Below are positions 1 to 64,000 of a DNA stretch of 64,000 bases, piece by piece. The stretch's first letter is position 1, and each line of letters begins with the position of its first letter. Origin of the DNA: Marinobacterium sediminicola (lineage in GTDB: Bacteria > Pseudomonadota > Gammaproteobacteria > Pseudomonadales > Balneatricaceae); NCBI RefSeq assembly GCF_022343685.1, contig NZ_CP092123.1, positions 2,170,001 to 2,234,000 on the forward strand, in the 5' to 3' direction. A program made the translations under genes and the position numbers. The notes under the pieces were generated by a model, which was given only the letters and a program-made list of their open reading frames with translations, did not search any database and was not told the DNA's origin.

Positions 1-88
1 TTTGTGGAGCAACCCAGAAATGCACATAGGCAAGAAAAAGGCAGGCCAGAATGGCCAACAGCAGTGTGAACTTGGCGCGCAGTCCCAT
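1..88 (-). CDS. 5' end of a membrane-anchored protein, truncated by the window edge
   Basis: Only the first 29 codons are present; the gene continues beyond the left edge. The ATG at 86-88 lies 21 bases after the stop of the PhnD-like binding-protein gene on the same strand, so the two are probably co-transcribed. The visible residues are a short basic start (MGLRAKF) followed by a hydrophobic stretch that reads as a signal anchor or first membrane helix. PhnD-like binding proteins without ABC partners often sit next to membrane sensors (histidine kinases or GGDEF proteins). A sensor is therefore my inference, but no catalytic domain is visible. Confidence 0.55.
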   Translation of the reverse strand, partial: MGLRAKFTLLLAILACLFLAYVHFWVAPQ

Positions 89-109
89 CTTTACTGTCCA
101 ATCATGGCG

Positions 110-937
110 TTATTCAACGATATAGAACCTGTCCAGCCCCCACTCACGCATGGGCAAGTATTCATCCAAATCGGCATGAATCGGTTGATACATGGGTATC
201 CGGGCCATCAGTTGACGACCCGCTTCGGTCTTGGCCAGCTTAAGCCACGCCTGCCGCATGGCTTCTCGGTCTTCTTCAGGCACACGGGCATGCGCCGACA
301 GTGGATGCGGCGGTATACCTCGGGTTTCATAAATGACGCGCAGCTGCTCTCGTACTTCAGGAGGCTGTTTCTGCAAGGTGCTCAACACCCCGCCGCCGGC
401 CTCAGTCTGGCCCAGCGCGACATTCAGGTAGACCGAGCTGTGCGTCTGCACGTAGCGGGGGAAAAACTCCAGATCATGCAACCCGACCAGATCGGCCCTC
501 ATCAACAACGAGGCCCCCAGAGCATTGGGTGAAGGAAATGCGATGATTTTCTTGTTCAGATCAGCAACGCTCTGGTAAGCACTGTCATGCTTAACAACGA
601 GCACGCCCTTGAGTTGACGCGAACCATCACGCACCAGCGGCACATAGCCCTGAGAGTCATGAGCCTTGAGCATATGGTAGGGGTTCATGTAGGCGAAGTC
701 GTACTCCCCCGCCAGAAACTTCTTCTCGAACACGGGAATCTTGGGACTTCCAACCAGTTCCAGATCGAAATCCAGTTCATGTTCAAGTGCCTGCAGAATC
801 GGCTGCCAGATATCAAAAAGCTTTCGCTGGGCAAACTGCGGGACAACCCCGACGGTGTAGACAGGACGGTTACGATCGGATTGAGCATTGACCGGGAGGG
901 AAAACCAGGCCAACAGGAGAATCAGAATGTACTTCAT
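110..937 (-). CDS. PhnD-like periplasmic phosphate/phosphonate-type binding protein
   Basis: A 275-residue protein with a clear Sec signal peptide (hydrophobic segment ending VNAQS, about residues 1-19). The rest matches the PhnD/PBP2 family: GVVPQF near residue 30, a segment IPVFEKKFLAGEYDFAYMNP typical of the ligand-cleft region, and AFPSPNALGASLL in the middle. Family members bind small oxyanion or phosphonate-like ligands. No ABC permease or ATPase is adjacent, so a sensory role feeding the next gene (1-88) is more likely than transport. The ATG at 935-937 has only a weak upstream purine run. A promoter candidate and four 10-bp tandem repeats lie upstream. A second PhnD-like gene at 25793-26668 also sits in a signalling context. 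Confidence 0.8.
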   Translation of the reverse strand: MKYILILLLAWFSLPVNAQSDRNRPVYTVGVVPQFAQRKLFDIWQPILQALEHELDFDLELVGSPKIPVFEKKFLAGEYDFAYMNPYHMLKAHDSQGYVPLVRDGSRQLKGVLVVKHDSAYQSVADLNKKIIAFPSPNALGASLLMRADLVGLHDLEFFPRYVQTHSSVYLNVALGQTEAGGGVLSTLQKQPPEVREQLRVIYETRGIPPHPLSAHARVPEEDREAMRQAWLKLAKTEAGRQLMARIPMYQPIHADLDEYLPMREWGLDRFYIVE

Positions 938-1018
938 GTGCGACTGCTTCTCGAAGATGAGTATTCCCGATGTTCAAAGGCAATCCAGAGCACCGGAAAT
1001 GAACGTCGGCTTAATGGT

Positions 1019-1058
1019 AATTCTGACAAATCCTGACACTTAAAGACACCTTAAGGCA
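1019..1058. repeat. Four tandem 10-bp repeats upstream of the PhnD-like gene
   Basis: On the plus strand this stretch reads as four consecutive decamers: AATTCTGACA, AATCCTGACA, CTTAAAGACA and CCTTAAGGCA. The first two share 9 of 10 bases and all four end in GRCA. A period of one helical turn is the arrangement bound by dimers of OmpR/PhoB-type regulators. It lies 80-120 bp upstream of the gene at 110-937. Its role as an operator is inferred. Confidence 0.4.
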
Positions 1059-1118
1059 GGCAGATCAGCTATATCCATTGATCTGAATACGGGAAATCAC
1101 CAAAAGCCCGGCCATTCT

Positions 1119-1147
1119 GTATCACATTATCAGTTCATTACGGTCAA
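1119..1147 (-). promoter_or_regulatory. Candidate sigma-70 promoter for the PhnD-like gene
   Basis: On the minus strand TTGACC (1142-1147) and TGATAC (1119-1124) are separated by 17 bases. Transcription would run toward the gene starting at 937, giving a leader of about 175 nt that contains the tandem repeats at 1019-1058. The match is moderate and untested. Confidence 0.35.
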
Positions 1148-1189
1148 AGCGGGCAAATGCTTTCACTGTGATGAACGTAAATGATGCTC

Positions 1190-1912
1190 TCAGAGCAGAA
1201 CCGGGATTGGCTTTTCAAGCGTGAAACTATCTGGCCCTATGCGTACTTTCCAAGCCATCACCTTCACACCAGCCTGCGCCGCCTGTCGCAACAGCTGACC
1301 ATAGCAAGCATCCACTTCATCGGCTGGCCTTGCCGCTCGGGCGCCGCTGTGTTGCACGCAGAACAACAGGACGGCTGTTCTGCCTTCAGCGGCCACCTGT
1401 ATCAGAGTGCGCAGATGCTTTTGCCCACGCTCGGTTACCGAATCGGGAAAGGCAATGATGCCGTCATCCTCATCCTCCGGACCCGGGCCCAACGTCACGT
1501 TCTTGACCTCGATAAAGGTGTGGGGCTCGGCGCGAGAACCCAATGCGAGGTCGAACCGGCTATCGCCATACTGAACTTCGCGTTCCACGCCACTAGCGGG
1601 CGAGAGTTCATGTATCAAGCCGGCCCGTATGGCTTCTTCCACCAGGGCATTGGTACGACCGGTATTGACGCCGGCCCAATGCCCGTGGGCAACCTGCACA
1701 GCTTCCAGTGTATGGCGATACTTGCGTTTGGGATTGCCGCTGTCCGAGATCAATGCGGGCTGAAGCACACCGGGCAGAACACAGTTTTTCATGGAGCCGG
1801 TATTGGGGCAGTGAACCGTCATCTCGCTGCCATCCTCATGCCGAACGTCAGCCATAAATCGCTTGTAACGTTTCAGCAGAGTGACCGTTTCCAGTGGGGG
1901 ATCAAACTTCAC
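1190..1912 (-). CDS. sfsA: SfsA family protein (sugar fermentation stimulation protein homologue)
   Basis: A 240-residue protein, the usual length for SfsA. Recognisable stretches include RYKRFMADVR near the N-terminus, VHCPNTGSM (about 34-42), the nuclease-like core FIEVKNVTLG (about 132-141) and the C-terminal FTLEKPIPVLL. SfsA is a nucleic-acid-binding protein first linked to maltose-gene expression; its fold resembles endonucleases and its exact role is unsettled. The start is GTG at 1910-1912 with AAGGA six bases upstream; the ATG three bases further upstream is out of frame and closes quickly. The gene stands alone, between the PhnD-like gene and the ATP-grasp gene, and is not next to dksA as in many relatives. 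Confidence 0.93.
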   Translation of the reverse strand: MKFDPPLETVTLLKRYKRFMADVRHEDGSEMTVHCPNTGSMKNCVLPGVLQPALISDSGNPKRKYRHTLEAVQVAHGHWAGVNTGRTNALVEEAIRAGLIHELSPASGVEREVQYGDSRFDLALGSRAEPHTFIEVKNVTLGPGPEDEDDGIIAFPDSVTERGQKHLRTLIQVAAEGRTAVLLFCVQHSGARAARPADEVDACYGQLLRQAAQAGVKVMAWKVRIGPDSFTLEKPIPVLL

Positions 1913-1977
1913 ACATATTCCTTGTCATCTGGCCCGGGCAGCAAGGACGAATGGCCGGGCTTCTGAATTTCGGCACC

Positions 1978-2004
1978 GAGGGTACTGTTTTCGTACCCTC
2001 TTTT
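1978..2004 (+). terminator. Hairpin with T-tract between sfsA and the ATP-grasp gene
   Basis: GAGGGTAC (1978-1985) pairs with GTACCCTC (1993-2000) around a 7-base loop and is followed by TTTT on the plus strand. Both flanking genes are on the minus strand, so it lies in the ATP-grasp to sfsA gap. On that strand it lacks a T-run and may act only as a weak barrier. Confidence 0.4.
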
Positions 2005-2053
2005 CATGGTTTATCTCAGCAATTCAACACCATAAGTGGCTATCACAAAAACC

Positions 2054-3553
2054 CTAGTGCCCAATACCGAGCCTGCGTCTCTCCATTCGACGCAGGAACT
2101 CTTCCATAATCATTCGGTACAGACTGTCCTTCAGGTACAGGTCTTCCACCCCGGAATCGATGCTGGGATTGTCGTTCACTTCAATGACTACCACCCGGTC
2201 ACCCGACTGCTTAAGATCCACACCGTAAAGGCCATCACCAATCATTTTTGTGGCTTTCAATGCGGTCTTGACCACTTTGGCCGGGACTTCATGGATCGGC
2301 AGCGTTTCAAAATCACCGGACTCGGTATCACCGCTGCTGTAGTTGTAAATCTGCCAGTGTCCACGCGTCATCATGTACTTGCAGGCATACAGCGGCTTGT
2401 TGTTCAGAATACCGATACGCCAGTCGTACTCGGTATACATGAACTCCTGAACCAGCACGATGGCCGATTGCTTGAAATACGTCTCTGCCTGACTGATCAA
2501 CTCTTCAGCGGAATTGACCTTGACCACCCCCTTGGAGAAGGCTCCATCGGGGATTTTCATCACCCGCGGATAACTCAGCGACTGAGCCAGCGCCTTCAGC
2601 TCTTTGCGATCGTCCTTGTACAACAGGTGCGTTTCCGGCATCTCCACCCCGTTCGTCGCCAACAGGTCCGACAAAAACACCTTGTTGCAGCAGCGCATAA
2701 TGGAGGTAGGATCATCGAAGACGACCAACCCCTCACGTTCGGCCTTTTTGGCGAAACGGTAGGTATGGTTACTGATCGACGTGGTCTCACGGATGAACAA
2801 ACCATCATATTCGGCCAAGTGACCGAAATCCTTCTTGCCGATCAGGCTAACGTCGATGCCCAGCTGACGCCCTGCGCGGATGAATCGCTTGATCGCCAGT
2901 GCATCCGAGGGTGGCTGCTGTTCTTCACGGTCCACCAGAATGGCCAGATCGTAGCGATACTTCTTGCGCGCCACCGGCTTGCGCCACAGCTTGCGACTGA
3001 AGGCATCGATAGCGGACGCGAAAAGATCTTCCTCCGCTTCCTGCAGCTGATTAAGGCCTCCGGCCTTAACGGTTTCAATTTCCCAGGCGTCTCCCTTGCG
3101 GAAAGTCAGATGCAGAATCGGGCAGGGAAACTGCTCGAAAAGCTGGCGTGCCAAATCCTGCAGCGGCGCAAACAGCGTCTGACCGAAACAGATCGTCACC
3201 TTGAGGCGCTGGTCGGCCTCCAGCTGTTCACGCAGGCTGCTGTGCTTGCTGACCAGTTTGCCCAGCGTCAGGTTCAGGTCCTTCATGCTGAGACCATAAA
3301 TGGATTTGCGGCCCAGGTCGTTGATGGTCTGAATCGAAGGGATTACCTTGTGGCCCCGCGCTTCGGCCAGCAAAGAGGTATAGTAACCGTAGCTCAGGTA
3401 ACGGTAATGACGACAGAGATTGATGATCTGTACCGGCGTGCGGGATTTCCGGCTGCCCTGCGCCAGATATTCATGGGCACTCAGCAACTGCTCGGCAGGA
3501 TAAAACGCCTGCCAGTCCTCTTTTCTGTCAACGATAATCATCAGCTTGGTCAT
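2054..3553 (-). CDS. RimK-like ATP-grasp ligase with N-terminal RLAN domain
   Basis: A 499-residue protein. I use the ATG at 3551-3553 (MTKLMIIVDRKEDW) because the open frame further upstream encodes non-conserved sequence. The first roughly 150 residues match the RLAN domain that precedes RimK-like ATP-grasp modules (LCRHYRYLSYGYYTSLLAEARGH split across about residues 45-70). The C-terminal half is the ATP-grasp fold, with RVMKIPDGAFSKGV as the ATP-binding loop, QEFMYTEYDWRIGIL, and the metal-binding EVNDNPSID near the end. RimK relatives join an amino acid, often glutamate, to a peptide or protein carboxylate using ATP. The divergently transcribed neighbour fuses an acetyltransferase to a C39-like peptidase, a known association for this ligase type, suggesting a joint peptide-making or peptide-tagging role. 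The substrate is unknown. Confidence 0.85.
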   Translation of the reverse strand: MTKLMIIVDRKEDWQAFYPAEQLLSAHEYLAQGSRKSRTPVQIINLCRHYRYLSYGYYTSLLAEARGHKVIPSIQTINDLGRKSIYGLSMKDLNLTLGKLVSKHSSLREQLEADQRLKVTICFGQTLFAPLQDLARQLFEQFPCPILHLTFRKGDAWEIETVKAGGLNQLQEAEEDLFASAIDAFSRKLWRKPVARKKYRYDLAILVDREEQQPPSDALAIKRFIRAGRQLGIDVSLIGKKDFGHLAEYDGLFIRETTSISNHTYRFAKKAEREGLVVFDDPTSIMRCCNKVFLSDLLATNGVEMPETHLLYKDDRKELKALAQSLSYPRVMKIPDGAFSKGVVKVNSAEELISQAETYFKQSAIVLVQEFMYTEYDWRIGILNNKPLYACKYMMTRGHWQIYNYSSGDTESGDFETLPIHEVPAKVVKTALKATKMIGDGLYGVDLKQSGDRVVVIEVNDNPSIDSGVEDLYLKDSLYRMIMEEFLRRMERRRLGIGH

Positions 3554-3700
3554 GCGGCATCCTGCTATGTTTAACTCTTGCCCACTATCAAGCTGTTTCA
3601 GCGGGCGTGCAATCTGCGCGAAAAAATATTTTCTCGCTCTGCTGACAGACAAGGGGCTCTGGCATTAGCCTAGTACTTCTCACCCCTGCGGATCACCACC

Positions 3701-4807
3701 ATGTCCGAAAGTGTCCGTTTACGTCCCGCTACTCTCAACGATCTGCCTGCACTGCTCCACCTGGAGCAGCAATGTTTTACCGAAGACCGGATCAGCCGAC
3801 GCCAGTTTCGCTGGATGCTCAAGCGCGGGCACTGTGCACTGATTGTCGCCGAAGCCGAAGCAGCGGCGTTGGCCGGCTATATTCTGGTACTGTTCCATCG
3901 CGGCACCTCACTGGGTCGAATCTATTCACTGGCCGTCAATGGGGAGATGCGTGGTCTTGGTGTAGCTCAGCGACTGATGCATGCTGCTGAAACTGCGGCG
4001 CTGGAACAGGATTGCCTGGCATTGAGACTGGAAGTTCGCACCGACAATGACAGTGCCATACGGCTGTATCGCAAACTCGGCTACCGTCAGTTCGGCATGT
4101 ATAGCGACTACTACGCCGATCATGCCCCGGCTCTGCGATTCCAGAAACGCATACTGGCGGTCAGAACCCAGGCGCCGGGTGTTGTCCCCTGGTATGGTCA
4201 GACGCTGCCCTTCACCTGTGGCCCGGCCTCACTGCTGATGGCGATGAAAGCACTCAACCCCGATATTCAGATGGACCGCCGTCACGAGTTACAGATCTGG
4301 CGAGAAGCCACCTCCATTTTCATGACCACCGGTCATGGCGGCTGCGGTCCGCGAGGGCTGGCACTGGCCGCTGCTCGACGTGGCTTCAAGGTCGAACTGT
4401 ACATCAACCGTGAAGGCCCCCTGTTCATCCATGGCGTCCGTACCGAGCTCAAAAAAGAGGTACTGGAACTGGTCCATCAGGATTTCAAGGAGCAGGTCGA
4501 GGCCGCCGGGATTCCGGAGCATGATGAAGAGATCAGTCTGGAAGCGCTGGAACAGGCACTGTCATCCGGTGCCTATGCGCTGATGCTGATCAGCTGCTGG
4601 AGTTTCAGCCGCCAGAAGAGTCCACACTGGGTTGTCATCACGGGTATGGATGAACATTACGTGTACCTGCACGATCCTGAGGTGGATGAGGATGAGGAGA
4701 AGACCCTGCTGGATACGCAGAATGTACCCGTGCCTCGCAGCAGATTCTGGCGCATGGCCCGCTTCGGCAAGGAGGGCTTGCGTACCGCAGTGATCATTTC
4801 AGCCTAA
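3701..4807 (+). CDS. GNAT acetyltransferase fused to a C39-like cysteine peptidase
   Basis: A 368-residue two-domain protein. Residues 1-150 are a GNAT fold with the acetyl-CoA loop RGLGVAQRL (about 86-94) and the helix SAIRLYRKLGYRQFGMYSDYY, resembling RimI. Residues 160-368 are a papain-like C39 domain: FTCGPASLLMA carries Cys173, SPHWVVITGMD carries His309, and YLHDPE carries Asp325, a plausible catalytic triad. No signal peptide is present, so it should act in the cytoplasm. It is divergent from the RimK-like ligase, with 147 bases between the starts. The upstream ribosome-binding site is weak. The peptidase could trim or transfer a peptide made by the ligase and the GNAT could cap its N-terminus; this is inference. 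Confidence 0.88.
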   Translation: MSESVRLRPATLNDLPALLHLEQQCFTEDRISRRQFRWMLKRGHCALIVAEAEAAALAGYILVLFHRGTSLGRIYSLAVNGEMRGLGVAQRLMHAAETAALEQDCLALRLEVRTDNDSAIRLYRKLGYRQFGMYSDYYADHAPALRFQKRILAVRTQAPGVVPWYGQTLPFTCGPASLLMAMKALNPDIQMDRRHELQIWREATSIFMTTGHGGCGPRGLALAAARRGFKVELYINREGPLFIHGVRTELKKEVLELVHQDFKEQVEAAGIPEHDEEISLEALEQALSSGAYALMLISCWSFSRQKSPHWVVITGMDEHYVYLHDPEVDEDEEKTLLDTQNVPVPRSRFWRMARFGKEGLRTAVIISA

Positions 4808-5102
4808 CCGACTGACTCTTCACTAATCTAACCATGCTCCCTTCCCCTGCTTAATGCTCTGGAGACGATCTTTCACACTCCTGCCCCCAAAACCCTCTGT
4901 GTTTCGATACCGAGGGTTTCAGCAACATTCGACCGACATCGATCCTGAAAATGGCATCCTGAGTTCCCGTCGTTACCTCTGATTTTCCGCATTATCTGTC
5001 AGGAAACTTGTATAGGATTGAGATAAGACTTTAGTCGCAAACAACTGCTCACTTCAGTCTTTGCCAACTCCTGTTCAGCAACTGACGAAGGACGGAAAAC
5101 AA
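4808..5102. other. Gene-free stretch before the MaoC-like gene
   Basis: About 295 bases with no convincing open frame and no strong terminator for the GNAT-C39 gene. The last 70 bases are AT-richer (around TTGTATAGGATTGAGA) and probably hold the promoter of the next gene, but I cannot define a good -35/-10 pair. Confidence 0.4.
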
Positions 5103-5561
5103 ATGGAACGACCCCAGCCAAAAGCCTGCATGACAGTTGCCGATCTCAGGATTGGCATGTCTGCCGAAAAGGAATACAGCATCCATTACGACGATGCAGT
5201 CACCTTTTCAAAAATCTCGGGAGACTGGAACCCGGCCCACCATGACGAAGCTTACGCTGCCAACAGTATCTTTCGGGAACGTGTTGCACACGGCATGTTT
5301 TCAGTCGCGCAGTTCTCCGGACTGCTTGGCATGGAGATGCCGGGGCTTGGGACTCTTTGGCTCAAGCAAAGTGTCGAGTTCCTGCGTCCTGCCTTTTTTG
5401 GTCGACTCTATCGCGCTGTGGTTACCGTCAAGGCGATCGACAGTGACACCAACACCGTCACGCTGAGTACCGAATGCTTTGACGAGCAAGGTGAGAAAAT
5501 CATTACGGGTGAGGGCGTGGTCAAGCCGATTCCCCTGAAGGTCAAGCAAGCAATGGAATGA
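5103..5561 (+). CDS. MaoC-like (R)-specific enoyl-CoA hydratase domain protein
   Basis: A 152-residue single hot-dog-fold protein. It contains the hydratase-2 signature: SGDWNPAHHDEAYA carries the catalytic Asp and His pair, followed by RVAHGMFS. These residues match PhaJ/MaoC enzymes that add water to trans-2-enoyl-CoA to give the (R)-3-hydroxyacyl-CoA. I chose the ATG at 5103 because GAAGGA lies about 12 bases upstream and the family N-terminus begins there; a TTG 42 bases earlier is a poorer start. The oxidoreductase gene follows after 84 bases in the same direction. Its substrate is not evident; beta-oxidation or hydroxyalkanoate supply are the usual options. Confidence 0.82.
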   Translation: MERPQPKACMTVADLRIGMSAEKEYSIHYDDAVTFSKISGDWNPAHHDEAYAANSIFRERVAHGMFSVAQFSGLLGMEMPGLGTLWLKQSVEFLRPAFFGRLYRAVVTVKAIDSDTNTVTLSTECFDEQGEKIITGEGVVKPIPLKVKQAME

Positions 5562-5645
5562 TTCCAAACAGGCCCCTGCATCAGGACCGGCCTCGCTTTC
5601 GTAGCTGCCGGTCAAAAAATTTGCGCATTTCAATGGAAAGAAAAC

Positions 5646-8600
5646 ATGTCCGCACCCCAGAAAACACCAGAGCAGACCTACGTTCAGCAGGATGGACCGG
5701 TATTCATGTCCGGCAACCAGGCCTACCTTCGTCTTACTTTTGAACAGCACCGCCGTGACCGGGAAGCGGGACTCAACACAGCCGGCTTCATTTCCGGCTA
5801 CCGAGGTTCTCCTTTCGGCCACTTCGATCAGGATGCCAAAAGAGTCGGCAAGGCTCTCGCGGCACGCAATATCAAATTCAACCCCGGCGTCAACGAAGCG
5901 ATGGCCGCCACGGCAGTCTGGGGCTCACAGCAGATCGACTTTTTCAATTCCAGCAAATTTGATGGCGTGTTCGGTCTCTGGTACGGCAAGGGACCAGGCG
6001 TTGATCACGCCGCTGACGCCCTGCACCATGGCAACCTCTGGGGTACGCACAAGAACGGTGGCGTGGTAATGGCTGTCGGTGACGACCCGATGAGCCGTTC
6101 CTCCAGTATCCAGCAACAGAGCGAACATGTTCTGTCCGGCCTGTGCATCCCGGTGTTCCACGCCTCTTCAGTACAGGACATCTACGACTACGGCCTCATC
6201 GGTTATCAGTTGTCGCGCTATGCCGGTGTTTGGGTTGCGGTCAAATCGGTCTCTGACATCGCTGAGTCCTGGTATATGGTCGATGTTGATCCGGCCCGTA
6301 CCCGAACCGTATTACCAGACGATTTCGACATTCCCGACTGCGGCGTACATATCCGCTGGCCGGACAAGTCCGTGGACCAGGACTATCGCATGACAGCGGC
6401 CCGCATTCCGGCAGTCAAGGCATTCGTCCGTACCAACAGGCTGAACAAGGTGACTCATGACGCCAGCAAGCGCCGTCTGGGTATCGTTTCGGCAGGGAAA
6501 AGCTATCTCGATACTCTGGAGGCCCTCGAAGACCTGGGTATTGACCAGCAGCAGCGTGACGCGCTGGGACTGGCCGTATTCAAGGTGGCCTGCATCTGGC
6601 CATTGGAAGAGAGCCTGCTGCGTGAATTCGCCGCGACCGTCGATGAGCTGATCGTGCTGGAAGAGTCCCGGCCGTTCCTGGAAACCCAGGTCAAGGATGT
6701 GCTGTATGATATGCCTGTCGAACTGCGTCCGCGTGTTCTGGGCAAACGTGATCACGACGGCAAGGAACAGCTGCCATCCAACGGCGAGCTGACGCCATCC
6801 ATGATCGCCCGCGTGCTGGTCAACTGGTTCGGCAAGGATAATGCCACCGAATCCATGCAGCAGTGGATGCAGGTACTGGATAACACCGATACCGAGATCG
6901 CGGTGCCGCGTGAAAACGTGGACCGCACCCCCTATTTCTGTTCCGGCTGTCCGCACAACAGCTCAACCAAAGTGCCAGAGGGCGCCAATCAGCTGATCGG
7001 TATCGGTTGCCACTATCTGGTTCACCTGATGGAGCGTGACGGCGTCAGCTATACCCAGATGGGTGGTGAAGGTGCCACTTGGGCGGGTGCGGCCCCGTTT
7101 GTCGATCAGCAGCATGCTTTCGTCAACCTGGGTGATGGTACCTACTACCACTCCGGCTCCGTTGCTATTCGTCAGGCGATCGCGTCCAACATCAACATCA
7201 CCTACAAGATCCTGTTCAACGATGCCGTCGCCATGACCGGCGGCCAGTCCTTCGACGGCCCACTGAGTGTCGAAGCGATCACCCATGAGATGAAGGCGGA
7301 AGGCGCCACGCGTGTCGTCGTCGTCAGTGCAGACCCGGGCAAATTCGACAAGCATCGCTTTGCCGCCGGGACCGACCTGTACCACCGTGACGACCTGATA
7401 AAGGTACAAAAAGAGCTCGAGGCGACACCCGGAGTCACTGTTCTGATCTATGAGCAGACCTGTGCCACCGAACTGCGCCGGCGCCGCAAGAGCGGCCAGG
7501 CTGAAGATCCTGCCAAACGCGCCTACATCAACTACCGTTTGTGTGAAGGTTGCGGCGATTGCGGTGAGGCATCCAACTGCCTGTCGGTACAACCGGTCGA
7601 AACCGAACTGGGCCGCAAACGCATCATTGACCAGTCGGCCTGCAACAAGGACTTCTCCTGCGTTAACGGGTTTTGCCCCAGCTTTGTCACCATAGAAGGT
7701 GGCGATCTGGCCAAGGGCAAGGGGATCGAAATCGCCGAAGACATGTTCACTGATCTGCCACAACCAGCCGTTGCAAGCTCCGAGGGTGTTTTTGGTGCTT
7801 TGGTCTGCGGTATCGGTGGTACCGGGGTTGTCACCATCTCCTCGCTGATGGGGGAAGCGGCCCAATCGGAAGGCAAGGCCTCTCAGGTTCTCGACCTGAC
7901 CGGCATGGCACAGAAGTTCGGAGCGGTGTATTGCCACTTGAAGATCGGCGACTCCGTCGATGATCTCAACGCCACTCGCCTGTCACGCGGCAAGGCCAAC
8001 CTGCTGATCGGTGCCGACATCGTCACCAGCGCCAGCAATGAAGGCCTGTCCCGTTTGCGCCGCGATGTTACCCAGGCCGTGGTCAACGAGCATGAAACCG
8101 TGACCGGCGCGTTCACCCGCGACGGTGATTTTCATATTCCGGTCAAGGCCATGCGTGAAGCGATTGAACGTTTCACTGGCAAGGGCAATGCACACTTCTT
8201 TGACTCTACCGACGTGGCCCTGCGCCTGACCGGAGATACCATCGGCGCCAATATAATGCTGCTTGGATACGCCTGCCAGATGGGATGGTTGCCGGTCAAG
8301 CTCGAATCGCTGGAATCAGCAATCGCAAAGAACGGCGTAGCGGTACCCTACAATCTGCGTGCGTTCAAGCTGGGGCGTTTGATGGCGCATAACCCGCAGC
8401 AGATCGAAAAGCTTATGGAGCAGGGCTTCCCCACTCCGGAGTGGCGCATTCTGTCTGATAACGTTGACCAGATGATCGAGCGTCGAGAGCGTGATTTGAT
8501 CGCCTATCAGGACAAGAAGTACGCCGCCAGCTTCCGCGAACTGGTTGAGCGTGTCCGCAGAGCCGAAACCGCCATCCAGCAGGACAGCATTGCGTTGACC

Positions 8601-9143
8601 GAAGCGGTTACCCGCAGTCTGTACAAGCTCATGGCCTACAAGGACGAGTATGAGGTGGCGCGCCTCTATACCGACGGCGCCTGGCTGGCTAACATCAAGC
8701 GCCAGTTCCAGGGGGACTTCAAGTTGAAGTTCCACATGGCACCACCGCTGCTGTCCAAGCGTGATCCGGAAACCGGCCACCTGAAAAAACGAGAGTTCGG
8801 CCCCTGGATGTACGGTGCCCTGAAGCTGCTGAGCCGCCTCAAGGGCCTGCGTGGTACCAAACTGGACCTGTTCGGTTACAGCGAAGAGCGCAAGCAGGAA
8901 CGCGCGCTGATCATTGAATACCGCAAACGGATCGAGAAGCTTATCGTCAATCTCAGCACCGACAATCTGCAAACAGCCATCGCGATAGCGGCCGTACCTC
9001 AGCAGATCAAGGGCTTTGGTCACGTGAAGGAGAGAAACCTTGCACAGGCAAAAGAGCGCTGGGCAATGCTGGAGGAACGTTTTGACAATCCCGCCCGGCA
9101 TATACAGGCGGTACAGATCATGGAGCCCGAACTGGTCGATTGA
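5646..9143 (+). CDS. Indolepyruvate:ferredoxin oxidoreductase, fused alpha-beta type
   Basis: A 1165-residue fused 2-oxoacid:ferredoxin oxidoreductase, the normal size for the proteobacterial single-chain form. It decarboxylates aryl 2-oxoacids such as indolepyruvate to the acyl-CoA, passing electrons to ferredoxin. The N-terminal part has GYRGSPFG and NPGVNEAMAATAVWG of the pyrimidine-binding domain. FCSGCPHNSS is at about Cys432. The TPP-binding region has GGEGATW and LGDGTYYHSG. Cysteines for an Fe-S cluster lie at residues 633-645 (CEGCGDCGEASNC) and near 672-680 (SCVNGFCPS). The gamma-like domain starts around ALVCGIGGTGVVT and uses a glycine-rich loop. It probably handles transamination products of aromatic amino acids or aryl amines, which fits the amine dehydrogenase operon downstream. 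A terminator follows. Confidence 0.93.
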   Translation: MSAPQKTPEQTYVQQDGPVFMSGNQAYLRLTFEQHRRDREAGLNTAGFISGYRGSPFGHFDQDAKRVGKALAARNIKFNPGVNEAMAATAVWGSQQIDFFNSSKFDGVFGLWYGKGPGVDHAADALHHGNLWGTHKNGGVVMAVGDDPMSRSSSIQQQSEHVLSGLCIPVFHASSVQDIYDYGLIGYQLSRYAGVWVAVKSVSDIAESWYMVDVDPARTRTVLPDDFDIPDCGVHIRWPDKSVDQDYRMTAARIPAVKAFVRTNRLNKVTHDASKRRLGIVSAGKSYLDTLEALEDLGIDQQQRDALGLAVFKVACIWPLEESLLREFAATVDELIVLEESRPFLETQVKDVLYDMPVELRPRVLGKRDHDGKEQLPSNGELTPSMIARVLVNWFGKDNATESMQQWMQVLDNTDTEIAVPRENVDRTPYFCSGCPHNSSTKVPEGANQLIGIGCHYLVHLMERDGVSYTQMGGEGATWAGAAPFVDQQHAFVNLGDGTYYHSGSVAIRQAIASNINITYKILFNDAVAMTGGQSFDGPLSVEAITHEMKAEGATRVVVVSADPGKFDKHRFAAGTDLYHRDDLIKVQKELEATPGVTVLIYEQTCATELRRRRKSGQAEDPAKRAYINYRLCEGCGDCGEASNCLSVQPVETELGRKRIIDQSACNKDFSCVNGFCPSFVTIEGGDLAKGKGIEIAEDMFTDLPQPAVASSEGVFGALVCGIGGTGVVTISSLMGEAAQSEGKASQVLDLTGMAQKFGAVYCHLKIGDSVDDLNATRLSRGKANLLIGADIVTSASNEGLSRLRRDVTQAVVNEHETVTGAFTRDGDFHIPVKAMREAIERFTGKGNAHFFDSTDVALRLTGDTIGANIMLLGYACQMGWLPVKLESLESAIAKNGVAVPYNLRAFKLGRLMAHNPQQIEKLMEQGFPTPEWRILSDNVDQMIERRERDLIAYQDKKYAASFRELVERVRRAETAIQQDSIALTEAVTRSLYKLMAYKDEYEVARLYTDGAWLANIKRQFQGDFKLKFHMAPPLLSKRDPETGHLKKREFGPWMYGALKLLSRLKGLRGTKLDLFGYSEERKQERALIIEYRKRIEKLIVNLSTDNLQTAIAIAAVPQQIKGFGHVKERNLAQAKERWAMLEERFDNPARHIQAVQIMEPELVD

Positions 9144-9173
9144 TCACTGAGTCATAACACTGAACAAACTCTC

Positions 9174-9208
9174 GAACACCCGATACGCCTCGCGTACCGG
9201 GTGTTTTT
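9174..9208 (+). terminator. Rho-independent terminator after the indolepyruvate oxidoreductase gene
   Basis: AACACCCG and CGGGTGTT arms (9174-9206) with internal TACG/CGTA pairing form a long stem that ends in a T-run (TTTTT). It lies 30 bases after the stop and separates this gene from the convergent HAD gene. Confidence 0.85.
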
Positions 9209-9257
9209 CCAGTCAGGCCCCGGTCAGGCCTCTTTCATGTCCCATATTGTTCAGACT

Positions 9258-10031
9258 TCAAAGATGTTCCGGTAGCTGGGCAATGGAATCCAGCACAACA
9301 TCCGGCACAATTGAGGAGCTTACCATCTGCTCTGGCCGAAACTTCCCGGTGCGCACCAGAACGCCTTTCATGCCACAGTGTTGAGCGCCCCCCACATCCG
9401 ACTCGATATCATCCCCGATCATGGCCAGATATTCAGGTTGGCATTTCAGCGCCTGGGCCCCCGCCTGAAAGAAAGCGGCCGAAGGCTTGCCGATGATCGT
9501 GGCTTCCACACCGCTGGCATATTCAATCGCCGCGACAAAAGCACCGATATCGACCCTAAAACCTTCCTCTGTTTGCCAGTACCTGTTCTTGTGCAGCGCC
9601 ACCAGCCTGGCCCCTGACATCACCATTTGGGCAAGCCGATTGATCAGGTCATAATTCCAGGCCCGTCCGATGTCTCCAATCAGCACGGCATCAGGAGCAT
9701 TTTCGACAGGTTCAAATGCCTCAAATTCACTTTTAATGGCATCGGATATGGCAAGGAAGCAGGAACGCACACCCGCCTGATGCAGATAGTTGGCGGCGAC
9801 AGAGGGGGTACTCAGTATTTCCTCAGGCTCGATGGAAAAGCCCAGGGCTTTGAGTTTCCGGGACAGACTGCCACGTGACTGGGTGGTTGTGTTGGTCAGA
9901 AATCGAACCGGCAACGCCAGCTTGCGGATATGCGCCAGAGCCTCTTGTGCCCCATCAATCGCCTGATTGCCTACATAAAGCACTCCATCAAGGTCAATCA
10001 GCATACCCTGAGCGTTATCCAACACTTTCAT
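9258..10031 (-). CDS. HAD-IIA phosphatase, LHPP-like (TIGR01458 type)
   Basis: A 257-residue HAD-superfamily hydrolase. Motif I is LIDLDGVLY (Asp13 and Asp15), motif II is FLTNTTTQSR, the motif III lysine lies in IIGKPSAAFF, and motif IV is MIGDDIESDVGG. The overall pattern matches subfamily IIA proteins related to LHPP (phospholysine/phosphohistidine inorganic pyrophosphate phosphatase). ATG at 10029-10031 has GGAGG seven bases upstream; a TTG directly before it is too close. It starts 70 bases after the qhpG stop on the same strand with no terminator between, so it may be the last gene of the amine dehydrogenase operon. It is not part of the described qhp set, and its substrate is unknown. 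Confidence 0.85.
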   Translation of the reverse strand: MKVLDNAQGMLIDLDGVLYVGNQAIDGAQEALAHIRKLALPVRFLTNTTTQSRGSLSRKLKALGFSIEPEEILSTPSVAANYLHQAGVRSCFLAISDAIKSEFEAFEPVENAPDAVLIGDIGRAWNYDLINRLAQMVMSGARLVALHKNRYWQTEEGFRVDIGAFVAAIEYASGVEATIIGKPSAAFFQAGAQALKCQPEYLAMIGDDIESDVGGAQHCGMKGVLVRTGKFRPEQMVSSSIVPDVVLDSIAQLPEHL

Positions 10032-10100
10032 CAAGCACCCTCCGATTCAGTATCTTTCACAGTATAGAAGGTGCTTACTTGACCAAGGGCATAAACCCGG

Positions 10101-11429
10101 TCAGACCTTGATCCATCCCTGATTTTGCATCCAGAGCGCCAGGCGTCTGCCGTTGTCATCCCCGAGACTGTCCGCGAGCACCTCATCAGCCGTTCGGTCC
10201 GACTCGGCTCGCACAGCCTCCAGCAAGGGAGCCAATGGCAGGCCATTCAGATGCCAGATGCCCAGTGGCTGATCAGGCGTAATCACGACCGGGGCCTCTG
10301 TGATCACTCCGTCTTGCACTACGGGACGCATACCGATGCTGACCTGATCCGGTGTGACTTCAAGATGCAACGGCTGGCTATCGGGCCACTGGCTTCGTTC
10401 CTGCCAGAAAGGTCGTAGCGGCCATTGGGTTTCCTGGGCATAAAAGTCGCGCCCGATACGGGCAAAACGGTAGAACAGTCCCTCGATGCGCGCCTCGTGA
10501 AAGGCCTTGGCCAGTTCGGCACGTTCCGGGTGCCTGATCAGGGTGTTCACCACGGCAGGGGCCTGCAGCGCCGAAGACAGCGCCTGGAAAATACCGTTGC
10601 CGGAAAGCGGGTCCACTGCCATGGCGGCATCGCCCACCCGAATCCAGCTGTCACCGGCACTGTGTTCACAGAGTACGGGGGTACTGGTACGCGCATACAC
10701 GTCACCGGCCGGTTCCGCCCCCTCGATGAACGGCTGTGCCTGCTCCAGCTGTTCAAGCCGCGCGCGGCACCAGTCACCCAGTTCACGCTTGGGCGGCAGG
10801 TTGGCACTGGCCACGTCCAAGGTCAGCTGCAGGTAACGACGACCGTCATTGCGCATCGCCATCCAGGCCCAGCCATCCTCAAAGCTCTGCACGGCCGAAC
10901 GCGACTCTGCCTGCGGTCCTTGCCAATATTGCAGCAGGGATACCGTCTGTGCACCCTTGACTCGGGGCACCCCGGCCGCCGGGGCCGCTCGCCCTCGAGC
11001 TTCCACCAGAAAGCTCGCAGACAGCTGCTGTTCACCACCTTCAGCCAGCGCCACCTCGGCAATATGCCTGCTGCCTTCTGCCTGGCAAGTCTTGACCCGA
11101 CCCTGGATCACCTGCACGCCTTGCTCAGAAAGATCCACAAGCAAGGCTTGATCGAAACGCTGACGGGGCACCAGACGCTCCGTATTGGCTGCGCTGGTCA
11201 CGCCGTTCCACGTCACCTGACGCGGCGACGGATCAGCCATTTCATTCAGTGCGATATTGAACCCGGCTCCCTTCATTCCCTGAATGACACGGTCAGAAAT
11301 GCCTTCAACCGCATCGAAAGGACGCGGTTCTCCGATCAGTGTGACGCTGTACCCAAGACGGCGCAGCCCGATAGCAACGGCGCCACCGGCGGGACCGCCC
11401 CCCAGAACCAGAACATCGGACTCAATCAT
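10101..11429 (-). CDS. qhpG: QhpG, FAD-dependent monooxygenase for CTQ cofactor formation
   Basis: A 442-residue FAD protein of the tryptophan-halogenase/hydroxylase type. It has the dinucleotide loop VLGGGPAGGAVAIGL at the N-terminus and DAAMAVDPLSGNGI where the flavin ribityl chain binds. In QHNDH biosynthesis, QhpG adds two hydroxyl oxygens to a specific tryptophan of the crosslinked gamma subunit, the precursor of cysteine tryptophylquinone. Its assignment rests on the fold and on its place at the end of an intact qhpADCBFEG order. ATG at 11427-11429 has GAGGAGG five bases upstream and overlaps the qhpE stop by 8 bases, indicating translational coupling. Confidence 0.85.
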   Translation of the reverse strand: MIESDVLVLGGGPAGGAVAIGLRRLGYSVTLIGEPRPFDAVEGISDRVIQGMKGAGFNIALNEMADPSPRQVTWNGVTSAANTERLVPRQRFDQALLVDLSEQGVQVIQGRVKTCQAEGSRHIAEVALAEGGEQQLSASFLVEARGRAAPAAGVPRVKGAQTVSLLQYWQGPQAESRSAVQSFEDGWAWMAMRNDGRRYLQLTLDVASANLPPKRELGDWCRARLEQLEQAQPFIEGAEPAGDVYARTSTPVLCEHSAGDSWIRVGDAAMAVDPLSGNGIFQALSSALQAPAVVNTLIRHPERAELAKAFHEARIEGLFYRFARIGRDFYAQETQWPLRPFWQERSQWPDSQPLHLEVTPDQVSIGMRPVVQDGVITEAPVVITPDQPLGIWHLNGLPLAPLLEAVRAESDRTADEVLADSLGDDNGRRLALWMQNQGWIKV

Positions 11430-12108
11430 CAGCACCTCCTCTGCGCTCAGGACCATGATAAAGGGATTGAGCAATCAACCACTGCCGGGCTGAACTCAGG
11501 TTTGGGGCATCTGTCTGGCTCAGATAACGTGCCAGATGAGCGCTCAGATGCGCACATCCCAGGCTGGCACCCGACTGTCCGACACTGTCATCCAACGGTC
11601 GGACGCAGGCACCGAAATCGGCAAACTCGGTTTCGAGATGGGAGATCTGTTCACGCTCACAGCGGGCATCGCCGGTCATCCGAAAAACACCAGGGTAACC
11701 GGAGGGAAACACCGGCTCACCTCGCGCCGGGCTGGCAGCACAGAGAATGACTCCCTTCTGCAGCGCACGTGCGCAGGCCTCGCGCAGGGAATCACGGTCA
11801 TGGCGCAGCCCCAGACTCAGGTTGATCACCTGTGCCCCCTGATCAACCAGCCAGTCGATTGCTGCAGCCACCTGTGCCGCCGTGGTCGTGAAGCGATCAT
11901 GAAAGACCTGTGCCGACAGCACTTCGGCCTGGGGCGCGAGCTGCTGGATGATGTCGATGATGCGGCTGCCGTGCCCAATACGGTCGGGTTCGGCCTCGGC
12001 CATCCAGAGCTGACTGTCGGCCAGCACGAAAGCGGCGCTCTCGCTCACCTGCTGCGCGTCAGAGCAGCCAGAGTCCACGACACCAATGCGAATGGTCTCA
12101 ACCGACAT
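11422..12108 (-). CDS. qhpE: QhpE, subtilisin-like protease that removes the QhpC leader
   Basis: A 228-residue subtilase without a signal peptide, consistent with cytoplasmic action. The triad is visible: Asp12 in GVVDSG, His46 in RIGHGSRI, and Ser in SGASLGCAHLSAH near the C-terminus. VINLSLG is the substrate-binding strand. At about 230 residues it is shorter than secreted subtilisins, as expected for QhpE. In the known pathway it cuts the leader from the crosslinked gamma subunit. ATG at 12106-12108 has AGGAGG six bases upstream. It overlaps the end of qhpF by 11 bases and qhpG by 8. Confidence 0.87.
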   Translation of the reverse strand: MSVETIRIGVVDSGCSDAQQVSESAAFVLADSQLWMAEAEPDRIGHGSRIIDIIQQLAPQAEVLSAQVFHDRFTTTAAQVAAAIDWLVDQGAQVINLSLGLRHDRDSLREACARALQKGVILCAASPARGEPVFPSGYPGVFRMTGDARCEREQISHLETEFADFGACVRPLDDSVGQSGASLGCAHLSAHLARYLSQTDAPNLSSARQWLIAQSLYHGPERRGGADD

Positions 12109-13825
12109 CAGCCACCTCCTCAACCTCCCTCAAGTGACCATTCTGCAACAGCAGGCGCAGATCGGCCCCGGCCAGCGTGGAGGGGCGATGGCTGATCAGA
12201 ATACGGGTTCGGTCGGCAAAGAGCCTGTCGACCGCTGCGATCACCTGCTGTTCAGTGGCTTCATCCACCGCCGACGTGGCTTCATCGAGCACCAGTACGG
12301 CCGGCTGTTGCAACAGGGCACGGGCGATCGCAATTCGCTGTTTCTGGCCACCCGAGAGCTGCTGCCCCCTTTCACCCAGCGGAGTATCCAGACCCTGGGG
12401 CATACGCTCGATAAGCTCTTCCAGCTGAGCCTCACGTGCCGCCTCACGCACCTGTTCATCGGTCGCTTCAGGACAGGCATAACGCAGGTTATCTGCCAGT
12501 GAGCCTCGGAACAGGGTAATTTCTTGGGACACTACTGCCACGCTGCGACGCAAATCAGACAGCCCCAGCTCGCGGATATCCACACCATCCAGCAGCACAC
12601 GTCCCTCTGCGGGATCATAGTGGCGCTGCAACAGATCGATCAGGGTCGACTTGCCCGCTCCTGATGCCCCTGCCAACGCAATCTTCTGTCCGGCGGGCAG
12701 CAAGACACTGACCCTGTTCAGCACGGGGTCGCGGTCCGCGTAGGCGAAGCTGATACCCTCCAGTTGCAGCTCGCCCTTGAGAGGCTGCGGCAAAGGCCTG
12801 GGTTCGGCCGGCGAGTCAATATCGGCATCCGTCAGGCGCAAATCGCTGACCCGGTTCAGACTGACACTCATCCGCTGGATGGCGACATAAAGCCCCAGCA
12901 GGCTGTTGACCGGCCCGGTGGCCATGCCCAGATAGGTAGAGAAGGCGATCAGCGACCCCAGCTGCCATTGCCCCTGAATCACCCACCAGCCTCCGATCAG
13001 AAAGGCGGTGGCACGGGTCATGGAGGTCAGAGTGCCGGGAATGGCATGGGTAAAGAATTCGGTCACCTGAAGCTTCAGTAGCTGATCCAGGTAGTTGTCG
13101 TTGAGCCCTCCCAGACGTTTGCGCTCACGCCCCTCCTGACCGCTGGACTGGATGAACTTCATCGCCGGCAGGGTTTCAACCAGAAAGCTGGACAGGTCCG
13201 CCGAACGTTCTCGCATTTCACGGGTACGCACCTCCACCTTGCGCCGCATCCAGCGCAGCCAGACCACCTCCAGCGGAATCAGTACCAGCACCAGCAGCGA
13301 CAGTTTCCAGGACAGCGTCACCAGCAGTACCAGCGCACCCACCAGGCCGATAATGCTGCTGACCGCCGAAAACAGGCTGTCGACGGCAAAACGCTGGATT
13401 TCGGCCACATCGCCATCGATGCGCGACAGCAGATCGCCGATGCGGCGGCCACCGAAGAAGGACGGTGACAAGCGTTGCAGATGTGCGTAGAGGTCGGTTC
13501 GCAGGGCAAACAGAATGCGACCGGACAGTCGTGTATGCAAATAACGGTTAACCCCTGAAAGGGCCGTCCCCAGAATACCCACCAGCACCATCGCCACGGC
13601 CAGCTGTATCAGCATGCCATAATCCTTGGCGATCAAACCTTCATCGATCAGCAACTTGGTCAGCCAGGGCTGCAGCAACACCAGTGCCGAACCGATAAAT
13701 GACAGGCCAAGCAGCCCGGCAATTGCTCTCTTCTGGGGTTTGACGAAGCTGTACAACCAGCGAAATCCCTGCTCCAGACGACTGCGATCAGGAGCATGAA
13801 TCGCGCGCACCAGCCAGTTCAACAT
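12098..13825 (-). CDS. qhpF: QhpF, ABC exporter (fused membrane and ATPase domains)
   Basis: A 575-residue half-transporter. An N-terminal six-helix membrane domain occupies roughly residues 35-320. The ATPase follows with Walker A GASGAGKST, the signature LSGGQKQRIAIARALL, and Walker B VLVLDEATSAVDEATE. It belongs to the MsbA/peptide-exporter class and would work as a homodimer. In the QHNDH pathway QhpF is proposed to move the processed gamma subunit to the periplasm, since QhpC has no Sec signal. It lies 105 bases downstream of qhpB, past a clear terminator hairpin, and overlaps qhpE. Confidence 0.88.
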   Translation of the reverse strand: MLNWLVRAIHAPDRSRLEQGFRWLYSFVKPQKRAIAGLLGLSFIGSALVLLQPWLTKLLIDEGLIAKDYGMLIQLAVAMVLVGILGTALSGVNRYLHTRLSGRILFALRTDLYAHLQRLSPSFFGGRRIGDLLSRIDGDVAEIQRFAVDSLFSAVSSIIGLVGALVLLVTLSWKLSLLVLVLIPLEVVWLRWMRRKVEVRTREMRERSADLSSFLVETLPAMKFIQSSGQEGRERKRLGGLNDNYLDQLLKLQVTEFFTHAIPGTLTSMTRATAFLIGGWWVIQGQWQLGSLIAFSTYLGMATGPVNSLLGLYVAIQRMSVSLNRVSDLRLTDADIDSPAEPRPLPQPLKGELQLEGISFAYADRDPVLNRVSVLLPAGQKIALAGASGAGKSTLIDLLQRHYDPAEGRVLLDGVDIRELGLSDLRRSVAVVSQEITLFRGSLADNLRYACPEATDEQVREAAREAQLEELIERMPQGLDTPLGERGQQLSGGQKQRIAIARALLQQPAVLVLDEATSAVDEATEQQVIAAVDRLFADRTRILISHRPSTLAGADLRLLLQNGHLREVEEVADVG

Positions 13826-13865
13826 ACTATTTTCCTTCTGTTACGCAGGCCCAGTCAGCAAACAA

Positions 13866-13899
13866 AAACGGGAGGGCCGCTGCCGGCACCTCCCGTTGA
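13866..13899 (-). terminator. Intra-operon terminator between qhpB and qhpF
   Basis: On the minus strand AACGGGAGG and CCTCCCGTT form a perfect 9-bp stem around a GC-rich loop that can itself pair (GCCGGC). The right arm runs into TTTTT. This has the form of an intrinsic terminator yet sits inside the qhp gene set. It probably lowers expression of qhpFEG relative to qhpADCB. Confidence 0.75.
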
Positions 13900-13929
13900 C
13901 TATACCTGAATTGAGCACTCAGTCAGGTA

Positions 13930-15048
13930 TCAATCCCTGATGGTGGCCACACGCAGGTCGGATGTGGTCATGTCACCGGTCAGCTGGATGGAGCCGATCT
14001 TCTCCAGCGTATCGGAATCATGGATCGAGATATCGCTGCTGGTGCCGCCTACATAGATGGTCTTGCCATCACCCGAGATGTTCAGGTTGTAGTAGGTGTG
14101 CGGCATCTCATAGACCGCGAGGGTTTTGTTCTCACTGATATCGTGCTTGGACAGCGTATTGAAGCTGCCGTACAGGATATTGGAATCACGCGGGTCAGTG
14201 ATGAAGTTGAAGATGATGAATTCGAACGGAATCGTCTCCATGCGCTCAGCTTCACCGGTTGCCAGATCCACGCGACTCATGCCCCACCACCACTCGGCGG
14301 TTTCGAAGTTCCACTCTTCAGAATCGAACTTGGCTGTGATGTACGGCATGATGTACTCGTTTGCCTGCTCACCCTGGGAGTGCATGGCAAAGGCATCAGG
14401 CGGCAACCACAGCGGACCTTTTTCCCAGTTGGCCAGCTTGGTGACAACACGGGTTTCGCCATTCTGCGGGTTGATTGCCTTGACGTCGGCACCGCCCAGA
14501 ATCACTTCGCCCTTCTCGGTCGCAGCAATCTTGGTGATACGACGATCCACCGGGAAAGTGCGTACCGGCTTGGCATTCAGGCCATCTTCGATGTTGAACA
14601 CGGCCAGACGCGGTTCCATGACCTCAAAACGGTCACGATGTTTCTTGATCGGGTTCTGCACGGTGTACAGTTCCTTGCCGTCAGCGCTGACCGCTACCGA
14701 CTGGAACGACTTCACCTGAATGGTGGGCGTCGACTGTACGGCGCTGAAGGTCATTTCGCAGTTACGGATATCGAAACCGTAAATATCTTCCCAGTTGTTA
14801 CCCAGCACGTAGGCATGAGTACCATCCTTGGACACGGCCATGGCGCCGGAGCCAAACGGTCCCGGGATATCACAGGTGCGTGCGATCTTGTTGGTGCTCA
14901 TGTCGATCACGTGCAGCTGGTTCGGACGGGTCACCGTCAGCAGGTACTCCTGGTCGGCCATGGCCGTGGGTGCAACTGCTGACAAAGCGCTACCCAGCGC
15001 CAGGGAGCCGACGAGTCCGGCTGACTTAAACAGCTTGTTCAATTTCAT
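13930..15048 (-). CDS. qhpB: QhpB, QHNDH beta subunit (periplasmic beta-propeller)
   Basis: A 372-residue protein with a Sec signal peptide ending near APTAMA (about residue 31). The mature part has repeating propeller blades of the YVTN kind (QEYLLTVTRPNQLHVIDMS, VSKDGTHAYVLGNNW, ISGDGKTIYVGGTSSDISIHD). The QHNDH beta subunit is a seven-bladed propeller that helps form the active site over the gamma subunit. ATG at 15046-15048 has AGGAGT about eight bases upstream; the qhpC stop lies 13 bases before it. Upstream in-frame codons encode no conserved sequence and would leave the signal peptide internal. Confidence 0.92.
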   Translation of the reverse strand: MKLNKLFKSAGLVGSLALGSALSAVAPTAMADQEYLLTVTRPNQLHVIDMSTNKIARTCDIPGPFGSGAMAVSKDGTHAYVLGNNWEDIYGFDIRNCEMTFSAVQSTPTIQVKSFQSVAVSADGKELYTVQNPIKKHRDRFEVMEPRLAVFNIEDGLNAKPVRTFPVDRRITKIAATEKGEVILGGADVKAINPQNGETRVVTKLANWEKGPLWLPPDAFAMHSQGEQANEYIMPYITAKFDSEEWNFETAEWWWGMSRVDLATGEAERMETIPFEFIIFNFITDPRDSNILYGSFNTLSKHDISENKTLAVYEMPHTYYNLNISGDGKTIYVGGTSSDISIHDSDTLEKIGSIQLTGDMTTSDLRVATIRD

Positions 15049-15061
15049 TACCAGACTCCTG

Positions 15062-15385
15062 TTACTCAGCATCCTCGAAAATACCATCCAGCTTGCGCCA
15101 GTCCTTGTCGGCCTTCGCCACACCGTCACCCCACTCGGGATAGGTGTTCATGGTGTCCGGAACCTGTGCCGGCCACCAGCAGGCATCGGCGCAACCATAG
15201 AGGTCGGATTCCATCGGCTGGCAGAGCGAGCCCAGACCACCGAAGGGGTCCAGTTCCCAACCCGGGTCAGTGGTGGCAGTACAGCCCACCACAGTCTGCA
15301 TGGCGACCACGTCTTCAACTTCTTCCGGGCTGACCGCTTTGTTGATCAGCTGTGCTTTCTTGTTCAGAGACTTCAGATGTTTCAT
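15062..15385 (-). CDS. qhpC: QhpC, QHNDH gamma subunit precursor carrying the CTQ and thioether sites
   Basis: A 107-residue precursor. Numbering from the ATG at 15383-15385, residues 1-28 are the cytoplasmic leader. The mature part has four cysteines whose spacing fits the known Pseudomonas and Paracoccus subunits exactly: thioethers Cys35-Glu44, Cys55-Asp61 and Cys69-Asp77, and the quinone pair Cys65-Trp71. There is no Sec signal, in line with export by QhpF. The start sits one base after the qhpD stop; AGGAGG inside the end of qhpD is its ribosome-binding site. A GTG nine bases earlier is too close to that site. Confidence 0.96.
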
Positions 15386-15386
15386 A

Positions 15387-16817
15387 TCAGGCACTCCTCC
15401 TGGGAGAGACGTATGCTTCGAAGAACCCGGGGTTCTCGAGCATGATCCGCGAATACACTTCCACGCCGAAATCGACCCAGTCTCGCATCAGGTCACAGTA
15501 GTGGTAGGAAGGATGCGTCGGATCTCCATATTTGGCGTAACTTTCGTGGTAGCAACCACCCGAACAGAGATTTCGAATACGGCAGGTTTCACAACCGGTG
15601 TTACTGCGGTCCAGACGCTTCTCGACAAACTGGCCCAGGCTGACCTTGTCGATGCCGTTTTCCACATCACCGAAGGTCGGCAGGTCAGAGCCGGTGAAAC
15701 GATGACAGAGGTTTAGCCCCCCATCCTTGTCCACCGCCAGCAGACCGATACCGGCACCGCAAGGCACCAGTTTCTTGTTGCCTTCGTACATGTCGGTGAT
15801 CAGCTGGTGCATGTTGCCGTAACCGAAGTTTGCATTGCGCAGTGCGGCTTCCAGATAACGCTTGCCCAGACGCTTCATGCCTGCAAACACCTCGACCAGT
15901 TCTTCACCAGTGAGGTTGAATTCGGCAATGTCACCGGACGTCACCGGACCGAAACCGACTTCAAAGAAGCCCAGCTCGTTGTAGAGGTGATCAAAGATCG
16001 TTTCTACATCAGTGATGCCCCGGGTCAGGGTCACGCGACAGCCGACAGGACGCGCGGTATAGCGCTTGAGCAGCATGTCCACCTTACGCTTGACCACATC
16101 GTAGGTGCCCTGGCCGCCCACCGTAATCCGGTTCTTGTCGTGCATCGCCTTGGGCCCATCCATTGAGATGGTCAGACCGAAACGGTGCGCGTTGAACCAG
16201 TCCACCAGCTCCTCGGTAAGCAGGGTGGCGTTGGTGGTCATGGTGAAATCAACGGTTGCCTCCAGATCCGCGAAACGTTTTTCGCAGTACGCCACAACCT
16301 CACGAATGAGGGGCATGTTGGACAGGGGCTCACCGCCAAAAAACACCACGTTGTAGGCAGGCTGTCCCGGCGACTCCTTCAGCAGCATCTCGACCGACTT
16401 GATGGCTGTGTCGTAGGCCATCTTCTCCCCTTTTGAGGGCGTCGTCAGGTCTTCCTTGTAGCAGTAGGTGCAGCTGAGGTTGCAGCCGGTGTTGACGTTC
16501 AGCACAACGGTGTTGAGCGGAAACTTCTCCACCTTCTGCGGGTCCGGGTTAATGCGAGCAACGATCCCTGCGTCGGAGATCACCTCCAGGGTTCGCAGCT
16601 CATCCAGCACTTCGTTAACCGCATCCTGCGAATAGCGCGCCCGGAGTTCGGCCAGATGCTCAGGCAACACCTGATCATGGCGATCGAACACCTGCAGCAG
16701 CTCACGGCCCAGCTCATCGAGCTCAAAGATACTGCTGCTGGGAATGTGAAACAGCATCTGCCGTGCATCGACATCGACACGGTGCAGATTCGGTTTCACT
16801 AGCGTCATGGCGCCCAT
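15387..16817 (-). CDS. qhpD: QhpD, radical-SAM SPASM enzyme forming thioether crosslinks in QhpC
   Basis: A 476-residue enzyme. The radical-SAM cluster motif CNLSCTYC is at Cys112, Cys116 and Cys119, followed by FFGGEPL for SAM binding. The C-terminal SPASM region supplies further cysteines ([19 protein letters not shown] and [14 protein letters not shown]) for auxiliary Fe-S clusters. The first roughly 90 residues form a RiPP-recognition-like domain that would hold the QhpC leader. QhpD installs the intrapeptidyl Cys-to-Asp/Glu thioether bonds. ATG at 16815-16817 has AGAGGTGA upstream; GTG two codons earlier is an alternative. Spacing to qhpA is 54 bases. Confidence 0.95.
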
Positions 16818-16871
16818 ATTCACCTCTTTGTTGTTCTGTTGGGTGGCTACTTGTTCAGGTTTGATTCGGGC

Positions 16872-18476
16872 TTAATCCAGTACGCGACGGACAAAATCCT
16901 GCACCGCTACCAGCATGCTGCCTTCGCCTTCGACCTGGGTACTACCGTCAGCAACGGTTGCCACAACAGTCAGACGACCGACATTGTTGGCCGACATTTT
17001 GCGTTCCGGGTTAAGGCCCGCATCACCAGGTGTGAAGATACCTGCGGCATTGAAGCTGCCAGCGTACTTGTCATCCTTGTCATGAGCCGCCACTTCGTCA
17101 GCCGGCTTGATGCTCCAGCTGGCAGGCATGTAACCCAGACGCAGATCGTCCTCGGTACCCGGCTTGCCATCAGCACCGGCGCTGTAGCCTACTGCACGAT
17201 AGGAGGCACGAACTTTCGGCAGATTACCGCCGGCACCACCGATACGGGTCACCGCATTGGCCGGCGTCACGTCGACACGCGCCAGCTCGCTGTATACAGC
17301 CAAAGCAGACTCGCTTGCGGCCTGTCCAACACGGACGGTTCGCAGACCTTCATTGCCGGTGGCTTTGGCCAGCACAGTGATACGATCATCGGCGCGAGAC
17401 AGTACCTTCTCGACTACAACCCCTTCGCCAAGGTTGATGTCACCTTTCAGATTCTGTCCGATCAGGGTCAGCTCTGCCGGTTCACCCGCACGCAGATAGG
17501 ACGGCTGAACCGCCACCACCGCAGCCTTACCCTGATCACGCACAGCACTCAGCTCACCGCCGATTTCGCGCTCAGCCGCAACAAACATACGGCCTTCCAG
17601 ACTGTTGCCCTGCTTGTCTGCTGCCATGACCTGACGCATTTTCACACCATCGATGGTCAGGCTGGCTCGCCATTCATAGCCGGTGTATACAGTTGCCTTG
17701 CCTTCACCGTTGAGCGCGGTTCCATCGGCATACAGACCTTCAAGCGTTACGTCGTAATGGCCTTCGGAGGTCTTGGCGGCGGTCATCCAGGCATCAAATT
17801 CGCCCTTGCCCGGAACGAAGCCGGTCACGCGCCAGCGACCCATCAGATCGCTTTTGCTGGCCTTCTGCCAGTTGTTCCATTCCTGAGTAATCAGCGGGAA
17901 ACGCTTGCCAAGATCAGCGGCAGTATCGTTGCTGGCGATCTGGTACCACTGGCGGTCACGTGCCAGGGAGTGCAGTTCGGTGGTCGGGAACTGCCCCATG
18001 TGGAAGTCGACCAGGTATTTCCATTCCTGCTCAGTGCGGCGCTGCAAGGCAAAACGCGCCTCGGAGTGACAGCGGCCACAGGTTTCAGCCAGCCCCTGAT
18101 CAATGCTGTTCTCAACCAGGTTGGTATCCTGCTCGAGCAGATAGCGATAGCCTTCTGTCTCTTCAGGTGCCAGACCCTGGGTGTCAGCCAGATGCTTGAC
18201 CAGTGCGCGTTTTTCTTCGCGGGTCAGTTCAAGGCCACGCAGGTGAGTCATGCGGTTGATCGTCATCAACCAGCCTTCAGGGGTTTTACGCTGCTCGCTG
18301 ATGCGTGAGAAGCTTGGCGCTTCGGCCGAACCGGTCTCGGTATGACAGGCCAGGCAGCGGTCCCGGATGATCTGTTGTGCGTCCTGAGCCAGCACCGGTG
18401 TGCTGACAAGCCCGGCCAGAGCCAGAAGGCCCGTACCCAGAGCTGCACGCTTCGAATTATTATTACTCAATGCCAT
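16872..18476 (-). CDS. qhpA: QhpA, QHNDH alpha subunit (di-haem cytochrome c)
   Basis: A 534-residue periplasmic protein with a signal peptide ending at VLA-Q (residue 30). Two c-type haem motifs are visible, CLACH (41-45) and CGRCH (133-137), in an N-terminal di-haem domain. The remaining 350 residues are the beta-rich domains typical of the alpha subunit. It receives electrons from the CTQ cofactor during primary-amine oxidation and hands them to an external acceptor. It is the first gene of the operon. ATG at 18474-18476 is preferred over the GTG directly before it. Upstream lie a possible extended -10 and four decamers that suit control by the divergent response regulator. Confidence 0.95.
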   Translation of the reverse strand: MALSNNNSKRAALGTGLLALAGLVSTPVLAQDAQQIIRDRCLACHTETGSAEAPSFSRISEQRKTPEGWLMTINRMTHLRGLELTREEKRALVKHLADTQGLAPEETEGYRYLLEQDTNLVENSIDQGLAETCGRCHSEARFALQRRTEQEWKYLVDFHMGQFPTTELHSLARDRQWYQIASNDTAADLGKRFPLITQEWNNWQKASKSDLMGRWRVTGFVPGKGEFDAWMTAAKTSEGHYDVTLEGLYADGTALNGEGKATVYTGYEWRASLTIDGVKMRQVMAADKQGNSLEGRMFVAAEREIGGELSAVRDQGKAAVVAVQPSYLRAGEPAELTLIGQNLKGDINLGEGVVVEKVLSRADDRITVLAKATGNEGLRTVRVGQAASESALAVYSELARVDVTPANAVTRIGGAGGNLPKVRASYRAVGYSAGADGKPGTEDDLRLGYMPASWSIKPADEVAAHDKDDKYAGSFNAAGIFTPGDAGLNPERKMSANNVGRLTVVATVADGSTQVEGEGSMLVAVQDFVRRVLD

Positions 18477-18568
18477 CACTCCCTCACTGATGAGATGGAT
18501 CTTGTTGTTCGCCCAAGTGCCAAAACGGCACTATGGCTCAGCCCAAATCGGTGCTTGTCGCTAAGCTA

Positions 18569-18577
18569 AACCTAGCA
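18569..18577 (-). promoter_or_regulatory. Candidate extended -10 of the qhpA promoter
   Basis: TGCTAGGTT on the minus strand has the TG-N extension and a fair -10 hexamer. No good -35 is found 17 bases upstream (AGGTGA there), and the tandem decamers begin right behind that position. This is the layout of an activator-dependent promoter. The leader also holds a small hairpin (GTGCC/GGCAC, 18517-18531). Confidence 0.35.
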
Positions 18578-18598
18578 TGTAAATTAATTTCTCACCTT

Positions 18599-18638
18599 TT
18601 GTGCTAAGTTGTGCTCAGATGTAACAGAATGTAAAAAG
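18599..18638. repeat. Four tandem decamers in the qhpA / response-regulator promoter region
   Basis: The plus strand reads TTGTGCTAAG, TTGTGCTCAG, ATGTAACAGA, ATGTAAAAAG without gaps. The first two differ at one base, as two related pairs of half-sites one helical turn apart. OmpR-family regulators bind such direct repeats head to tail. The divergent gene at 18731 encodes exactly that type of regulator, so this is its probable operator; binding is inferred. Confidence 0.55.
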
Positions 18639-18730
18639 GACTTTCACTTTTCCGCCACTCGGTTGATATTGCCCCCTGGATTCACCCGTCCCGGTAGCCG
18701 CCCCGGCTTCACGCAGTAGAGAGCTTTACG

Positions 18731-19465
18731 ATGAAGACCACACCCGCTGACATTCACATCCTCATCGTGGAAGACGATCTGGCCTCACGGTCACTGCTCG
18801 TCAGTTACTTCGAGAACGCAGGCTATCGTGTCTCGGAAACGGACAACGCGGACCATCTGGCCGAACGAATCGATCAGGATGCGGTGGATCTGGTGCTGCT
18901 CGATATCAGTCTGCCCGGCAAGGACGGCCTCACCGTAACCCGTGAACTCAGAGCCAACTCGGCCGTTGGCATCATTCTAGTGACCAGCAAGGGGGACGAG
19001 ATCGACCGCATTGTGGGGCTGGAGCTGGGTGCCGACGATTACGTCACCAAGCCTTTCAATCCACGCGAGCTGCTCGTCCGGGCAAAGAACCTGCTTTGGC
19101 GCATGTTCATTGCCGACACCGCCAAGCGGAATGGTGAAAGCCGTAGCCAGATGATCTACTCCTTTGAAGGCTGGCAACTGGACCCTTACAAACGTCAGCT
19201 GACCAGCCCGGAAGGCCACCACGAGCGCCTGCCGGAAGGCGAGTTCAAGCTGCTGCAAACGCTGGTCAACCATCCCGGTCAGGTGCTGTCACGCGATCAG
19301 CTGATGGATGCCATCCATGACCGTGAATGGACGCCCAACGACCGCTCGGTAGACGTACTGATCGGCCGCCTGAGACGCAAACTGGGTGACAACCCGTCCA
19401 ATCCCCAGTTGATCCTGACCGCCCACGGCGCCGGCTACATGTTTGCCGGCAACACTGGCTCATGA
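18731..19465 (+). CDS. OmpR/PhoB-family response regulator, likely controls the qhp operon
   Basis: A 244-residue two-domain regulator. The receiver has the acidic pair Glu14-Asp15-Asp16 and phosphoacceptor Asp58 in LLDISLPG, plus the lysine in YVTKPF. The C-terminal winged helix carries GEFKLLQTLVNHPGQVLSR and RSVDVLIGRLRRKLGD. It resembles TorR-like regulators. Its stop overlaps the start of the hybrid kinase by four bases (ATGA), so the two are translationally coupled. It is divergent from qhpA across a 254-base region holding tandem decamers. In Paracoccus the qhp operon uses an AraC-type QhpR; none is adjacent here, making this pair the best candidate. Confidence 0.93.
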   Translation: MKTTPADIHILIVEDDLASRSLLVSYFENAGYRVSETDNADHLAERIDQDAVDLVLLDISLPGKDGLTVTRELRANSAVGIILVTSKGDEIDRIVGLELGADDYVTKPFNPRELLVRAKNLLWRMFIADTAKRNGESRSQMIYSFEGWQLDPYKRQLTSPEGHHERLPEGEFKLLQTLVNHPGQVLSRDQLMDAIHDREWTPNDRSVDVLIGRLRRKLGDNPSNPQLILTAHGAGYMFAGNTGS

Positions 19466-22400
19466 AAGCCCCCGAAGGCTATCGTCTTTACCGCCAGCTG
19501 CACCGCTCCGGTGACTGTCGCATCAGCCGCGCCGTGCGGCTGCAGGATGGCTCTGACGTCATCATCAAACAGCTTGATCGCAGTCAGTGCAGCCGCGGTC
19601 GGCTGAGCCGCTTTCAACACGAGTTTGATATCCTTTCGCGCCTGCGCATCAGTGGGGTTATCGAACCCTTTGAGTTGCTCCAGCTGGAGACTGGGCCCGC
19701 GATTATCTATTCGGACTCAGGCTCCCGTCCGCTGCGTCAGCTGATCGCAGAACAACAGCTCTCCTGGCCCCAATGGCTGCCGATCGCCATCCGTATCAGT
19801 GAACTGCTCGGCCGTCTGCACGAAGCGGGTATTACCCATAAGCAGATCAACCCTGATCATCTGTTGCTGAATCCCGATACCGGGATGGTCGAGCTCATCG
19901 GCTTTTCACGCAGCACCGGCCTGAGTCGTGAACAGGCGAACTGGCATACGCCAGACTTTGGCCGTGAAGGGCTGGCCTATATCGCTCCGGAGCAGACAGG
20001 GCGCATCAACCGCAGCATCGACTACCGCAGCGATTATTACAGCCTCGGTGCCACCCTGTATGAGCTGATGACCGGCCGCCCGCCCTTCACCAGTGATGAT
20101 GGCATGAGTCTGGTGCATGACCAGATTGCCAAACAGCCCAAAGCCCCCCACCTGATCAACCCCCAACTGCCGGAAATGCTGTCACTGGTGATCCTCAAGC
20201 TGCTCTCCAAGGATGCGGCACAGCGCTACCAGTCCAGCGTCGGGCTGATCCATGACCTGCAGCTATGCCTGCGTGCGCAGCTACGCCAGGAGTATGACCT
20301 GCGTTTTCAACCTGGCCAGCGTGACCTGTCTGCTCGCTTCCAGATACCGCAGCGACTCTACGGTCGCCAGCCTCTGCTGGCACAGTTGCGCGAGCAATAT
20401 CGCAGCTGTGGCCGCGGCGGACAGCCACTGGTGTTGATCACCGGTTATGCCGGTGTCGGCAAGACCAGCCTGGTCAACGAATTGCGTCAGTACGTCAACG
20501 AACAAGGGGGCAGCTTCAACGCCGGCAAATTTGATCAGTTTCGCCGCAGTCGCCCCTACTTCGCGATCGTTCAGGCCCTCCAGGGACTGGTTCGCCAACT
20601 GCTGACCGAACCTGAAGAACGCATCGCCCGCTGGCGCAAGCGGCTGGTCGACAACCTGGGCAGTCACGCTCAGGTGCTGGTCAAGCTGATTCCCGAACTG
20701 GAGCTGATCATCGGCAATCAGCCCATACTGCCCCCCTTGCCGCCGGCTGAAGAGCAGAATCGGTTTTCACGCATTTTCATCCAGATGCTGCGTGTGCTGG
20801 CGACCCCGAATCGCCCGCTGGTACTGTTTCTGGATGACCTGCACTGGGCCGACCTCGCCTCGCTGCACCTGATCGAAACGCTGGTCAGTGTCAGTGCCCC
20901 ACCGGGGTTGATGCTGATCGGCAGTTATCGTGATCATGAGTTGAGCGCGACCCATCCGCTGCGCACCGCTCTGGAGCGCCTTCAGCACAATGGTCAGGCA
21001 CCGCTGGAGATCAGCCTCCACCCCTTGCAACTGCCCGAAGTCAACCAGCTGGTCGCTGACACCCTGCGCGTCGAGCCTCTGGCCTGTCGGTCTCTGGCAC
21101 AGGCCTGTATGGAAAAGACCCAGGGCAACCCCTTCTTCCTGAATCAGTTCCTGCATGCTCTGCATCAGGATGGTCTTATCACCTTCCGCGAGCAGCGCTG
21201 GCAGTGGGATGAGGATGCAATACGTGATCAGGAGATCACCGATAATGTGATCGAGTTGATGGTCAGCAAGATTCAACGCCTGCCTGCTGCCACTCAGCAG
21301 GTATTGCCGCTGGCCGCCTGTATCGGCAGCAGTTTCAACCTGCGCACCCTGTCCGTGGTCAGCGAACTGCAGCCACGCGCGGCCACCGACCGGCTCTGGC
21401 CGGCACTGACCGAAGGCTTGATCGTGCCTCAGGATGACAGCTACCGGCTGTTTCAGAACCTCGAACCGGAGCGCACCCGTTTTCGCTTCGTACATGACCG
21501 GGTGCAGCAGGCAGCCTACTCATTGATCGAAGATGACACGCTGGAAGAGCTGCACTTGCAGATCGGTCGTCAGTTGCAGCAAAGCCTGCAGCCAGATGAG
21601 ATCGATAACCGTATCTTCGAGATCAGCAACCATCTCAATCAGGCGCAGAAGCGCCTGTCGTCGGACGAGGAGAGACTGCAACTGGCTCGGCTCAATCTTC
21701 GTGCCGGTCAAAAGGCGAAAGAGTCAGCCGCATTTGACTCTGCAATGGAATACCTGAATACGGGCCTGAGTCTGTTGCCGGCGAACGGCTGGCTGCATGA
21801 CTACAACCTCGCACTGGAACTGCACACGACTGCGGCGGAAATCGCCAACATCAAGGGACAGCATGAACTCATGCTGACGCTGATCCGCACCGTCGAAGCG
21901 CATGCGTCCCAGCTGCTCGACCGTATCAGGGTGTATGAAATCCTGATCCAGTCGCAGGTAGCCAACAACGCTTTCCACCAGGCGTTGCAGACAGCGCAAC
22001 TGGCACTGCAGCAGCTGGGCGTCAATATCCCGGCCAAGCCGCGTGACAGCCAACTGGCCTACGGACTTGCCCGTACCCAGTGGATGCTGCGCCGGATGAC
22101 ACCGGAAAAAATTCTTCAGCTGCCCAAAATGAAGGACCCCGAGCTGCTGGCCGCAATGCCGATCCTCGCCAGCATGTTCGGTGCCATCAAGTTTTCCAGC
22201 TCGGAGCTTCGCCCGCTGGTGATGGCACGCCAGGTCGAACTGACGCTAAAACACGGGCTCAACCCCTCTGCCGCCATGGCGTTTGCGGGATATGGTGGTG
22301 TTCTCTGCGGTCAATTCAACGCCATCGAGCAGGGCTACCGTCTGGGCAAGCTGGCTTTGCAACTGGACCAGCAGATGCCCTCGGTGCTGACCCATCACCG

Positions 22401-25400
22401 CACCCTGTCCCTGTTCAACAGTTACATTCGCCATTATCGCGAACCCCTGCGTAACTGCATGGAATCCCTGCTCAACGCCCATCAACTGGGGCTGGATGCC
22501 GGTGACATGGAATGGAGTGCCTATGCACTGGCGGCCTATATCCAGTATGCCTTTCCGCTGTGCCGCAACCTGGACGAGCTGCAGCCGAGACTTGAGCAAT
22601 ATGCCGCACTGCTGGAAGAATCTGGACAACAGCAGTCACTGCAGTACTCCCAGTTCGTCCTGCAAACCATGGAAAATCTGCGCGGTCACAGCGCGGACCC
22701 GACCAGATTCGACGGCCGCTTCTATCATGAAGAACGCAACCTGGCCGAATTGAAACGGGAAAACCACCGTACCGCCATCAGCCTGCATCATTTCTATAAA
22801 AGTCTGCTCTGCTATCTGTTCGGTGACTACGCCGGCGCACTGCGTCACAGTGATGCAGGCATGGAGCTGCGCGCTTCCATCAGCGGTACACTCACTGTGC
22901 CCTGGTTACAACAGCTCAACGCACTCAGCATTCTGGCTCAGCTGCCGCATACCAGCATCCTGCAGCAACCGGCACGCCTGCAGAAGGTCCGTCAAACCCT
23001 TCGCGCCTTGCGCAAGCTGGCACGTTACTCACCGGAAAACCACCGACATCATGCCGACCTTCTGGAAGCGGAGCTCTATCGCAGTCAGCACCAGCACACC
23101 AAGGCGATGGACCTTTATGAGCAAGCGATCGAGCAGGCTCGCCAGCAGGGTTTCATTCTGGACGAAGCCATGGCCACCGAGCTTGCAGGCCAGTTCTACC
23201 TGGAATGGGACAAACCCGGAATCGCCCGCACCTACCTGCAGGACGCCTATGAGCGCTATGCAGACTGGGGCGGTCGAGCCAAACTCGAACAAATGCAGGA
23301 ACGCTACCCGTTCACTCTGGAGCGTCCTCTGCGTCACTTTGATGATAATCAGCCCAAAGAGTCTCCGGCCCTGAGCCAGACGCTGGACAACCAGGCCTTC
23401 GACATCAACTCGGTAATCCACTCGTCTCAGGCCATCTCCGATGAGATCGTGCTGGAAAGGCTGCTTGAACGACTCATGCAGCTGGCGCTGCAGAACGCCG
23501 GGGCCCAGCGTGCCATTCTCATCCTGCGCCGTCATCAGGGCCTTTTTCTGGAAGCGGAGATCTGTCTCAATCAGCCACCTCGTCTGTTCAATGCCCAACC
23601 GCTGGAGCAAAGCGAGGCACTACTGCCGCTGAGCATCATCAATTACGTGGCACGCACCAAAGAGGACGTGGTACTGGGCAATGCCACGGAACATCAAATG
23701 TTCCAGCAGGATAGCTACATCCGTGAGCATCAGCCTCGCTCCCTGCTGGCGATCCCGATTCTCTACCATGGCGAGCTCACCGCCATTCTCTATCTCGAGC
23801 ACTCGGAAAGCCGTGACATCTTCAATCGAGACCGACTCAAGACCCTGCAGATTCTCGCTTCTCAGGCTGCCATCTCGATCGAGAACGCCAAGCTCTATCA
23901 AAGCCTGGAACAGTCCGAACGGGAGTACCGCTCACTGTTTGAAAACTCCAGCGAGGGGATCTTCCGCATCGACCGCCGTGGCCGCTTCATATCGGCAAAT
24001 CCGGCACTGGTAAAGCTGCTGGGCTATCCCAGCGCTGACGCGTTTCTGAGCACCGTAACCGATGTCATCCGGGACTGCTTCGTGGATCGGGAAGAGTGCC
24101 GTCAATTCCTCGCACGGCTTAACCGAGATGAGCGCGTACTGGGATTTGAAACCCGCTGGCGCCGCCGCAACGGCAGTGAGGTCAGCATTTCGATCTCGGC
24201 TCATCGCATCACCGATGAACAACAGAATCTTCGCTACTACGAAGGCTCGCTGACGGATATCAGTGAGCGTAAAGCCAAGGAACAGGCCGAGCTGGCACGG
24301 GAAAAGGCCGAGGCCGCCAGTGAGGCCAAAAGTCAGTTTCTGGCGACCATGAGCCACGAAATTCGTACCCCGATGAATGGTATCCTGGGGATGGCTCAGC
24401 TGCTGATGCGCTCTGGACTCAGCACTGCACAACAGGAACAGGTGGATTCCATTTACCGCTCCGGCCAGACCCTGCTGAGCATTCTTAATGACGTGCTCGA
24501 TTTTACCAAGATCGAGGCCGGTCAGATGGAGCTGGAGCAGGTGGAGTTCAGCCTGCATGAACAACTCGAACAGCTGCGCCAGCTGCTGACACCGATGACC
24601 CAGGAAAAACACCTGGACCTGATCCTGCGACTGGACCCCGAGCTGCCCGATCGGGTCTGCGGTGATCCCCGGGCTCTGAACCAGATCCTGCTGAACCTCT
24701 GCACCAATGCACTCAAATTCACCCATGAAGGCTATGTACTGGTGAAAGTTCGCCCGCTGATGTCCGAGGGGGATGATCAGTGCCGTGTTCACTTTGAAGT
24801 TGAAGACACCGGCATCGGCATTCCCGAATCGGCTCACTCGCGCATTTTCATGCATTTCAGCCAGGCAGACAGCTCCATCACGCGCCGATTCGGTGGCACT
24901 GGCCTGGGCCTGTCAATCTGCAAGCGGCTGGTGGAGCTTCAGGACGGTGAGATCGGCTTTGACAGCCAGCCGGGAAAAGGCAGCCGCTTCTGGGTGGAGC
25001 TGCAATACCCCCTTGCCAGACAGGCAGAAAATCACACATCCGTCTCGCATCTTCGCGAGGAAGGCGGCAAGCCGCGACTGGATATTCTGCTGGTGGAAGA
25101 TACCCCGATCAATCAGCAGGTCACGGTAGGTCTGCTGGAGTCGGAAGGCCACAGCGTCAGCGTTGCAGACGATGGCTACACTGCGCTTTCGATGCACAAC
25201 GATCATGACTACGATCTGGTACTGATGGATATTCACTTGCCCGACATGGACGGGATCGAAACCTCTCGTCGCATGCGTCAGCACCCTGACCCGTCTCGGG
25301 CAGCTGTTCGCATCATTGCCCTGACCGCATCGGTCACGCCGACAGAGATCCGTCGCTATCAGGAAGCCGGGATGGATGCAGTCGTCAGCAAGCCGTTGCA

Positions 25401-25845
25401 GTTCGACGAACTCAACCGCCTGCTCCGACAGCAACCGATGATGGATCAAACGACCAGTCCGGTGTCTGAAACCTCTGCCACACTGCTCAATCAAACCCTG
25501 CTCGACCAGCACCTTGGCATGCTAGGACATGAACGGTTCCATAGTTTGTGCCAACAGATGCAGGCCCAATGCTTCGAACTGCTGGAACAATTGGGAGAAG
25601 CCCTTCCTGACCAGCAGCCCCCGTTACTGCATAAGCTGGCAGGCACGCTCAGCAACTTCGGTATGCAACAAGCTGCTGAACTGAGCCGGGAGCTGGAGCT
25701 ACGCCCCACACGATCCATGGAAACGATGGACAGGTTGCAACAGCTCTGCCGGCTGAGTCTGAGCGAACTGCAACGGCGTTACGGCCTGGGCGCTAATCCA
25801 GCTGACGAACCAAAGGTTCCAGCCAGCGGTAGTCCTCATCACTGA
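19462..25845 (+). CDS. Giant hybrid sensor kinase: pseudokinase-AAA-TPR-GAF-PAS-HisKA-HATPase-REC-HPt
   Basis: A 2127-residue soluble signalling protein with no clear membrane segment. Residues 1-270 form a Ser/Thr-kinase-like domain. A P-loop ATPase follows (GYAGVGKTS from residue 328; Walker B FLDDLHWAD with Asp458-459), then a long helical TPR-like region to about 1290, a GAF domain (about 1310-1480), a PAS domain (about 1490-1610), HisKA with His1632 in TMSHEIRTPMNG, an HATPase (NLCTNALKFT, DTGIGIP, GGTGLGLS), a receiver with Asp1923 in LMDIHLPDMDG, and a C-terminal HPt-like segment with His2057 in LLHKLAGTLSNFG. The kinase-like domain is degenerate: HKQINPDHLLL replaces the HRD loop (Gln128 for the catalytic Asp) and GFS (147-149) replaces DFG. 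It probably phosphorylates the upstream response regulator through a relay. It overlaps the convergent binding-protein gene by 53 bases. Confidence 0.93.
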   Translation: MKAPEGYRLYRQLHRSGDCRISRAVRLQDGSDVIIKQLDRSQCSRGRLSRFQHEFDILSRLRISGVIEPFELLQLETGPAIIYSDSGSRPLRQLIAEQQLSWPQWLPIAIRISELLGRLHEAGITHKQINPDHLLLNPDTGMVELIGFSRSTGLSREQANWHTPDFGREGLAYIAPEQTGRINRSIDYRSDYYSLGATLYELMTGRPPFTSDDGMSLVHDQIAKQPKAPHLINPQLPEMLSLVILKLLSKDAAQRYQSSVGLIHDLQLCLRAQLRQEYDLRFQPGQRDLSARFQIPQRLYGRQPLLAQLREQYRSCGRGGQPLVLITGYAGVGKTSLVNELRQYVNEQGGSFNAGKFDQFRRSRPYFAIVQALQGLVRQLLTEPEERIARWRKRLVDNLGSHAQVLVKLIPELELIIGNQPILPPLPPAEEQNRFSRIFIQMLRVLATPNRPLVLFLDDLHWADLASLHLIETLVSVSAPPGLMLIGSYRDHELSATHPLRTALERLQHNGQAPLEISLHPLQLPEVNQLVADTLRVEPLACRSLAQACMEKTQGNPFFLNQFLHALHQDGLITFREQRWQWDEDAIRDQEITDNVIELMVSKIQRLPAATQQVLPLAACIGSSFNLRTLSVVSELQPRAATDRLWPALTEGLIVPQDDSYRLFQNLEPERTRFRFVHDRVQQAAYSLIEDDTLEELHLQIGRQLQQSLQPDEIDNRIFEISNHLNQAQKRLSSDEERLQLARLNLRAGQKAKESAAFDSAMEYLNTGLSLLPANGWLHDYNLALELHTTAAEIANIKGQHELMLTLIRTVEAHASQLLDRIRVYEILIQSQVANNAFHQALQTAQLALQQLGVNIPAKPRDSQLAYGLARTQWMLRRMTPEKILQLPKMKDPELLAAMPILASMFGAIKFSSSELRPLVMARQVELTLKHGLNPSAAMAFAGYGGVLCGQFNAIEQGYRLGKLALQLDQQMPSVLTHHRTLSLFNSYIRHYREPLRNCMESLLNAHQLGLDAGDMEWSAYALAAYIQYAFPLCRNLDELQPRLEQYAALLEESGQQQSLQYSQFVLQTMENLRGHSADPTRFDGRFYHEERNLAELKRENHRTAISLHHFYKSLLCYLFGDYAGALRHSDAGMELRASISGTLTVPWLQQLNALSILAQLPHTSILQQPARLQKVRQTLRALRKLARYSPENHRHHADLLEAELYRSQHQHTKAMDLYEQAIEQARQQGFILDEAMATELAGQFYLEWDKPGIARTYLQDAYERYADWGGRAKLEQMQERYPFTLERPLRHFDDNQPKESPALSQTLDNQAFDINSVIHSSQAISDEIVLERLLERLMQLALQNAGAQRAILILRRHQGLFLEAEICLNQPPRLFNAQPLEQSEALLPLSIINYVARTKEDVVLGNATEHQMFQQDSYIREHQPRSLLAIPILYHGELTAILYLEHSESRDIFNRDRLKTLQILASQAAISIENAKLYQSLEQSEREYRSLFENSSEGIFRIDRRGRFISANPALVKLLGYPSADAFLSTVTDVIRDCFVDREECRQFLARLNRDERVLGFETRWRRRNGSEVSISISAHRITDEQQNLRYYEGSLTDISERKAKEQAELAREKAEAASEAKSQFLATMSHEIRTPMNGILGMAQLLMRSGLSTAQQEQVDSIYRSGQTLLSILNDVLDFTKIEAGQMELEQVEFSLHEQLEQLRQLLTPMTQEKHLDLILRLDPELPDRVCGDPRALNQILLNLCTNALKFTHEGYVLVKVRPLMSEGDDQCRVHFEVEDTGIGIPESAHSRIFMHFSQADSSITRRFGGTGLGLSICKRLVELQDGEIGFDSQPGKGSRFWVELQYPLARQAENHTSVSHLREEGGKPRLDILLVEDTPINQQVTVGLLESEGHSVSVADDGYTALSMHNDHDYDLVLMDIHLPDMDGIETSRRMRQHPDPSRAAVRIIALTASVTPTEIRRYQEAGMDAVVSKPLQFDELNRLLRQQPMMDQTTSPVSETSATLLNQTLLDQHLGMLGHERFHSLCQQMQAQCFELLEQLGEALPDQQPPLLHKLAGTLSNFGMQQAAELSRELELRPTRSMETMDRLQQLCRLSLSELQRRYGLGANPADEPKVPASGSPHH

Positions 25846-26668
25846 CACTCTGCATCCCTACTGCCCCTTTTGTTTCCAGCAGCACTCGACGGGCCGATGA
25901 GGGCGTTAGCAGCACCTGGCGAATCCGTGCCTGAACCTCGGGACACAGATGGCTGCTGACCGTGAACGGATCATAATGGATTGGCCGTGAGCGCCATAGC
26001 TCACGCAGATCCGAGCTGGCCGCCTCTCCACGGCCTATGTAGTCGTCCGCTCTGCGGCTGGATACGAAGGCCGCATCTACCGCCCCGGAAAGTACGGCTT
26101 CAATCGCACGATCATGGGAACCGGCATAGATCAACTTGCCAACATAGTCAGCCAGAACCACACCGGTTTCACGCTTGAACTCAGTCATCGGAATCAACGC
26201 CCCGGAGGTACTGCCGGGGTCGGTCAGCGCCACAGACCTATGCTCTAAATCGTGGATGGACTTGATGTTGACGCCGGTTCCAGTCAGCAGCAGCGAGTGG
26301 TAGTAACTGCCTTCTGGCGTAAATGCTCCCCCTTTGAAGCTGTATGCCGCCAACGCCTGCACCCCGGGGTCTCTGGACTTGGTCTGTATATAGGCAGCAG
26401 GCCCAAGTTCAGCCAGATCAACAGCCCCAGACAACACGCCTTCAATCACCGCCTGGTAGGAGTGAACCGAAACCGTCTGGACCGGGATGCCAAGCACACG
26501 CTGCAGCTCAAGGCGCAGGGGCTCGAACTCCTGATACTGCTGAACCAGACTCTTCTTTGGAATGGTGGCAAAATGCAGCACCTCCGGCTGTTTGCATCCG
26601 GGTTCGGCGATTGCCCACCCTGCTCCAGACAACAACATCACGATCAAAACCCGCACAATCAGTTTCAT
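25793..26668 (-). CDS. PhnD-like periplasmic binding protein coupled to the GGDEF-EAL protein
   Basis: A 291-residue PBP2/PhnD-type protein with a signal peptide (MKLIVRVLIVMLLSGAGWA, then IAEPG). Family features include HFATIPKKSLVQQYQEF near the start, LSGAVDLAELGPAAY in the cleft, and ALTDPGSTSGALIP. Its start overlaps the stop of the GGDEF-EAL gene by four bases (ATGA), so they are made together. No transport genes are nearby. The likely role is to bind a small anion-like ligand in the periplasm and report it to the membrane-bound GGDEF-EAL partner. The 3' end overlaps the convergent hybrid-kinase gene by 53 bases. Confidence 0.82.
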   Translation of the reverse strand: MKLIVRVLIVMLLSGAGWAIAEPGCKQPEVLHFATIPKKSLVQQYQEFEPLRLELQRVLGIPVQTVSVHSYQAVIEGVLSGAVDLAELGPAAYIQTKSRDPGVQALAAYSFKGGAFTPEGSYYHSLLLTGTGVNIKSIHDLEHRSVALTDPGSTSGALIPMTEFKRETGVVLADYVGKLIYAGSHDRAIEAVLSGAVDAAFVSSRRADDYIGRGEAASSDLRELWRSRPIHYDPFTVSSHLCPEVQARIRQVLLTPSSARRVLLETKGAVGMQSVSDEDYRWLEPLVRQLD

Positions 26669-29022
26669 ACGACCAGCTCCTGTTCAGGTTGTTGGCGGTA
26701 CTGCTGCACCTCTTCAGCATTCAGCGCCCGACTGAACAGATGCCCCTGGACCTCATCACAGCCGGCCAGTTTCAGATAAACCAGCTGATCGGGTGTCTCT
26801 ACGCCCTTGGCAGCCACCTTCAAACCCAGTCGCTGCGCCACGGAGATCGTGGCCGACAACAGGACGTTGTCGTCAAAACTGTTGCGAATATCACGGATGA
26901 ATGAACGGTCCAGTTTGATGCGACTGAAGGGCAGACGGCGAATTTCCTCCGGATCAAGCCCACTGCTCCCGAAGTCATCGAGCGTCAGCCCAATACCAAA
27001 CTCGCGCAGCTCATGCAGCTGCCCAAGATGTTCGGCTCCAAGCTGTTTCAGGTCACGCTCGTTGACTTCCAGCTCCAGCCAGGCGGGGTCGATCTCATAA
27101 CGTTCAATGGCGGCCTTGAGTTGACGACTCAATTCCGGCCCGTTGAGCATGGACAGGCTCACGTTGAGCGCAACAGGCACCATGGGCACCTGCTCAGCCA
27201 ACCATTGCATCAACTGTTCGCATGCCTGTTCCAGCACCTGCCGCGTCAGTGCCGGCATGAGCCCCAGAGACTCGGTCAGCGGCAGCAGCTGCGAGGGGGG
27301 CAAGAGTCCGAATTCCGGATGATCCCAGCGTACCAGCGCTTCAAAGCCACAAAGCTGATAACCGGGCAATGACAAACGGGGTTGCAGATGAATGCGCAGT
27401 TGCTGTTCAAGTACACCCGGTAGCTGCTGCTCCAGATCAGCCGCATTCAGCTCCTGATGGTTGAGGGCCGCATCAAAGAAGGCATAGCGCCCGCGCCCGG
27501 CACGTTTGGCCGTATACATTGCGATATCGGCATGTTTGACCAGAGTGTCGATTTCCATGCCATCCTGCGGCGACAGCGCGATACCAATGCTGGGGCTGGT
27601 ACTGAGCCCCGATCCCTGCAATTCGTCATATGGTGCGGAGAGGGCCGACACCAGTTCTCCGGCTCGGTGCTCGATATCCTCACGCCGCCGGACACCGGTC
27701 AGCATGAGCACGAATTCGTCGCCCCCAAAACGACTGATAATGTCACTTTCACGCAGCGTATTGTTGAGCCGTCGGGAAACCGACTGCAATAGCTGATCCC
27801 CCACCTTATGCCCCAGTGTGTCATTGATCGATTTGAACCGATCCAGATCGATAAAGACCACAGCGGCAAAACGCCCCTGGCGTTTGGCTCCGAGCAAATG
27901 TGAGTGCGCCAATTCAAGGAAAAGCCGACGGTTATACAGCCCCGTCAGGGCATCGCGCGAGGCTGCTTCCAGTGTCTTGCGATGCTCTCGCTGCAGCCTC
28001 TCCAGCAACGCCTGACTGCGTTGTTCCGAGTGCTGCAGCGCCCTCAGATGCGTTTCACGTCCGTGCATCATCCAAAGCAGCCAGCCAAGCCCAATCAATA
28101 CCACCAGGCTAAGCATCAGCACGGTAAAAATATAAATGGAACGCTGCTCTCGGTAGGGAGCCAGTATTTCGCTCTCTGCCTGACGCACCACTACGACGAA
28201 CGGGAAGGACTCCAAGTGATAAAAGAAACTGGCAAAGGGCTGCCCCCTTTCACGATCCAGAGCCGTAAGCTGCCCATGCCGCAGGCGCGTTCTCAGGATA
28301 ACACTGTTATCAAAGTTCCCTTTTGCCATGACCAACCCACTCTGATCCACTTGCGACAGCTCATCACCCGTGGAGGTCAGAATATGGATACTGGCTTGAG
28401 CGCCCAGATCGAGGTTCTGATAAAGCCTGAGCAGATAACCAAGGTCCAGCTCAAGCAAGAGGAATGAATGTTGGCTACCCGTATCCGCGGTATAGGGCAT
28501 CAGCAGAGGCATGGACCAGGGGTGTTGCCAGGCGCTGCGTGGCAACACCCATAAATCGCCGGAGCCCCTTGCATCGGGGTAACGCCATTCAGACTCGAGG
28601 TATGTCAGCGTTCCAGGCGAGGTGCTGTAACGCAAATGGCCAAGATCATCGTACAAACTGAGCCGGTTGAACACCGGATCCGACAATATCACCGCTGACA
28701 TGTCGGAGTTGACCCGCAGCTGCGCGTCCTGCTGAAAGCCCTGCACCAGAATACGCAGAGTTTTCGCACGATCCAGAACCTGCTCCAGATTTTCGGCCAC
28801 GATGAAGGACAGGTTGACCAAAGCCGTGGACTGCATGGCCAGTGCCTGCTCACGACTGTCCCTGAGTTGAATAAAGGTGAATAGCCAGACAATGCCAATC
28901 AGCAGCAGCGCGAATACTGCTACCCCCCACTGAGGAGCATTCAGCGATGCGGGATTACGTTCCAAAGGTGGATTCAAACAAACGTCCTGTTCAAGCTCGA
29001 ACTTTCGATCGACTGTATTCAT
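26665..29022 (-). CDS. Membrane-bound GGDEF-EAL protein with altered EAL site
   Basis: A 785-residue protein. A membrane helix lies at about 31-51, a periplasmic sensor loop follows (about 52-290), and a second helix sits near 297-317. The GGDEF domain is intact (RFGGDEFVLML), with an RESD inhibitory site five residues upstream, so diguanylate cyclase activity is expected. The EAL domain keeps FEALVRW, the Asn of NVSLSML, ELEVNE, DDFG and KLD, but the usual AEGVET reads AKGVET, replacing a conserved acidic residue with lysine. Phosphodiesterase activity is therefore doubtful. ATG at 29020-29022 follows a terminator by about 45 bases. The downstream PhnD-like gene overlaps by 4 bases and probably supplies the ligand-sensing partner. 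Confidence 0.92.
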   Translation of the reverse strand: MNTVDRKFELEQDVCLNPPLERNPASLNAPQWGVAVFALLLIGIVWLFTFIQLRDSREQALAMQSTALVNLSFIVAENLEQVLDRAKTLRILVQGFQQDAQLRVNSDMSAVILSDPVFNRLSLYDDLGHLRYSTSPGTLTYLESEWRYPDARGSGDLWVLPRSAWQHPWSMPLLMPYTADTGSQHSFLLLELDLGYLLRLYQNLDLGAQASIHILTSTGDELSQVDQSGLVMAKGNFDNSVILRTRLRHGQLTALDRERGQPFASFFYHLESFPFVVVVRQAESEILAPYREQRSIYIFTVLMLSLVVLIGLGWLLWMMHGRETHLRALQHSEQRSQALLERLQREHRKTLEAASRDALTGLYNRRLFLELAHSHLLGAKRQGRFAAVVFIDLDRFKSINDTLGHKVGDQLLQSVSRRLNNTLRESDIISRFGGDEFVLMLTGVRRREDIEHRAGELVSALSAPYDELQGSGLSTSPSIGIALSPQDGMEIDTLVKHADIAMYTAKRAGRGRYAFFDAALNHQELNAADLEQQLPGVLEQQLRIHLQPRLSLPGYQLCGFEALVRWDHPEFGLLPPSQLLPLTESLGLMPALTRQVLEQACEQLMQWLAEQVPMVPVALNVSLSMLNGPELSRQLKAAIERYEIDPAWLELEVNERDLKQLGAEHLGQLHELREFGIGLTLDDFGSSGLDPEEIRRLPFSRIKLDRSFIRDIRNSFDDNVLLSATISVAQRLGLKVAAKGVETPDQLVYLKLAGCDEVQGHLFSRALNAEEVQQYRQQPEQELVV

Positions 29023-29065
29023 AAGGCGACAGCAAAGCTAACACCCATGCATGACGTTTATATGA

Positions 29066-29091
29066 CAAAAAACGCGGCCCGAAGGCCGCGT
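29066..29091 (-). terminator. Rho-independent terminator of the coiled-coil lipoprotein gene
   Basis: On the minus strand ACGCGGCC-TTCG-GGCCGCGT followed by TTTTTTG is a textbook terminator with a TTCG tetraloop. It sits 23 bases after the stop of the gene at 29114-29536. Confidence 0.92.
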
Positions 29092-29113
29092 ATCAAAGAG
29101 GGAGGAATCGCTG

Positions 29114-29536
29114 TTATTTAGCTGTTTCGGACTCGGATTCCTGCTGCATGGAGTCGAGCTGCTCACGAGCATCCTGCTCCAGCTCTTTTGCCGCTTCAGA
29201 CGCTTTCTCGCCCAACTCACGAGCACCCTCTTCTGCCTTCTGGTAGGCCTCAATTGAGTCTTGCTTAACCTGCTCGCCTACTTCTGCGGCCTTATCGACC
29301 ACTTCGTCCGCCTTCTCCCGAAGACCTTCTTCGGTCTCCTTCATCACTTCACCGGCCGCCTGCAGAGTTTCACCTGCTTCTTTTTTCAGGGTATCCATTG
29401 CAGAAGGCTTGGAGGAGGACTCTTCAACCACCGGAGCCGCAGGCTGGTCCTCGGCTGCCTTCTGGTCATCACCACATCCAACCAGCAACACGGTCGATGC
29501 CAAGGCAACAGATCCCAGCATTTTATACAGGCTCAT
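29114..29536 (-). CDS. Small coiled-coil lipoprotein of unknown function
   Basis: A 140-residue protein starting with a lipoprotein signal (VLLVGC, lipidated Cys21) and a short Pro/Ser linker. About 95 residues follow that are rich in Ala, Glu, Lys and Gln, with no Cys, Trp or Pro in the second half. The pattern (KKEAGETLQAAGEV, VDKAAEVGEQVKQD, EGARELGEKASEAAKEL) is an 11-residue amphipathic repeat like that of apolipoproteins, LEA proteins and phasin-like stress proteins. ATG at 29534-29536 has AGGAG eight bases upstream; an ATG two codons earlier is too close to that site. It is monocistronic with its own terminator. I would not assign a function beyond a possible envelope or desiccation/osmotic role. 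Confidence 0.75.
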   Translation of the reverse strand: MSLYKMLGSVALASTVLLVGCGDDQKAAEDQPAAPVVEESSSKPSAMDTLKKEAGETLQAAGEVMKETEEGLREKADEVVDKAAEVGEQVKQDSIEAYQKAEEGARELGEKASEAAKELEQDAREQLDSMQQESESETAK

Positions 29537-29620
29537 ATTCATCGCTCCTTTTGAATTTCAACATGACAAGTGCTCCGCAGTATAAGGGATGGAGCTGAGC
29601 ACTGTCTGAACAACCACCCA

Positions 29621-30178
29621 TCAGATGGCCACGATCGAGAGTACGCCCAAAACCACGAAAAGGCCACAGGCCGACCAGCGAGCCAGGTTGAGAGGGATCC
29701 GTTGCATCAGCCAGTTACCGGCATAGGCAACAGGCACGTTGGCCAGCATCATGCCGATGGTCGTTCCCATGATGACCCAGAACAGACTGTCATAACGAGC
29801 GGCCAGGATGACAGTCGCCACTTGAGTCTTGTCACCGATCTCGGCGATAAAAAAGAGCACACAGGTTGCAATGAAAGCCCCGTATTTAAGAACGGCTGCG
29901 TCATCCTCGTCATCCTTGTCCGGAATCAGCACCCAGAGGCCAACGGCAATAAAGCTGAGACCAATGATCCAGGGCACCCAGTTTTCCGGAATCCACTGCA
30001 CCAGCCAGGCCCCAAGCCAGGCAGAAAGGCCGTGGTTGAGGAGGGTCGCTACGAAGATGCCAAGAATGATCGCGTTGCGCTGCGCAAAGCGAGCGGTCAG
30101 GAACAACGTCAGAAGTTGGGTTTTGTCACCGATTTCGGCGATGGCGACCGCGAGGGTCGAAGGCAAGAATGCGTCCAT
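29621..30178 (-). CDS. TMEM165/GDT1 family (UPF0016) cation exporter, probably for manganese
   Basis: A 185-residue membrane protein with two homologous halves, each with the family signature EIGDKTQ (Glu15 and about residue 111). Six hydrophobic helices are readable, with a charged cytoplasmic loop (PDKDDEDD) in the middle. Bacterial members such as MneA export Mn2+. The strongest support is upstream: the leader contains a yybP-ykoY type manganese riboswitch and a good sigma-70 promoter. The gene is monocistronic. The alternative, a Ca2+/H+ exchanger as in eukaryotic relatives, is less likely given the riboswitch. Confidence 0.92.
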   Translation of the reverse strand: MDAFLPSTLAVAIAEIGDKTQLLTLFLTARFAQRNAIILGIFVATLLNHGLSAWLGAWLVQWIPENWVPWIIGLSFIAVGLWVLIPDKDDEDDAAVLKYGAFIATCVLFFIAEIGDKTQVATVILAARYDSLFWVIMGTTIGMMLANVPVAYAGNWLMQRIPLNLARWSACGLFVVLGVLSIVAI

Positions 30179-30184
30179 TTAACG

Positions 30185-30365
30185 ATTTCCGGCGGGCTTG
30201 TTGATTCCATAAGACATCACACACCGGCCCGCCAGGACAGTGCGTCATGTCTCAGGTCTCATCAATCCCAAAATGGGACGCGACTGCCATGAGCTTGAGG
30301 CTCAATTATGTTGACAGCCACTCTACCGACAGTGGTCGGACAGAAGATTACTCCCCCAAGAGCGG
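30185..30365 (-). ncRNA. yybP-ykoY manganese riboswitch in the exporter leader
   Basis: On the minus strand the conserved yybP-ykoY pieces appear in order: CTTGGGGGAGTA (30349-30360), GTCAACATA (30307-30315) and GAGACC (30255-30260), with paired segments between them. This class senses Mn2+ and turns expression on. The likely expression platform is GGCGGGC (30227-30233) pairing with GCCCGCC (30191-30197), which ends 12 bases before the start codon at 30178 and could mask ribosome loading. The downstream gene is a predicted Mn exporter. Exact boundaries are approximate. Confidence 0.85.
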
Positions 30366-30370
30366 ACGCA

Positions 30371-30399
30371 ATAATAGCAGCAGGGTTTGTCACTGGCAA
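30371..30399 (-). promoter_or_regulatory. Sigma-70 promoter driving the manganese riboswitch
   Basis: TTGCCA (30394-30399) and TATTAT (30371-30376) on the minus strand are 17 bases apart, a near-consensus promoter. Transcription would start about 7 bases downstream, right at the first conserved element of the riboswitch. Confidence 0.75.
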
Positions 30400-30479
30400 A
30401 TTGCTCCCGACACTGGCCTGTCAGAATGACTCGGGTAGAATGACGGCATATCACAATGATGAAAAATGAAGGGTTTACG

Positions 30480-31016
30480 ATGACTGCACGACTGGGAACT
30501 GTTGCTTGCCTGATGCTCAGCCTGACTTTGGCAGGATGCCAGACCATCCCTATGCCCTTTGCAAACAAGCCTCAGCCAGCGCCTGAGCCGGTTGCCCAGC
30601 CGGAAGACCCTCAGCCTCTTGCACCCGAGACCGTTGAGGTCCTGCCCGCCAGCTCTGACCTGAATTGGGAGCCCAAGCTGGATCAGCCTATCGCTCAGCT
30701 GGAGGCCCAATTGGCGCTTGAAGAGACACAGCTGGCCAAGAACCATACGCTCTCGAGTATCGCCTACCTGTGGGATGCACAGCTTTACCTGCTGTTTCAG
30801 GATACTTTGGGCTACCTGCCAGAAGAGGCACAGCGTCATGAAGTCGAGTTGCAGAACCGTTGGCTGGACCAGCGCGCCGAAGCGATGACCCGAGCCTTCC
30901 TCAATGATGAGGATGGCGAAGTTGCACGTTTTGCAGCCGGTCAGGCATTTATAAGGGAAACCCAAAAACGTATTCAGGAACTGGAGCAACTGCGCAAGTT
31001 GATCGTTGTCCAGTAA
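30480..31016 (+). CDS. Lipoprotein of unknown function with a helical C-terminal half
   Basis: A 178-residue protein with a lipoprotein signal (LTLAGC, lipidated Cys20), then a Pro-rich linker (KPQPAPEPVAQPEDPQPLAP). The remaining residues are helical and charged (LEAQLALEETQLAKNH, TQKRIQELEQLRKLIVVQ). ATG at 30480 has AAGGG seven bases upstream; an earlier in-frame ATG would put eight residues before the signal. It is divergent from the Mn exporter leader. I recognise no family. A tether-like linker and coiled-coil tail suggest an envelope structural role, which is inference. Confidence 0.75.
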   Translation: MTARLGTVACLMLSLTLAGCQTIPMPFANKPQPAPEPVAQPEDPQPLAPETVEVLPASSDLNWEPKLDQPIAQLEAQLALEETQLAKNHTLSSIAYLWDAQLYLLFQDTLGYLPEEAQRHEVELQNRWLDQRAEAMTRAFLNDEDGEVARFAAGQAFIRETQKRIQELEQLRKLIVVQ

Positions 31017-31073
31017 CGCCCCTCGAAAAATAATGCATGAAGAGCGGGGACTGCTGTGCACACCCTGCACAGG

Positions 31074-31100
31074 GGGCTTGAGCCATAAGGGTTCAAGCCC
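31074..31100. terminator. Inverted repeat after the Pro-rich lipoprotein gene
   Basis: GGGCTTGAGCC and GGGTTCAAGCCC pair around a short loop. It lacks a following T-run, so it may be a weak or factor-dependent terminator or an mRNA-stabilising end. It lies about 60 bases after the stop at 31016. Confidence 0.45.
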
Positions 31101-31253
31101 TATCCACGGATAACACTCTCTTGCAGCACATTACGGTCAAATGCCTCGCTGTATCTCACCAATGAGATAACCTCACCGGTCTGATTTTGCTCTGCGTCAA
31201 ACTCTTGCGCTCAAAGACGCTGCAGTCATGGAAGCAGCATGTTAAGATTTTCT

Positions 31254-31272
31254 GCTAATGAGAATGCTTCTA
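31254..31272. promoter_or_regulatory. Fur-box-like site upstream of the dihaem peroxidase
   Basis: GCTAATGAGAATGCTTCTA matches the 19-bp Fur consensus (GATAATGATAATCATTATC) at 13 of 19 positions by eye and lies 18-37 bases upstream of the start codon. Iron repression of the peroxidase gene is inferred. Confidence 0.45.
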
Positions 31273-31290
31273 ATAATCAGGTATATCCAT

Positions 31291-32436
31291 ATGAAGGCAA
31301 TCCTGCTGCCGCTGACCTTCACCATCAGCCTGCTGTCTTTTGCGGTCAATGCGGGCACCCCCTTGACCGCCTCCTCGTCAGACAAGGCACAACTGGGCCA
31401 GCAACTGTTTTTTGATGTAAACCTGTCCCAAAACCGCAGCCAATCCTGCGCTTCCTGCCACTCGCCCGCCCGAGGGTTTGCTGACGACCGAGACGGTACC
31501 GAGCTGGGAGCCTCTCTGGGTGATGACGGTCACTCGCTCGGGGATCGAAATGCCCCTTCAGCCGGTTATGCCCTTTTCAGTCCCGAATTTCATCGCAAGG
31601 CCAGTGGTGAATGGGTGGGCGGCCAGTTCTGGGATGGACGTGCAGCGACTCTCGCAGACCAGGCCGGCGGCCCTCCCCTGAATCCGATTGAAATGGGCAT
31701 GCCGGACAAGGCTGGCGTTATCGCCCGTCTCAAGGAAAATCCGGAATATGTCCGCCAGTTTGACGCTTTCTTTGGTGACGGTATTCTCGACAACCCCGAG
31801 CAGGGCTATATCGCCATGGCTGAAAGCCTGGCAGCCTTTGAGAGGACTGATTTCTTCGCGCCCTTCGACTCCAAATATGACCGCTTTCTGCGTGGTGAAG
31901 CCAGGCTGAGCGATCAGGAGGAACTGGGACGTCTGCTGTTCTTCTCGCAGCAATTCACCAACTGCAACCAGTGTCATCAGTTACGCAAAAGTGCCCGCGC
32001 GCGGGATGAAACCTTTACCAATTATGAATACCGCAATATCGGCACCCCGGTGAATACCGAACTGCGACTGGCCAACGGTTCAGGCGCAAATGCAATCGAT
32101 CAGGGCCTGCTGAACAACCCGGTCGTAAACGATCCCGCACAGGCCGGCAAATTCAAGATACCGACCCTCCGCAACGTCGCTGTGACCGGACCTTACATGC
32201 ATAACGGGGTATTCAAGGATCTACGGACCGTCGTGCTGTTCTATGACAAGTACAACAACCCGACCCGAACCCTTAACCCTGAAACAGGCAAGCCCTGGGC
32301 GAAGCCGGAAGTGGCCGACAACCTTGCACTGAACGAACTGGAAAAGGGGCCAGCACTGGACGATGAACGTGTCGATGCGCTCGTTGCCTTCCTCAAGACA
32401 CTGACCGACCAGCGTTATGAGCATCTGCTCAAGTAA
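31291..32436 (+). CDS. Dihaem cytochrome c peroxidase / MauG family protein
   Basis: A 381-residue periplasmic protein with a signal peptide ending near VNAG (residue 21). It carries two c-type haem motifs, CASCH (53-57) and CNQCH (225-229). Family features include LFFDVNLSQNRSQSCASCHSP, GQFWDGRAATLADQAGGP and TPTLRNVAVTGPYMHNGVF-like sequence (here IPTLRNVAVTGPYMHNG). Members either reduce hydrogen peroxide or, like MauG, oxidise protein tryptophans; the sequence alone does not decide. I use ATG at 31291, since the upstream in-frame ATG overlaps the Fur-like site and would add a non-signal extension. A strong terminator follows. Despite the MauG likeness, QHNDH does not use MauG, so no link to qhp is claimed. 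Confidence 0.9.
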   Translation: MKAILLPLTFTISLLSFAVNAGTPLTASSSDKAQLGQQLFFDVNLSQNRSQSCASCHSPARGFADDRDGTELGASLGDDGHSLGDRNAPSAGYALFSPEFHRKASGEWVGGQFWDGRAATLADQAGGPPLNPIEMGMPDKAGVIARLKENPEYVRQFDAFFGDGILDNPEQGYIAMAESLAAFERTDFFAPFDSKYDRFLRGEARLSDQEELGRLLFFSQQFTNCNQCHQLRKSARARDETFTNYEYRNIGTPVNTELRLANGSGANAIDQGLLNNPVVNDPAQAGKFKIPTLRNVAVTGPYMHNGVFKDLRTVVLFYDKYNNPTRTLNPETGKPWAKPEVADNLALNELEKGPALDDERVDALVAFLKTLTDQRYEHLLK

Positions 32437-32457
32437 CCCGCTCGCCTGCTGATCAAA

Positions 32458-32490
32458 AAACAGGTCCCGGCCAAATAAGGGGCCTGTTTC
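32458..32490 (+). terminator. Rho-independent terminator of the dihaem peroxidase gene
   Basis: AACAGGTCCC pairs with GGGGCCTGTT and runs into TTTC. It lies 22 bases after the stop codon and upstream of the purC promoter. Confidence 0.8.
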
Positions 32491-32514
32491 GTTACCGCCC
32501 ATGACCCAACCTTG

Positions 32515-32523
32515 TGCTAGAAT
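32515..32523 (+). promoter_or_regulatory. Extended -10 promoter element for purC
   Basis: TG-C-TAGAAT (32515-32523) is a strong extended -10 located about 60 bases before the purC start. A clear -35 is not seen, as is common for extended -10 promoters. I see no convincing PurR palindrome. Confidence 0.5.
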
Positions 32524-32583
32524 CGCGCTATTCATGTCTGCCCATGATGGCTGATCAATCCAAGCTACAGGACCTGTAACACC

Positions 32584-33687
32584 ATGAGCCTCGCGCAATC
32601 CGTTCTGGCCGTAAACAACGACCTGCCGATCCGTACCGACCGCCCCGTTCACAGCGGCAAGGTACGTTCCGTGTACTGGCTGACCGAAGCGGACAGCCGT
32701 CGTCTGATTGAAGAAAAGGGCTATGATGTTGCCCTTGATGCGCCGCTGGCGATCATGGTGATCAGCGACCGCATTTCCGCGTTCGACTGCATCTGGCACG
32801 GTGAAGGTGGTCTCAACGGCGTACCGGGCAAAGGGGCCGCACTGAATGCGATCTCCAATCACTGGTTTGGCCTGTTCCGTGAGAAAGGCCTGGCCGACAG
32901 CCACATCGTTGATATCCCGCACCCCTTCGTCTGGATCGTACAGAAGGCCCGCCCGGTGATGATCGAGGCGATCTGTCGCCAGTACATCACCGGCTCCATG
33001 TGGCGTGCCTACAGCAAGGGCGAGCGTGAGTTCTGTGGCATCACCCTGCCGGAAGGTCTGCAGAAGGACCAAAAGCTGCCCGAACTGCTGATCACGCCGT
33101 CCACCAAGGGCATTCTGCGCGGCATCCCGGGCGTTCCTGAAGCGGATGACGTTAATATCACCCGCGCCAATATCGCCGACAACTTCGCAGCTTTCGGCTT
33201 CCGCTCGGCTGATGACATCGCTCAATACGAGAAGCTGCTCAAGGAAGGCTTTGGCGTGATCAGCGATGCTCTGGCCGAGCTGGATCAGGTCTTCGTCGAC
33301 ACCAAATTCGAGTTCGGCTACGTCACTGATGCTTCCGGCAACGAAAAGCTGATCTACATGGATGAAGTCGGCACACCGGATTCCTCCCGTATCTGGGACG
33401 GCCCAGCCTATCGTGATGGCAAGGTTATCGAGAAGTCGAAAGAAGGTTTCCGTCAGTTGCTGCTCAACCACTTCCCGGATCCGGACATCCTGCTCAACAA
33501 GGATCGCATGCCGGAACGTGAAGCGCTGGCCCGTGACAACGCCCTGCCGACCGAGGTTCTGATGGACGTGTCCCGCACCTATCTGGATATCGCCGAGAAG
33601 ATCGTTGGCCACAGGATCGAGTTGTCGGAGAACCCGAAAGCGGAAATCATTGAGATCCTGCGCGACCAGTACGGCCTGATCGACTGA
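32584..33687 (+). CDS. purC: Phosphoribosylaminoimidazole-succinocarboxamide synthase (SAICAR synthetase), long form
   Basis: A 367-residue SAICAR synthetase, which joins aspartate to CAIR with ATP in de novo purine synthesis. Signatures are [10 protein letters not shown] (ATP loop), [37 protein letters not shown] and [13 protein letters not shown]. The length is that of the eukaryote-like long form found in several marine gammaproteobacteria, not the 237-residue E. coli enzyme. It is a single-gene unit with its own promoter and a strong terminator. Confidence 0.97.
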
Positions 33688-33705
33688 TCTGTTCCACAGA
33701 TGACA

Positions 33706-33738
33706 AGGGCCGCCTGTCCATTCGACCGGCGGCCCTTT
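33706..33738. terminator. Bidirectional terminator between purC and the M48 protease gene
   Basis: GGGCCGCC (33707-33714) pairs perfectly with GGCGGCCC (33728-33735), with TTTG after the right arm and a CTTGTC run after the reverse arm. It can serve both purC and the convergent protease gene. Confidence 0.85.
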
Positions 33739-33757
33739 GTATATTGGAGCTTTACAC

Positions 33758-34591
33758 TCAGCGCGGCTTCAGCCGGTCGCAATCGGGTTTGCGTCCAGAC
33801 GCTCTCGCCTGCTGATAAACTGGCATGTACTGCTCCACCTGAGCATTCAGCTGCTGAATACGGGTATTGGGAGCGGGATGCGTTGACAGCAGTTCAGGAG
33901 GCGTTGCGCCGCCCTTTTGTCCCATCTTTTGCCAAAGCGTGGTCGCCTCTCGTGGATCAAACCCTGCCTGCGCCATCAACGCTTGCCCGAGTGTATCCGC
34001 CTCGGATTCATGCTGGCGGCTGTATGGCAGCAGAATGCCATACTGCGCCCCCAAGCCCAGTGCCAGAATCGCCGCCTGCTGGGTTTTGGAGTCCACCCGG
34101 TCGGCCATGGCGATGGTGGCTGCAGCCATGCCCAACTGGGTCAGCATCTGCTGGCTCATGCGTGCATTGCCGTGCTGCGCCAGCACATGTGACACCTCGT
34201 GACCGATCACCGACGCCAACTGATGCTGGTTATCCGTCATCTTGAGCATACCGGTATAGACACCGATTTTGCCACCGGGCAGCGCAAAGGCATTGACCGC
34301 CTCATCCTTGAATACAACCAGCTCCCAGTCTTGAGGCGCATAGCCATACTCCCCGGGCACCTCCATGACGATGGCATCGGCCACACACTGAACATAACGA
34401 TTCACCCGAGTATCGTCTTCGACGGAGAGCTTCTCCTTCATCTGCTCAAAGGATTGGGTCCCCATTGCGTTCATCTGTGCCGGTGAGTTGAGCAACAGCG
34501 TCTTCTGGCCAGTGGGTGATACCGCGCAACCCGCCGCAGTCATCGACAGCAAAGTGACCAAACCGATTCGTTTCAGCATACCTGCAACCAT
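33758..34591 (-). CDS. M48 family metalloprotease lipoprotein
   Basis: A 277-residue zinc protease anchored as a lipoprotein (MTAAGC, lipidated Cys22). The zinc-binding HEVSH lies in ASVIGHEVSHVLAQHG and the third ligand Glu in HESEADTLG. FALPGGKIGVYTGML is typical of the group that includes LoiP and YcaL, which degrade misfolded outer-membrane proteins. ATG at 34589-34591 is six bases after GAGGGGA; upstream in-frame codons are not conserved. It is convergent with purC and divergent from the YdhR-like gene. Confidence 0.92.
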   Translation of the reverse strand: MVAGMLKRIGLVTLLSMTAAGCAVSPTGQKTLLLNSPAQMNAMGTQSFEQMKEKLSVEDDTRVNRYVQCVADAIVMEVPGEYGYAPQDWELVVFKDEAVNAFALPGGKIGVYTGMLKMTDNQHQLASVIGHEVSHVLAQHGNARMSQQMLTQLGMAAATIAMADRVDSKTQQAAILALGLGAQYGILLPYSRQHESEADTLGQALMAQAGFDPREATTLWQKMGQKGGATPPELLSTHPAPNTRIQQLNAQVEQYMPVYQQARASGRKPDCDRLKPR

Positions 34592-34692
34592 AGATTCCCC
34601 TCTCTTCCTGCCTGAGCAGGAGTGCACTCCTGTTGTTGTCGCAACAGCCGAAGATCACTATGCTTGGGCAAGCATTATCAGTGGAGTCTAAT

Positions 34693-35019
34693 ATGGCTGT
34701 TATCTTGCAGATCGATTTTACCATGCCTGCCGAGATGCTCGGTGAAAACCTGACCAACGCAGCGCGCGAACTGGCAGAGTCGATCAATCAGGAACCGGGA
34801 TTCATCTCCAAGATCTGGACCGAAAATGCAGCAACCGGCGAAGCAGGCGGTATCTATCACTTTACTGACAGGGCCTCGGCGCAGGCCTATCTGGAGATGC
34901 ACTCGAAACGAGTGGAAGCGATGGGTGCAGAACAGATTCGCAGCCGCATCTTCGACATTAACGAGACACTGACTGCCATCAACGCAGGTCAGACAGGAAA
35001 AGGCCAGCCCGGACACTAG
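34693..35019 (+). CDS. YdhR-like putative monooxygenase
   Basis: A 108-residue dimeric alpha-beta barrel protein of the YdhR family. Matching features are MAVILQIDFTMP, EPGFISKIWTEN and GGIYHFTDRASAQAYLEMH. ATG at 34693 has GGAG eight bases upstream; 20 earlier in-frame codons encode nothing family-like. YdhR proteins are thought to oxygenate or bind small aromatic molecules, with limited evidence. The stop codon lies within the stem of the following terminator. Confidence 0.85.
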   Translation: MAVILQIDFTMPAEMLGENLTNAARELAESINQEPGFISKIWTENAATGEAGGIYHFTDRASAQAYLEMHSKRVEAMGAEQIRSRIFDINETLTAINAGQTGKGQPGH

Positions 35020-35032
35020 TGTCCGGCTGGCC
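35002..35032 (-). terminator. Terminator of etfA overlapping the 3' end of the YdhR-like gene
   Basis: GGCCAGC-CGGACAC and GTGTCCGG-CTGGCC pair almost perfectly around TA. On the minus strand the stem is followed by TTTT, giving a proper terminator for the etfBA transcript. The stem contains the stop codon of the convergent gene. Confidence 0.8.
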
Positions 35033-35039
35033 AGTCACA

Positions 35040-35969
35040 TTAGAGGCGGTTTTCCAGTTCGGGGACCGCTTCGAACAGGTCTGCAACCAGACCGTAGTCA
35101 GCCACCTGGAAGATCGGCGCCTCCTCATCCTTGTTAATCGCCACGATCACCTTGGAGTCCTTCATACCGGCCAGATGCTGGATGGCACCCGAAATACCAA
35201 CGGCGATGTAGAGTTCAGGTGCAACCATCTTGCCGGTCTGTCCCACCTGCATGTCATTGGGCACGAAGCCGGCGTCAACGGCGGCACGAGAAGCCCCCAC
35301 CGCAGCGCCCAGCTTGTCTGCCACCTTGTTCAGCAACTCGAAGTTTTCACCGTTACCCATACCGCGACCACCGGAAATCACGACAGAGGCTGCGGTCAGT
35401 TCGGGACGATCCGACTTGGCCAGCTCTTCACCGACGAAGCTCACATCCGCATGCTGGTGGACAGCACCACAGGCTTCAATCACCGCGCTGCCGCCAGCCG
35501 CTTCAGCCGCGTCAAAGGCTGTGCCACGAACGGTCATCACTTTTACAGCGTCTGCGGACTTGACGGTTGCGATAGCGTTACCGGCATAGATCGGACGCTT
35601 AAAGGTATCCGCGGCTTCCACCGAAATGATGTCGGACAGCTGATTCACGCCCAGCAGTGCCGCCACACGCGGGGCGATGTTTTTACCGGTTGTTGTACCC
35701 GGTGCCAGGATGTGGCTGTAGCCGTCAGCCAGCTCTACGACCAGCTTGCTGACGTTTTCGGCCAACTGGTGTGCATAGGCCGCATTGTCAGCCAGAATCA
35801 CCTTGCGAACTCCGCCAATGGTAGCTGCTGCCTCTGCAGCCCCCTGAGCATTTTCACCGGCCACCAGCAGGTCGATATCACCGCCGATCTGCTGAGCAGC
35901 GGTCACCAGATTCAAAGTAACCGGCTTCAGGGACTGGTTATCATGTTCGGTAATAATCAGAATGCTCAT
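35040..35969 (-). CDS. etfA: Electron transfer flavoprotein alpha subunit
   Basis: A 309-residue ETF alpha subunit. The C-terminal FAD-binding region is clear: [41 protein letters not shown] and [10 protein letters not shown]. With EtfB it carries electrons from acyl-CoA dehydrogenases to ETF:ubiquinone oxidoreductase. Its start overlaps the etfB stop by 4 bases. The acyl-CoA dehydrogenases and gcdH further along the window are likely electron donors. Confidence 0.97.
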
Positions 35970-36718
35970 GCGACCACCTTTGCTTCGTTACGCAGTTTGT
36001 CCACCAACTCTTCAACAGAGCTGACCTTGATACCCGCCTGACGCTCGGCCGGCGGTTCTACGCTGACCAGTTCAACACCCGCAGCCAGCTGGGCACCCAG
36101 CTCTTCCGGGGTTTTCACATCCAGCGGTTTCTTCTTCGCTTTCATGATGTTGGGCAAAGATGCGTAACGCGGCTCATTCAGACGCAGGTCGGTGGTGACC
36201 ACAGCCGGCAGTTTCAGGCTCAGGGTCTGCAGGCCGCCGTCAACTTCACGGGTGACCTTCAGGGTTTCACCCTCTACAACCACTTCGGAGGCAAAGGTCG
36301 CCTGCGGGCGATCCATCAACGCCGCCAGCATCTGACCGGTCTGGTTGTTATCGGAATCGATCGCCTGCTTGCCCAGCAGGATCAGGTCAGCGGACTCTTC
36401 CTCGGCAATCTTCTGCAGGATACGCGCGACCGACAGGGAGTCGAGCTGATCCGCCGCTTCCACCTGGATGGCGCGATCAGCGCCCAGTGCCAGTGCGGTG
36501 CGCAGTTGCTCCTGGCAGGACTTGCTGCCGATGGACACAACCACCACTTCAGAAGCGGTACCTGCTTCTTTCAGGCGCACCGCTTCTTCAACGGCGATCT
36601 CACAGAAAGGGTTCAGGGCCATTTTGACATTGGCCAGATCGACATCGGAGCGGTCAGACTTGACGCGCACCTTGACGTTGTAGTCGATCACTCGCTTGAC
36701 GGCTACCAGTACTTTCAT
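35966..36718 (-). CDS. etfB: Electron transfer flavoprotein beta subunit
   Basis: A 250-residue ETF beta subunit with [20 protein letters not shown] at the start and the signature [19 protein letters not shown], plus [17 protein letters not shown] for the AMP site. It is translationally coupled to etfA. The acyl-CoA synthetase gene is 85 bases upstream on the same strand, separated by a small hairpin (GGCCC-GAAA-GGGCC), so the three may form one operon with partial attenuation. Confidence 0.97.
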
Positions 36719-36752
36719 CGTTATTACCTTTTTAATCTATTCGGCTGGAAAA

Positions 36753-36770
36753 GGTGGCCCTTTCGGGCCT
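36753..36770 (-). terminator. Small hairpin between the acyl-CoA synthetase gene and etfB
   Basis: GGCCC-GAAA-GGGCC on the minus strand, followed by ACCTTTT. The stem is only five pairs, so it probably attenuates or processes the transcript and does not stop it fully. Confidence 0.4.
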
Positions 36771-36803
36771 AAAGGCTCACTCAGAGAACCTGTTCCTGAT
36801 TGC

Positions 36804-38456
36804 TCAGTCCGAGGCAACTTCTTCAGCCGCCTGCTTGCGCAGGAGAAAACGCTGGATCTTGCCACTGGAGGTTTTGGGCAGATCCGTTACAAATTCGATT
36901 TCACGCGGGAAGGCATGAGTCGACAGACGGTTACGTACATGTTGCTGCAGCTCTTCAGCCAGCTTTTCATCGGCATCAAACTGCGGGTGAACAACCACGT
37001 AGGCCTTGACGATGGCGCCACGCTTATCATCCGGCTTGCCCACGACTGCACTTTCAACCACAGCTTCGTGCTCCAGCAGGGTGCTTTCCACGTCCGCCGG
37101 GCCGATGCGGTAGCCTGCAGACGCAATAATGTCGTCATCACGTCCCGTGTAGGAGTGAGAGCCGTCACCATTGCTGATCACCACGTCACCGGTCAGGTAG
37201 TACTTGCCGTGATACGGGCTCTTCTCGCCCCAGGTGTACCCCTGGAAAAAGTACAGCGGTGAATTCTCCATGTCGATCGCCAGCTCACCGCTCTCGCCCG
37301 GACCCACTTCGTTGAAATCGGCGTCCAGCGCGACCAGACGGTAGCCCGGCAACTGGTATCCCATGCTGGCATCACGGAACTCATGATCCAGCTCGTGGAA
37401 GTTGGCCGAGGTCATGCCGGTTTCAGTCTGACCATACTGGTCACACACGAGGCAGCCAAAGGCACGCTGCACCCAGGACACGATTTCCGGGTTAAGCGGT
37501 TCGCCGGCACTGTTGGCTACACGCAGATCGATCTCCGGATAGTTCTTCAGCAGGGCATCATTGGCCTTCAGCATGCGGTATGCGGTTGGCGCAGCCGCCA
37601 GATTGGTGATCTTGTACTTGCGCAGGAACTCGAAGGTGTTGTCAGCGGTAAAGCCCGCTTCATTGAAGTGCGTCGTGCAGCCCAGCAGCAGCGGACCCAC
37701 CACGGCATAGTACAGTCCGTAAGCCCAGCCCGGATCAGCCACGTTCCAGAAGTTGTCGCTGTCGCGCAGGCCGATGGCATAGCGCATGTACACATAAAAT
37801 GCTGGCAGCGCCTTGGCCGGTACGGTGACGCCCTTGGACTTGCCGGTGGTGCCAGAGGTAAACATCTGCAGGAAGGGATCTTCGGCGCCGATCTTGACCG
37901 GCTCGAACTGGTCAGACTGCTGATCCAGAGTCTGATGGAACAGGAAGTCAGCGGCTCCCGCCAGCTCATGACCGTCTTCGGCGACCAGCATGGTCTTGGG
38001 CAGACCATTCACATCCGCCAGCTTGGACCACTGCTCCGGGTTGGTGATGATCAGTTTGGTATCGGCCTTCTGTACGCGATACTCGATGGCACCGGGACCA
38101 AAGGCGGTAAACATCGGCTGATAGACTGCACCGGCACGCAGAGCACCCAGTACGGCGACCATCAGTTCCGGAGTACGCGTCAGCAACGCTGAAATGCGAT
38201 CGCCCTTGCCGATACCCTGAGACTTGAGGAAGTTGGCAAACTGAGCCGAGCGTTTCATCAGCTCGACAAAGGTCATTTCACCCGAAGTGCCATCTACCAG
38301 CTCATAGCGCAGGGCTACCTTGGCGGGATCATTCGCCCAACGGTCGCAGATCTCCTCACAGACGTTAAGACCTTCGTTAAAATCACCCACGAAGTTCTGT
38401 ATGATCGACTCCGGCGTGAAGTCTTTGATGAAGTCGTTGTAGCTGATTTTATCCAT
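36804..38456 (-). CDS. Acyl-CoA synthetase (AMP-forming), medium-chain type
   Basis: A 550-residue ANL-superfamily ligase. Motifs are MFTSGTTGKSKGVTV (P-loop), DQYGQTETGM, YYLTGDVV, GRDDDIIASAGYRIGP and LPKTSSGKIQR with the catalytic lysine. It activates a carboxylic acid to the acyl-CoA through an acyl-AMP. The TSGTTGKSKG loop and length fit medium-chain or acetyl/propionyl-like enzymes of the MACS type; the acid is unknown. It sits upstream of etfBA on the same strand and 242 bases from the divergent AraC regulator, which may control it. Confidence 0.9.
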   Translation of the reverse strand: MDKISYNDFIKDFTPESIIQNFVGDFNEGLNVCEEICDRWANDPAKVALRYELVDGTSGEMTFVELMKRSAQFANFLKSQGIGKGDRISALLTRTPELMVAVLGALRAGAVYQPMFTAFGPGAIEYRVQKADTKLIITNPEQWSKLADVNGLPKTMLVAEDGHELAGAADFLFHQTLDQQSDQFEPVKIGAEDPFLQMFTSGTTGKSKGVTVPAKALPAFYVYMRYAIGLRDSDNFWNVADPGWAYGLYYAVVGPLLLGCTTHFNEAGFTADNTFEFLRKYKITNLAAAPTAYRMLKANDALLKNYPEIDLRVANSAGEPLNPEIVSWVQRAFGCLVCDQYGQTETGMTSANFHELDHEFRDASMGYQLPGYRLVALDADFNEVGPGESGELAIDMENSPLYFFQGYTWGEKSPYHGKYYLTGDVVISNGDGSHSYTGRDDDIIASAGYRIGPADVESTLLEHEAVVESAVVGKPDDKRGAIVKAYVVVHPQFDADEKLAEELQQHVRNRLSTHAFPREIEFVTDLPKTSSGKIQRFLLRKQAAEEVASD

Positions 38457-38698
38457 ACTGAAACCTGTTTATTTTTCTAATGGGGCTGCCATCTTCCTGA
38501 CATGTGGCACGCGCAGCAGCTGGACAACGAACAAGGGAATTCCCTTATTCATCGCTTGTGATCGCAGGTTAATGCAATCGTCGGTGGCAACAGAATGACA
38601 ACTTCCGACAGATAAATTGACATTTTTTGCAACTCGGATTCGTCGACTAATTCGTTGATTTAAACCCATCAAACTTCTCAGGCCCGGCAATCGCAACC

Positions 38699-39703
38699 AT
38701 GAAAAATTTGACCTTCTCATCCCACTACGCCCGTGCCCTCCTGCACGGCCCCCGGACGCAAGGTCTAGATATCGACGCCCTGCTGGACGCCTGCCAGATC
38801 GATCATGACGTCATCAGCCAGCCCAAGGCACGAATTCGTACCGGTCAGTTCATTCACCTCTTCCGACTGATCTGGCGGGAGTTGAACGACGAGTTCATGG
38901 GCCGCACCTCCGCACCCGTCCGTATCGGTCATTTTCATTTAATGGGATCGCTGGTGGTCCACTGTGCCAATCTCGAAGAAGTGATCCGCCAGAGCATCCG
39001 CTGCTACCGGCTGTTTTCGGATGATATCGAGATTCGCCTGAATCTGGAGGGAGAGGAAGCAGAGCTGAGCCTGATCCACCACCACCCCGAACTGGACCCG
39101 GACAGCTTCCTGGCCGAGTGGCTGCTGATGGTCTGGCACCGTCTGATCGGCTGGCTGATCGGCCGCAAGATCGTGCTCAGCCGTGCTCATTTCAGCCACC
39201 CCCTGCCGGCCCATTTTGACGAGTACCGATTTATCTACCCCTGCAAATGCCACTTCGAGCAGCCTCGCAACAGTATCTTCTTCAGCAAGAACTACCTGAG
39301 CATGCCGGTCACGCGAACGCCCGCCGAGCTGGACGAGTTCATTCTCAGCTCACCACGTGACCTGCTGATCTGGACTGTGGAAGATGACAGCCTGACCACG
39401 CGAGTGCGAGGCCTGCTCGAGAGCTTCGATGAAGGTGGCCTGCCGAACCTCGACTGGGTATCCGACCAGTTGCACACGACCTCCTACACGCTGTCCCGCA
39501 AACTCAAGGCAGAAGGCACGTCCTATCAGGCAATCAAGGACAACCTGCGCCGTGACCAGGCCATCATCATGCTGACACGGCAAAACCTGAGCATCAGTGA
39601 CATCTCCAGCCAACTGGGGTTTGCCGAGCCCGGCGCCTTCTCGCGCGCATTCAAGCACTGGACCGGTGTCAGCCCCCTGGCCTACCGCAAACAGGAAGCC
39701 TGA
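38699..39703 (+). CDS. AraC-family transcriptional regulator
   Basis: A 334-residue regulator with an N-terminal arabinose-binding-like domain (PF12625 type, about residues 20-215) and a C-terminal double helix-turn-helix (LDWVSDQLHTTSYTLSRKLK, then ISDISSQLGFAEPGAFSRAF and WTGVSPLAYR). The architecture matches OruR/ArgR-like activators of amino-acid or lipid catabolism. It is divergent from the acyl-CoA synthetase gene. The shared 242-base region holds a perfect palindrome AAGGGAATTCCCTT (38534-38547) and two ATTCGT copies 12 bases apart (from about 38638), possible operators. Its 3' end overlaps the convergent LysR gene by 22 bases. Confidence 0.92.
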   Translation: MKNLTFSSHYARALLHGPRTQGLDIDALLDACQIDHDVISQPKARIRTGQFIHLFRLIWRELNDEFMGRTSAPVRIGHFHLMGSLVVHCANLEEVIRQSIRCYRLFSDDIEIRLNLEGEEAELSLIHHHPELDPDSFLAEWLLMVWHRLIGWLIGRKIVLSRAHFSHPLPAHFDEYRFIYPCKCHFEQPRNSIFFSKNYLSMPVTRTPAELDEFILSSPRDLLIWTVEDDSLTTRVRGLLESFDEGGLPNLDWVSDQLHTTSYTLSRKLKAEGTSYQAIKDNLRRDQAIIMLTRQNLSISDISSQLGFAEPGAFSRAFKHWTGVSPLAYRKQEA

Positions 39704-40587
39704 GACTCGCCTAGTACCCGCAGGGCGAGATCGACAAAACAGCGCACTTCAGGCAGGTCGGATCGACTTTTCAGCCAAACCACGTGTTCGGTAATCGCTT
39801 CGGCAGCCTCGGCGATGGGAACCACCGCGTACTCGCCCTGAGCAGGAATATCGCCCTTGAAAGCGAAGCCCACCCCAAGGCCGTGAGCCACCGCTTCGCA
39901 AATATCGGTTCTGGAATCGATCCAGATGCTGGATTTCAACGCCAAACCCTCCTGCTGGATCAGGCGATCAAGCAGCTGTTGGGTGTAGGAATAGCGGCGA
40001 GAAAAGATCAGCGACTCATCCTGGAGTTGATGCAACGACAGGCGGGATAACCCCGCCAGAGGATGCGTGCTAGGCAATATCGCGACCAGGTGATGGTCAC
40101 GATAGGCAAGCCTGGAGAGTTGTCGATCATCCCAGTGCATCGGGAACAGGCCGATATCCACCTCGCGATTGGCCAGCACCTTGAAGCACTCGTCTGTCGT
40201 GGCGGTATGCAGCTTCAGCGACACCTCAGGGTACTCGCGCACAAAACGTGCGATCAGCGGCATGAATACCAGTGGCGAAGCCGTCGCCAGCCGTATCTCT
40301 TCCAGACTGGATGCACTGCCGGGCTTGATCAGCGCACGTACGTTATGGTCAAGCTCGGCAAACTGAGCCGTGATGCGGTACAGTCGCTGGCCCAGTTCCG
40401 TCAGACGCACGCCATGACTGACCCGCTCCAGCAAGGGACCCTTGAAACGCGCTTCCAGTTTACGCATCTGCGCCGTCACCGCCGGCTGGCTAACACCCAA
40501 CTGTTGAGCAGCACGGGTGAAGTTGCCCGCTGAGACCACGGCATTAAAGGCGCGCACCTCCGGCAGCGAAAGGTCCGCGTCACGCAT
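39682..40587 (-). CDS. LysR-family regulator of the importer/phosphatase operon
   Basis: A 301-residue LysR protein. The N-terminal winged helix is clear (VRAFNAVVSAGNFTRAAQQL, GVSQPAVTAQMRKLE) and the effector domain spans about 90-295. It is the last gene of the minus-strand operon. ATG at 40585-40587 overlaps the stop of the ATPase gene by 8 bases, and GAGG lies nine bases upstream; an ATG 15 bases earlier is possible. The N-terminus resembles regulators of phosphonate and cysteine metabolism, but not closely enough to name. It probably senses the transported compound. Confidence 0.9.
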   Translation of the reverse strand: MRDADLSLPEVRAFNAVVSAGNFTRAAQQLGVSQPAVTAQMRKLEARFKGPLLERVSHGVRLTELGQRLYRITAQFAELDHNVRALIKPGSASSLEEIRLATASPLVFMPLIARFVREYPEVSLKLHTATTDECFKVLANREVDIGLFPMHWDDRQLSRLAYRDHHLVAILPSTHPLAGLSRLSLHQLQDESLIFSRRYSYTQQLLDRLIQQEGLALKSSIWIDSRTDICEAVAHGLGVGFAFKGDIPAQGEYAVVPIAEAAEAITEHVVWLKSRSDLPEVRCFVDLALRVLGESQASCLR

Positions 40588-42268
40588 GGGCTCCAGCCTC
40601 ATTCGAAACCACTGAGTTCATCTGTCCCGGACGCCGCAGTGTTGGAATGGCGCCGATCAGGGCACGGGTGTAGGGCTGCTGCGGCTGCAGGAAGATCTGC
40701 TGTACGCTGCCCTCTTCCACAAGCCGGCCATGCTGCATCACACAGACATGATCACAGAGATTGGCAACTACACTGAGATCATGGGAGATGAACAGGATGG
40801 TCAGCCCCATTTCGTCGCGCAGTGACTTGAGCAGCCCCAGAATTTCGGCCTGTATGGATACGTCCAGCGCCGCAACCGCCTCATCGGCGACGAGGAAACG
40901 CGGGTTGACCACCAGCGCACGCGCAATACTGATCCGCTGCCGCTGCCCCCCCGAAAAGGCATGCGGAAATCGACGCAGATGGCTCACTTCAATGTGGCAG
41001 CGTTTGGCCACCTCGATCACCCGCTGGTCGATTTCCTCACGATTACGGCACAGCCCCAGCGCCTGCAAGGGCTCTGCGATGATATCACGCACCGTCATGC
41101 GCGGATTCAGAGAGCTGTAGGGGTCCTGAAACACCAGCTGCGCGACTCTGGCCAGCTCTTTGCGCTTGATTTTGCGTCCCGCCCCCAGTCTGATTGGGGT
41201 TTCAAGATGGTAGTGAACTTCGCCCGCGGACACCGGTGCTGCGCCCAGCAGCGCCTTGCCCAGCGAGGTTTTACCGGACCCGCTCTCCCCGACCAGACCG
41301 ATGATCTGCCCGGCCGGCAGCTCCAGATTCATCTGCGGTACTGCCTTGAAAGGCAACTGCCCCGCACCGCTGGCCGGATAGGTGATCGACAGGTCACGAA
41401 TGCTGACCAGCGGCTCAGGCCGGTGCGCCGGTGACGGTGGCAGCGCTTCCAGATGCGGCAGCGCATCCAGCAAGCGACGGGTGTATTCATGCTGAGGGGC
41501 AAACAGCACACGATCACAGCTGCCGGCTTCAACCACTTCGCCCCGTTTCATCACCGTCAGGTTGTCAGCGATGCGCGAAATCACCCCAAGATCATGGGTG
41601 ATAAACAGCATCGCCATGCCGAACTGCTCACGCAACTCCAGCATCAGCTCCAGCACCTGTGCCTGCACGGTGACATCCAGCGCAGTCGTCGGTTCGTCGG
41701 CGATCAGCAACCGGGGCCGAGTCGACAGCGCCATGGCGATCATCGCCCGCTGACGCATGCCCCCCGAGAGTTCAAACACATACTGGTCGAAGCGCCGCTC
41801 CGGCTCCCGGATACCCACTCGCTCGAACAGCTCGATCCCCTGCCGGCGAGCGCTGGCATAGTCCACGCCGGTATGCAGCTGGAGCGTCTCGACAATCTGA
41901 TCACCGATACGAATGGCCGGTGCAAAGCTCGCCATCGGCTCCTGAAAGATCATCGATACCTGACCGCCACGGACCAGACGCAGGTCGCGGCCATGAAGCC
42001 CCATGACATCCACGGGGCGCTCGCCATCGTGCAGACGAATGCGGCTTTCGGGTGTCAGCTCGGCGTTACCGGGCAGCATGCGCATGATGCTCTTGGCCGT
42101 AATCGACTTGCCGGACCCGCTCTCACCGACGAGCCCCATCACCTCACCGGGCTGCAGGCTCAGATTGAGATTGCTTACGGCCCGGTGCACACCTTCCGGC
42201 GTGTGGAAATCGATGCCCAGATCACGAATCTCGAGCAAGGGGGCGGAAATTCTCTCGTTGATGCTCAT
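40580..42268 (-). CDS. YejF-like ABC transporter ATPase (two fused ATPase domains)
   Basis: A 562-residue protein with two complete ATPase cassettes. The first has GESGSGKSITAK, LSGGMRQRAMIAMAL and LLIADEPTTALDV. The second has GESGSGKTSLGK, FSGGQRQRISIARAL and FLVADEAVAALDV. This tandem form is that of YejF and other peptide/nickel importers. It overlaps the permease gene upstream by 4 bases and the LysR gene downstream by 8. Confidence 0.94.
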   Translation of the reverse strand: MSINERISAPLLEIRDLGIDFHTPEGVHRAVSNLNLSLQPGEVMGLVGESGSGKSITAKSIMRMLPGNAELTPESRIRLHDGERPVDVMGLHGRDLRLVRGGQVSMIFQEPMASFAPAIRIGDQIVETLQLHTGVDYASARRQGIELFERVGIREPERRFDQYVFELSGGMRQRAMIAMALSTRPRLLIADEPTTALDVTVQAQVLELMLELREQFGMAMLFITHDLGVISRIADNLTVMKRGEVVEAGSCDRVLFAPQHEYTRRLLDALPHLEALPPSPAHRPEPLVSIRDLSITYPASGAGQLPFKAVPQMNLELPAGQIIGLVGESGSGKTSLGKALLGAAPVSAGEVHYHLETPIRLGAGRKIKRKELARVAQLVFQDPYSSLNPRMTVRDIIAEPLQALGLCRNREEIDQRVIEVAKRCHIEVSHLRRFPHAFSGGQRQRISIARALVVNPRFLVADEAVAALDVSIQAEILGLLKSLRDEMGLTILFISHDLSVVANLCDHVCVMQHGRLVEEGSVQQIFLQPQQPYTRALIGAIPTLRRPGQMNSVVSNEAGAHA

Positions 42269-43506
42269 CGCTTGCGCTCCGAATAGGGGTCGGCGGCATC
42301 CCTGAGGGCATCACCGACAAAGACAAAGGCCATGATCAGCAGCACGAACACGCCGACAGGGGCGAACTGCCACACCATGTTTTGCTGAATATCCGGGTCC
42401 TGCGCTTTCTGCAGCAACACACCCAGACTGTTGACCGGCTCGGTCAGACCGAGGCCAAGGAAGCTCAGACTGGTCTCGGCCAGGATCACGTAGGGAAAGT
42501 TGATCAGCGTATCGACAATGATGTAGCTGGAAAAACTGGGCACCAGATGACGCCAGATGATCCGGCTGCTGCTTGCACCCGACAGCTTAGCCGCCATTAC
42601 ATAGTCCTGATTGCGCTCGGTCAGGATATGGGTGCGCAGCCGGCGGCCCAACGCCGCAAAATCCAGCGCGCCGATCACCACCGCGATGGCAAAGTAACGC
42701 TGCACCGGCGTCAGGTCGATCTGGGAAAGGGCCACGGCACAGGCCAGATAGACCGGAATCGGCGGAATCACGCGCACCGCCTCGGTAATCGCCATCAGCA
42801 CCGCATCGACCCTGCCGCCGCAATAGCCACTGACACCCCCTACCAGCAGGGAAACAAAGAGCTTCACTGCCAGCGCCACCAACGCGATGCTGATGGTGAC
42901 CCAGATCGCATGCAGGGTGCGACTGAACACATCCTTGCCGTCTTCATCGGTGCCGAACAGGTGGATTTGTCCCTGATCAACGCCGAACAGGTGCAGATCG
43001 GAGCGAATATCGATGCCCAGCCACTCAATCTTGAGCAAGCTGTACTCCCAGCCTGACACGAAGAAGTGCAGATAGCGGCGCTGGTCGGTCTGTTCCACAA
43101 AACGGTTCTGGCTTGAGGCATTCAGGCTGTCACCGGAGGTGATGGCATCCAGGGCACTCAGGTCACCGCCTGCCAAGGCACTCAAGTCGAATGCCGGAGC
43201 TTCACGGGTATAGGTGTAGGTAAAAGGCCGCCACGAGCAGCCGTTCGCATCGCAAAAATGGATACTCTGGGGCGCACCGCGCCGGTAATCGGGGTTGGCG
43301 CCTTCAATGCCCGGTGCGTTGGGCGAGAAAAACGGTGCGAACAGCCCCATCAGCAGCAACACCGACAGAATGCCGCCGGCGATAACGCCGGTGGTGTTGC
43401 GCATGAAACGGGCACGGATCAGCGCGAACTGCCCGGCCGTATAGTAGGATTCATCAGGAGTCCGAGCCTTGGGCTGACCTCGCCAACGAGCAATCAATGC
43501 ATTCAT
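42265..43506 (-). CDS. YejE-like ABC transporter permease
   Basis: A 413-residue permease. One N-terminal helix (about 40-62) is followed by a long periplasmic loop of about 130 residues, then a membrane domain with the EAA-type motif (KLSGASSSRIIWRHLVPSF). The long loop with FGTDEDGKDVFSR just before the membrane core is typical of YejE/DppC-like inner-membrane components. It starts one base after the end of the other permease gene and overlaps the ATPase by 4 bases. Confidence 0.92.
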   Translation of the reverse strand: MNALIARWRGQPKARTPDESYYTAGQFALIRARFMRNTTGVIAGGILSVLLLMGLFAPFFSPNAPGIEGANPDYRRGAPQSIHFCDANGCSWRPFTYTYTREAPAFDLSALAGGDLSALDAITSGDSLNASSQNRFVEQTDQRRYLHFFVSGWEYSLLKIEWLGIDIRSDLHLFGVDQGQIHLFGTDEDGKDVFSRTLHAIWVTISIALVALAVKLFVSLLVGGVSGYCGGRVDAVLMAITEAVRVIPPIPVYLACAVALSQIDLTPVQRYFAIAVVIGALDFAALGRRLRTHILTERNQDYVMAAKLSGASSSRIIWRHLVPSFSSYIIVDTLINFPYVILAETSLSFLGLGLTEPVNSLGVLLQKAQDPDIQQNMVWQFAPVGVFVLLIMAFVFVGDALRDAADPYSERKR

Positions 43507-43507
43507 C

Positions 43508-44698
43508 TCAGTGTCCTCCTGCCTGCATGACGCTGTTGCGCACCCGTGGGTCCAGCACCGCCAGAATCACATCGGTAATGAAGTTCATGCCGATCACCAC
43601 CAGCGCCACCAGAAACAGAATGCCCGCCGCCAGTTCCTGATCGTTGGTCATGGCCAGTGCTTCGATCAGCAGTGCAGCGGCATCGGTCAAGCCGATGACT
43701 ACGGCCACGATCGGCAGGTCGTTGAAGATCCGCTGGAAGTCGAATCCCACCGAGTTGAACAGCGGACTGATCGAGTGGCGCACCGGGTAGCGGGACCAGA
43801 GACGGAAACCATCGATGCCTCGGGCTCGTGCGGCTTCCACATACAGCTTGTTGGATTCATCCACCACCAGCGCACGCACGGTCTGCAGCTGCAGCGCCGT
43901 TGCCGCCCAGCCGATCACCAGGATCGGCAGCCAGATATGTCCCATGAAATCGTTCAATTTGCCCCACTGGAAGCCCTGTTCGGCAAACCAGGGCTGCCCC
44001 CGCCACTCATCGGAAAACAGGCCGGTTGGCGTCGGTTCGCCGGCAAAGACATAGAGCAGGATGATGCTCAGCGCGAGCAGAAAATTGGGCAATGCCAGCC
44101 CGAGATAGCTGATCAGGCGCAATTGCAGATCCACCAGCTTGGCGATCACCAGACCGATACTGTTGCGCAGCCGGCGCAAGGGTGTGTGATGACGCTTGCG
44201 GTCAAGCCAGGGCTTGTTCAGAGACCAGGCCGACAGGATGCCGAAGGGCACAGCGATCAGATAGGCAAACAAAAGACCGGCAATACAGAAACCGAGGCTC
44301 ATCCAGAAGCGATCCCCCAGTGCCATGTTGACCGACTGGCGCTTGGCGCAACTGAACCCCAGATCACCCTTAAGGGTCAGGTCGGCGACCCAACTCGCCC
44401 AGCGTACCGGCAGTGGCTGGTCCAGCCCCATGCGAGCCCGCTCGGCGTCAATCTGGGCCTGTGTAATCACCTCGCCCTGAGTGTTCTTGTACGCGATCAT
44501 CTTCTCGGCACAGTCGCCCGGCAGTACTTCCATCAGGCTGAAGACGATGCCGCTGACCAGCAGCAAGGTTCCCAGAGCCAGCAGATAGCGATTGAAGATG
44601 TAATAAAACAGCTGACTGCTGCGTCCCCGCCACCAGAGTAAGGCAGCGGTCCCGCTCAGAAGCCAGAGCAGCCAGGTGTTGGTCAGGAATGCTTGCAT
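43508..44698 (-). CDS. YejB-like ABC transporter permease with an extra N-terminal helix
   Basis: A 396-residue permease. YejB/DppB-type features begin around residue 32 (FYYIFNRYLLALGTLLLVSG), followed by the periplasmic loop (MGLDQPLPVRW) and EAA motif (ARGIDGFRLWSRYPVRH). The first 25 residues form an additional hydrophobic segment (TNTWLLWLLSGTAALLWWRG) not usual in the family. The gene begins 54 bases after the binding-protein stop. Confidence 0.92.
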   Translation of the reverse strand: MQAFLTNTWLLWLLSGTAALLWWRGRSSQLFYYIFNRYLLALGTLLLVSGIVFSLMEVLPGDCAEKMIAYKNTQGEVITQAQIDAERARMGLDQPLPVRWASWVADLTLKGDLGFSCAKRQSVNMALGDRFWMSLGFCIAGLLFAYLIAVPFGILSAWSLNKPWLDRKRHHTPLRRLRNSIGLVIAKLVDLQLRLISYLGLALPNFLLALSIILLYVFAGEPTPTGLFSDEWRGQPWFAEQGFQWGKLNDFMGHIWLPILVIGWAATALQLQTVRALVVDESNKLYVEAARARGIDGFRLWSRYPVRHSISPLFNSVGFDFQRIFNDLPIVAVVIGLTDAAALLIEALAMTNDQELAAGILFLVALVVIGMNFITDVILAVLDPRVRNSVMQAGGH

Positions 44699-44751
44699 GA
44701 TGTTTTATCCGGTTGGTACGAGGCCCCGGCCTTGGGCCGGGGCTGGGGGTC

Positions 44752-46794
44752 TTACTCTTCCAGGAACCACTGGGTTGGCAGGTAGGGATACATGCGGTAG
44801 TAGTCGTAGGATGAGGTCTTGGGCAGTTCGAAGTTCTTCAGTTTCTTGCTGTAGTACACCGGAGACACGGCCTTGACGGTGCCGATGATGAAGAGGTCAT
44901 CGACAGTCAGCTGGGCAATCTTGCGCCCCACCTCGGCAGACTCCTCGGAGCCCAGCTCAGCCCGGGTAAAGGCTTCTGCCAGCGACAGCATGTCCATGAC
45001 CGTCTGCGGTGGACGGGAACCTTCCTGACCATCGGTCTGCAGGTAGCGTGCCCATTCCATGCCGGTACGCAGGTCGAAGTAGGTCCCGTAAGGCGGTGTC
45101 AGCCAGGATGGGTCGCTGGCCAGAACCGGCTGAGGACGTCCCATGGCCCAGCTCAATACGCTCAGATCGTTCGCGGTCTGAGAGCTGCGGTATTCGTCCG
45201 AGGTCACTTCCTTGATCGAAGTACGGACGCTCAGCTCACGCCAGTTGGCCGCCACGATCTCCACCACCTTGGTGGCGATCCCCTGAGTGGCATAACGGAT
45301 GTCCAGCTCGAAGCGCTTGCCAGACGGCAGATCGCGCCAGCCATCCCCGTCCTGATCCTTGAGGCCAATCTTGTCCAGCAGCGCCCTGGCACGCTCGGGG
45401 TCATGTTCAATATACGCCGTTTTCTGGGCATCGGTTACAAAGGGTGCGGTATCCGGATCGAAGGCGGTGTACTGCATCGGCTTGCCCAAACCGAAGAAGG
45501 CGACCTTATTGATCTGTTCGCGGTTGATGCCCAGCGACATGGCGCGCCGGAAATCCAGTTCGTTGAAGAGGGCGCGCTTTTCCGCATCCTTGTCGGTCAG
45601 GTTGAACGCCAGCGTGGGCAGCGGCACCATTGGACGCAACGCCACTTCGTAGTTGCCCTGCTGGCGGTTTTCCAGCAGCACCGGCGCCGACGGCAGGTTC
45701 ACCGCCTGAGCCTTGTAATCCACCTCGCCCGCGATCATCTTGGCGGTCTGGATATCCTCGTCACCAATATAGACCTCGTTGATCTCGTTGATGTAAGGCA
45801 ACTGGTTACCGGCCGTATCCACCTGGAAGAAATAGGGATTGGCCACCAGACGGCGCCCTTCCAGTGACTCTTCGACCACGATGTGGGACTCAAGCGTGGG
45901 GGCAACCGCCGGGAAGCCGGCAGCCAGCAGACGCTTCACCTGCTCCTTGTCCTTCAGCAGCGGTGTCGGGATATCTTTCCAGTCGGACTGGCCATAGTAG
46001 AACTTGAGTGCTGCATAGCCATTGTCGAAACCAAGGGATTTCGCCAGCGTGTCCGCTTCAGGATTGATTGCCGGATGGAAGCGGCCCAGCAGGTGCTTCG
46101 GCTGGAACGGCTGGGCATAGTCGGTGGCAAACATGGCGGTCAGGCCCGGACGTGGGGCGTTGGTGGTGAAACGCACCTGAGTCGGGCTGAGGGCCTCCAC
46201 CTTCATCGGCTTGCCGTCGGACAGGAAACGGTCCTTCGGTGCACCGGTGATCTCCTTATCCATGATCAAGTGGTTGTACCAGAATGCGATATCTTCGGCG
46301 GTGAACGGCTCGCCATCCGACCATTTGTGCCCTTCACGCAAGTGCAGGGTCAGTTCGGTAAAGTCGTCGTTCCACTCCCAGCTCCTGGCGACGTTGGGCA
46401 CGATGGTACTCAGATCGTCACTGAAGCGCACCAGGTTCACGTGACGCACCGACAGCAGGTCGGAGGTACCGGATTCGGTTGCCTTGGAGATCCCGTCCAG
46501 CACACCGCCGTACTGACCGATACGCTCATAAGGGGCGATGATCAGGGGTTCTTTCGGCAGGCGCTGCTCCAGTGAAGGCAGCTCGGGGTTGCCAAGAATA
46601 CGGCGGTTCAGCTCCGCACTGGCGGGGTTGGCACTGAAGCTCAGGCGACAGCTGTTCTGCTGCTCATAGGCAGAGCGCTCAAACAGGTGCAGAAATTCGC
46701 CACCGGCATCAGGTCCGGTTACGGCCGGGCAAGTTGCCCAGACAGGAATGGCCGTCAGTGCAGCAATGCTCAGGGTCAGGAAACGCTTGCTCAT
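44752..46794 (-). CDS. YejA-like ABC transporter periplasmic binding protein
   Basis: A 680-residue extracellular solute-binding protein of family 5 (SBP_bac_5), with a signal peptide ending at VWA (residue 20). Typical features are LHLREGHKWSDGEPFTAEDI, ALSPTQVRFTTNAPRPGL and DLRTGMEWARYLQ. At about 680 residues it is longer than OppA and nearer to YejA-type proteins, which take up peptides and peptide-nucleotide compounds such as microcin C. ATG at 46792-46794 is chosen because 47 earlier in-frame codons encode low-complexity sequence before the signal peptide. It follows the HAD gene by 17 bases. Confidence 0.93.
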   Translation of the reverse strand: MSKRFLTLSIAALTAIPVWATCPAVTGPDAGGEFLHLFERSAYEQQNSCRLSFSANPASAELNRRILGNPELPSLEQRLPKEPLIIAPYERIGQYGGVLDGISKATESGTSDLLSVRHVNLVRFSDDLSTIVPNVARSWEWNDDFTELTLHLREGHKWSDGEPFTAEDIAFWYNHLIMDKEITGAPKDRFLSDGKPMKVEALSPTQVRFTTNAPRPGLTAMFATDYAQPFQPKHLLGRFHPAINPEADTLAKSLGFDNGYAALKFYYGQSDWKDIPTPLLKDKEQVKRLLAAGFPAVAPTLESHIVVEESLEGRRLVANPYFFQVDTAGNQLPYINEINEVYIGDEDIQTAKMIAGEVDYKAQAVNLPSAPVLLENRQQGNYEVALRPMVPLPTLAFNLTDKDAEKRALFNELDFRRAMSLGINREQINKVAFFGLGKPMQYTAFDPDTAPFVTDAQKTAYIEHDPERARALLDKIGLKDQDGDGWRDLPSGKRFELDIRYATQGIATKVVEIVAANWRELSVRTSIKEVTSDEYRSSQTANDLSVLSWAMGRPQPVLASDPSWLTPPYGTYFDLRTGMEWARYLQTDGQEGSRPPQTVMDMLSLAEAFTRAELGSEESAEVGRKIAQLTVDDLFIIGTVKAVSPVYYSKKLKNFELPKTSSYDYYRMYPYLPTQWFLEE

Positions 46795-46811
46795 CACAGA
46801 TGCTCTCTTGG

Positions 46812-47498
46812 TCAGTGAGTCTTGGGGGATTGGGAATCGTTGGCACGCATCCAGTGCAACACCGGCCAGCCACGCTGACGGGCCAGTGCGCTCAGTTTCG
46901 GATCGGGGTTCACCACATGGGGGCGATCCGCCCACTCCAGCAACGGCAGATCGTTACTGGAATCGCTGTAAAACAGCAGCTCTTCAGGCGTCTGTCCCAG
47001 TTCGGACAGCCAATCCTGCAGGCGCTGAACCTTGCCTTCGCGGAAACTCGGGATGCCTTTGATCTTGCCACTGAGGCAGCCTTGCGCATCGCGCTCCAGC
47101 TCGATCGCCAGCACATGTTCCACCGCCAGCGTGTCGGCCACCGGTCGCACGATAAACTCGGCGGTTGCCGAAACGATCAGGCAAAGATCGCCTGCCTCCC
47201 GGTGCTCCTGCAGGCGCTGCCTGGCCTGCGGATAATGTCGATGGACAATCTGGTTACAGACGAAGCGGTGGGTCAGCGCCTCAAGCTCATCCGGCTTCAT
47301 TTGCCGGATCGGTGCCGTCATCAACCGGATATAGGCGGCCATGTCCAGGGAGCCATTGGCATAGTCCCGCATCAGCCGCGCTTCCTGCGCCAACAGTTCC
47401 ACATCAGCCAGCCCCTGCTCCACCAGAAAGCGGCAGAACAGCGACGCGGAATCGCCGTCGATGAGAGTGTCATCCAGATCGAAGATCGCCAACCTCAT
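46812..47498 (-). CDS. HAD-IB family phosphatase
   Basis: A 228-residue HAD hydrolase of the SerB-like IB group (TIGR01490 type). Motif I is FDLDDTLIDGDSA (Asp7 and Asp9), motif II lies in LIVSATAEFIV, and motif IV is YSDSSNDLPLL. It is cytoplasmic. It overlaps the phosphodiesterase-superfamily gene by 4 bases and precedes the binding protein by 17 bases. A phosphomonoester made from the imported substrate is the likely target; phosphoserine itself cannot be excluded. Confidence 0.9.
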   Translation of the reverse strand: MRLAIFDLDDTLIDGDSASLFCRFLVEQGLADVELLAQEARLMRDYANGSLDMAAYIRLMTAPIRQMKPDELEALTHRFVCNQIVHRHYPQARQRLQEHREAGDLCLIVSATAEFIVRPVADTLAVEHVLAIELERDAQGCLSGKIKGIPSFREGKVQRLQDWLSELGQTPEELLFYSDSSNDLPLLEWADRPHVVNPDPKLSALARQRGWPVLHWMRANDSQSPKTH

Positions 47499-48319
47499 TG
47501 CAGCGCCTCCAGCATCTCGGCCGCCACCGGCTTGCCGTGATTTTCAAGGCCCAGCAACGTGCAGACCACACCACAGACCTCAACCTGGCGCGGCATGCAA
47601 GCAGGGCTATGGGTGAAGGCATCACCGATCACCCAAAGTGGCACCTGGCGCTCTTCTGACAAGGTGCCGCCGTGGCTGCGGTCGTTGTTCATTCCATGAT
47701 CCGACGTGATCAAAATCTGGTATCCCTGCTCCATCCAGCGCGGCAGGTGCTGCGACAGATAGCCATCCATGCGGCGGGCGGCGTTACGGTACTGGCTGCT
47801 GTCAAAGCCGAACTTGTGCCCGGCGTCGTCAACATTCATCGGATGGATCAACATGAAGTCCGGGTTACGGGTACTCATGAGCCAATCCGCGTCCAGCAGC
47901 AGATGTTCGTCCGGGTAATGGTCAAGGTGGTAAAAGCAGCCGAACTGGATCGGCAATTCTGGATCCTGCGTGAAGCGGTCCCGTTCGGCTTCATAGGGTG
48001 CGCGATTATAGAGTTCGCTGAACCAGTGATAGGCCGCCGCCGCGGTGGTCAGTCCGGCACGCTGCGCAAGGCTGAACACACTGCTTTGGGTAGAGAGGCG
48101 AACCTTGCGATTGTGAGTAATCCCACTTTCGATCGGTGTCGTGCCGGTCAGCAGGGTTTCATACAAGGGCCTAGACAGTGACGGCAACTCAGACTCAAGG
48201 GTATAGCGGCTCGCCAGCTTGTGGTCACACAGCGCCTGCAAATAACCCATGCAGTCCCGTGCCGTGCTGGCCGCCAGGCCATCGATGATGATCAGAATTA
48301 CGGAATTTTGTGCACTCAT
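47495..48319 (-). CDS. Alkaline-phosphatase-superfamily phosphodiesterase/phosphatase, cytoplasmic
   Basis: A 274-residue enzyme without a signal peptide. Metal and nucleophile motifs are visible: ILIIIDGLA (first metal Asp), LPSLSRPLYETLLTG (nucleophile Ser/Thr region), NVDDAGHKFG and ITSDHGMN, as in type I phosphodiesterase/nucleotide pyrophosphatase enzymes. Phosphonoacetate hydrolase (PhnA) belongs to the same superfamily. It is first in a seven-gene operon with the HAD phosphatase, YejABEF-like importer and LysR regulator, so it probably cleaves an imported phospho-organic compound. The compound is unknown. Confidence 0.85.
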   Translation of the reverse strand: MSAQNSVILIIIDGLAASTARDCMGYLQALCDHKLASRYTLESELPSLSRPLYETLLTGTTPIESGITHNRKVRLSTQSSVFSLAQRAGLTTAAAAYHWFSELYNRAPYEAERDRFTQDPELPIQFGCFYHLDHYPDEHLLLDADWLMSTRNPDFMLIHPMNVDDAGHKFGFDSSQYRNAARRMDGYLSQHLPRWMEQGYQILITSDHGMNNDRSHGGTLSEERQVPLWVIGDAFTHSPACMPRQVEVCGVVCTLLGLENHGKPVAAEMLEALQ

Positions 48320-48668
48320 ACAGCATCCATCCGGTTCCGGCCTCAGCCGGTGGTAATTTCGGATACAGATGCTAGAAGCGCTGAATGATCAAACGATTAC
48401 ACCGAGAAGATAGATTTATGAAACAAAGAAAGCGGCGGTTATGTTTATAAGCCGGATTTATAGACTGCAACCATTTGGTAACAGTCAGCCGTCAGTCTGT
48501 CTTATCCCCTTCACACCCTAATAAAAGACAAATGCTTCAAGTTGTAGCACAGAGACTGATCAGGGTCATAGTCACGGAATAGTAATCTCATGATGCTCAG
48601 GCATAATTAAACAAACATTTAAGTTTTGTAGCATGTAGCGGACACATGCAGGCAGGAGGCCGGCCCCC
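48320..48668. other. Divergent regulatory region, phosphodiesterase operon / GGDEF-EAL gene
   Basis: About 350 bases without a gene. On the minus side a repeated CTGAC (48478-48495) gives a poor Pho-box-like match (12 of 18 by eye) and overlaps an ACCA-AA-TGGT inverted motif that could be a LysR site (48468-48482). On the plus side a FliA-like promoter is described separately. No small open frame is convincing. Confidence 0.4.
48619..48645 (+). promoter_or_regulatory. FliA (sigma-28)-like promoter upstream of the degenerate GGDEF-EAL gene
   Basis: TTAAGTTT, 11 bases, then GCGGACAC compares with the flagellar sigma consensus TAAAGTTT-N11-GCCGATAA (7 of 8 and 5 of 8). The predicted start would leave only about 17 bases of leader, just enough for the AGGAGG site at 48654-48659. 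A tentative call. Confidence 0.3.
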
Positions 48669-50969
48669 TTGATCACCCCGAAACGCAAGTACCTGGACTT
48701 CATCGCTCAAAACACGATTCTGATAAACATTCTGCTGATCACACTGCTGTCCTGGGCATCGTTCTGGGTCTACACCTACATTACCGTTGACACCACCAAG
48801 CAGTCCGTCAATGCCCAGTTTCAGCAGCGCATTCTTGACCGCTTCGACAGTGCCCTCATCAGCATGGACCGCCGTACCGCCGAGATTGAGCATAAAGCGT
48901 CGGTGCTTGCGCGCCAGCTCAGCAACCGCCTTACGTCCATGTCCACCAGACAGCAGCTGCTTGAACAGACACTGGCAATGGCACCAGACCTGATCGGCGC
49001 AGGTCTCTATTCGGCAGAAACCAAACACTCACCCTTGCTGACCCTGCGCCCTCAGGGCAATCAGACCGATGCGAACGCTGCTCCCGAATGGCTGCAGCAG
49101 TTGCCGGAAAGCTTCAAGGTCAACCCCACTGCGGATACGGTCTGGTGGAGTCCGGTACACCGGATGTCAGGCAGTCAGGAGCCCGTCATTACACTGGTAC
49201 GGCCCATCCTCTCGGAACAGGGTGTTCTGCAGGGCTTACTGGGTCTCGACTGGCAGGTAGCATCCATTCTCGAGCTGGCCAGGGACGCGGAGGCAACGCC
49301 GGGGACGCTGGTCTGGCTCACTGACAGCCGCAACCTGCAACTGGCCCCTCCCTATCAGGATCATCGTCGCGAGCGGGTTCATACCGTGATGACTCAGGCT
49401 CAGGCAACAACCCCACAGGCCATTTTTGTCAGCGACTTCGAGTATCAACCACTGAACCTGCCGGAACACCCGGTCATGCTGTACTACACGCGTGCAGAAA
49501 GCGGCCTGAAACTTTCCGTCGCCATTCCGCTGGACGAGCTGGACGCCCCCTTGGCATCCCTTCAGGAGCGCAGCAGCACCTACCTGATTGTCCTCGGCGG
49601 CGTGATGCTGCTATTGACGCTCTTTGGCCTGATTCGGTTGTTGCCTTCCTTGCGCAACATGCGCCTGTCTGACCATGACAAGCTGACCGGCCTGCCTAAC
49701 CGTCTGCGTTTGTTGCAGGATCTTGAGCGTGACAGCTCAGTGAGCCTTATTCTGGTCAACATGGACCGTTTCCGTGAAGTAAACAGCCTTTTCGGGGACG
49801 AATGTGGCGACCTGATTCTCAAACAGGTGGCTCTGCGCCTGGAGTCTTTCATGTCCTCGGATGAAAACCGTGGCGGCAGACTCTACCGAGTCACCGGTGA
49901 TGAATTTGCCCTCTCCCTGCCCCGCCGCCGTCCCGAACTGGTACTGCAGCAACTGGAAGCTATTCTGAACTGCGTTCGCCAGAGTCCGGTGTTCTGGCGC
50001 AACCACGAAATCGGACTGAGCGCGACAGCGGGGGCAGCCGTCCCCTGGGTTAACTCACCCAAAGAGCACAGCCTGTACATTTATGCTCGCGAAGCACTGC
50101 GCGAAGCACGCATGAAAGGGCTTCACTGCCGCGTCTTTGACGGCTCTGAGCCGCTTGAACAGGAATTCGAGCACAACCAGAAATGGGCCGGCAAACTGCG
50201 CGACGCGCTGGATGAAGAGGGACTCGTTGCCTGGTTCCAGCCGATTCTGAACAATACCACCGGCCGCATCGACAAATATGAATGCCTCGTGCGCATGCTG
50301 GACACCAACGGTGAGGTAGTCAGCCCCGGCAAGTTCCTCGGCGTCGCAAGCAAGCTTCGTCTGGAAGGCCACATCACCCGTGTCATGGTGGAAAAGTGCT
50401 TCACACGTTTTGCAGACTCGCCCATGCAGTTTTCCATCAACCTGTCGTACAGCGACCTACAGCAGGAAGAACTCACCGCTTTTATCCTGCAGCGGCTTGA
50501 TGAGACCGGAGTAGGCCCTCGGGTGATTTTCGAGCTGCTGGAATCAGACCATATCGAGAACTACGATCAGGTACGGCACTTCGTCGATGAAGTGAAAAAA
50601 CGTGGCTGCCGGATCGCCATCGACGACTTCGGTACCGGCTATTCCAACTTTGAGCACCTGCTGCAGCTGAAGGTGGACTTCATCAAGATCGATGGCAGCC
50701 TTATCCGTAACCTGGACAAGGACCCGAACTCACGCCGAGTGGCACGGGGTATCGTCGGTCTTGCGCGCAGCATGAAGATCGAAACGGTAGCCGAGTTCGT
50801 GCACTCGCCTGCGGTGCAGATGGAAGTATTGCGCCTGGGAATCAGTTTCTCGCAAGGCGAACTCATCGGCATGCCGGCCCCGGAGCTGTTGATCAGCGTG
50901 CCCAAGGAACTGACCCGCCTTTCCTACTCTGGCCGCAATCAGGCCCGCAGCGCAGCCCTCGGGATCTAA
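48669..50969 (+). CDS. Membrane sensor with degenerate GGDEF and probably active EAL domain
   Basis: A 766-residue protein starting with TTG at 48669, nine bases after AGGAGG; no in-frame ATG fits. A helix at about 16-38 and another at about 308-330 enclose a periplasmic Cache-like domain (CWWSP-type region DTVWWSPVHRMSGSQ, LGLDWQVASI). The GGDEF motif reads VTGDEF, so cyclase activity is unlikely. The EAL domain has YECLVRM in place of EAL but keeps the Glu, the Asn of SINLSY, ELLESD, DDFGTGYSN, KIDGSL, an AEF glutamate and QGELIG, so c-di-GMP hydrolysis is plausible. It is a single-gene unit ending in a strong terminator. Confidence 0.9.
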   Translation: MITPKRKYLDFIAQNTILINILLITLLSWASFWVYTYITVDTTKQSVNAQFQQRILDRFDSALISMDRRTAEIEHKASVLARQLSNRLTSMSTRQQLLEQTLAMAPDLIGAGLYSAETKHSPLLTLRPQGNQTDANAAPEWLQQLPESFKVNPTADTVWWSPVHRMSGSQEPVITLVRPILSEQGVLQGLLGLDWQVASILELARDAEATPGTLVWLTDSRNLQLAPPYQDHRRERVHTVMTQAQATTPQAIFVSDFEYQPLNLPEHPVMLYYTRAESGLKLSVAIPLDELDAPLASLQERSSTYLIVLGGVMLLLTLFGLIRLLPSLRNMRLSDHDKLTGLPNRLRLLQDLERDSSVSLILVNMDRFREVNSLFGDECGDLILKQVALRLESFMSSDENRGGRLYRVTGDEFALSLPRRRPELVLQQLEAILNCVRQSPVFWRNHEIGLSATAGAAVPWVNSPKEHSLYIYAREALREARMKGLHCRVFDGSEPLEQEFEHNQKWAGKLRDALDEEGLVAWFQPILNNTTGRIDKYECLVRMLDTNGEVVSPGKFLGVASKLRLEGHITRVMVEKCFTRFADSPMQFSINLSYSDLQQEELTAFILQRLDETGVGPRVIFELLESDHIENYDQVRHFVDEVKKRGCRIAIDDFGTGYSNFEHLLQLKVDFIKIDGSLIRNLDKDPNSRRVARGIVGLARSMKIETVAEFVHSPAVQMEVLRLGISFSQGELIGMPAPELLISVPKELTRLSYSGRNQARSAALGI

Positions 50970-50980
50970 ACGAAACACTG

Positions 50981-51008
50981 GGTGCCGTCCCCCCCGACGG
51001 CACCTTTT
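50981..51008. terminator. Terminator after the degenerate GGDEF-EAL gene
   Basis: GGTGCCGTC (50981-50989) pairs perfectly with GACGGCACC (50996-51004) and is followed by TTTT, which overlaps the stop codon of the convergent REC-REC-GGDEF gene. Confidence 0.88.
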
Positions 51009-52254
51009 ATCCCTGGTATACGACGCAGTTACGACCGCTATCCTTGGCATGATAGAGCCGCCGATCGGCTTCTTTCATCAGTGACTCAAGACTGTCAGCG
51101 GGCAGCTCGGCCACACCGCAACTGAAGGTAAAACTCAGCGCGCCCGAAGCGATTTCCACCGAGCTGTTCTCGATCTGCTCCCTGACCGCATCCAGCAATT
51201 GCGCTGCACGCTCGACCGTCAAACCCGAGAACAGGATGCAGAACTCTTCCCCTCCTGTTCTGGCCAAGACAAAGCGGGAAAACGCCTTGGCAAGAGAACT
51301 GGCGAATGACACCAGCACAAGGTCACCAATATCATGGCCGTATTCATCGTTCACCTGCTTGAAGTAGTCGATGTCGAGAATAGCCAGGCTAAGAGGCTTC
51401 TGCGTGTTCTCGGCCTTGGGAAGCAGCTTGCGTGCCTGCTCAATGAAATACCGGCGGTTATGGATGTTGGTCAGCGCATCGGTATACGCCATGCGGTGAA
51501 GCTCCTTATTGCGCTCCATCGCCTCGACCGCATGGTTAATCCGGCAGAAAAATTCTTCATGGGAAAACGGCTTGTAAAGGAAGTCATCTGCGCCGTTCTT
51601 GATGAATTTGGCCGACAAATACTTGTCATCGGCCGACGAGAGGCCAATGATGACCAGCTCAGTCTTTTCATGCTGGTGGCGCAGTTCATGAATAAGGCTG
51701 AAGCCATCCATCTCCGGCATGTTGTAGTCGGTCAGCAGGATATCGATCGAATCATCCGCCAGAATCATGTCCAGTGCCTGCTGCCCGTTTTCGGCTTCGA
51801 CGATCTGGAACTGGTGCCGGCGCAGCAGTGAAACAATAAACGAGCGGGTCACCGACGAATCCTCGGCCACCATCACCTTGATGTTACGGTTTCGGTAAAG
51901 CCGGTTAATCAGGTTAACCGCATACTGATAGCTGTACAGGCCTTCTTTCTGGACATAATCCACGATCCCCTGGCAATGCAGCGCATCACGCTTGTCATTG
52001 CCGATAGAGCCCGTGAGCACAACGGTCGGAATTTTGTTTTCCAGCGTGAAATCCACCATCTCGCCATTGGGCGCATCCGGCAGATTCAAATCGACAATGG
52101 CAGCAAACCAGTCATTACGCGAGGCAATCGCCCGGCATGCCTCGGTCGCGTTGGTTGCAAAGACAACGTCAAAGGTCAGCAAGGTACGCTGGGCAATGAA
52201 ACGCAGCACCTTTATCACGACCTGAGAGTCTTCAACTATTAATACCGCAGGCAT
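51007..52254 (-). CDS. Response regulator with two receivers and an active-site GGDEF domain
   Basis: A 415-residue PleD-like protein. Receiver 1 spans about 1-120 with phosphoacceptor Asp55 in AIVDLNLPD. Receiver 2 spans about 125-245 with Asp in LLTDYNMPEMDG and the Lys of FLYKPF. The output domain has RTGGEEFCILF, a functional diguanylate cyclase motif, without the usual RxxD inhibitory site before it. ATG at 52252-52254 has GGAG seven bases upstream; an earlier in-frame codon adds 11 unconserved residues. It makes c-di-GMP on phosphorylation; its kinase is not nearby. Confidence 0.92.
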   Translation of the reverse strand: MPAVLIVEDSQVVIKVLRFIAQRTLLTFDVVFATNATEACRAIASRNDWFAAIVDLNLPDAPNGEMVDFTLENKIPTVVLTGSIGNDKRDALHCQGIVDYVQKEGLYSYQYAVNLINRLYRNRNIKVMVAEDSSVTRSFIVSLLRRHQFQIVEAENGQQALDMILADDSIDILLTDYNMPEMDGFSLIHELRHQHEKTELVIIGLSSADDKYLSAKFIKNGADDFLYKPFSHEEFFCRINHAVEAMERNKELHRMAYTDALTNIHNRRYFIEQARKLLPKAENTQKPLSLAILDIDYFKQVNDEYGHDIGDLVLVSFASSLAKAFSRFVLARTGGEEFCILFSGLTVERAAQLLDAVREQIENSSVEIASGALSFTFSCGVAELPADSLESLMKEADRRLYHAKDSGRNCVVYQG

Positions 52255-52342
52255 GATCGTCTCCAGCAAGAAGGCAATAGTCGCCATCTTAACACGGTTT
52301 TGACAGCCAACAGCCAGTGAAAAGGTTGCTTCAAGACATGGG

Positions 52343-52366
52343 AAAAAAGGCCACCCGAAGGTGGCC
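52343..52366 (-). terminator. Rho-independent terminator of the thiolase operon
   Basis: On the minus strand GGCCACC-TTCG-GGTGGCC is followed by TTTTTT. It lies about 50 bases after the thiolase stop. Confidence 0.92.
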
Positions 52367-52413
52367 TACTCCAATCCAAGAGCCAAAGGCAGAGATGTGC
52401 AAGTTAAGGCGTA

Positions 52414-53595
52414 TCAGAGCAGCTCGACTGCGACGGCTGTCGCTTCACCACCACCGATACAGAGGGATGCAACCCCTTTCTTCAGGCCGCGCTGCTTAAG
52501 GGCATTAAGCAGTGTGACGAGAATGCGTGAACCGGAGGAACCGATCGGGTGGCCCAGGGCGCAGGCGCCGCCGTAGACATTCACCTTGTCGGCATCCAGA
52601 CCCAGCTCGTTGATTGCCAGCAGGGAGACAACGGCGAAGGCTTCGTTGATCTCGTACAGATCCACGTCATCCTTGGTCCAGCCCGCCTTGTCGAGCACCT
52701 TCTGGATGGCACCGATCGGGGCGATGGTAAACTCAGCCGGCAGCTGGGCGTGGGTAGAATGCGCCACAATACGCGCCAGCGGCTTGAGGCCGCGCTTGTC
52801 GGCTTCGGCCTGAGTAGCCAGCACCAATGCGGAACCGCCATCGCTGATGGAACTGGAGTTGGCGGCGGTCACGGTGCCGTCTTTCTTGAACGCCGGCTTC
52901 AGCTGCGGAATCTTGTCGGGGCGGGCGTTGCCCGGCTGCTCGTCGGTATCGACAACCACATCGCCACCACGGCCCTTGACGGTGACGGGAGCAATTTCGT
53001 CCTTGAACCAGCCATTCTCGATAGCGGCCAGCGCCTTGGTCAGGGAGCCGATGGCAAACTCGTCCATCGCTTCGCGGGTGATGTTGTACTCATCAGCCGA
53101 GCGCTGCGCAAACACGCCCATCAGACCGCCTTCGTAGGCATCTTCAAGGCCGTCGAAGAACATGGAGTCGATCACCTGACCGTGGCCCATACGCATGCCT
53201 GCGCGGGCCTTGGGCAGCATGTAAGGTGCCTGGCTCATGTTTTCCATGCCACCGGCGATCATGATGTCAGCGCTGCCAGCCTTGATCTGGTCGTGCGCCT
53301 GCATGACCGCTTTCATGCCGGAGCCACACATCTTGTTGATGGTCGTTGCACCGGCAGCATCGGGGATACCGGCCTTGCGCGATGCCTGACGGGCCGGAGC
53401 CTGTCCCAGCGCACCGGGCAGTACGCAGCCCATGATTACTTCGTCGATATCGCTCGGTTGCAGACCTGCACGCTCGATGGCGGCTTCGATCGCGACTGCA
53501 CCCAGATCCGGTGAACGGACATCACTGAGGGAGCCCATCATTCCGCCCATCGGCGTACGGGCCGCACCCAGAATCACAATGCTGTTGTCTGACAT
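52414..53595 (-). CDS. Acetyl-CoA acetyltransferase (thiolase)
   Basis: A 393-residue biosynthetic/degradative thiolase. The nucleophile Cys is in NKMCGSGMKAVMQA (about residue 89), the His in NEAFAVV, and the C-terminal Cys-Gly motif in SLCIGGGEATAV. AGGAGC lies eight bases before the ATG at 53593-53595. It is the last of three minus-strand genes with an acyl-CoA dehydrogenase and an SDR of the 17-beta-HSD10 type, a set that fits the last steps of isoleucine breakdown (2-methylacetoacetyl-CoA cleavage). Confidence 0.94.
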   Translation of the reverse strand: MSDNSIVILGAARTPMGGMMGSLSDVRSPDLGAVAIEAAIERAGLQPSDIDEVIMGCVLPGALGQAPARQASRKAGIPDAAGATTINKMCGSGMKAVMQAHDQIKAGSADIMIAGGMENMSQAPYMLPKARAGMRMGHGQVIDSMFFDGLEDAYEGGLMGVFAQRSADEYNITREAMDEFAIGSLTKALAAIENGWFKDEIAPVTVKGRGGDVVVDTDEQPGNARPDKIPQLKPAFKKDGTVTAANSSSISDGGSALVLATQAEADKRGLKPLARIVAHSTHAQLPAEFTIAPIGAIQKVLDKAGWTKDDVDLYEINEAFAVVSLLAINELGLDADKVNVYGGACALGHPIGSSGSRILVTLLNALKQRGLKKGVASLCIGGGEATAVAVELL

Positions 53596-53638
53596 CTTCT
53601 TGCTCCTGTTAAGTCGTTGTTATTCGTTCAGGTTCGCT

Positions 53639-54793
53639 TTAGTCGCGGCCCAGGACCGAGCGGGCGATCACTTCTTTCATCACTTCCGACGTACCACCGT
53701 AAATACGCTGGACACGGGCATCGATGAATGCGCGAGATATCGGATACTCAGTGGTATACCCATAGCCACCAAACAGCTGCAGACATCCATCGGCTACGCG
53801 GCACTGCATCTCGGTCGCGGTATACTTGGCCATGGAAGCGGTCGCCGCATCCAGTTCGCCACGGGAGTACTCACTGATGCACTGGTCGATGAACGCCTTG
53901 TTGACGCGGTAGTCGGTCTCCATTTCGGCGATACGGAAACGGGTGTTCTGTAGCTGCTTCAGTTTCTGGCCAAACAGAGTACGTTCGTCAGCGTACTGGA
54001 TGGTCATATCCAGCGAGCCGCGGGCCGCACCGACACCGATAGCGCCTATCACCAGACGCTCGCGGGGCAGCTCCTTCATCAGATACATGAAGCCCTTGCC
54101 CTCTTCGCCCAGCAGCGCGGACTTGGGTACGCGCAGGTTCTCGAAGAAGAGTTCCGATGTGTCACCAGAGTGCTGACCGATCTTCTCCAGATTACGGCCC
54201 TTGCTGTAACCCGGCAGCGTGGTATCGACCAGGAAGAGGCTGACACCCTTGGCACCGGCAGACGGGTCGGTCTTCGCCGCCACGATCACCATGTCGGCAT
54301 GCTGGCCGTTGGTGATAAAAGTCTTGGAACCGTTGATGACGTACTCGTCACCGTCCAGTACCGCCGTGGTACGCAGGGCTGCCAGATCGCTGCCGGCACC
54401 CGGCTCGGTCATGGCGATCGCACCCACCACATCACCTGACACCATGCCCGGCAGCCAGCGGGCTTTCTGCTCGTCGTTACCAATATGGGCGATGTAAGGC
54501 GCCACGATGTCGGAATGAACCATCACGTTGGTAGCCAGGGCCCCGTAGCCCAGGCGCGCCATCTCGGTCACCAGCATTACGGAGTACTCAAATGGCACGC
54601 CGCAGCCACCATGCGCTTCAGGCGCGTCAACACACAGCAGTCCCGCCTCACCCAGCGTGCGCCAGAGTTCACGCGGAGTGATACCGTCCTGTTCCCACTG
54701 CTCATAGTGCGGGGCCACTTCACGCTCGAGGGCGCGCAGTACCATTTCACGAAAGAGTTCCAGTTCTTCGTTGTCGATAGCCACTGCATTCAT
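53639..54793 (-). CDS. Acyl-CoA dehydrogenase (isovaleryl/long-chain-like subgroup)
   Basis: A 384-residue FAD enzyme. Features are GAIAMTEPGAGSDLAAL, INGSKTFITNGQHAD, LFGQKLKQLQ and RIYGGTSEVMKEVIARS. The C-terminal loop reads YGGT and so lacks the catalytic Glu of short- and medium-chain enzymes; the Glu of LPRERLVI is at the position used by isovaleryl- and long-chain enzymes. In this cluster 2-methylbutyryl-CoA is a likely substrate. ATG at 54791-54793 has GGAGG eight bases upstream, better than the GTG three codons earlier. Electrons go to ETF. Confidence 0.93.
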   Translation of the reverse strand: MNAVAIDNEELELFREMVLRALEREVAPHYEQWEQDGITPRELWRTLGEAGLLCVDAPEAHGGCGVPFEYSVMLVTEMARLGYGALATNVMVHSDIVAPYIAHIGNDEQKARWLPGMVSGDVVGAIAMTEPGAGSDLAALRTTAVLDGDEYVINGSKTFITNGQHADMVIVAAKTDPSAGAKGVSLFLVDTTLPGYSKGRNLEKIGQHSGDTSELFFENLRVPKSALLGEEGKGFMYLMKELPRERLVIGAIGVGAARGSLDMTIQYADERTLFGQKLKQLQNTRFRIAEMETDYRVNKAFIDQCISEYSRGELDAATASMAKYTATEMQCRVADGCLQLFGGYGYTTEYPISRAFIDARVQRIYGGTSEVMKEVIARSVLGRD

Positions 54794-54818
54794 CTTGCTC
54801 ACCTCCCCTGACGTCTGC

Positions 54819-55580
54819 TTACTTCGGAGCCATGCGCAGTGCGCAATCCAGACGGATGGTTTCGCCGTTCAACAACGGGTTCTTCACGATCTGCTCAACC
54901 AGCATGCCGTATTCATCCGGGTGGCCCAGTCGCTGCGGGAACGGCAGCGTGGCCGCCAGGCTGTCCTGCACTTCCTGCGGGAAGCCGGACATCATCGGGG
55001 TCAGGAACAGGCCCGGAGCGATCGTGTTGACGCGGATACCGCTGCGCGCCAACTCACGAGCCGCCTGCAGCGTCATCGCGACAACACCGCCCTTGGAGGC
55101 GCTGTAGGCGACCTGACCGATCTGGCCTTCGTACGCGGCGATGGATGCGGTCGAGATGATGACCCCGCGCTCGCCATCAGCATTCGGCTCACGGGTCGCC
55201 ATTTCAGCCGCAGCCAGGCGCATGATGTTGAAGCTGCCGACCAGGTTGACCTGAATCACCTTGTCAAAGTCGGCCAGCGGCATCGGGCCTTCCTTGCCGA
55301 CGATCTTGCAGGCCGGAGCGATACCGGCACAGTTGACGGCGATACCACAGGGACCATGGACTTCACGTGCTGCCGCAAAGGCCGCTTCAGCGCTTTCGGC
55401 AGAAGAAACGTCGCAACGCACAAAGATGCCACCCAGTTCTTCGGCGATCTGGCGACCACGCTCTTCCTGCAGGTCGAAGATGGCAACCTTGGCACCGGCA
55501 GCAGCCAATGCACGGGCAGCGCCCTCACCCAGACCTGAAGCGCCACCGGTTACCACTGCGGGTACATTCTTGAAATCCAT
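54819..55580 (-). CDS. SDR 3-hydroxyacyl-CoA dehydrogenase (17-beta-HSD10-like)
   Basis: A 253-residue short-chain dehydrogenase. The NAD loop is [18 protein letters not shown] is the structural motif, and the catalytic Tyr-Lys pair is in AYSASKGGV. The inserts ([23 protein letters not shown]) match HSD17B10-type enzymes that oxidise 2-methyl-3-hydroxybutyryl-CoA. ATG at 55578-55580 is used because upstream in-frame residues are not conserved. It is first in the three-gene operon and divergent from gcdH. Confidence 0.93.
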
Positions 55581-55813
55581 AACACTCTCACCTTGTTTTA
55601 TTCGTTGGACTGCTGCACCTGGCAACAGTGCTATATAAGGGAATGACCTTAGTGTGTCTCAGGATCGAAAACGCTGCCATGACAATATTCGGCAGCAAAT
55701 TTGGCAAAAATGAGCAACCCAAGCGGGTCGGATGGGTCAATTGGTGCTAAATGTTGAGTATGGCCCGGGTGGCATTTGGCCGTTCAGATGAAGCCTTGAA
55801 AGGGAGTACATGC

Positions 55814-57001
55814 ATGTCCAGCCCCGTTCAATTCAATTGGGAAGACCCTCTGTTGCTGGAGCAACAGCTCACCGCCGAAGAGCGACAGATCCGTGATGCG
55901 ACGCGGGCGTACTGCCAAAAGTCCCTGCAACCCCGGATCATCAGTGCCTTCCGCGAGGAGCGTTTTGATCGCGACATATACAGGGAAATGGGCCAACTGG
56001 GTCTACTTGGCCCGACGATTTCTCCCAAATACGGCGGCGCGGGCATCAGTCACGTGGCCTATGGGCTGATTGCACGTGAGGTGGAACGGGTCGATTCCGG
56101 TTATCGCTCGGCCATGAGCGTTCAATCATCGCTGGTAATGCATGCCATCGAGACCTATGGCAGTGAAGAGCAAAAGCAACGTTACCTGCCCAAACTGGCC
56201 CGAGGTGAATGGGTAGGCTGTTTTGGCCTGACGGAGCCGGACCACGGATCCGACCCGGGATCAATGAAATCCCGCGCTCGGAAGATTGAAGGAGGCTACC
56301 TGCTCAGCGGTCAAAAGACCTGGATCACCAATAGCCCCATCGCCGATCTCGCGATTGTCTGGGCCAAGTCCGATGCCCACGGCGGCGCCATTCGCGGCTT
56401 TATCGTCAAGCGGGGTACCAAAGGTCTTTCGACGCCGAAAATCGAGGGCAAGCTCAGCCTGAGAGCCTCGGTTACCGGTGAAATCGTGTTGGATGAAGCC
56501 CTGGTGGCCGAAGCAAACCTCCTGCCCTACGCCACCGGACTGGCTGGCCCATTCGGTTGCCTGAACAAGGCGCGCTTCGGCATCGCATGGGGCAGTATGG
56601 GCGCCGCCGAATTCTGTTGGCATGCCGCCCGCCAGTACACGCTGGATCGCAAGCAATTCAATCGACCGCTGGCCGCGAACCAGTTAATTCAGTTGAAGCT
56701 GGCCAACATGCAGACCGAGATTACCCTGGGCCTGCAGGCCGCGCTTCAGGTGGGCCGCCTGATGGACGCGGGCAACTGGGCACCGGAGATGGTCTCGCTG
56801 ATCAAGCGCAACAACTGCTGCAAGGCGCTGGAGGTTGCCCGTATGGCGCGAGACATGCACGGCGGCAATGGCATCACGGAAGATTTCGGCGTGATGCGTC
56901 ACTTGATGAATCTGGAAACGGTGAATACCTACGAGGGCACTCAGGATATTCACGCCCTCATTCTTGGGCGGGCTCAAACCGGGATTCAGGCGTTCTTTTG
57001 A
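55814..57001 (+). CDS. gcdH: Glutaryl-CoA dehydrogenase
   Basis: A 395-residue acyl-CoA dehydrogenase of the glutaryl-CoA type, which oxidises and decarboxylates glutaryl-CoA to crotonyl-CoA in lysine and tryptophan breakdown. Matching features are [60 protein letters not shown] with the substrate-binding Arg, and [15 protein letters not shown] with the catalytic Glu. ATG at 55814 has GGGAG seven bases upstream. Its last 16 bases overlap the convergent methyltransferase gene. Confidence 0.95.
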
Positions 57002-57627
57002 AAGCAGACCACGTCGGCGTGCGGGTACTTGGGGTTGCTGGACCAGCGCTCACCCAGCCAGTTGAAACTGGCTTCGGCAAAAAAGGTGATGTGAGTCGGA
57101 TCGTTACGGTAATGCCAGCTGCGAAAACGCTCGTCATCCAGCACCCGTTTGGTCTGCAGCACCAGGAGGCCGCCCGGCGCCAACAATGACCACAACCGAT
57201 CCAGTATCGGCAGCGGCTCCGACAGATGCTCCACCACTTCAGTGCTGGTAATAAAGTCGTACTGCCCGGTCAACGCGGCTTCATCCGGATGGAAATACTT
57301 GTCGTATTGCGCCATCCGGTAACCCGCCTCCTGCGCCATCGCCACCAGCGCAGGCCCGGGACCACAGCCGAAATCCAGTCCTCGGGCCGGAGCCGGCTTG
57401 CGCTTCAAGACCTCATCAAAGGTACGGGAGAGGAAACGACGATAGCCCGGATCATCGATCTCGTTCTCGTGATCGTCGTAGACCGCCTTCTCATCCGCTT
57501 CGGACAACCGCTGTGAGGGTTCCAGATGAATCAGTTCACAGCGCTCACAACGATGGTACAGACGCTCCTTGCACAAGATTGGACGCAGAGATTCCCCACC
57601 GCACAGTGGGCAACGCGCAAGAGTCAT
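56986..57627 (-). CDS. Class I SAM-dependent methyltransferase with N-terminal zinc-ribbon-like cysteines
   Basis: A 213-residue protein. The N-terminus has two CxxC pairs (CPLCGG and CERCEL) typical of a small zinc ribbon. A Rossmann methyltransferase follows ([16 protein letters not shown] for [24 protein letters not shown]). This architecture is common in methyltransferases of unknown substrate. Its ATG overlaps the stop of the bestrophin gene (ATGA), so the two are coupled, though a functional link is not evident. Confidence 0.86.
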
Positions 57628-58532
57628 TGCAGCTGGAACTCCACCGGTTGCAACAGTTCAGGCGCGGGCTCACCCAAAGCCTCGGCAACGCTGATCTCGT
57701 TGATACGACAGATCGCATCCAGCGGCAGGTCATTGCTGTCACGGCCAAAGGGAAACTCCAGCTGCTCCGACAGGCGGTCCAGTCCGAAAAAGGTATAGGC
57801 AACGATGGCAGTGAACACCGGTGTGAACCAGCCTGCAGCGCCGACGAGACCGAAAGGCAGCAGGTAGCAATAAATGTAGGCGGTACGGTGTGCCAACAGC
57901 GTGTAGGCGAAAGGCAGCGGCGTATGAGCAATACGCTCCGAAGCTGCCTGCACACCCGCCAGGGCATGCAGATGTTTATCCAGCGCGGCGGCGCCAACGC
58001 TGTCCAGCCGACCGGCCTGACGCTCGCCAGCCAGTACCTGTCCAGCCTGCTGCAGCATGAATTCGGCCGGGTTACGCTTGGCAAGGACATCCTCCACCAG
58101 CTCTGAGGGTAATGTGGATGGCAGTTCTGATCGCACATCTTCACCACGCAACTGCCCGCGCAGCAGGTGGGTATGGGCAAGAACCCTCAGCAGCAACGCG
58201 CGACGCGATTCCGGAGTCAGATAAATCGCACTGATACGTGCCAGGCTGCGCACTTCGTAAACCATCTGTCCCCACTGCTTGCGTGCCTCCCACCAGCGAT
58301 CATAGGTGGCAGTATTGCGCACACTGAGCAGAATCGACAGGGCGATCCCCAGGAGTGTGAACGGCAGCAGCGTATATTCCACAATGCCGTCAAGATAGTG
58401 ATGACGCGCGACCCAGGTCACCGCACAGGCAAACAGACCGGCCAGAATGATATGGGGAAGAACATGGGGAACGACCGACCCTTTCCAGGCCAGCATCAGC
58501 CCCAATGCACCGGGGCGTTTACGAACGATCAT
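57624..58532 (-). CDS. Bestrophin-like (UPF0187) membrane channel
   Basis: A 302-residue protein of the bestrophin/YneE family. Features are LSVRNTATYDRWWEARKQWG, AYTLLAHRTAYIYCYLLPFGL, TAIVAYTFFGLDRLSEQLEFPFG and DLPLDAICR. Bacterial members form pentameric cation-selective or anion channels. Four hydrophobic segments are visible (about 25-45, 55-75, 215-240, 245-265). ATG at 58530-58532 is used; 11 in-frame upstream residues are not family-like. The methyltransferase is coupled downstream. Confidence 0.88.
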   Translation of the reverse strand: MIVRKRPGALGLMLAWKGSVVPHVLPHIILAGLFACAVTWVARHHYLDGIVEYTLLPFTLLGIALSILLSVRNTATYDRWWEARKQWGQMVYEVRSLARISAIYLTPESRRALLLRVLAHTHLLRGQLRGEDVRSELPSTLPSELVEDVLAKRNPAEFMLQQAGQVLAGERQAGRLDSVGAAALDKHLHALAGVQAASERIAHTPLPFAYTLLAHRTAYIYCYLLPFGLVGAAGWFTPVFTAIVAYTFFGLDRLSEQLEFPFGRDSNDLPLDAICRINEISVAEALGEPAPELLQPVEFQLQ

Positions 58533-58598
58533 TAAACAGATACTCCGAGCAGCTGGAGGGCACAAAGTGTGTCACAGCTGCCCGGGTTAGGGAAGGAA

Positions 58599-58880
58599 TC
58601 AGGCGCGGGACATGACTCGACGACGCGACGTGACACCCTGCTTCAGCTTGTTCAAACGGGATATGCGGGCCATCACCAGCAATTCTATTACACCAGCTCC
58701 TATCAACAGATCAAACACGTTAGACTGGTCTCCCAGCCATGCGTGGATAGAAGCTCCTTCTCCTGTTGCCAGTGCATAGATGCAAACAGCGATAACCAGT
58801 GACGCCGCCATGGAGATCAGGTTGTACTTGAACAGGTGACGTTTGATCTCGGCGACTGATTCGCGCTTGCTAGGTCTCAT
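58599..58880 (-). CDS. Small two-helix membrane protein of unknown function
   Basis: A 93-residue protein with a basic start (MRPSKRESVAEIKRHLFKYN), two hydrophobic segments (about 21-40 and 56-72) and a very basic tail (KLKQGVTSRRRVMSRA). I recognise no family. It lies 66 bases upstream of the bestrophin gene on the same strand. A GTTCA-TTTAT-TGAAC inverted repeat (58897-58911) is just upstream and may be an operator. Coding potential is supported by frame length, composition and a start near a GAGGTAGT purine run. Confidence 0.6.
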   Translation of the reverse strand: MRPSKRESVAEIKRHLFKYNLISMAASLVIAVCIYALATGEGASIHAWLGDQSNVFDLLIGAGVIELLVMARISRLNKLKQGVTSRRRVMSRA

Positions 58881-59360
58881 TTCTCACTACCTCACAGTTC
58901 ATTTATTGAACAATTTAAGCTGGTGTGATTTTGGCTTTGAGATCAAATATTGACCAGTGTTCCAAAAAGCGACAATTAACACCCCTTGCCCGAAACACCC
59001 GTTTCATACAGCCCAAAAACGCCCTTTTCTGGTGCTTACGAACGGATTTGTTCACTTGGAATTCAGCCAATTCCGGCATTCAGCCCCCCCTCTTCAAGCA
59101 GACAAAACTGGTATTCAAGGCGAAAAAATCACTAAAACCATTTAATTTCAAAATCTTAGACAGAACTCTCCCAAACTGACGCCTGACCACAGGCCGCTAT
59201 GCGTGTGTCATACAAACTGAACACTATTTACCCAAAGCGTTGAATAATGGCGACAAGCCAAAATGTGAATTTTTAAATTTTTTTGCAGCCGGCACTGCCC
59301 GATATGCCTTTTTCGTCCTGACACCGGTATGTACAACGCTGAGGCTGACCTGCAGCCCAC
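58881..59360. other. AT-rich gene-free interval
   Basis: About 480 bases, visibly richer in A and T than the surroundings, with no convincing gene. A plus-strand frame of 84 codons at 58925-59179 has no ribosome-binding site and no recognisable sequence. It contains A/T runs (for example around 59265-59285) and could hold a small RNA or a remnant of transferred DNA; I cannot tell. Confidence 0.4.
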
Positions 59361-59388
59361 AAAAAAGGCTGCCCATTGGGCAGCCTTT
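59361..59388. terminator. Bidirectional terminator after the phytase-like gene
   Basis: AAAAAAGGCTGCCCA and TGGGCAGCCTTTT form an 11-bp stem with A and T runs at either side. It ends the minus-strand gene at 59411-61576 and anything from the left. Confidence 0.92.
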
Positions 59389-59410
59389 TCCAAGCATTGG
59401 ATTGAGCGTG

Positions 59411-61576
59411 TTACAGCTGTCCGAGCTTCAGCCAGAAGGTTTCACCCGAGCTGTCATCCACACCGTCATTATCCGTCACCAGATAGCCGTTGCCTTTCGC
59501 GTCGATGGCAAAACCTTCAACCTTGTCAGTGACATAACCATTCAGTGACTTCAGCTGTGGTATCAGATCCTGGACCAGCGTCTTGGAGACAACCGGCAGT
59601 GTCTGCCCCAGTGCCTTAGGCTCAAGATCGGACAGTGCGATCTTGTAAAGACGCTTGATCGCTGCCTTATCACCGATCTGGTTATCACGCTCAATCACGT
59701 AAAGATGGTCGCTGTGCAATTCCAGATCGGACAAACCTACCCAGCCTTCGGCTGCTTTCTCCAGCGGATAGTGAACCGCGCCCCACTGCTCGCTTTTGAG
59801 GTTGTAGGCCAGCAGTTTGGCATGATGCTCCGGGTCATCCCCCCAGGGACGCTGAACGGCAACCCAAAGCATATCACCGACCAGTGCGATACCCTCGGCA
59901 CCAAAACGGGTCTGGTGTGCCAAAAGAGCTTCCGGCAGAGCAATCGTCCGAGTGATCTCACCTGCTGCATTCACATGGTGAAGTGCATGCGGAACTTCCT
60001 TGTCGGCATTGCCTTCTGAGGCCAGCCAGAAGCCACCCTTGCCATCGGCGACGATACCTTCAAGATCGAGTTTCTTCGCCACTTTACCGTCACGGGTTAC
60101 ATCGGTGGCCGCAATGATCTTGGCCGGATGCTGGTTGGCATCGATGGTAAAAATGCGTGGCTGGTTCTTGTAGAAGCTGTCATTCACGGCATAGAGGATA
60201 CCCGGTTGCTTCGGATCAGCAGTCAGGCCCGACAGAGCTCCCCAGCCGATCGGTGCGCCAGCTTCATCATTCATCGATACCAGCTGCGGATACTGCGCTT
60301 CATCCTTGGACAGCTGGAACATCATCACATGCGCACGCACACCACCATCTTCAATCAGGTCTTTCTCGTTGGCGCTTACCAGCAAGCCACGCTCAGGAAT
60401 GGCAATGGCCGACTCAGGTGCGATGCCGGACGGAAGAATCTGAACAAACTCCGGCTCAGCACCCGTGTCACGGTAGACACCGATCACTGAACCTCGCTCT
60501 GACATCACAAAGATGTAGGTCTGATCGCCATAACGAGCGACTTCCAGACCTTCAGGTTCACCGCCCTTTTTGCCGGAACGCTTGTCAGGATAATGACCGG
60601 CACGAATCACTTCGTGCTCAAACGCCTCAGCCGACTCGAACAACAGGCGCCCATCCTTGTGGAAGATACTGAACCCGCGTGCACCGCCTTCGTAGTCGCC
60701 TTCGTTGGCAATGACGAAACGATCATCATCGAGCCATTTCACCGCATCCGGCTCGCGCTTCACACCCTGCTGGCTTTCGGTGAAAACCAGAGCACCATCC
60801 TTTTCGGTATCGATCCGGTTCAGATCCACGCTCCCGGCCGAGAAGTGGTTAACGATCTTGCCACTGGCAGCGTCCACGATCACCAGGTGGTTGTTCTCCT
60901 GCAGCGTTACAACCACTTCCCCAAGACGATTGAAGTCGACGAACTCGGGTTCCGGGTCGGTCGGTGCGATCTCGGCCAGACCGGTCAGGTCAACACGCTT
61001 GAGGTTACTGCAATCCAGACCCTGATCCTTCACCGGCACAATAACCAGGTCACCTGCCGGCAACTGGGGAATCTGACCATCATTCAGATCTTCATCACGC
61101 TCGTTCTCGATTGCGACCGCGACAAAACGCTTGTCCTTAGAGACGGCGACAGAGTCCGGTTGCCCACCCAGGTCACAGCGGCTCAGGATTTGCTTGTTCT
61201 GCGGAGACACCAGCGCCAGGAAACCGGCAGGCTCGACATAGCTTCCCGAAGTATTCACCGCAGTCACTACCTGATTGCCCAGCGCACTGACTGACGTCGG
61301 TTCGCCATCAAGCGCCATAAAACCCGCAGGCTTGGGCTGTTTAGCCTGACGAATGTCGATGAATCCGAGACCACCACGAGGGCTGTCAGAGTAGATCAAC
61401 ATTTGGCCATCAGCTGTGGCGGTGATGATCTCCGCCGAAGTTTCCTGACTCATTTCGTTTGCAGGCAGGTTGTGGCTGACAGGGAAGCTGGCAATACGGT
61501 TGAACTGATCCGCCTGAGCACCGGTTGCGGCGATCGCCAGCGCCAGGGCTGAAAGACGTGAAGCAAAAGACTGCAT
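59411..61576 (-). CDS. Secreted phytase-like esterase with beta-propeller domain
   Basis: A 721-residue exported protein with a signal peptide ending GAQA (residue 22). The first about 370 residues form a beta-propeller (blades such as LGNQVVTAVNTSGSY, VAVSKDKRFVAVAIENE, DAVKWLDDDRFVIANEGD). The C-terminal half matches the esterase-like activity of phytase family (PF13449): SGLTADPKQPGILYAVND, KLDLEGIVADGKGGFWLASEG, RFGAEGIALVGD and DKVEGFAIDAKGNGYLVTDNDG. It probably acts on phosphate esters in the periplasm or outside. A Pho-box match 40 bases upstream supports this. ATG at 61574-61576 is chosen because the in-frame codons upstream precede the signal peptide. Confidence 0.85.
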   Translation of the reverse strand: MQSFASRLSALALAIAATGAQADQFNRIASFPVSHNLPANEMSQETSAEIITATADGQMLIYSDSPRGGLGFIDIRQAKQPKPAGFMALDGEPTSVSALGNQVVTAVNTSGSYVEPAGFLALVSPQNKQILSRCDLGGQPDSVAVSKDKRFVAVAIENERDEDLNDGQIPQLPAGDLVIVPVKDQGLDCSNLKRVDLTGLAEIAPTDPEPEFVDFNRLGEVVVTLQENNHLVIVDAASGKIVNHFSAGSVDLNRIDTEKDGALVFTESQQGVKREPDAVKWLDDDRFVIANEGDYEGGARGFSIFHKDGRLLFESAEAFEHEVIRAGHYPDKRSGKKGGEPEGLEVARYGDQTYIFVMSERGSVIGVYRDTGAEPEFVQILPSGIAPESAIAIPERGLLVSANEKDLIEDGGVRAHVMMFQLSKDEAQYPQLVSMNDEAGAPIGWGALSGLTADPKQPGILYAVNDSFYKNQPRIFTIDANQHPAKIIAATDVTRDGKVAKKLDLEGIVADGKGGFWLASEGNADKEVPHALHHVNAAGEITRTIALPEALLAHQTRFGAEGIALVGDMLWVAVQRPWGDDPEHHAKLLAYNLKSEQWGAVHYPLEKAAEGWVGLSDLELHSDHLYVIERDNQIGDKAAIKRLYKIALSDLEPKALGQTLPVVSKTLVQDLIPQLKSLNGYVTDKVEGFAIDAKGNGYLVTDNDGVDDSSGETFWLKLGQL

Positions 61577-61616
61577 GGTGATTGGCATCCTGTTATGAAA
61601 TGGAGACGCGTACACT

Positions 61617-61634
61617 AAGAAAGTTAAATGACAG
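61617..61634 (-). promoter_or_regulatory. Pho-box-like site upstream of the phytase-like gene
   Basis: CTGTCATTTAACTTTCTT on the minus strand matches the PhoB consensus (CTGTCATAWAWCTGTCAY) at 15 of 18 positions by eye. It lies 40 bases before the start codon, where a PhoB site would take the place of the -35. PhoB control is inferred. Confidence 0.55.
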
Positions 61635-61780
61635 GATTATGATGGTGGCAGAACTATTGATTATTAAGGAAACACTACATAGAAATAAACAAAACCTTAA
61701 CAGAACATAAACCGAAATGTAATAATCGAAAAATAACATGCACCACACTTTTAAAACACGCTTCACGTTTGGTGTAATGC

Positions 61781-62440
61781 ATGAAAAAAAATCTGACATC
61801 ATTTATGGCAGCCTGCGCGCTTTATCCAACCCTTTCGCTCGCAGAAATCAAAATAAACCCATCCAATGGGGTGGACATTATTGCCATCAACGGAAAACCA
61901 GTGGAGTCAGAAACATTTTTTTCTGGTTTACCCCAGCTCAAGATTGCAAATGGCAAAGCCCAGATCGTTGCTGAGTACACTGCGGAGATCGTTGAATCAG
62001 CTGATGACTATATCCTTGAAAAAAGTGACACTTTTGTAATTACCTTTGATGCATCGGACACTACTGTCACTGTTCGCGCACCGGAAATTTCCAGCCAATA
62101 CGACCTGAAAGCATTTAATCGAGAAGGGAATTGGCAGCTTCTGGATAACCAGGGAAGAAGTATTTCCTACCATGTCGGAAAACTGGAAAAAGAAGGCTTC
62201 CAGCTTGATCGGGACATTGAAAAAGAACTGAAAGTATTCAATCGAACAAATGCCGACGCGGCATTGGGTTCACTTACCGTGGAAACTCACAATTTCCACA
62301 ACAACACCCCCTCTCATCAACCTGCTGACAACTCACATCCCGACCAGAAAATGGTTGGAAAGATGCTGCAGTTCTGGTTTGAGCAGGCAAATGAAGAAAC
62401 CAGGAATAAATTCAAGAGCTGGATTGAAACCAGCCTTTAA
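61781..62440 (+). CDS. DUF2057/YccT family periplasmic protein
   Basis: A 219-residue exported protein with a signal peptide (ending LSLAE). It matches E. coli YccT (curli-synthesis inhibitor) in the N-terminal part (NGVDIIAINGKPVES, LPQLKIANGKAQIV) and most clearly in the C-terminal end (MLQFWFEQANEETRNKFKSW against LKYWFKLADPQTRNTFLQW). YccT-like proteins act in the periplasm. It is probably monocistronic or co-transcribed with the porin gene 39 bases downstream. A promoter pair TTGATT-N17-TAGAAA upstream (about 61658-61690) is possible. Confidence 0.85.
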   Translation: MKKNLTSFMAACALYPTLSLAEIKINPSNGVDIIAINGKPVESETFFSGLPQLKIANGKAQIVAEYTAEIVESADDYILEKSDTFVITFDASDTTVTVRAPEISSQYDLKAFNREGNWQLLDNQGRSISYHVGKLEKEGFQLDRDIEKELKVFNRTNADAALGSLTVETHNFHNNTPSHQPADNSHPDQKMVGKMLQFWFEQANEETRNKFKSWIETSL

Positions 62441-62479
62441 ATCTCACTTTATTTTTTGTTAATACTTGGAGTCTCGCAC

Positions 62480-63418
62480 ATGAAAAAGCTTCTTCTGGCT
62501 GTTGCAGTATCCGTTGCCGCCGGCTCTGCTAGCGCCGCGACCATCTATGAGGGCAACGGCCTCACCTACAAGATCAACGGTGATCTGCAGATTCAGCTTC
62601 GTCAAAAAATCGGCGATGACAAGGAAGCTGACGTTGAGTTCGATGATCTTGAGATCAAAAACTACGTCAGCTACGACTTGGGCGACGACATGAAAGCCTT
62701 CGGTCGTGTGGATTTCGGCTTTAAGGACGCAGCCAACAACTCCGTTGATGTAGAAGGCGAGGAAGATGTTGCGTTGGAAGAAGCCTATGTCGGCTTGGCT
62801 TTCGGTAACACCTCGGTTTCTTTCGGTAAGATGAATCTTGCTTCTGACGAATTCGGTATTGAAGAAGCCATTGAGCTGGGGCAGAAGGAAGACCGTTTCG
62901 ACGCCTCTGAAACCGCTGGTGACGACACTATCCGTTTGGATATCGAGTTGGAAAACGCCTATATCGCCGCTTCTTACGAAATGGAAGCTGAAGGCGCGGG
63001 CAGTGAAAACGGCGAATACTTCGACCTGTTCGCGTCTACCGAGTTCGCTAACCTGACTCTGGCAGCTGCATACCAGAACGCTACTCCCATCATCGGTGCT
63101 GATGACTATGATGTTTGGGGTGTTAGCGCTTCTTACGACGCAGGCTTTGCCACTTTCGCAGCTGATTACAGTGACCGCGAAGACCACTCTGACCAGTACA
63201 ACATTGCTGCAGTATTCAAAGCTGCCAAGACCACAAAAATTGGTATTGGTATGACAAACGTTGAATCTGAAGTCGGTGCTGACGTTACCGAGTGGTACGC
63301 GAACGTGACTTACAAGTTCCCGAATCAGAAGAATGTCAGTCTGTTTGCTGAAATTGCAGACAATGACGCTGCCAACACCGACATGGGCTACCTGGCCGGT
63401 ATGCGCGTGAAGTTCTAA
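62480..63418 (+). CDS. Gram-negative general porin
   Basis: A 312-residue outer-membrane porin with a signal peptide ending SASA-A and alternating strands of a beta-barrel (LTYKINGDLQIQLRQK, YIAASYEMEAEG, LTLAAAYQNA, YDVWGVSASYDAGFATFAADY). It ends in Phe (GYLAGMRVKF), the outer-membrane insertion signal. The protein is strongly acidic (many Asp and Glu in the loops), common in marine bacteria. ATG at 62480 has GGAG eight bases upstream. Two hairpins follow, the second a strong terminator. Confidence 0.93.
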   Translation: MKKLLLAVAVSVAAGSASAATIYEGNGLTYKINGDLQIQLRQKIGDDKEADVEFDDLEIKNYVSYDLGDDMKAFGRVDFGFKDAANNSVDVEGEEDVALEEAYVGLAFGNTSVSFGKMNLASDEFGIEEAIELGQKEDRFDASETAGDDTIRLDIELENAYIAASYEMEAEGAGSENGEYFDLFASTEFANLTLAAAYQNATPIIGADDYDVWGVSASYDAGFATFAADYSDREDHSDQYNIAAVFKAAKTTKIGIGMTNVESEVGADVTEWYANVTYKFPNQKNVSLFAEIADNDAANTDMGYLAGMRVKF

Positions 63419-63429
63419 GGACTGGAACG

Positions 63430-63463
63430 GCGCAGCGGGCCTACCCCTTCGGGTCTGCTGCGT
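63430..63463 (+). terminator. First hairpin after the porin gene
   Basis: CGCAGCGGG and its partner near GGTCTGCTGCG pair with some mismatches around ACCCC-TTC-GGG. It has no T-run and may stabilise the porin mRNA. Confidence 0.45.
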
Positions 63464-63472
63464 TCAAGTTTC

Positions 63473-63503
63473 GACCGGCCCCTTCTGGGGCCGGTTTTTT
63501 TTT
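63473..63503 (+). terminator. Rho-independent terminator of the porin gene
   Basis: ACCGGCCCC-TTCT-GGGGCCGGT is followed by a run of nine T. Its last T bases overlap the stop codon of the convergent LysR gene. Confidence 0.95.
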
Positions 63504-64000
63504 ACCCGCTTGTTCTTGCATCACCGCCCTGCAAAACGTCCAATTCACCAATATAGCCCTGCATGAACGTTCTCAAACAACGTGCTCGGGCATTGAGTAA
63601 TTTGCCGTCAGGCCAGACCGCAAAAATGTCGCGGCGAGGGCCTGACCACTGAGGCAGTATGATCTGCAGCTTTCCCGATGCCAGCGGTTGCCGGGTTTCG
63701 TTGTCGGGCAGCAGGGCGATCCCCAGACCGTCACAGGCGAACTGACACACCAGTGCCAGGTCATCAGCCCAGGCAGCCGGTGTGAGATGAACATCGGTGA
63801 AACGACCGTTGTCACGCTCCTGCAGACGCCAGGGAGAGAATTGCTTGAATACCAGTGTCTGGTGCTGCTGCAGCTGCTCAAGCCTTTCAGGCATGCCCTC
63901 ACGAAGCAGATACTCAGGTGACGCCACCAGACGGGTTTTGACCCAGCCAAGCTTTTTCTGAAACAGCCCGGAGTCCGCCTGGGGGCCGATGCGCAAGGCG
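63502..64000 (-). CDS. LysR-family regulator, C-terminal part (5' end cut by the window edge)
   Basis: About 166 residues ending at the stop at 63502-63504. The segment LRIGPQADSGL at the cut is the typical entry to the LysR effector domain, followed by RLVASPEYLLREGMPE, CDGLGIALLPDNET and a C-terminal RARCLRTFMQGYI. The DNA-binding half lies outside the window. The effector is unknown, and there is no link to the porin beyond convergence. Confidence 0.88.
   Translation of the reverse strand, partial: ALRIGPQADSGLFQKKLGWVKTRLVASPEYLLREGMPERLEQLQQHQTLVFKQFSPWRLQERDNGRFTDVHLTPAAWADDLALVCQFACDGLGIALLPDNETRQPLASGKLQIILPQWSGPRRDIFAVWPDGKLLNARARCLRTFMQGYIGELDVLQGGDARTSG

Follow-up and report, generated by a model that had tools for sequence, protein, structure and literature searches.

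What does a Ser/Thr-kinase domain do in a hybrid sensor once the residues for catalysis have been lost? This question is raised by a gene at 19462-25845 (+) of the window (the whole 64-kb stretch of Marinobacterium sediminicola DNA which was analysed), an intact open reading frame with an ATG startcodon encoding 2127 aa, of which residues 1-270 (19462..20271, +) make up a Ser/Thr-kinase-fold domain according to Pfam, AlphaFold2 and PDB fold matches to PknB. An earlier note had called this domain a pseudokinase on reading HKQINPDHLLL at residues 126-136 (19837-19869) and GFS at residues 147-149 (19900-19908), and both motifs were found exactly as claimed. The alignment with M. tuberculosis PknB is free of gaps over the loop (agithkqinpdhlll in the sensor, ngiihrdvkpanili in PknB), and places Q128 at the position of the catalytic Asp and H133 at that of the metal-binding Asn (HKQINPDH, 19837..19860, +), with G147 replacing the metal-binding Asp of the DFG motif (19900..19908, +). 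The losses at these three sites therefore stand, but the fourth change named in the note, Asn for Lys, does not count as a loss, since Asn as found at residue 130 is the commonest state among 89 relatives which keep the Asp (41 N, 24 K, 11 R). The replacement of the DFG Gly by Ser149 is also seen in 16/89 of these relatives.

The kinase-fold domain is followed by an AAA_16 or STAND-type ATPase domain (residues 298-486, 20353..20919, +, Pfam E 4.4e-40) with intact Walker A (GYAGVGKTS, 20443-20469, +) and Walker B (FLDDLHWAD, 20827-20853, +) motifs. Further downstream, Pfam matches identify GAF (1331-1473) and PAS (1488-1600) domains (23452..24261, +), the HisKA and HATPase_c domains with the phospho-acceptor His1632 within MSHEIRTP (24325..25008, +), and a receiver domain with the phospho-acceptor Asp1923 (25084..25422, +). 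The C-terminal domain is HPt-like, with His2057 within LLHKLAGTL (25504..25776, +), and the alignment to the TorS model TIGR02956 runs as far as residue 2095. Each of the 23 full-length orthologues in the comparison has intact Walker A and B motifs, phospho-His, N box, G boxes, receiver Asp and HPt His, which makes the Ser/Thr-kinase domain the sole enzyme domain of the sensor without its catalytic residues. No transmembrane segment was indicated in the sensor (highest 19-residue hydropathy 1.51). At its 3' end the sensor gene has a convergent 53-base overlap with a gene for a PhnD-like substrate-binding protein (25793-26668, -), which in turn adjoins a gene for a GGDEF-EAL protein (26665-29022).

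The distribution of the loss was followed in 171 non-redundant kinase-ATPase proteins gathered from GTDB genomes as well as from samples at order and class level, using a tree of the quick kind built from the ATPase region only, in which branches are short within the clade described here and several are long elsewhere. The protein falls in one clade of 36 sequences (SH-aLRT 99), none of which has the catalytic Asp (29 Gln, 5 Lys, 2 Arg), and the state of residue 128 changes only twice inside it. Members come from Marinobacterium, Pontibacterium, Amphritea, Neptunomonas, Oceanospirillum and Motiliproteus, together with one Vreelandella, the betaproteobacterium Thauera and others. As reconstructed on this tree, the loss of the Asp is ancestral to the whole clade and not peculiar to the window's protein; it is clade-wide, with the Asp missing in every orthologue aligned. 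Sequencing error and recent decay were ruled out, as the frame is conserved and none of the orthologues in other genomes has the Asp. Outside the clade, the catalytic Asp is kept in 89/135 proteins, and Lys, Asp and DFG Asp together in 78/135, compared with 19/33 in the class sample, which was drawn with the ATPase domain alone and is thus unbiased by the kinase domain. As the Asp/non-Asp state also changes at least 22 times on the ATPase-region tree, the remark in the note that HKD and DFG are usually kept in related proteins is correct for a modest majority only.

The remaining motif changes are nested within the clade. Replacement of the metal-binding Asn by His is restricted to a 17-member subclade (SH-aLRT 96) which includes Thauera, and replacement of the DFG Asp by Gly to 11 members within that subclade (SH-aLRT 89), with the Asn kept in 18/36 clade members and the DFG Asp in 24/36. 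It follows from this nesting that the catalytic Asp was lost first and the metal ligands later, and in principle the older half of the clade could still bind Mg-ATP, while the window's protein has lost the usual metal ligands. Elsewhere on the tree, a separate clade (L026, L029, L141, L145, L161, L214-L216) has VxxE for VxxK, HK[AGS] and GFG or GFS, and looks like an independent pseudokinase lineage. A further lineage (L031, L032, L147, L150, L163, L203-L205, L218) has Gln or Arg for the helix-C Glu, an HK[AGS]-like loop and D[DE] at the DFG position, and is also apparently inactive.

While its catalytic residues have gone, the domain has kept its fold. The Pkinase model PF00069 matches residues 21-258 (E 1.8e-18, with the protein score above the gathering cut-off), an AlphaFold2 model made with 50 relatives is a confident kinase fold (mean pLDDT 91.4, pTM 0.90), and PknB is the closest PDB structure to this model (Foldseek E 4e-20). 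K36, the VxxK lysine equivalent to PKA K72 (19567..19569, +), is kept in 33 of the 35 clade members with this position, and the helix-C glutamate E54, equivalent to PKA E91 (19621..19623, +), in all 35; the note had pointed out the retained fold and the lysine of its VIIK motif, both borne out here, and had passed over the glutamate. Compared with an active Hanks-type kinase, the lysine and the helix-C Glu are thus present, and the equivalents of PKA D166 (catalytic Asp), N171 (metal-binding Asn) and D184 (DFG Asp) are all absent. A two-domain AlphaFold2 model of pseudokinase and ATPase displayed no fixed packing between them, and with a pTM of only 0.58 a fixed docking of the one onto the other was dropped.

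Over seven Marinobacterium orthologues the whole protein has a median omega of 0.15. By domain, omega is lowest in the receiver (0.06), followed by the histidine-kinase core (0.11), the ATPase (0.13), the kinase domain (0.19) and the HPt domain (0.26), all of them rough values because dS is near 1 or higher; judged by these estimates, the kinase domain is clearly under purifying selection. Evolution is fastest in the HPt-like domain (25504-25776), which is 54% identical within the genus at an omega of about 0.26, yet keeps its His. The kinase domain could conceivably be a passive relic, a folding spacer which is heading for loss and has no signalling role, and this would fit both with an omega somewhat above those of the ATPase and the receiver and with the stepwise piling up of motif losses. 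However, a neutral relic is expected to have an omega near 1, and the domain is full-length in all orthologues in which it was readable, has many invariant positions (including E54, H126, P131, APEQ and R255) and is limited to Q, K and R at residue 128 throughout the clade, all of which makes a relic unlikely. The lost equivalents of D166, N171 and D184, the retained fold and the purifying selection together support the designation of the domain as a pseudokinase.

The genomic neighbourhood points to what the sensor may control. Directly upstream lies a gene for a TorR-like response regulator of the OmpR type (18731..19465, +), the end of which overlaps the start of the sensor gene (ATGA); its match to the NCBIfam TorR model is a marginal pass (275.4 bits with a cut-off of 275), and it adjoins the sensor gene in 25/26 orthologous loci. 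Divergent from this pair is a qhp operon, with qhpA for the alpha subunit of quinohemoprotein amine dehydrogenase (16872..18479, -, TIGR03908, 618 bits), qhpD for the radical SAM maturase (15387..16823, -, TIGR03906, 746 bits) and qhpB for the beta subunit (13930..15129, -, TIGR03907, 319 bits), all above the cut-offs of the respective models. Further qhp genes at 10101..13825 (-) were recognised by order and sequence, and their individual functions are predictions: an ABC exporter-like gene (12098-13825, -) and a subtilase-like gene (11422-12123, -) from translation and conserved order, and a flavoprotein monooxygenase-like gene (10101-11474, -) from its translation. A second quinohemoprotein amine dehydrogenase is encoded outside the window (G000:C1:2157495-2159039, -; L220:7472-9133), where it is divergent to an aldehyde dehydrogenase gene and is without a sensor pair; several relatives also have two copies.

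The sensor and TorR-like regulator genes are divergent to the qhp operon in 24 of the 26 loci with long flanks, flank data being short for some genomes, and Thauera is among the 24. The Thauera block, consisting of qhp genes, regulator, sensor and the repeat array described below (L054, L056, L058), is nested in the marine gammaproteobacterial clade, which suggests horizontal transfer. In a set of 22 genomes, qhpA was present in all 16 with a clade member and in none of the six without, and in the wider order sample qhpA was also found without the sensor (9/14 genomes); in the two sensor-less qhp loci examined, a TetR gene adjoins qhpA. As the loss of the Asp and the association with qhp fall on the same branch, they represent one evolutionary event, lend each other no independent support and cannot be called correlated evolution.

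The 251 bp between qhpA and the regulator gene contain a putative operator, formed by four 10-bp direct repeats TTGTGCTAAG TTGTGCTCAG ATGTAACAGA ATGTAAAAAG (18599..18638, +), and this array with its 10-bp period is unique within the window. Using a repeat score built on the window's own sequence, and keeping in mind that close orthologues share the array by descent, 24/25 qhpA-regulator gaps reached a score of at least 23/28, each of them beating nearly all of 300 local shuffles (p ≤0.013), and the remaining one (L038) scored 22. A strict pattern found three arrays in the 3.55-Mb genome itself, and none with the reversed pattern as control. All eight Marinobacterium genomes have the array at qhpA and at least one more, 22-44 kb away; in the genome of the window this second array lies at L235:6839 (+), which is G000:C1:2144838. 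At the six second sites examined, the array is located beside a gene for an outer-membrane channel of the Alginate_exp family and/or the next gene, for an aldehyde dehydrogenase which resembles aminobutyraldehyde and phenylacetaldehyde dehydrogenases. A search for a decamer array at the genome's other amine dehydrogenase copy gave no hit. A third array, present here and in G001 (L236:5419, -; L241:5819, +), lies between genes for ErcA/ErcS-like regulators of alcohol dehydrogenase and a pyridine nucleotide-disulphide oxidoreductase gene.

It could be argued that the sensor-regulator pair has no control over qhp, and that the neighbourhood reflects coincidence or hitch-hiking. The exceptions to the conserved order are in line with this, as the pair of Motiliproteus (L049) has no adjacent qhp operon, and the sensor gene is apart from qhp in G019 and in M. 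litorale (L042). However, the array still precedes qhpA in both G019 and M. litorale, in the latter with the regulator gene also remaining beside qhp, while the Motiliproteus pair adjoins a relative of the channel gene (53% identity), which is the second array target in Marinobacterium and is here again preceded by arrays. Across 34 genomes, strict arrays were present in 11/16 with the sensor and in 1/18 without, the latter a low-complexity tandem repeat (Fisher p 0.0002, with genomes counted without regard to relatedness). An absence of control is thus very unlikely, and the sensor very probably controls the adjacent qhp amine-oxidation genes, as predicted from synteny and the operator-like sequence. 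This evidence concerns the probable targets of the whole protein, and not the binding partner of the pseudokinase.

With regard to catalysis, no straightforward substitute for the missing Asp is seen. The clade-specific D132 (89%, versus 4% in Asp-keeping relatives) was rejected as a plain replacement of the catalytic Asp because it aligns four residues downstream, at the equivalent of PKA Glu170, surviving as a weak rival only. That the domain still uses ATP in a non-canonical way, for instance through SelO-like AMPylation or with D132 acting as a catalytic acid that has moved, would agree with the retention of K36 and E54, with the presence of both metal ligands in the older half of the clade and with D132 being particular to the clade, but is highly improbable given the offset of D132, the degenerate glycine loop and the loss of both metal ligands (H133, G147) in Marinobacterium.

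We favour, with a probability of roughly 0.8, a true CP1-type pseudokinase which is kept for something other than catalysis, as part of a phosphorelay sensor that switches on amine oxidation via the TorR-like regulator. The domain is probably a signalling part rather than an enzyme, because its catalytic loss is old, selection has kept it, and the sensor very probably controls amine oxidation; we infer the lack of phosphotransfer by the domain, the direction of regulation (activation) and the nature of the signal. The soluble sensor would consist of pseudokinase, STAND ATPase, a helical repeat, GAF, PAS, histidine kinase, receiver and HPt, in that order, and an amine, its aldehyde or a cell-state signal would act on one or more of the pseudokinase, ATPase, GAF and PAS domains. 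Following autophosphorylation, the phosphate would pass from His1632 via Asp1923 and His2057 to the adjacent regulator, with the transfers beyond the histidine kinase ordered as in known relays of the TorS type. The regulator would then bind the array of four decamers between the divergent units and turn on the qhp amine dehydrogenase operon, and in Marinobacterium it may also act on the distant operon for the outer-membrane channel and aldehyde dehydrogenase.

The suggestion in the note that the domain became a ligand- or protein-binding sensor is plausible, and the ATPase and histidine kinase may receive input from it, either allosterically or through its binding of a nucleotide or ligand. 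A more specific version, in which the pseudokinase binds a nucleotide (metal-free in Marinobacterium) or the amine or aldehyde and gates the histidine kinase through the STAND ATPase, is put forward tentatively and may well be wrong. If true, bacteria would have their own equivalent of allosteric pseudokinases such as JAK/TYK2 JH2, and one whose transcriptional output can be identified. In this clade a predicted input module and an intact phosphorelay come together with a named regulator, an operator-like sequence and target genes, and its occurrence in culturable marine bacteria means that an uncomplicated assay of induction by amines could address the role of a CP1 pseudokinase. The clade further provides a candidate for the control of amine dehydrogenase genes by a phosphorelay, and a series in which the motifs were lost in order, with Asp first, followed by Asn and then DFG.

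Among known systems, we take the Nostoc-type Ser/Thr-His dual kinases to be the proteins annotated by PGAP as 'trifunctional Ser/Thr kinase/ATP-binding/sensor histidine kinase', with which the sensor shares the kinase-ATPase fusion and, in relatives such as L059, a similar length; the cyanobacterial relatives of this type keep HKD and DF, whereas the sensor's clade does not. The CP1 family, which occurs mainly in cyanobacteria and proteobacteria, combines a Ser/Thr-kinase fold with a predicted ATPase (COG3899), with degraded motifs in about 40% of members, often GAF/FhlA or PAS domains and no transmembrane segment (PMC12599244, O'Boyle et al. 2025). The sensor resembles this description in its kinase fold with degraded motifs, its GAF and PAS domains and the lack of a transmembrane region, and its AAA_16 domain fits the COG3899 ATPase, so that by comparison with the published description the kinase domain likely belongs to CP1; the mixture of Asp and non-Asp states among its relatives also agrees with the published proportion of CP1 pseudokinases (PMC12599244). 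The bacterial pseudokinases of this type were catalogued there and their function not assigned (PMC12599244), and in the literature searched on this protein class and on kinase-COG3899 fusions nothing relevant was found beyond that review. Its CP1 section has no ancestral-loss clade tied to a pathway and no target genes, both of which are proposed here. What is new, as far as the trees and alignments go, is that a single well-supported clade inherited the loss from its ancestor, that it proceeded stepwise with the domain under purifying selection, and that this clade is tied to qhp.

For the output side, the closest comparison is TorS/TorR, which has the same order of HisKA, HATPase, receiver and HPt domains, a regulator to which the one described here is similar, and operators made of 10-bp repeats (putative in our case); enterobacterial TorR binds 10-bp tor boxes CTGTTCATAT, four of which have been described (PMC9239176). 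Unlike TorS, the sensor has no TorS periplasmic sensor, its input consisting of pseudokinase, STAND ATPase, GAF and PAS, and it remains below the cut-off of the TorS model TIGR02956 (429.9 versus 676.5 bits), while the probable targets differ from those of TorS/TorR in being amine-oxidation genes. The qhp genes have a known regulator in QhpR, which is of the AraC type. The qhp operon has been placed under an n-butylamine-inducible transcriptional regulator (PMC7876137), and with the same operon and probably also induction by amines, a two-component phosphorelay appears to replace the one-component regulator here.
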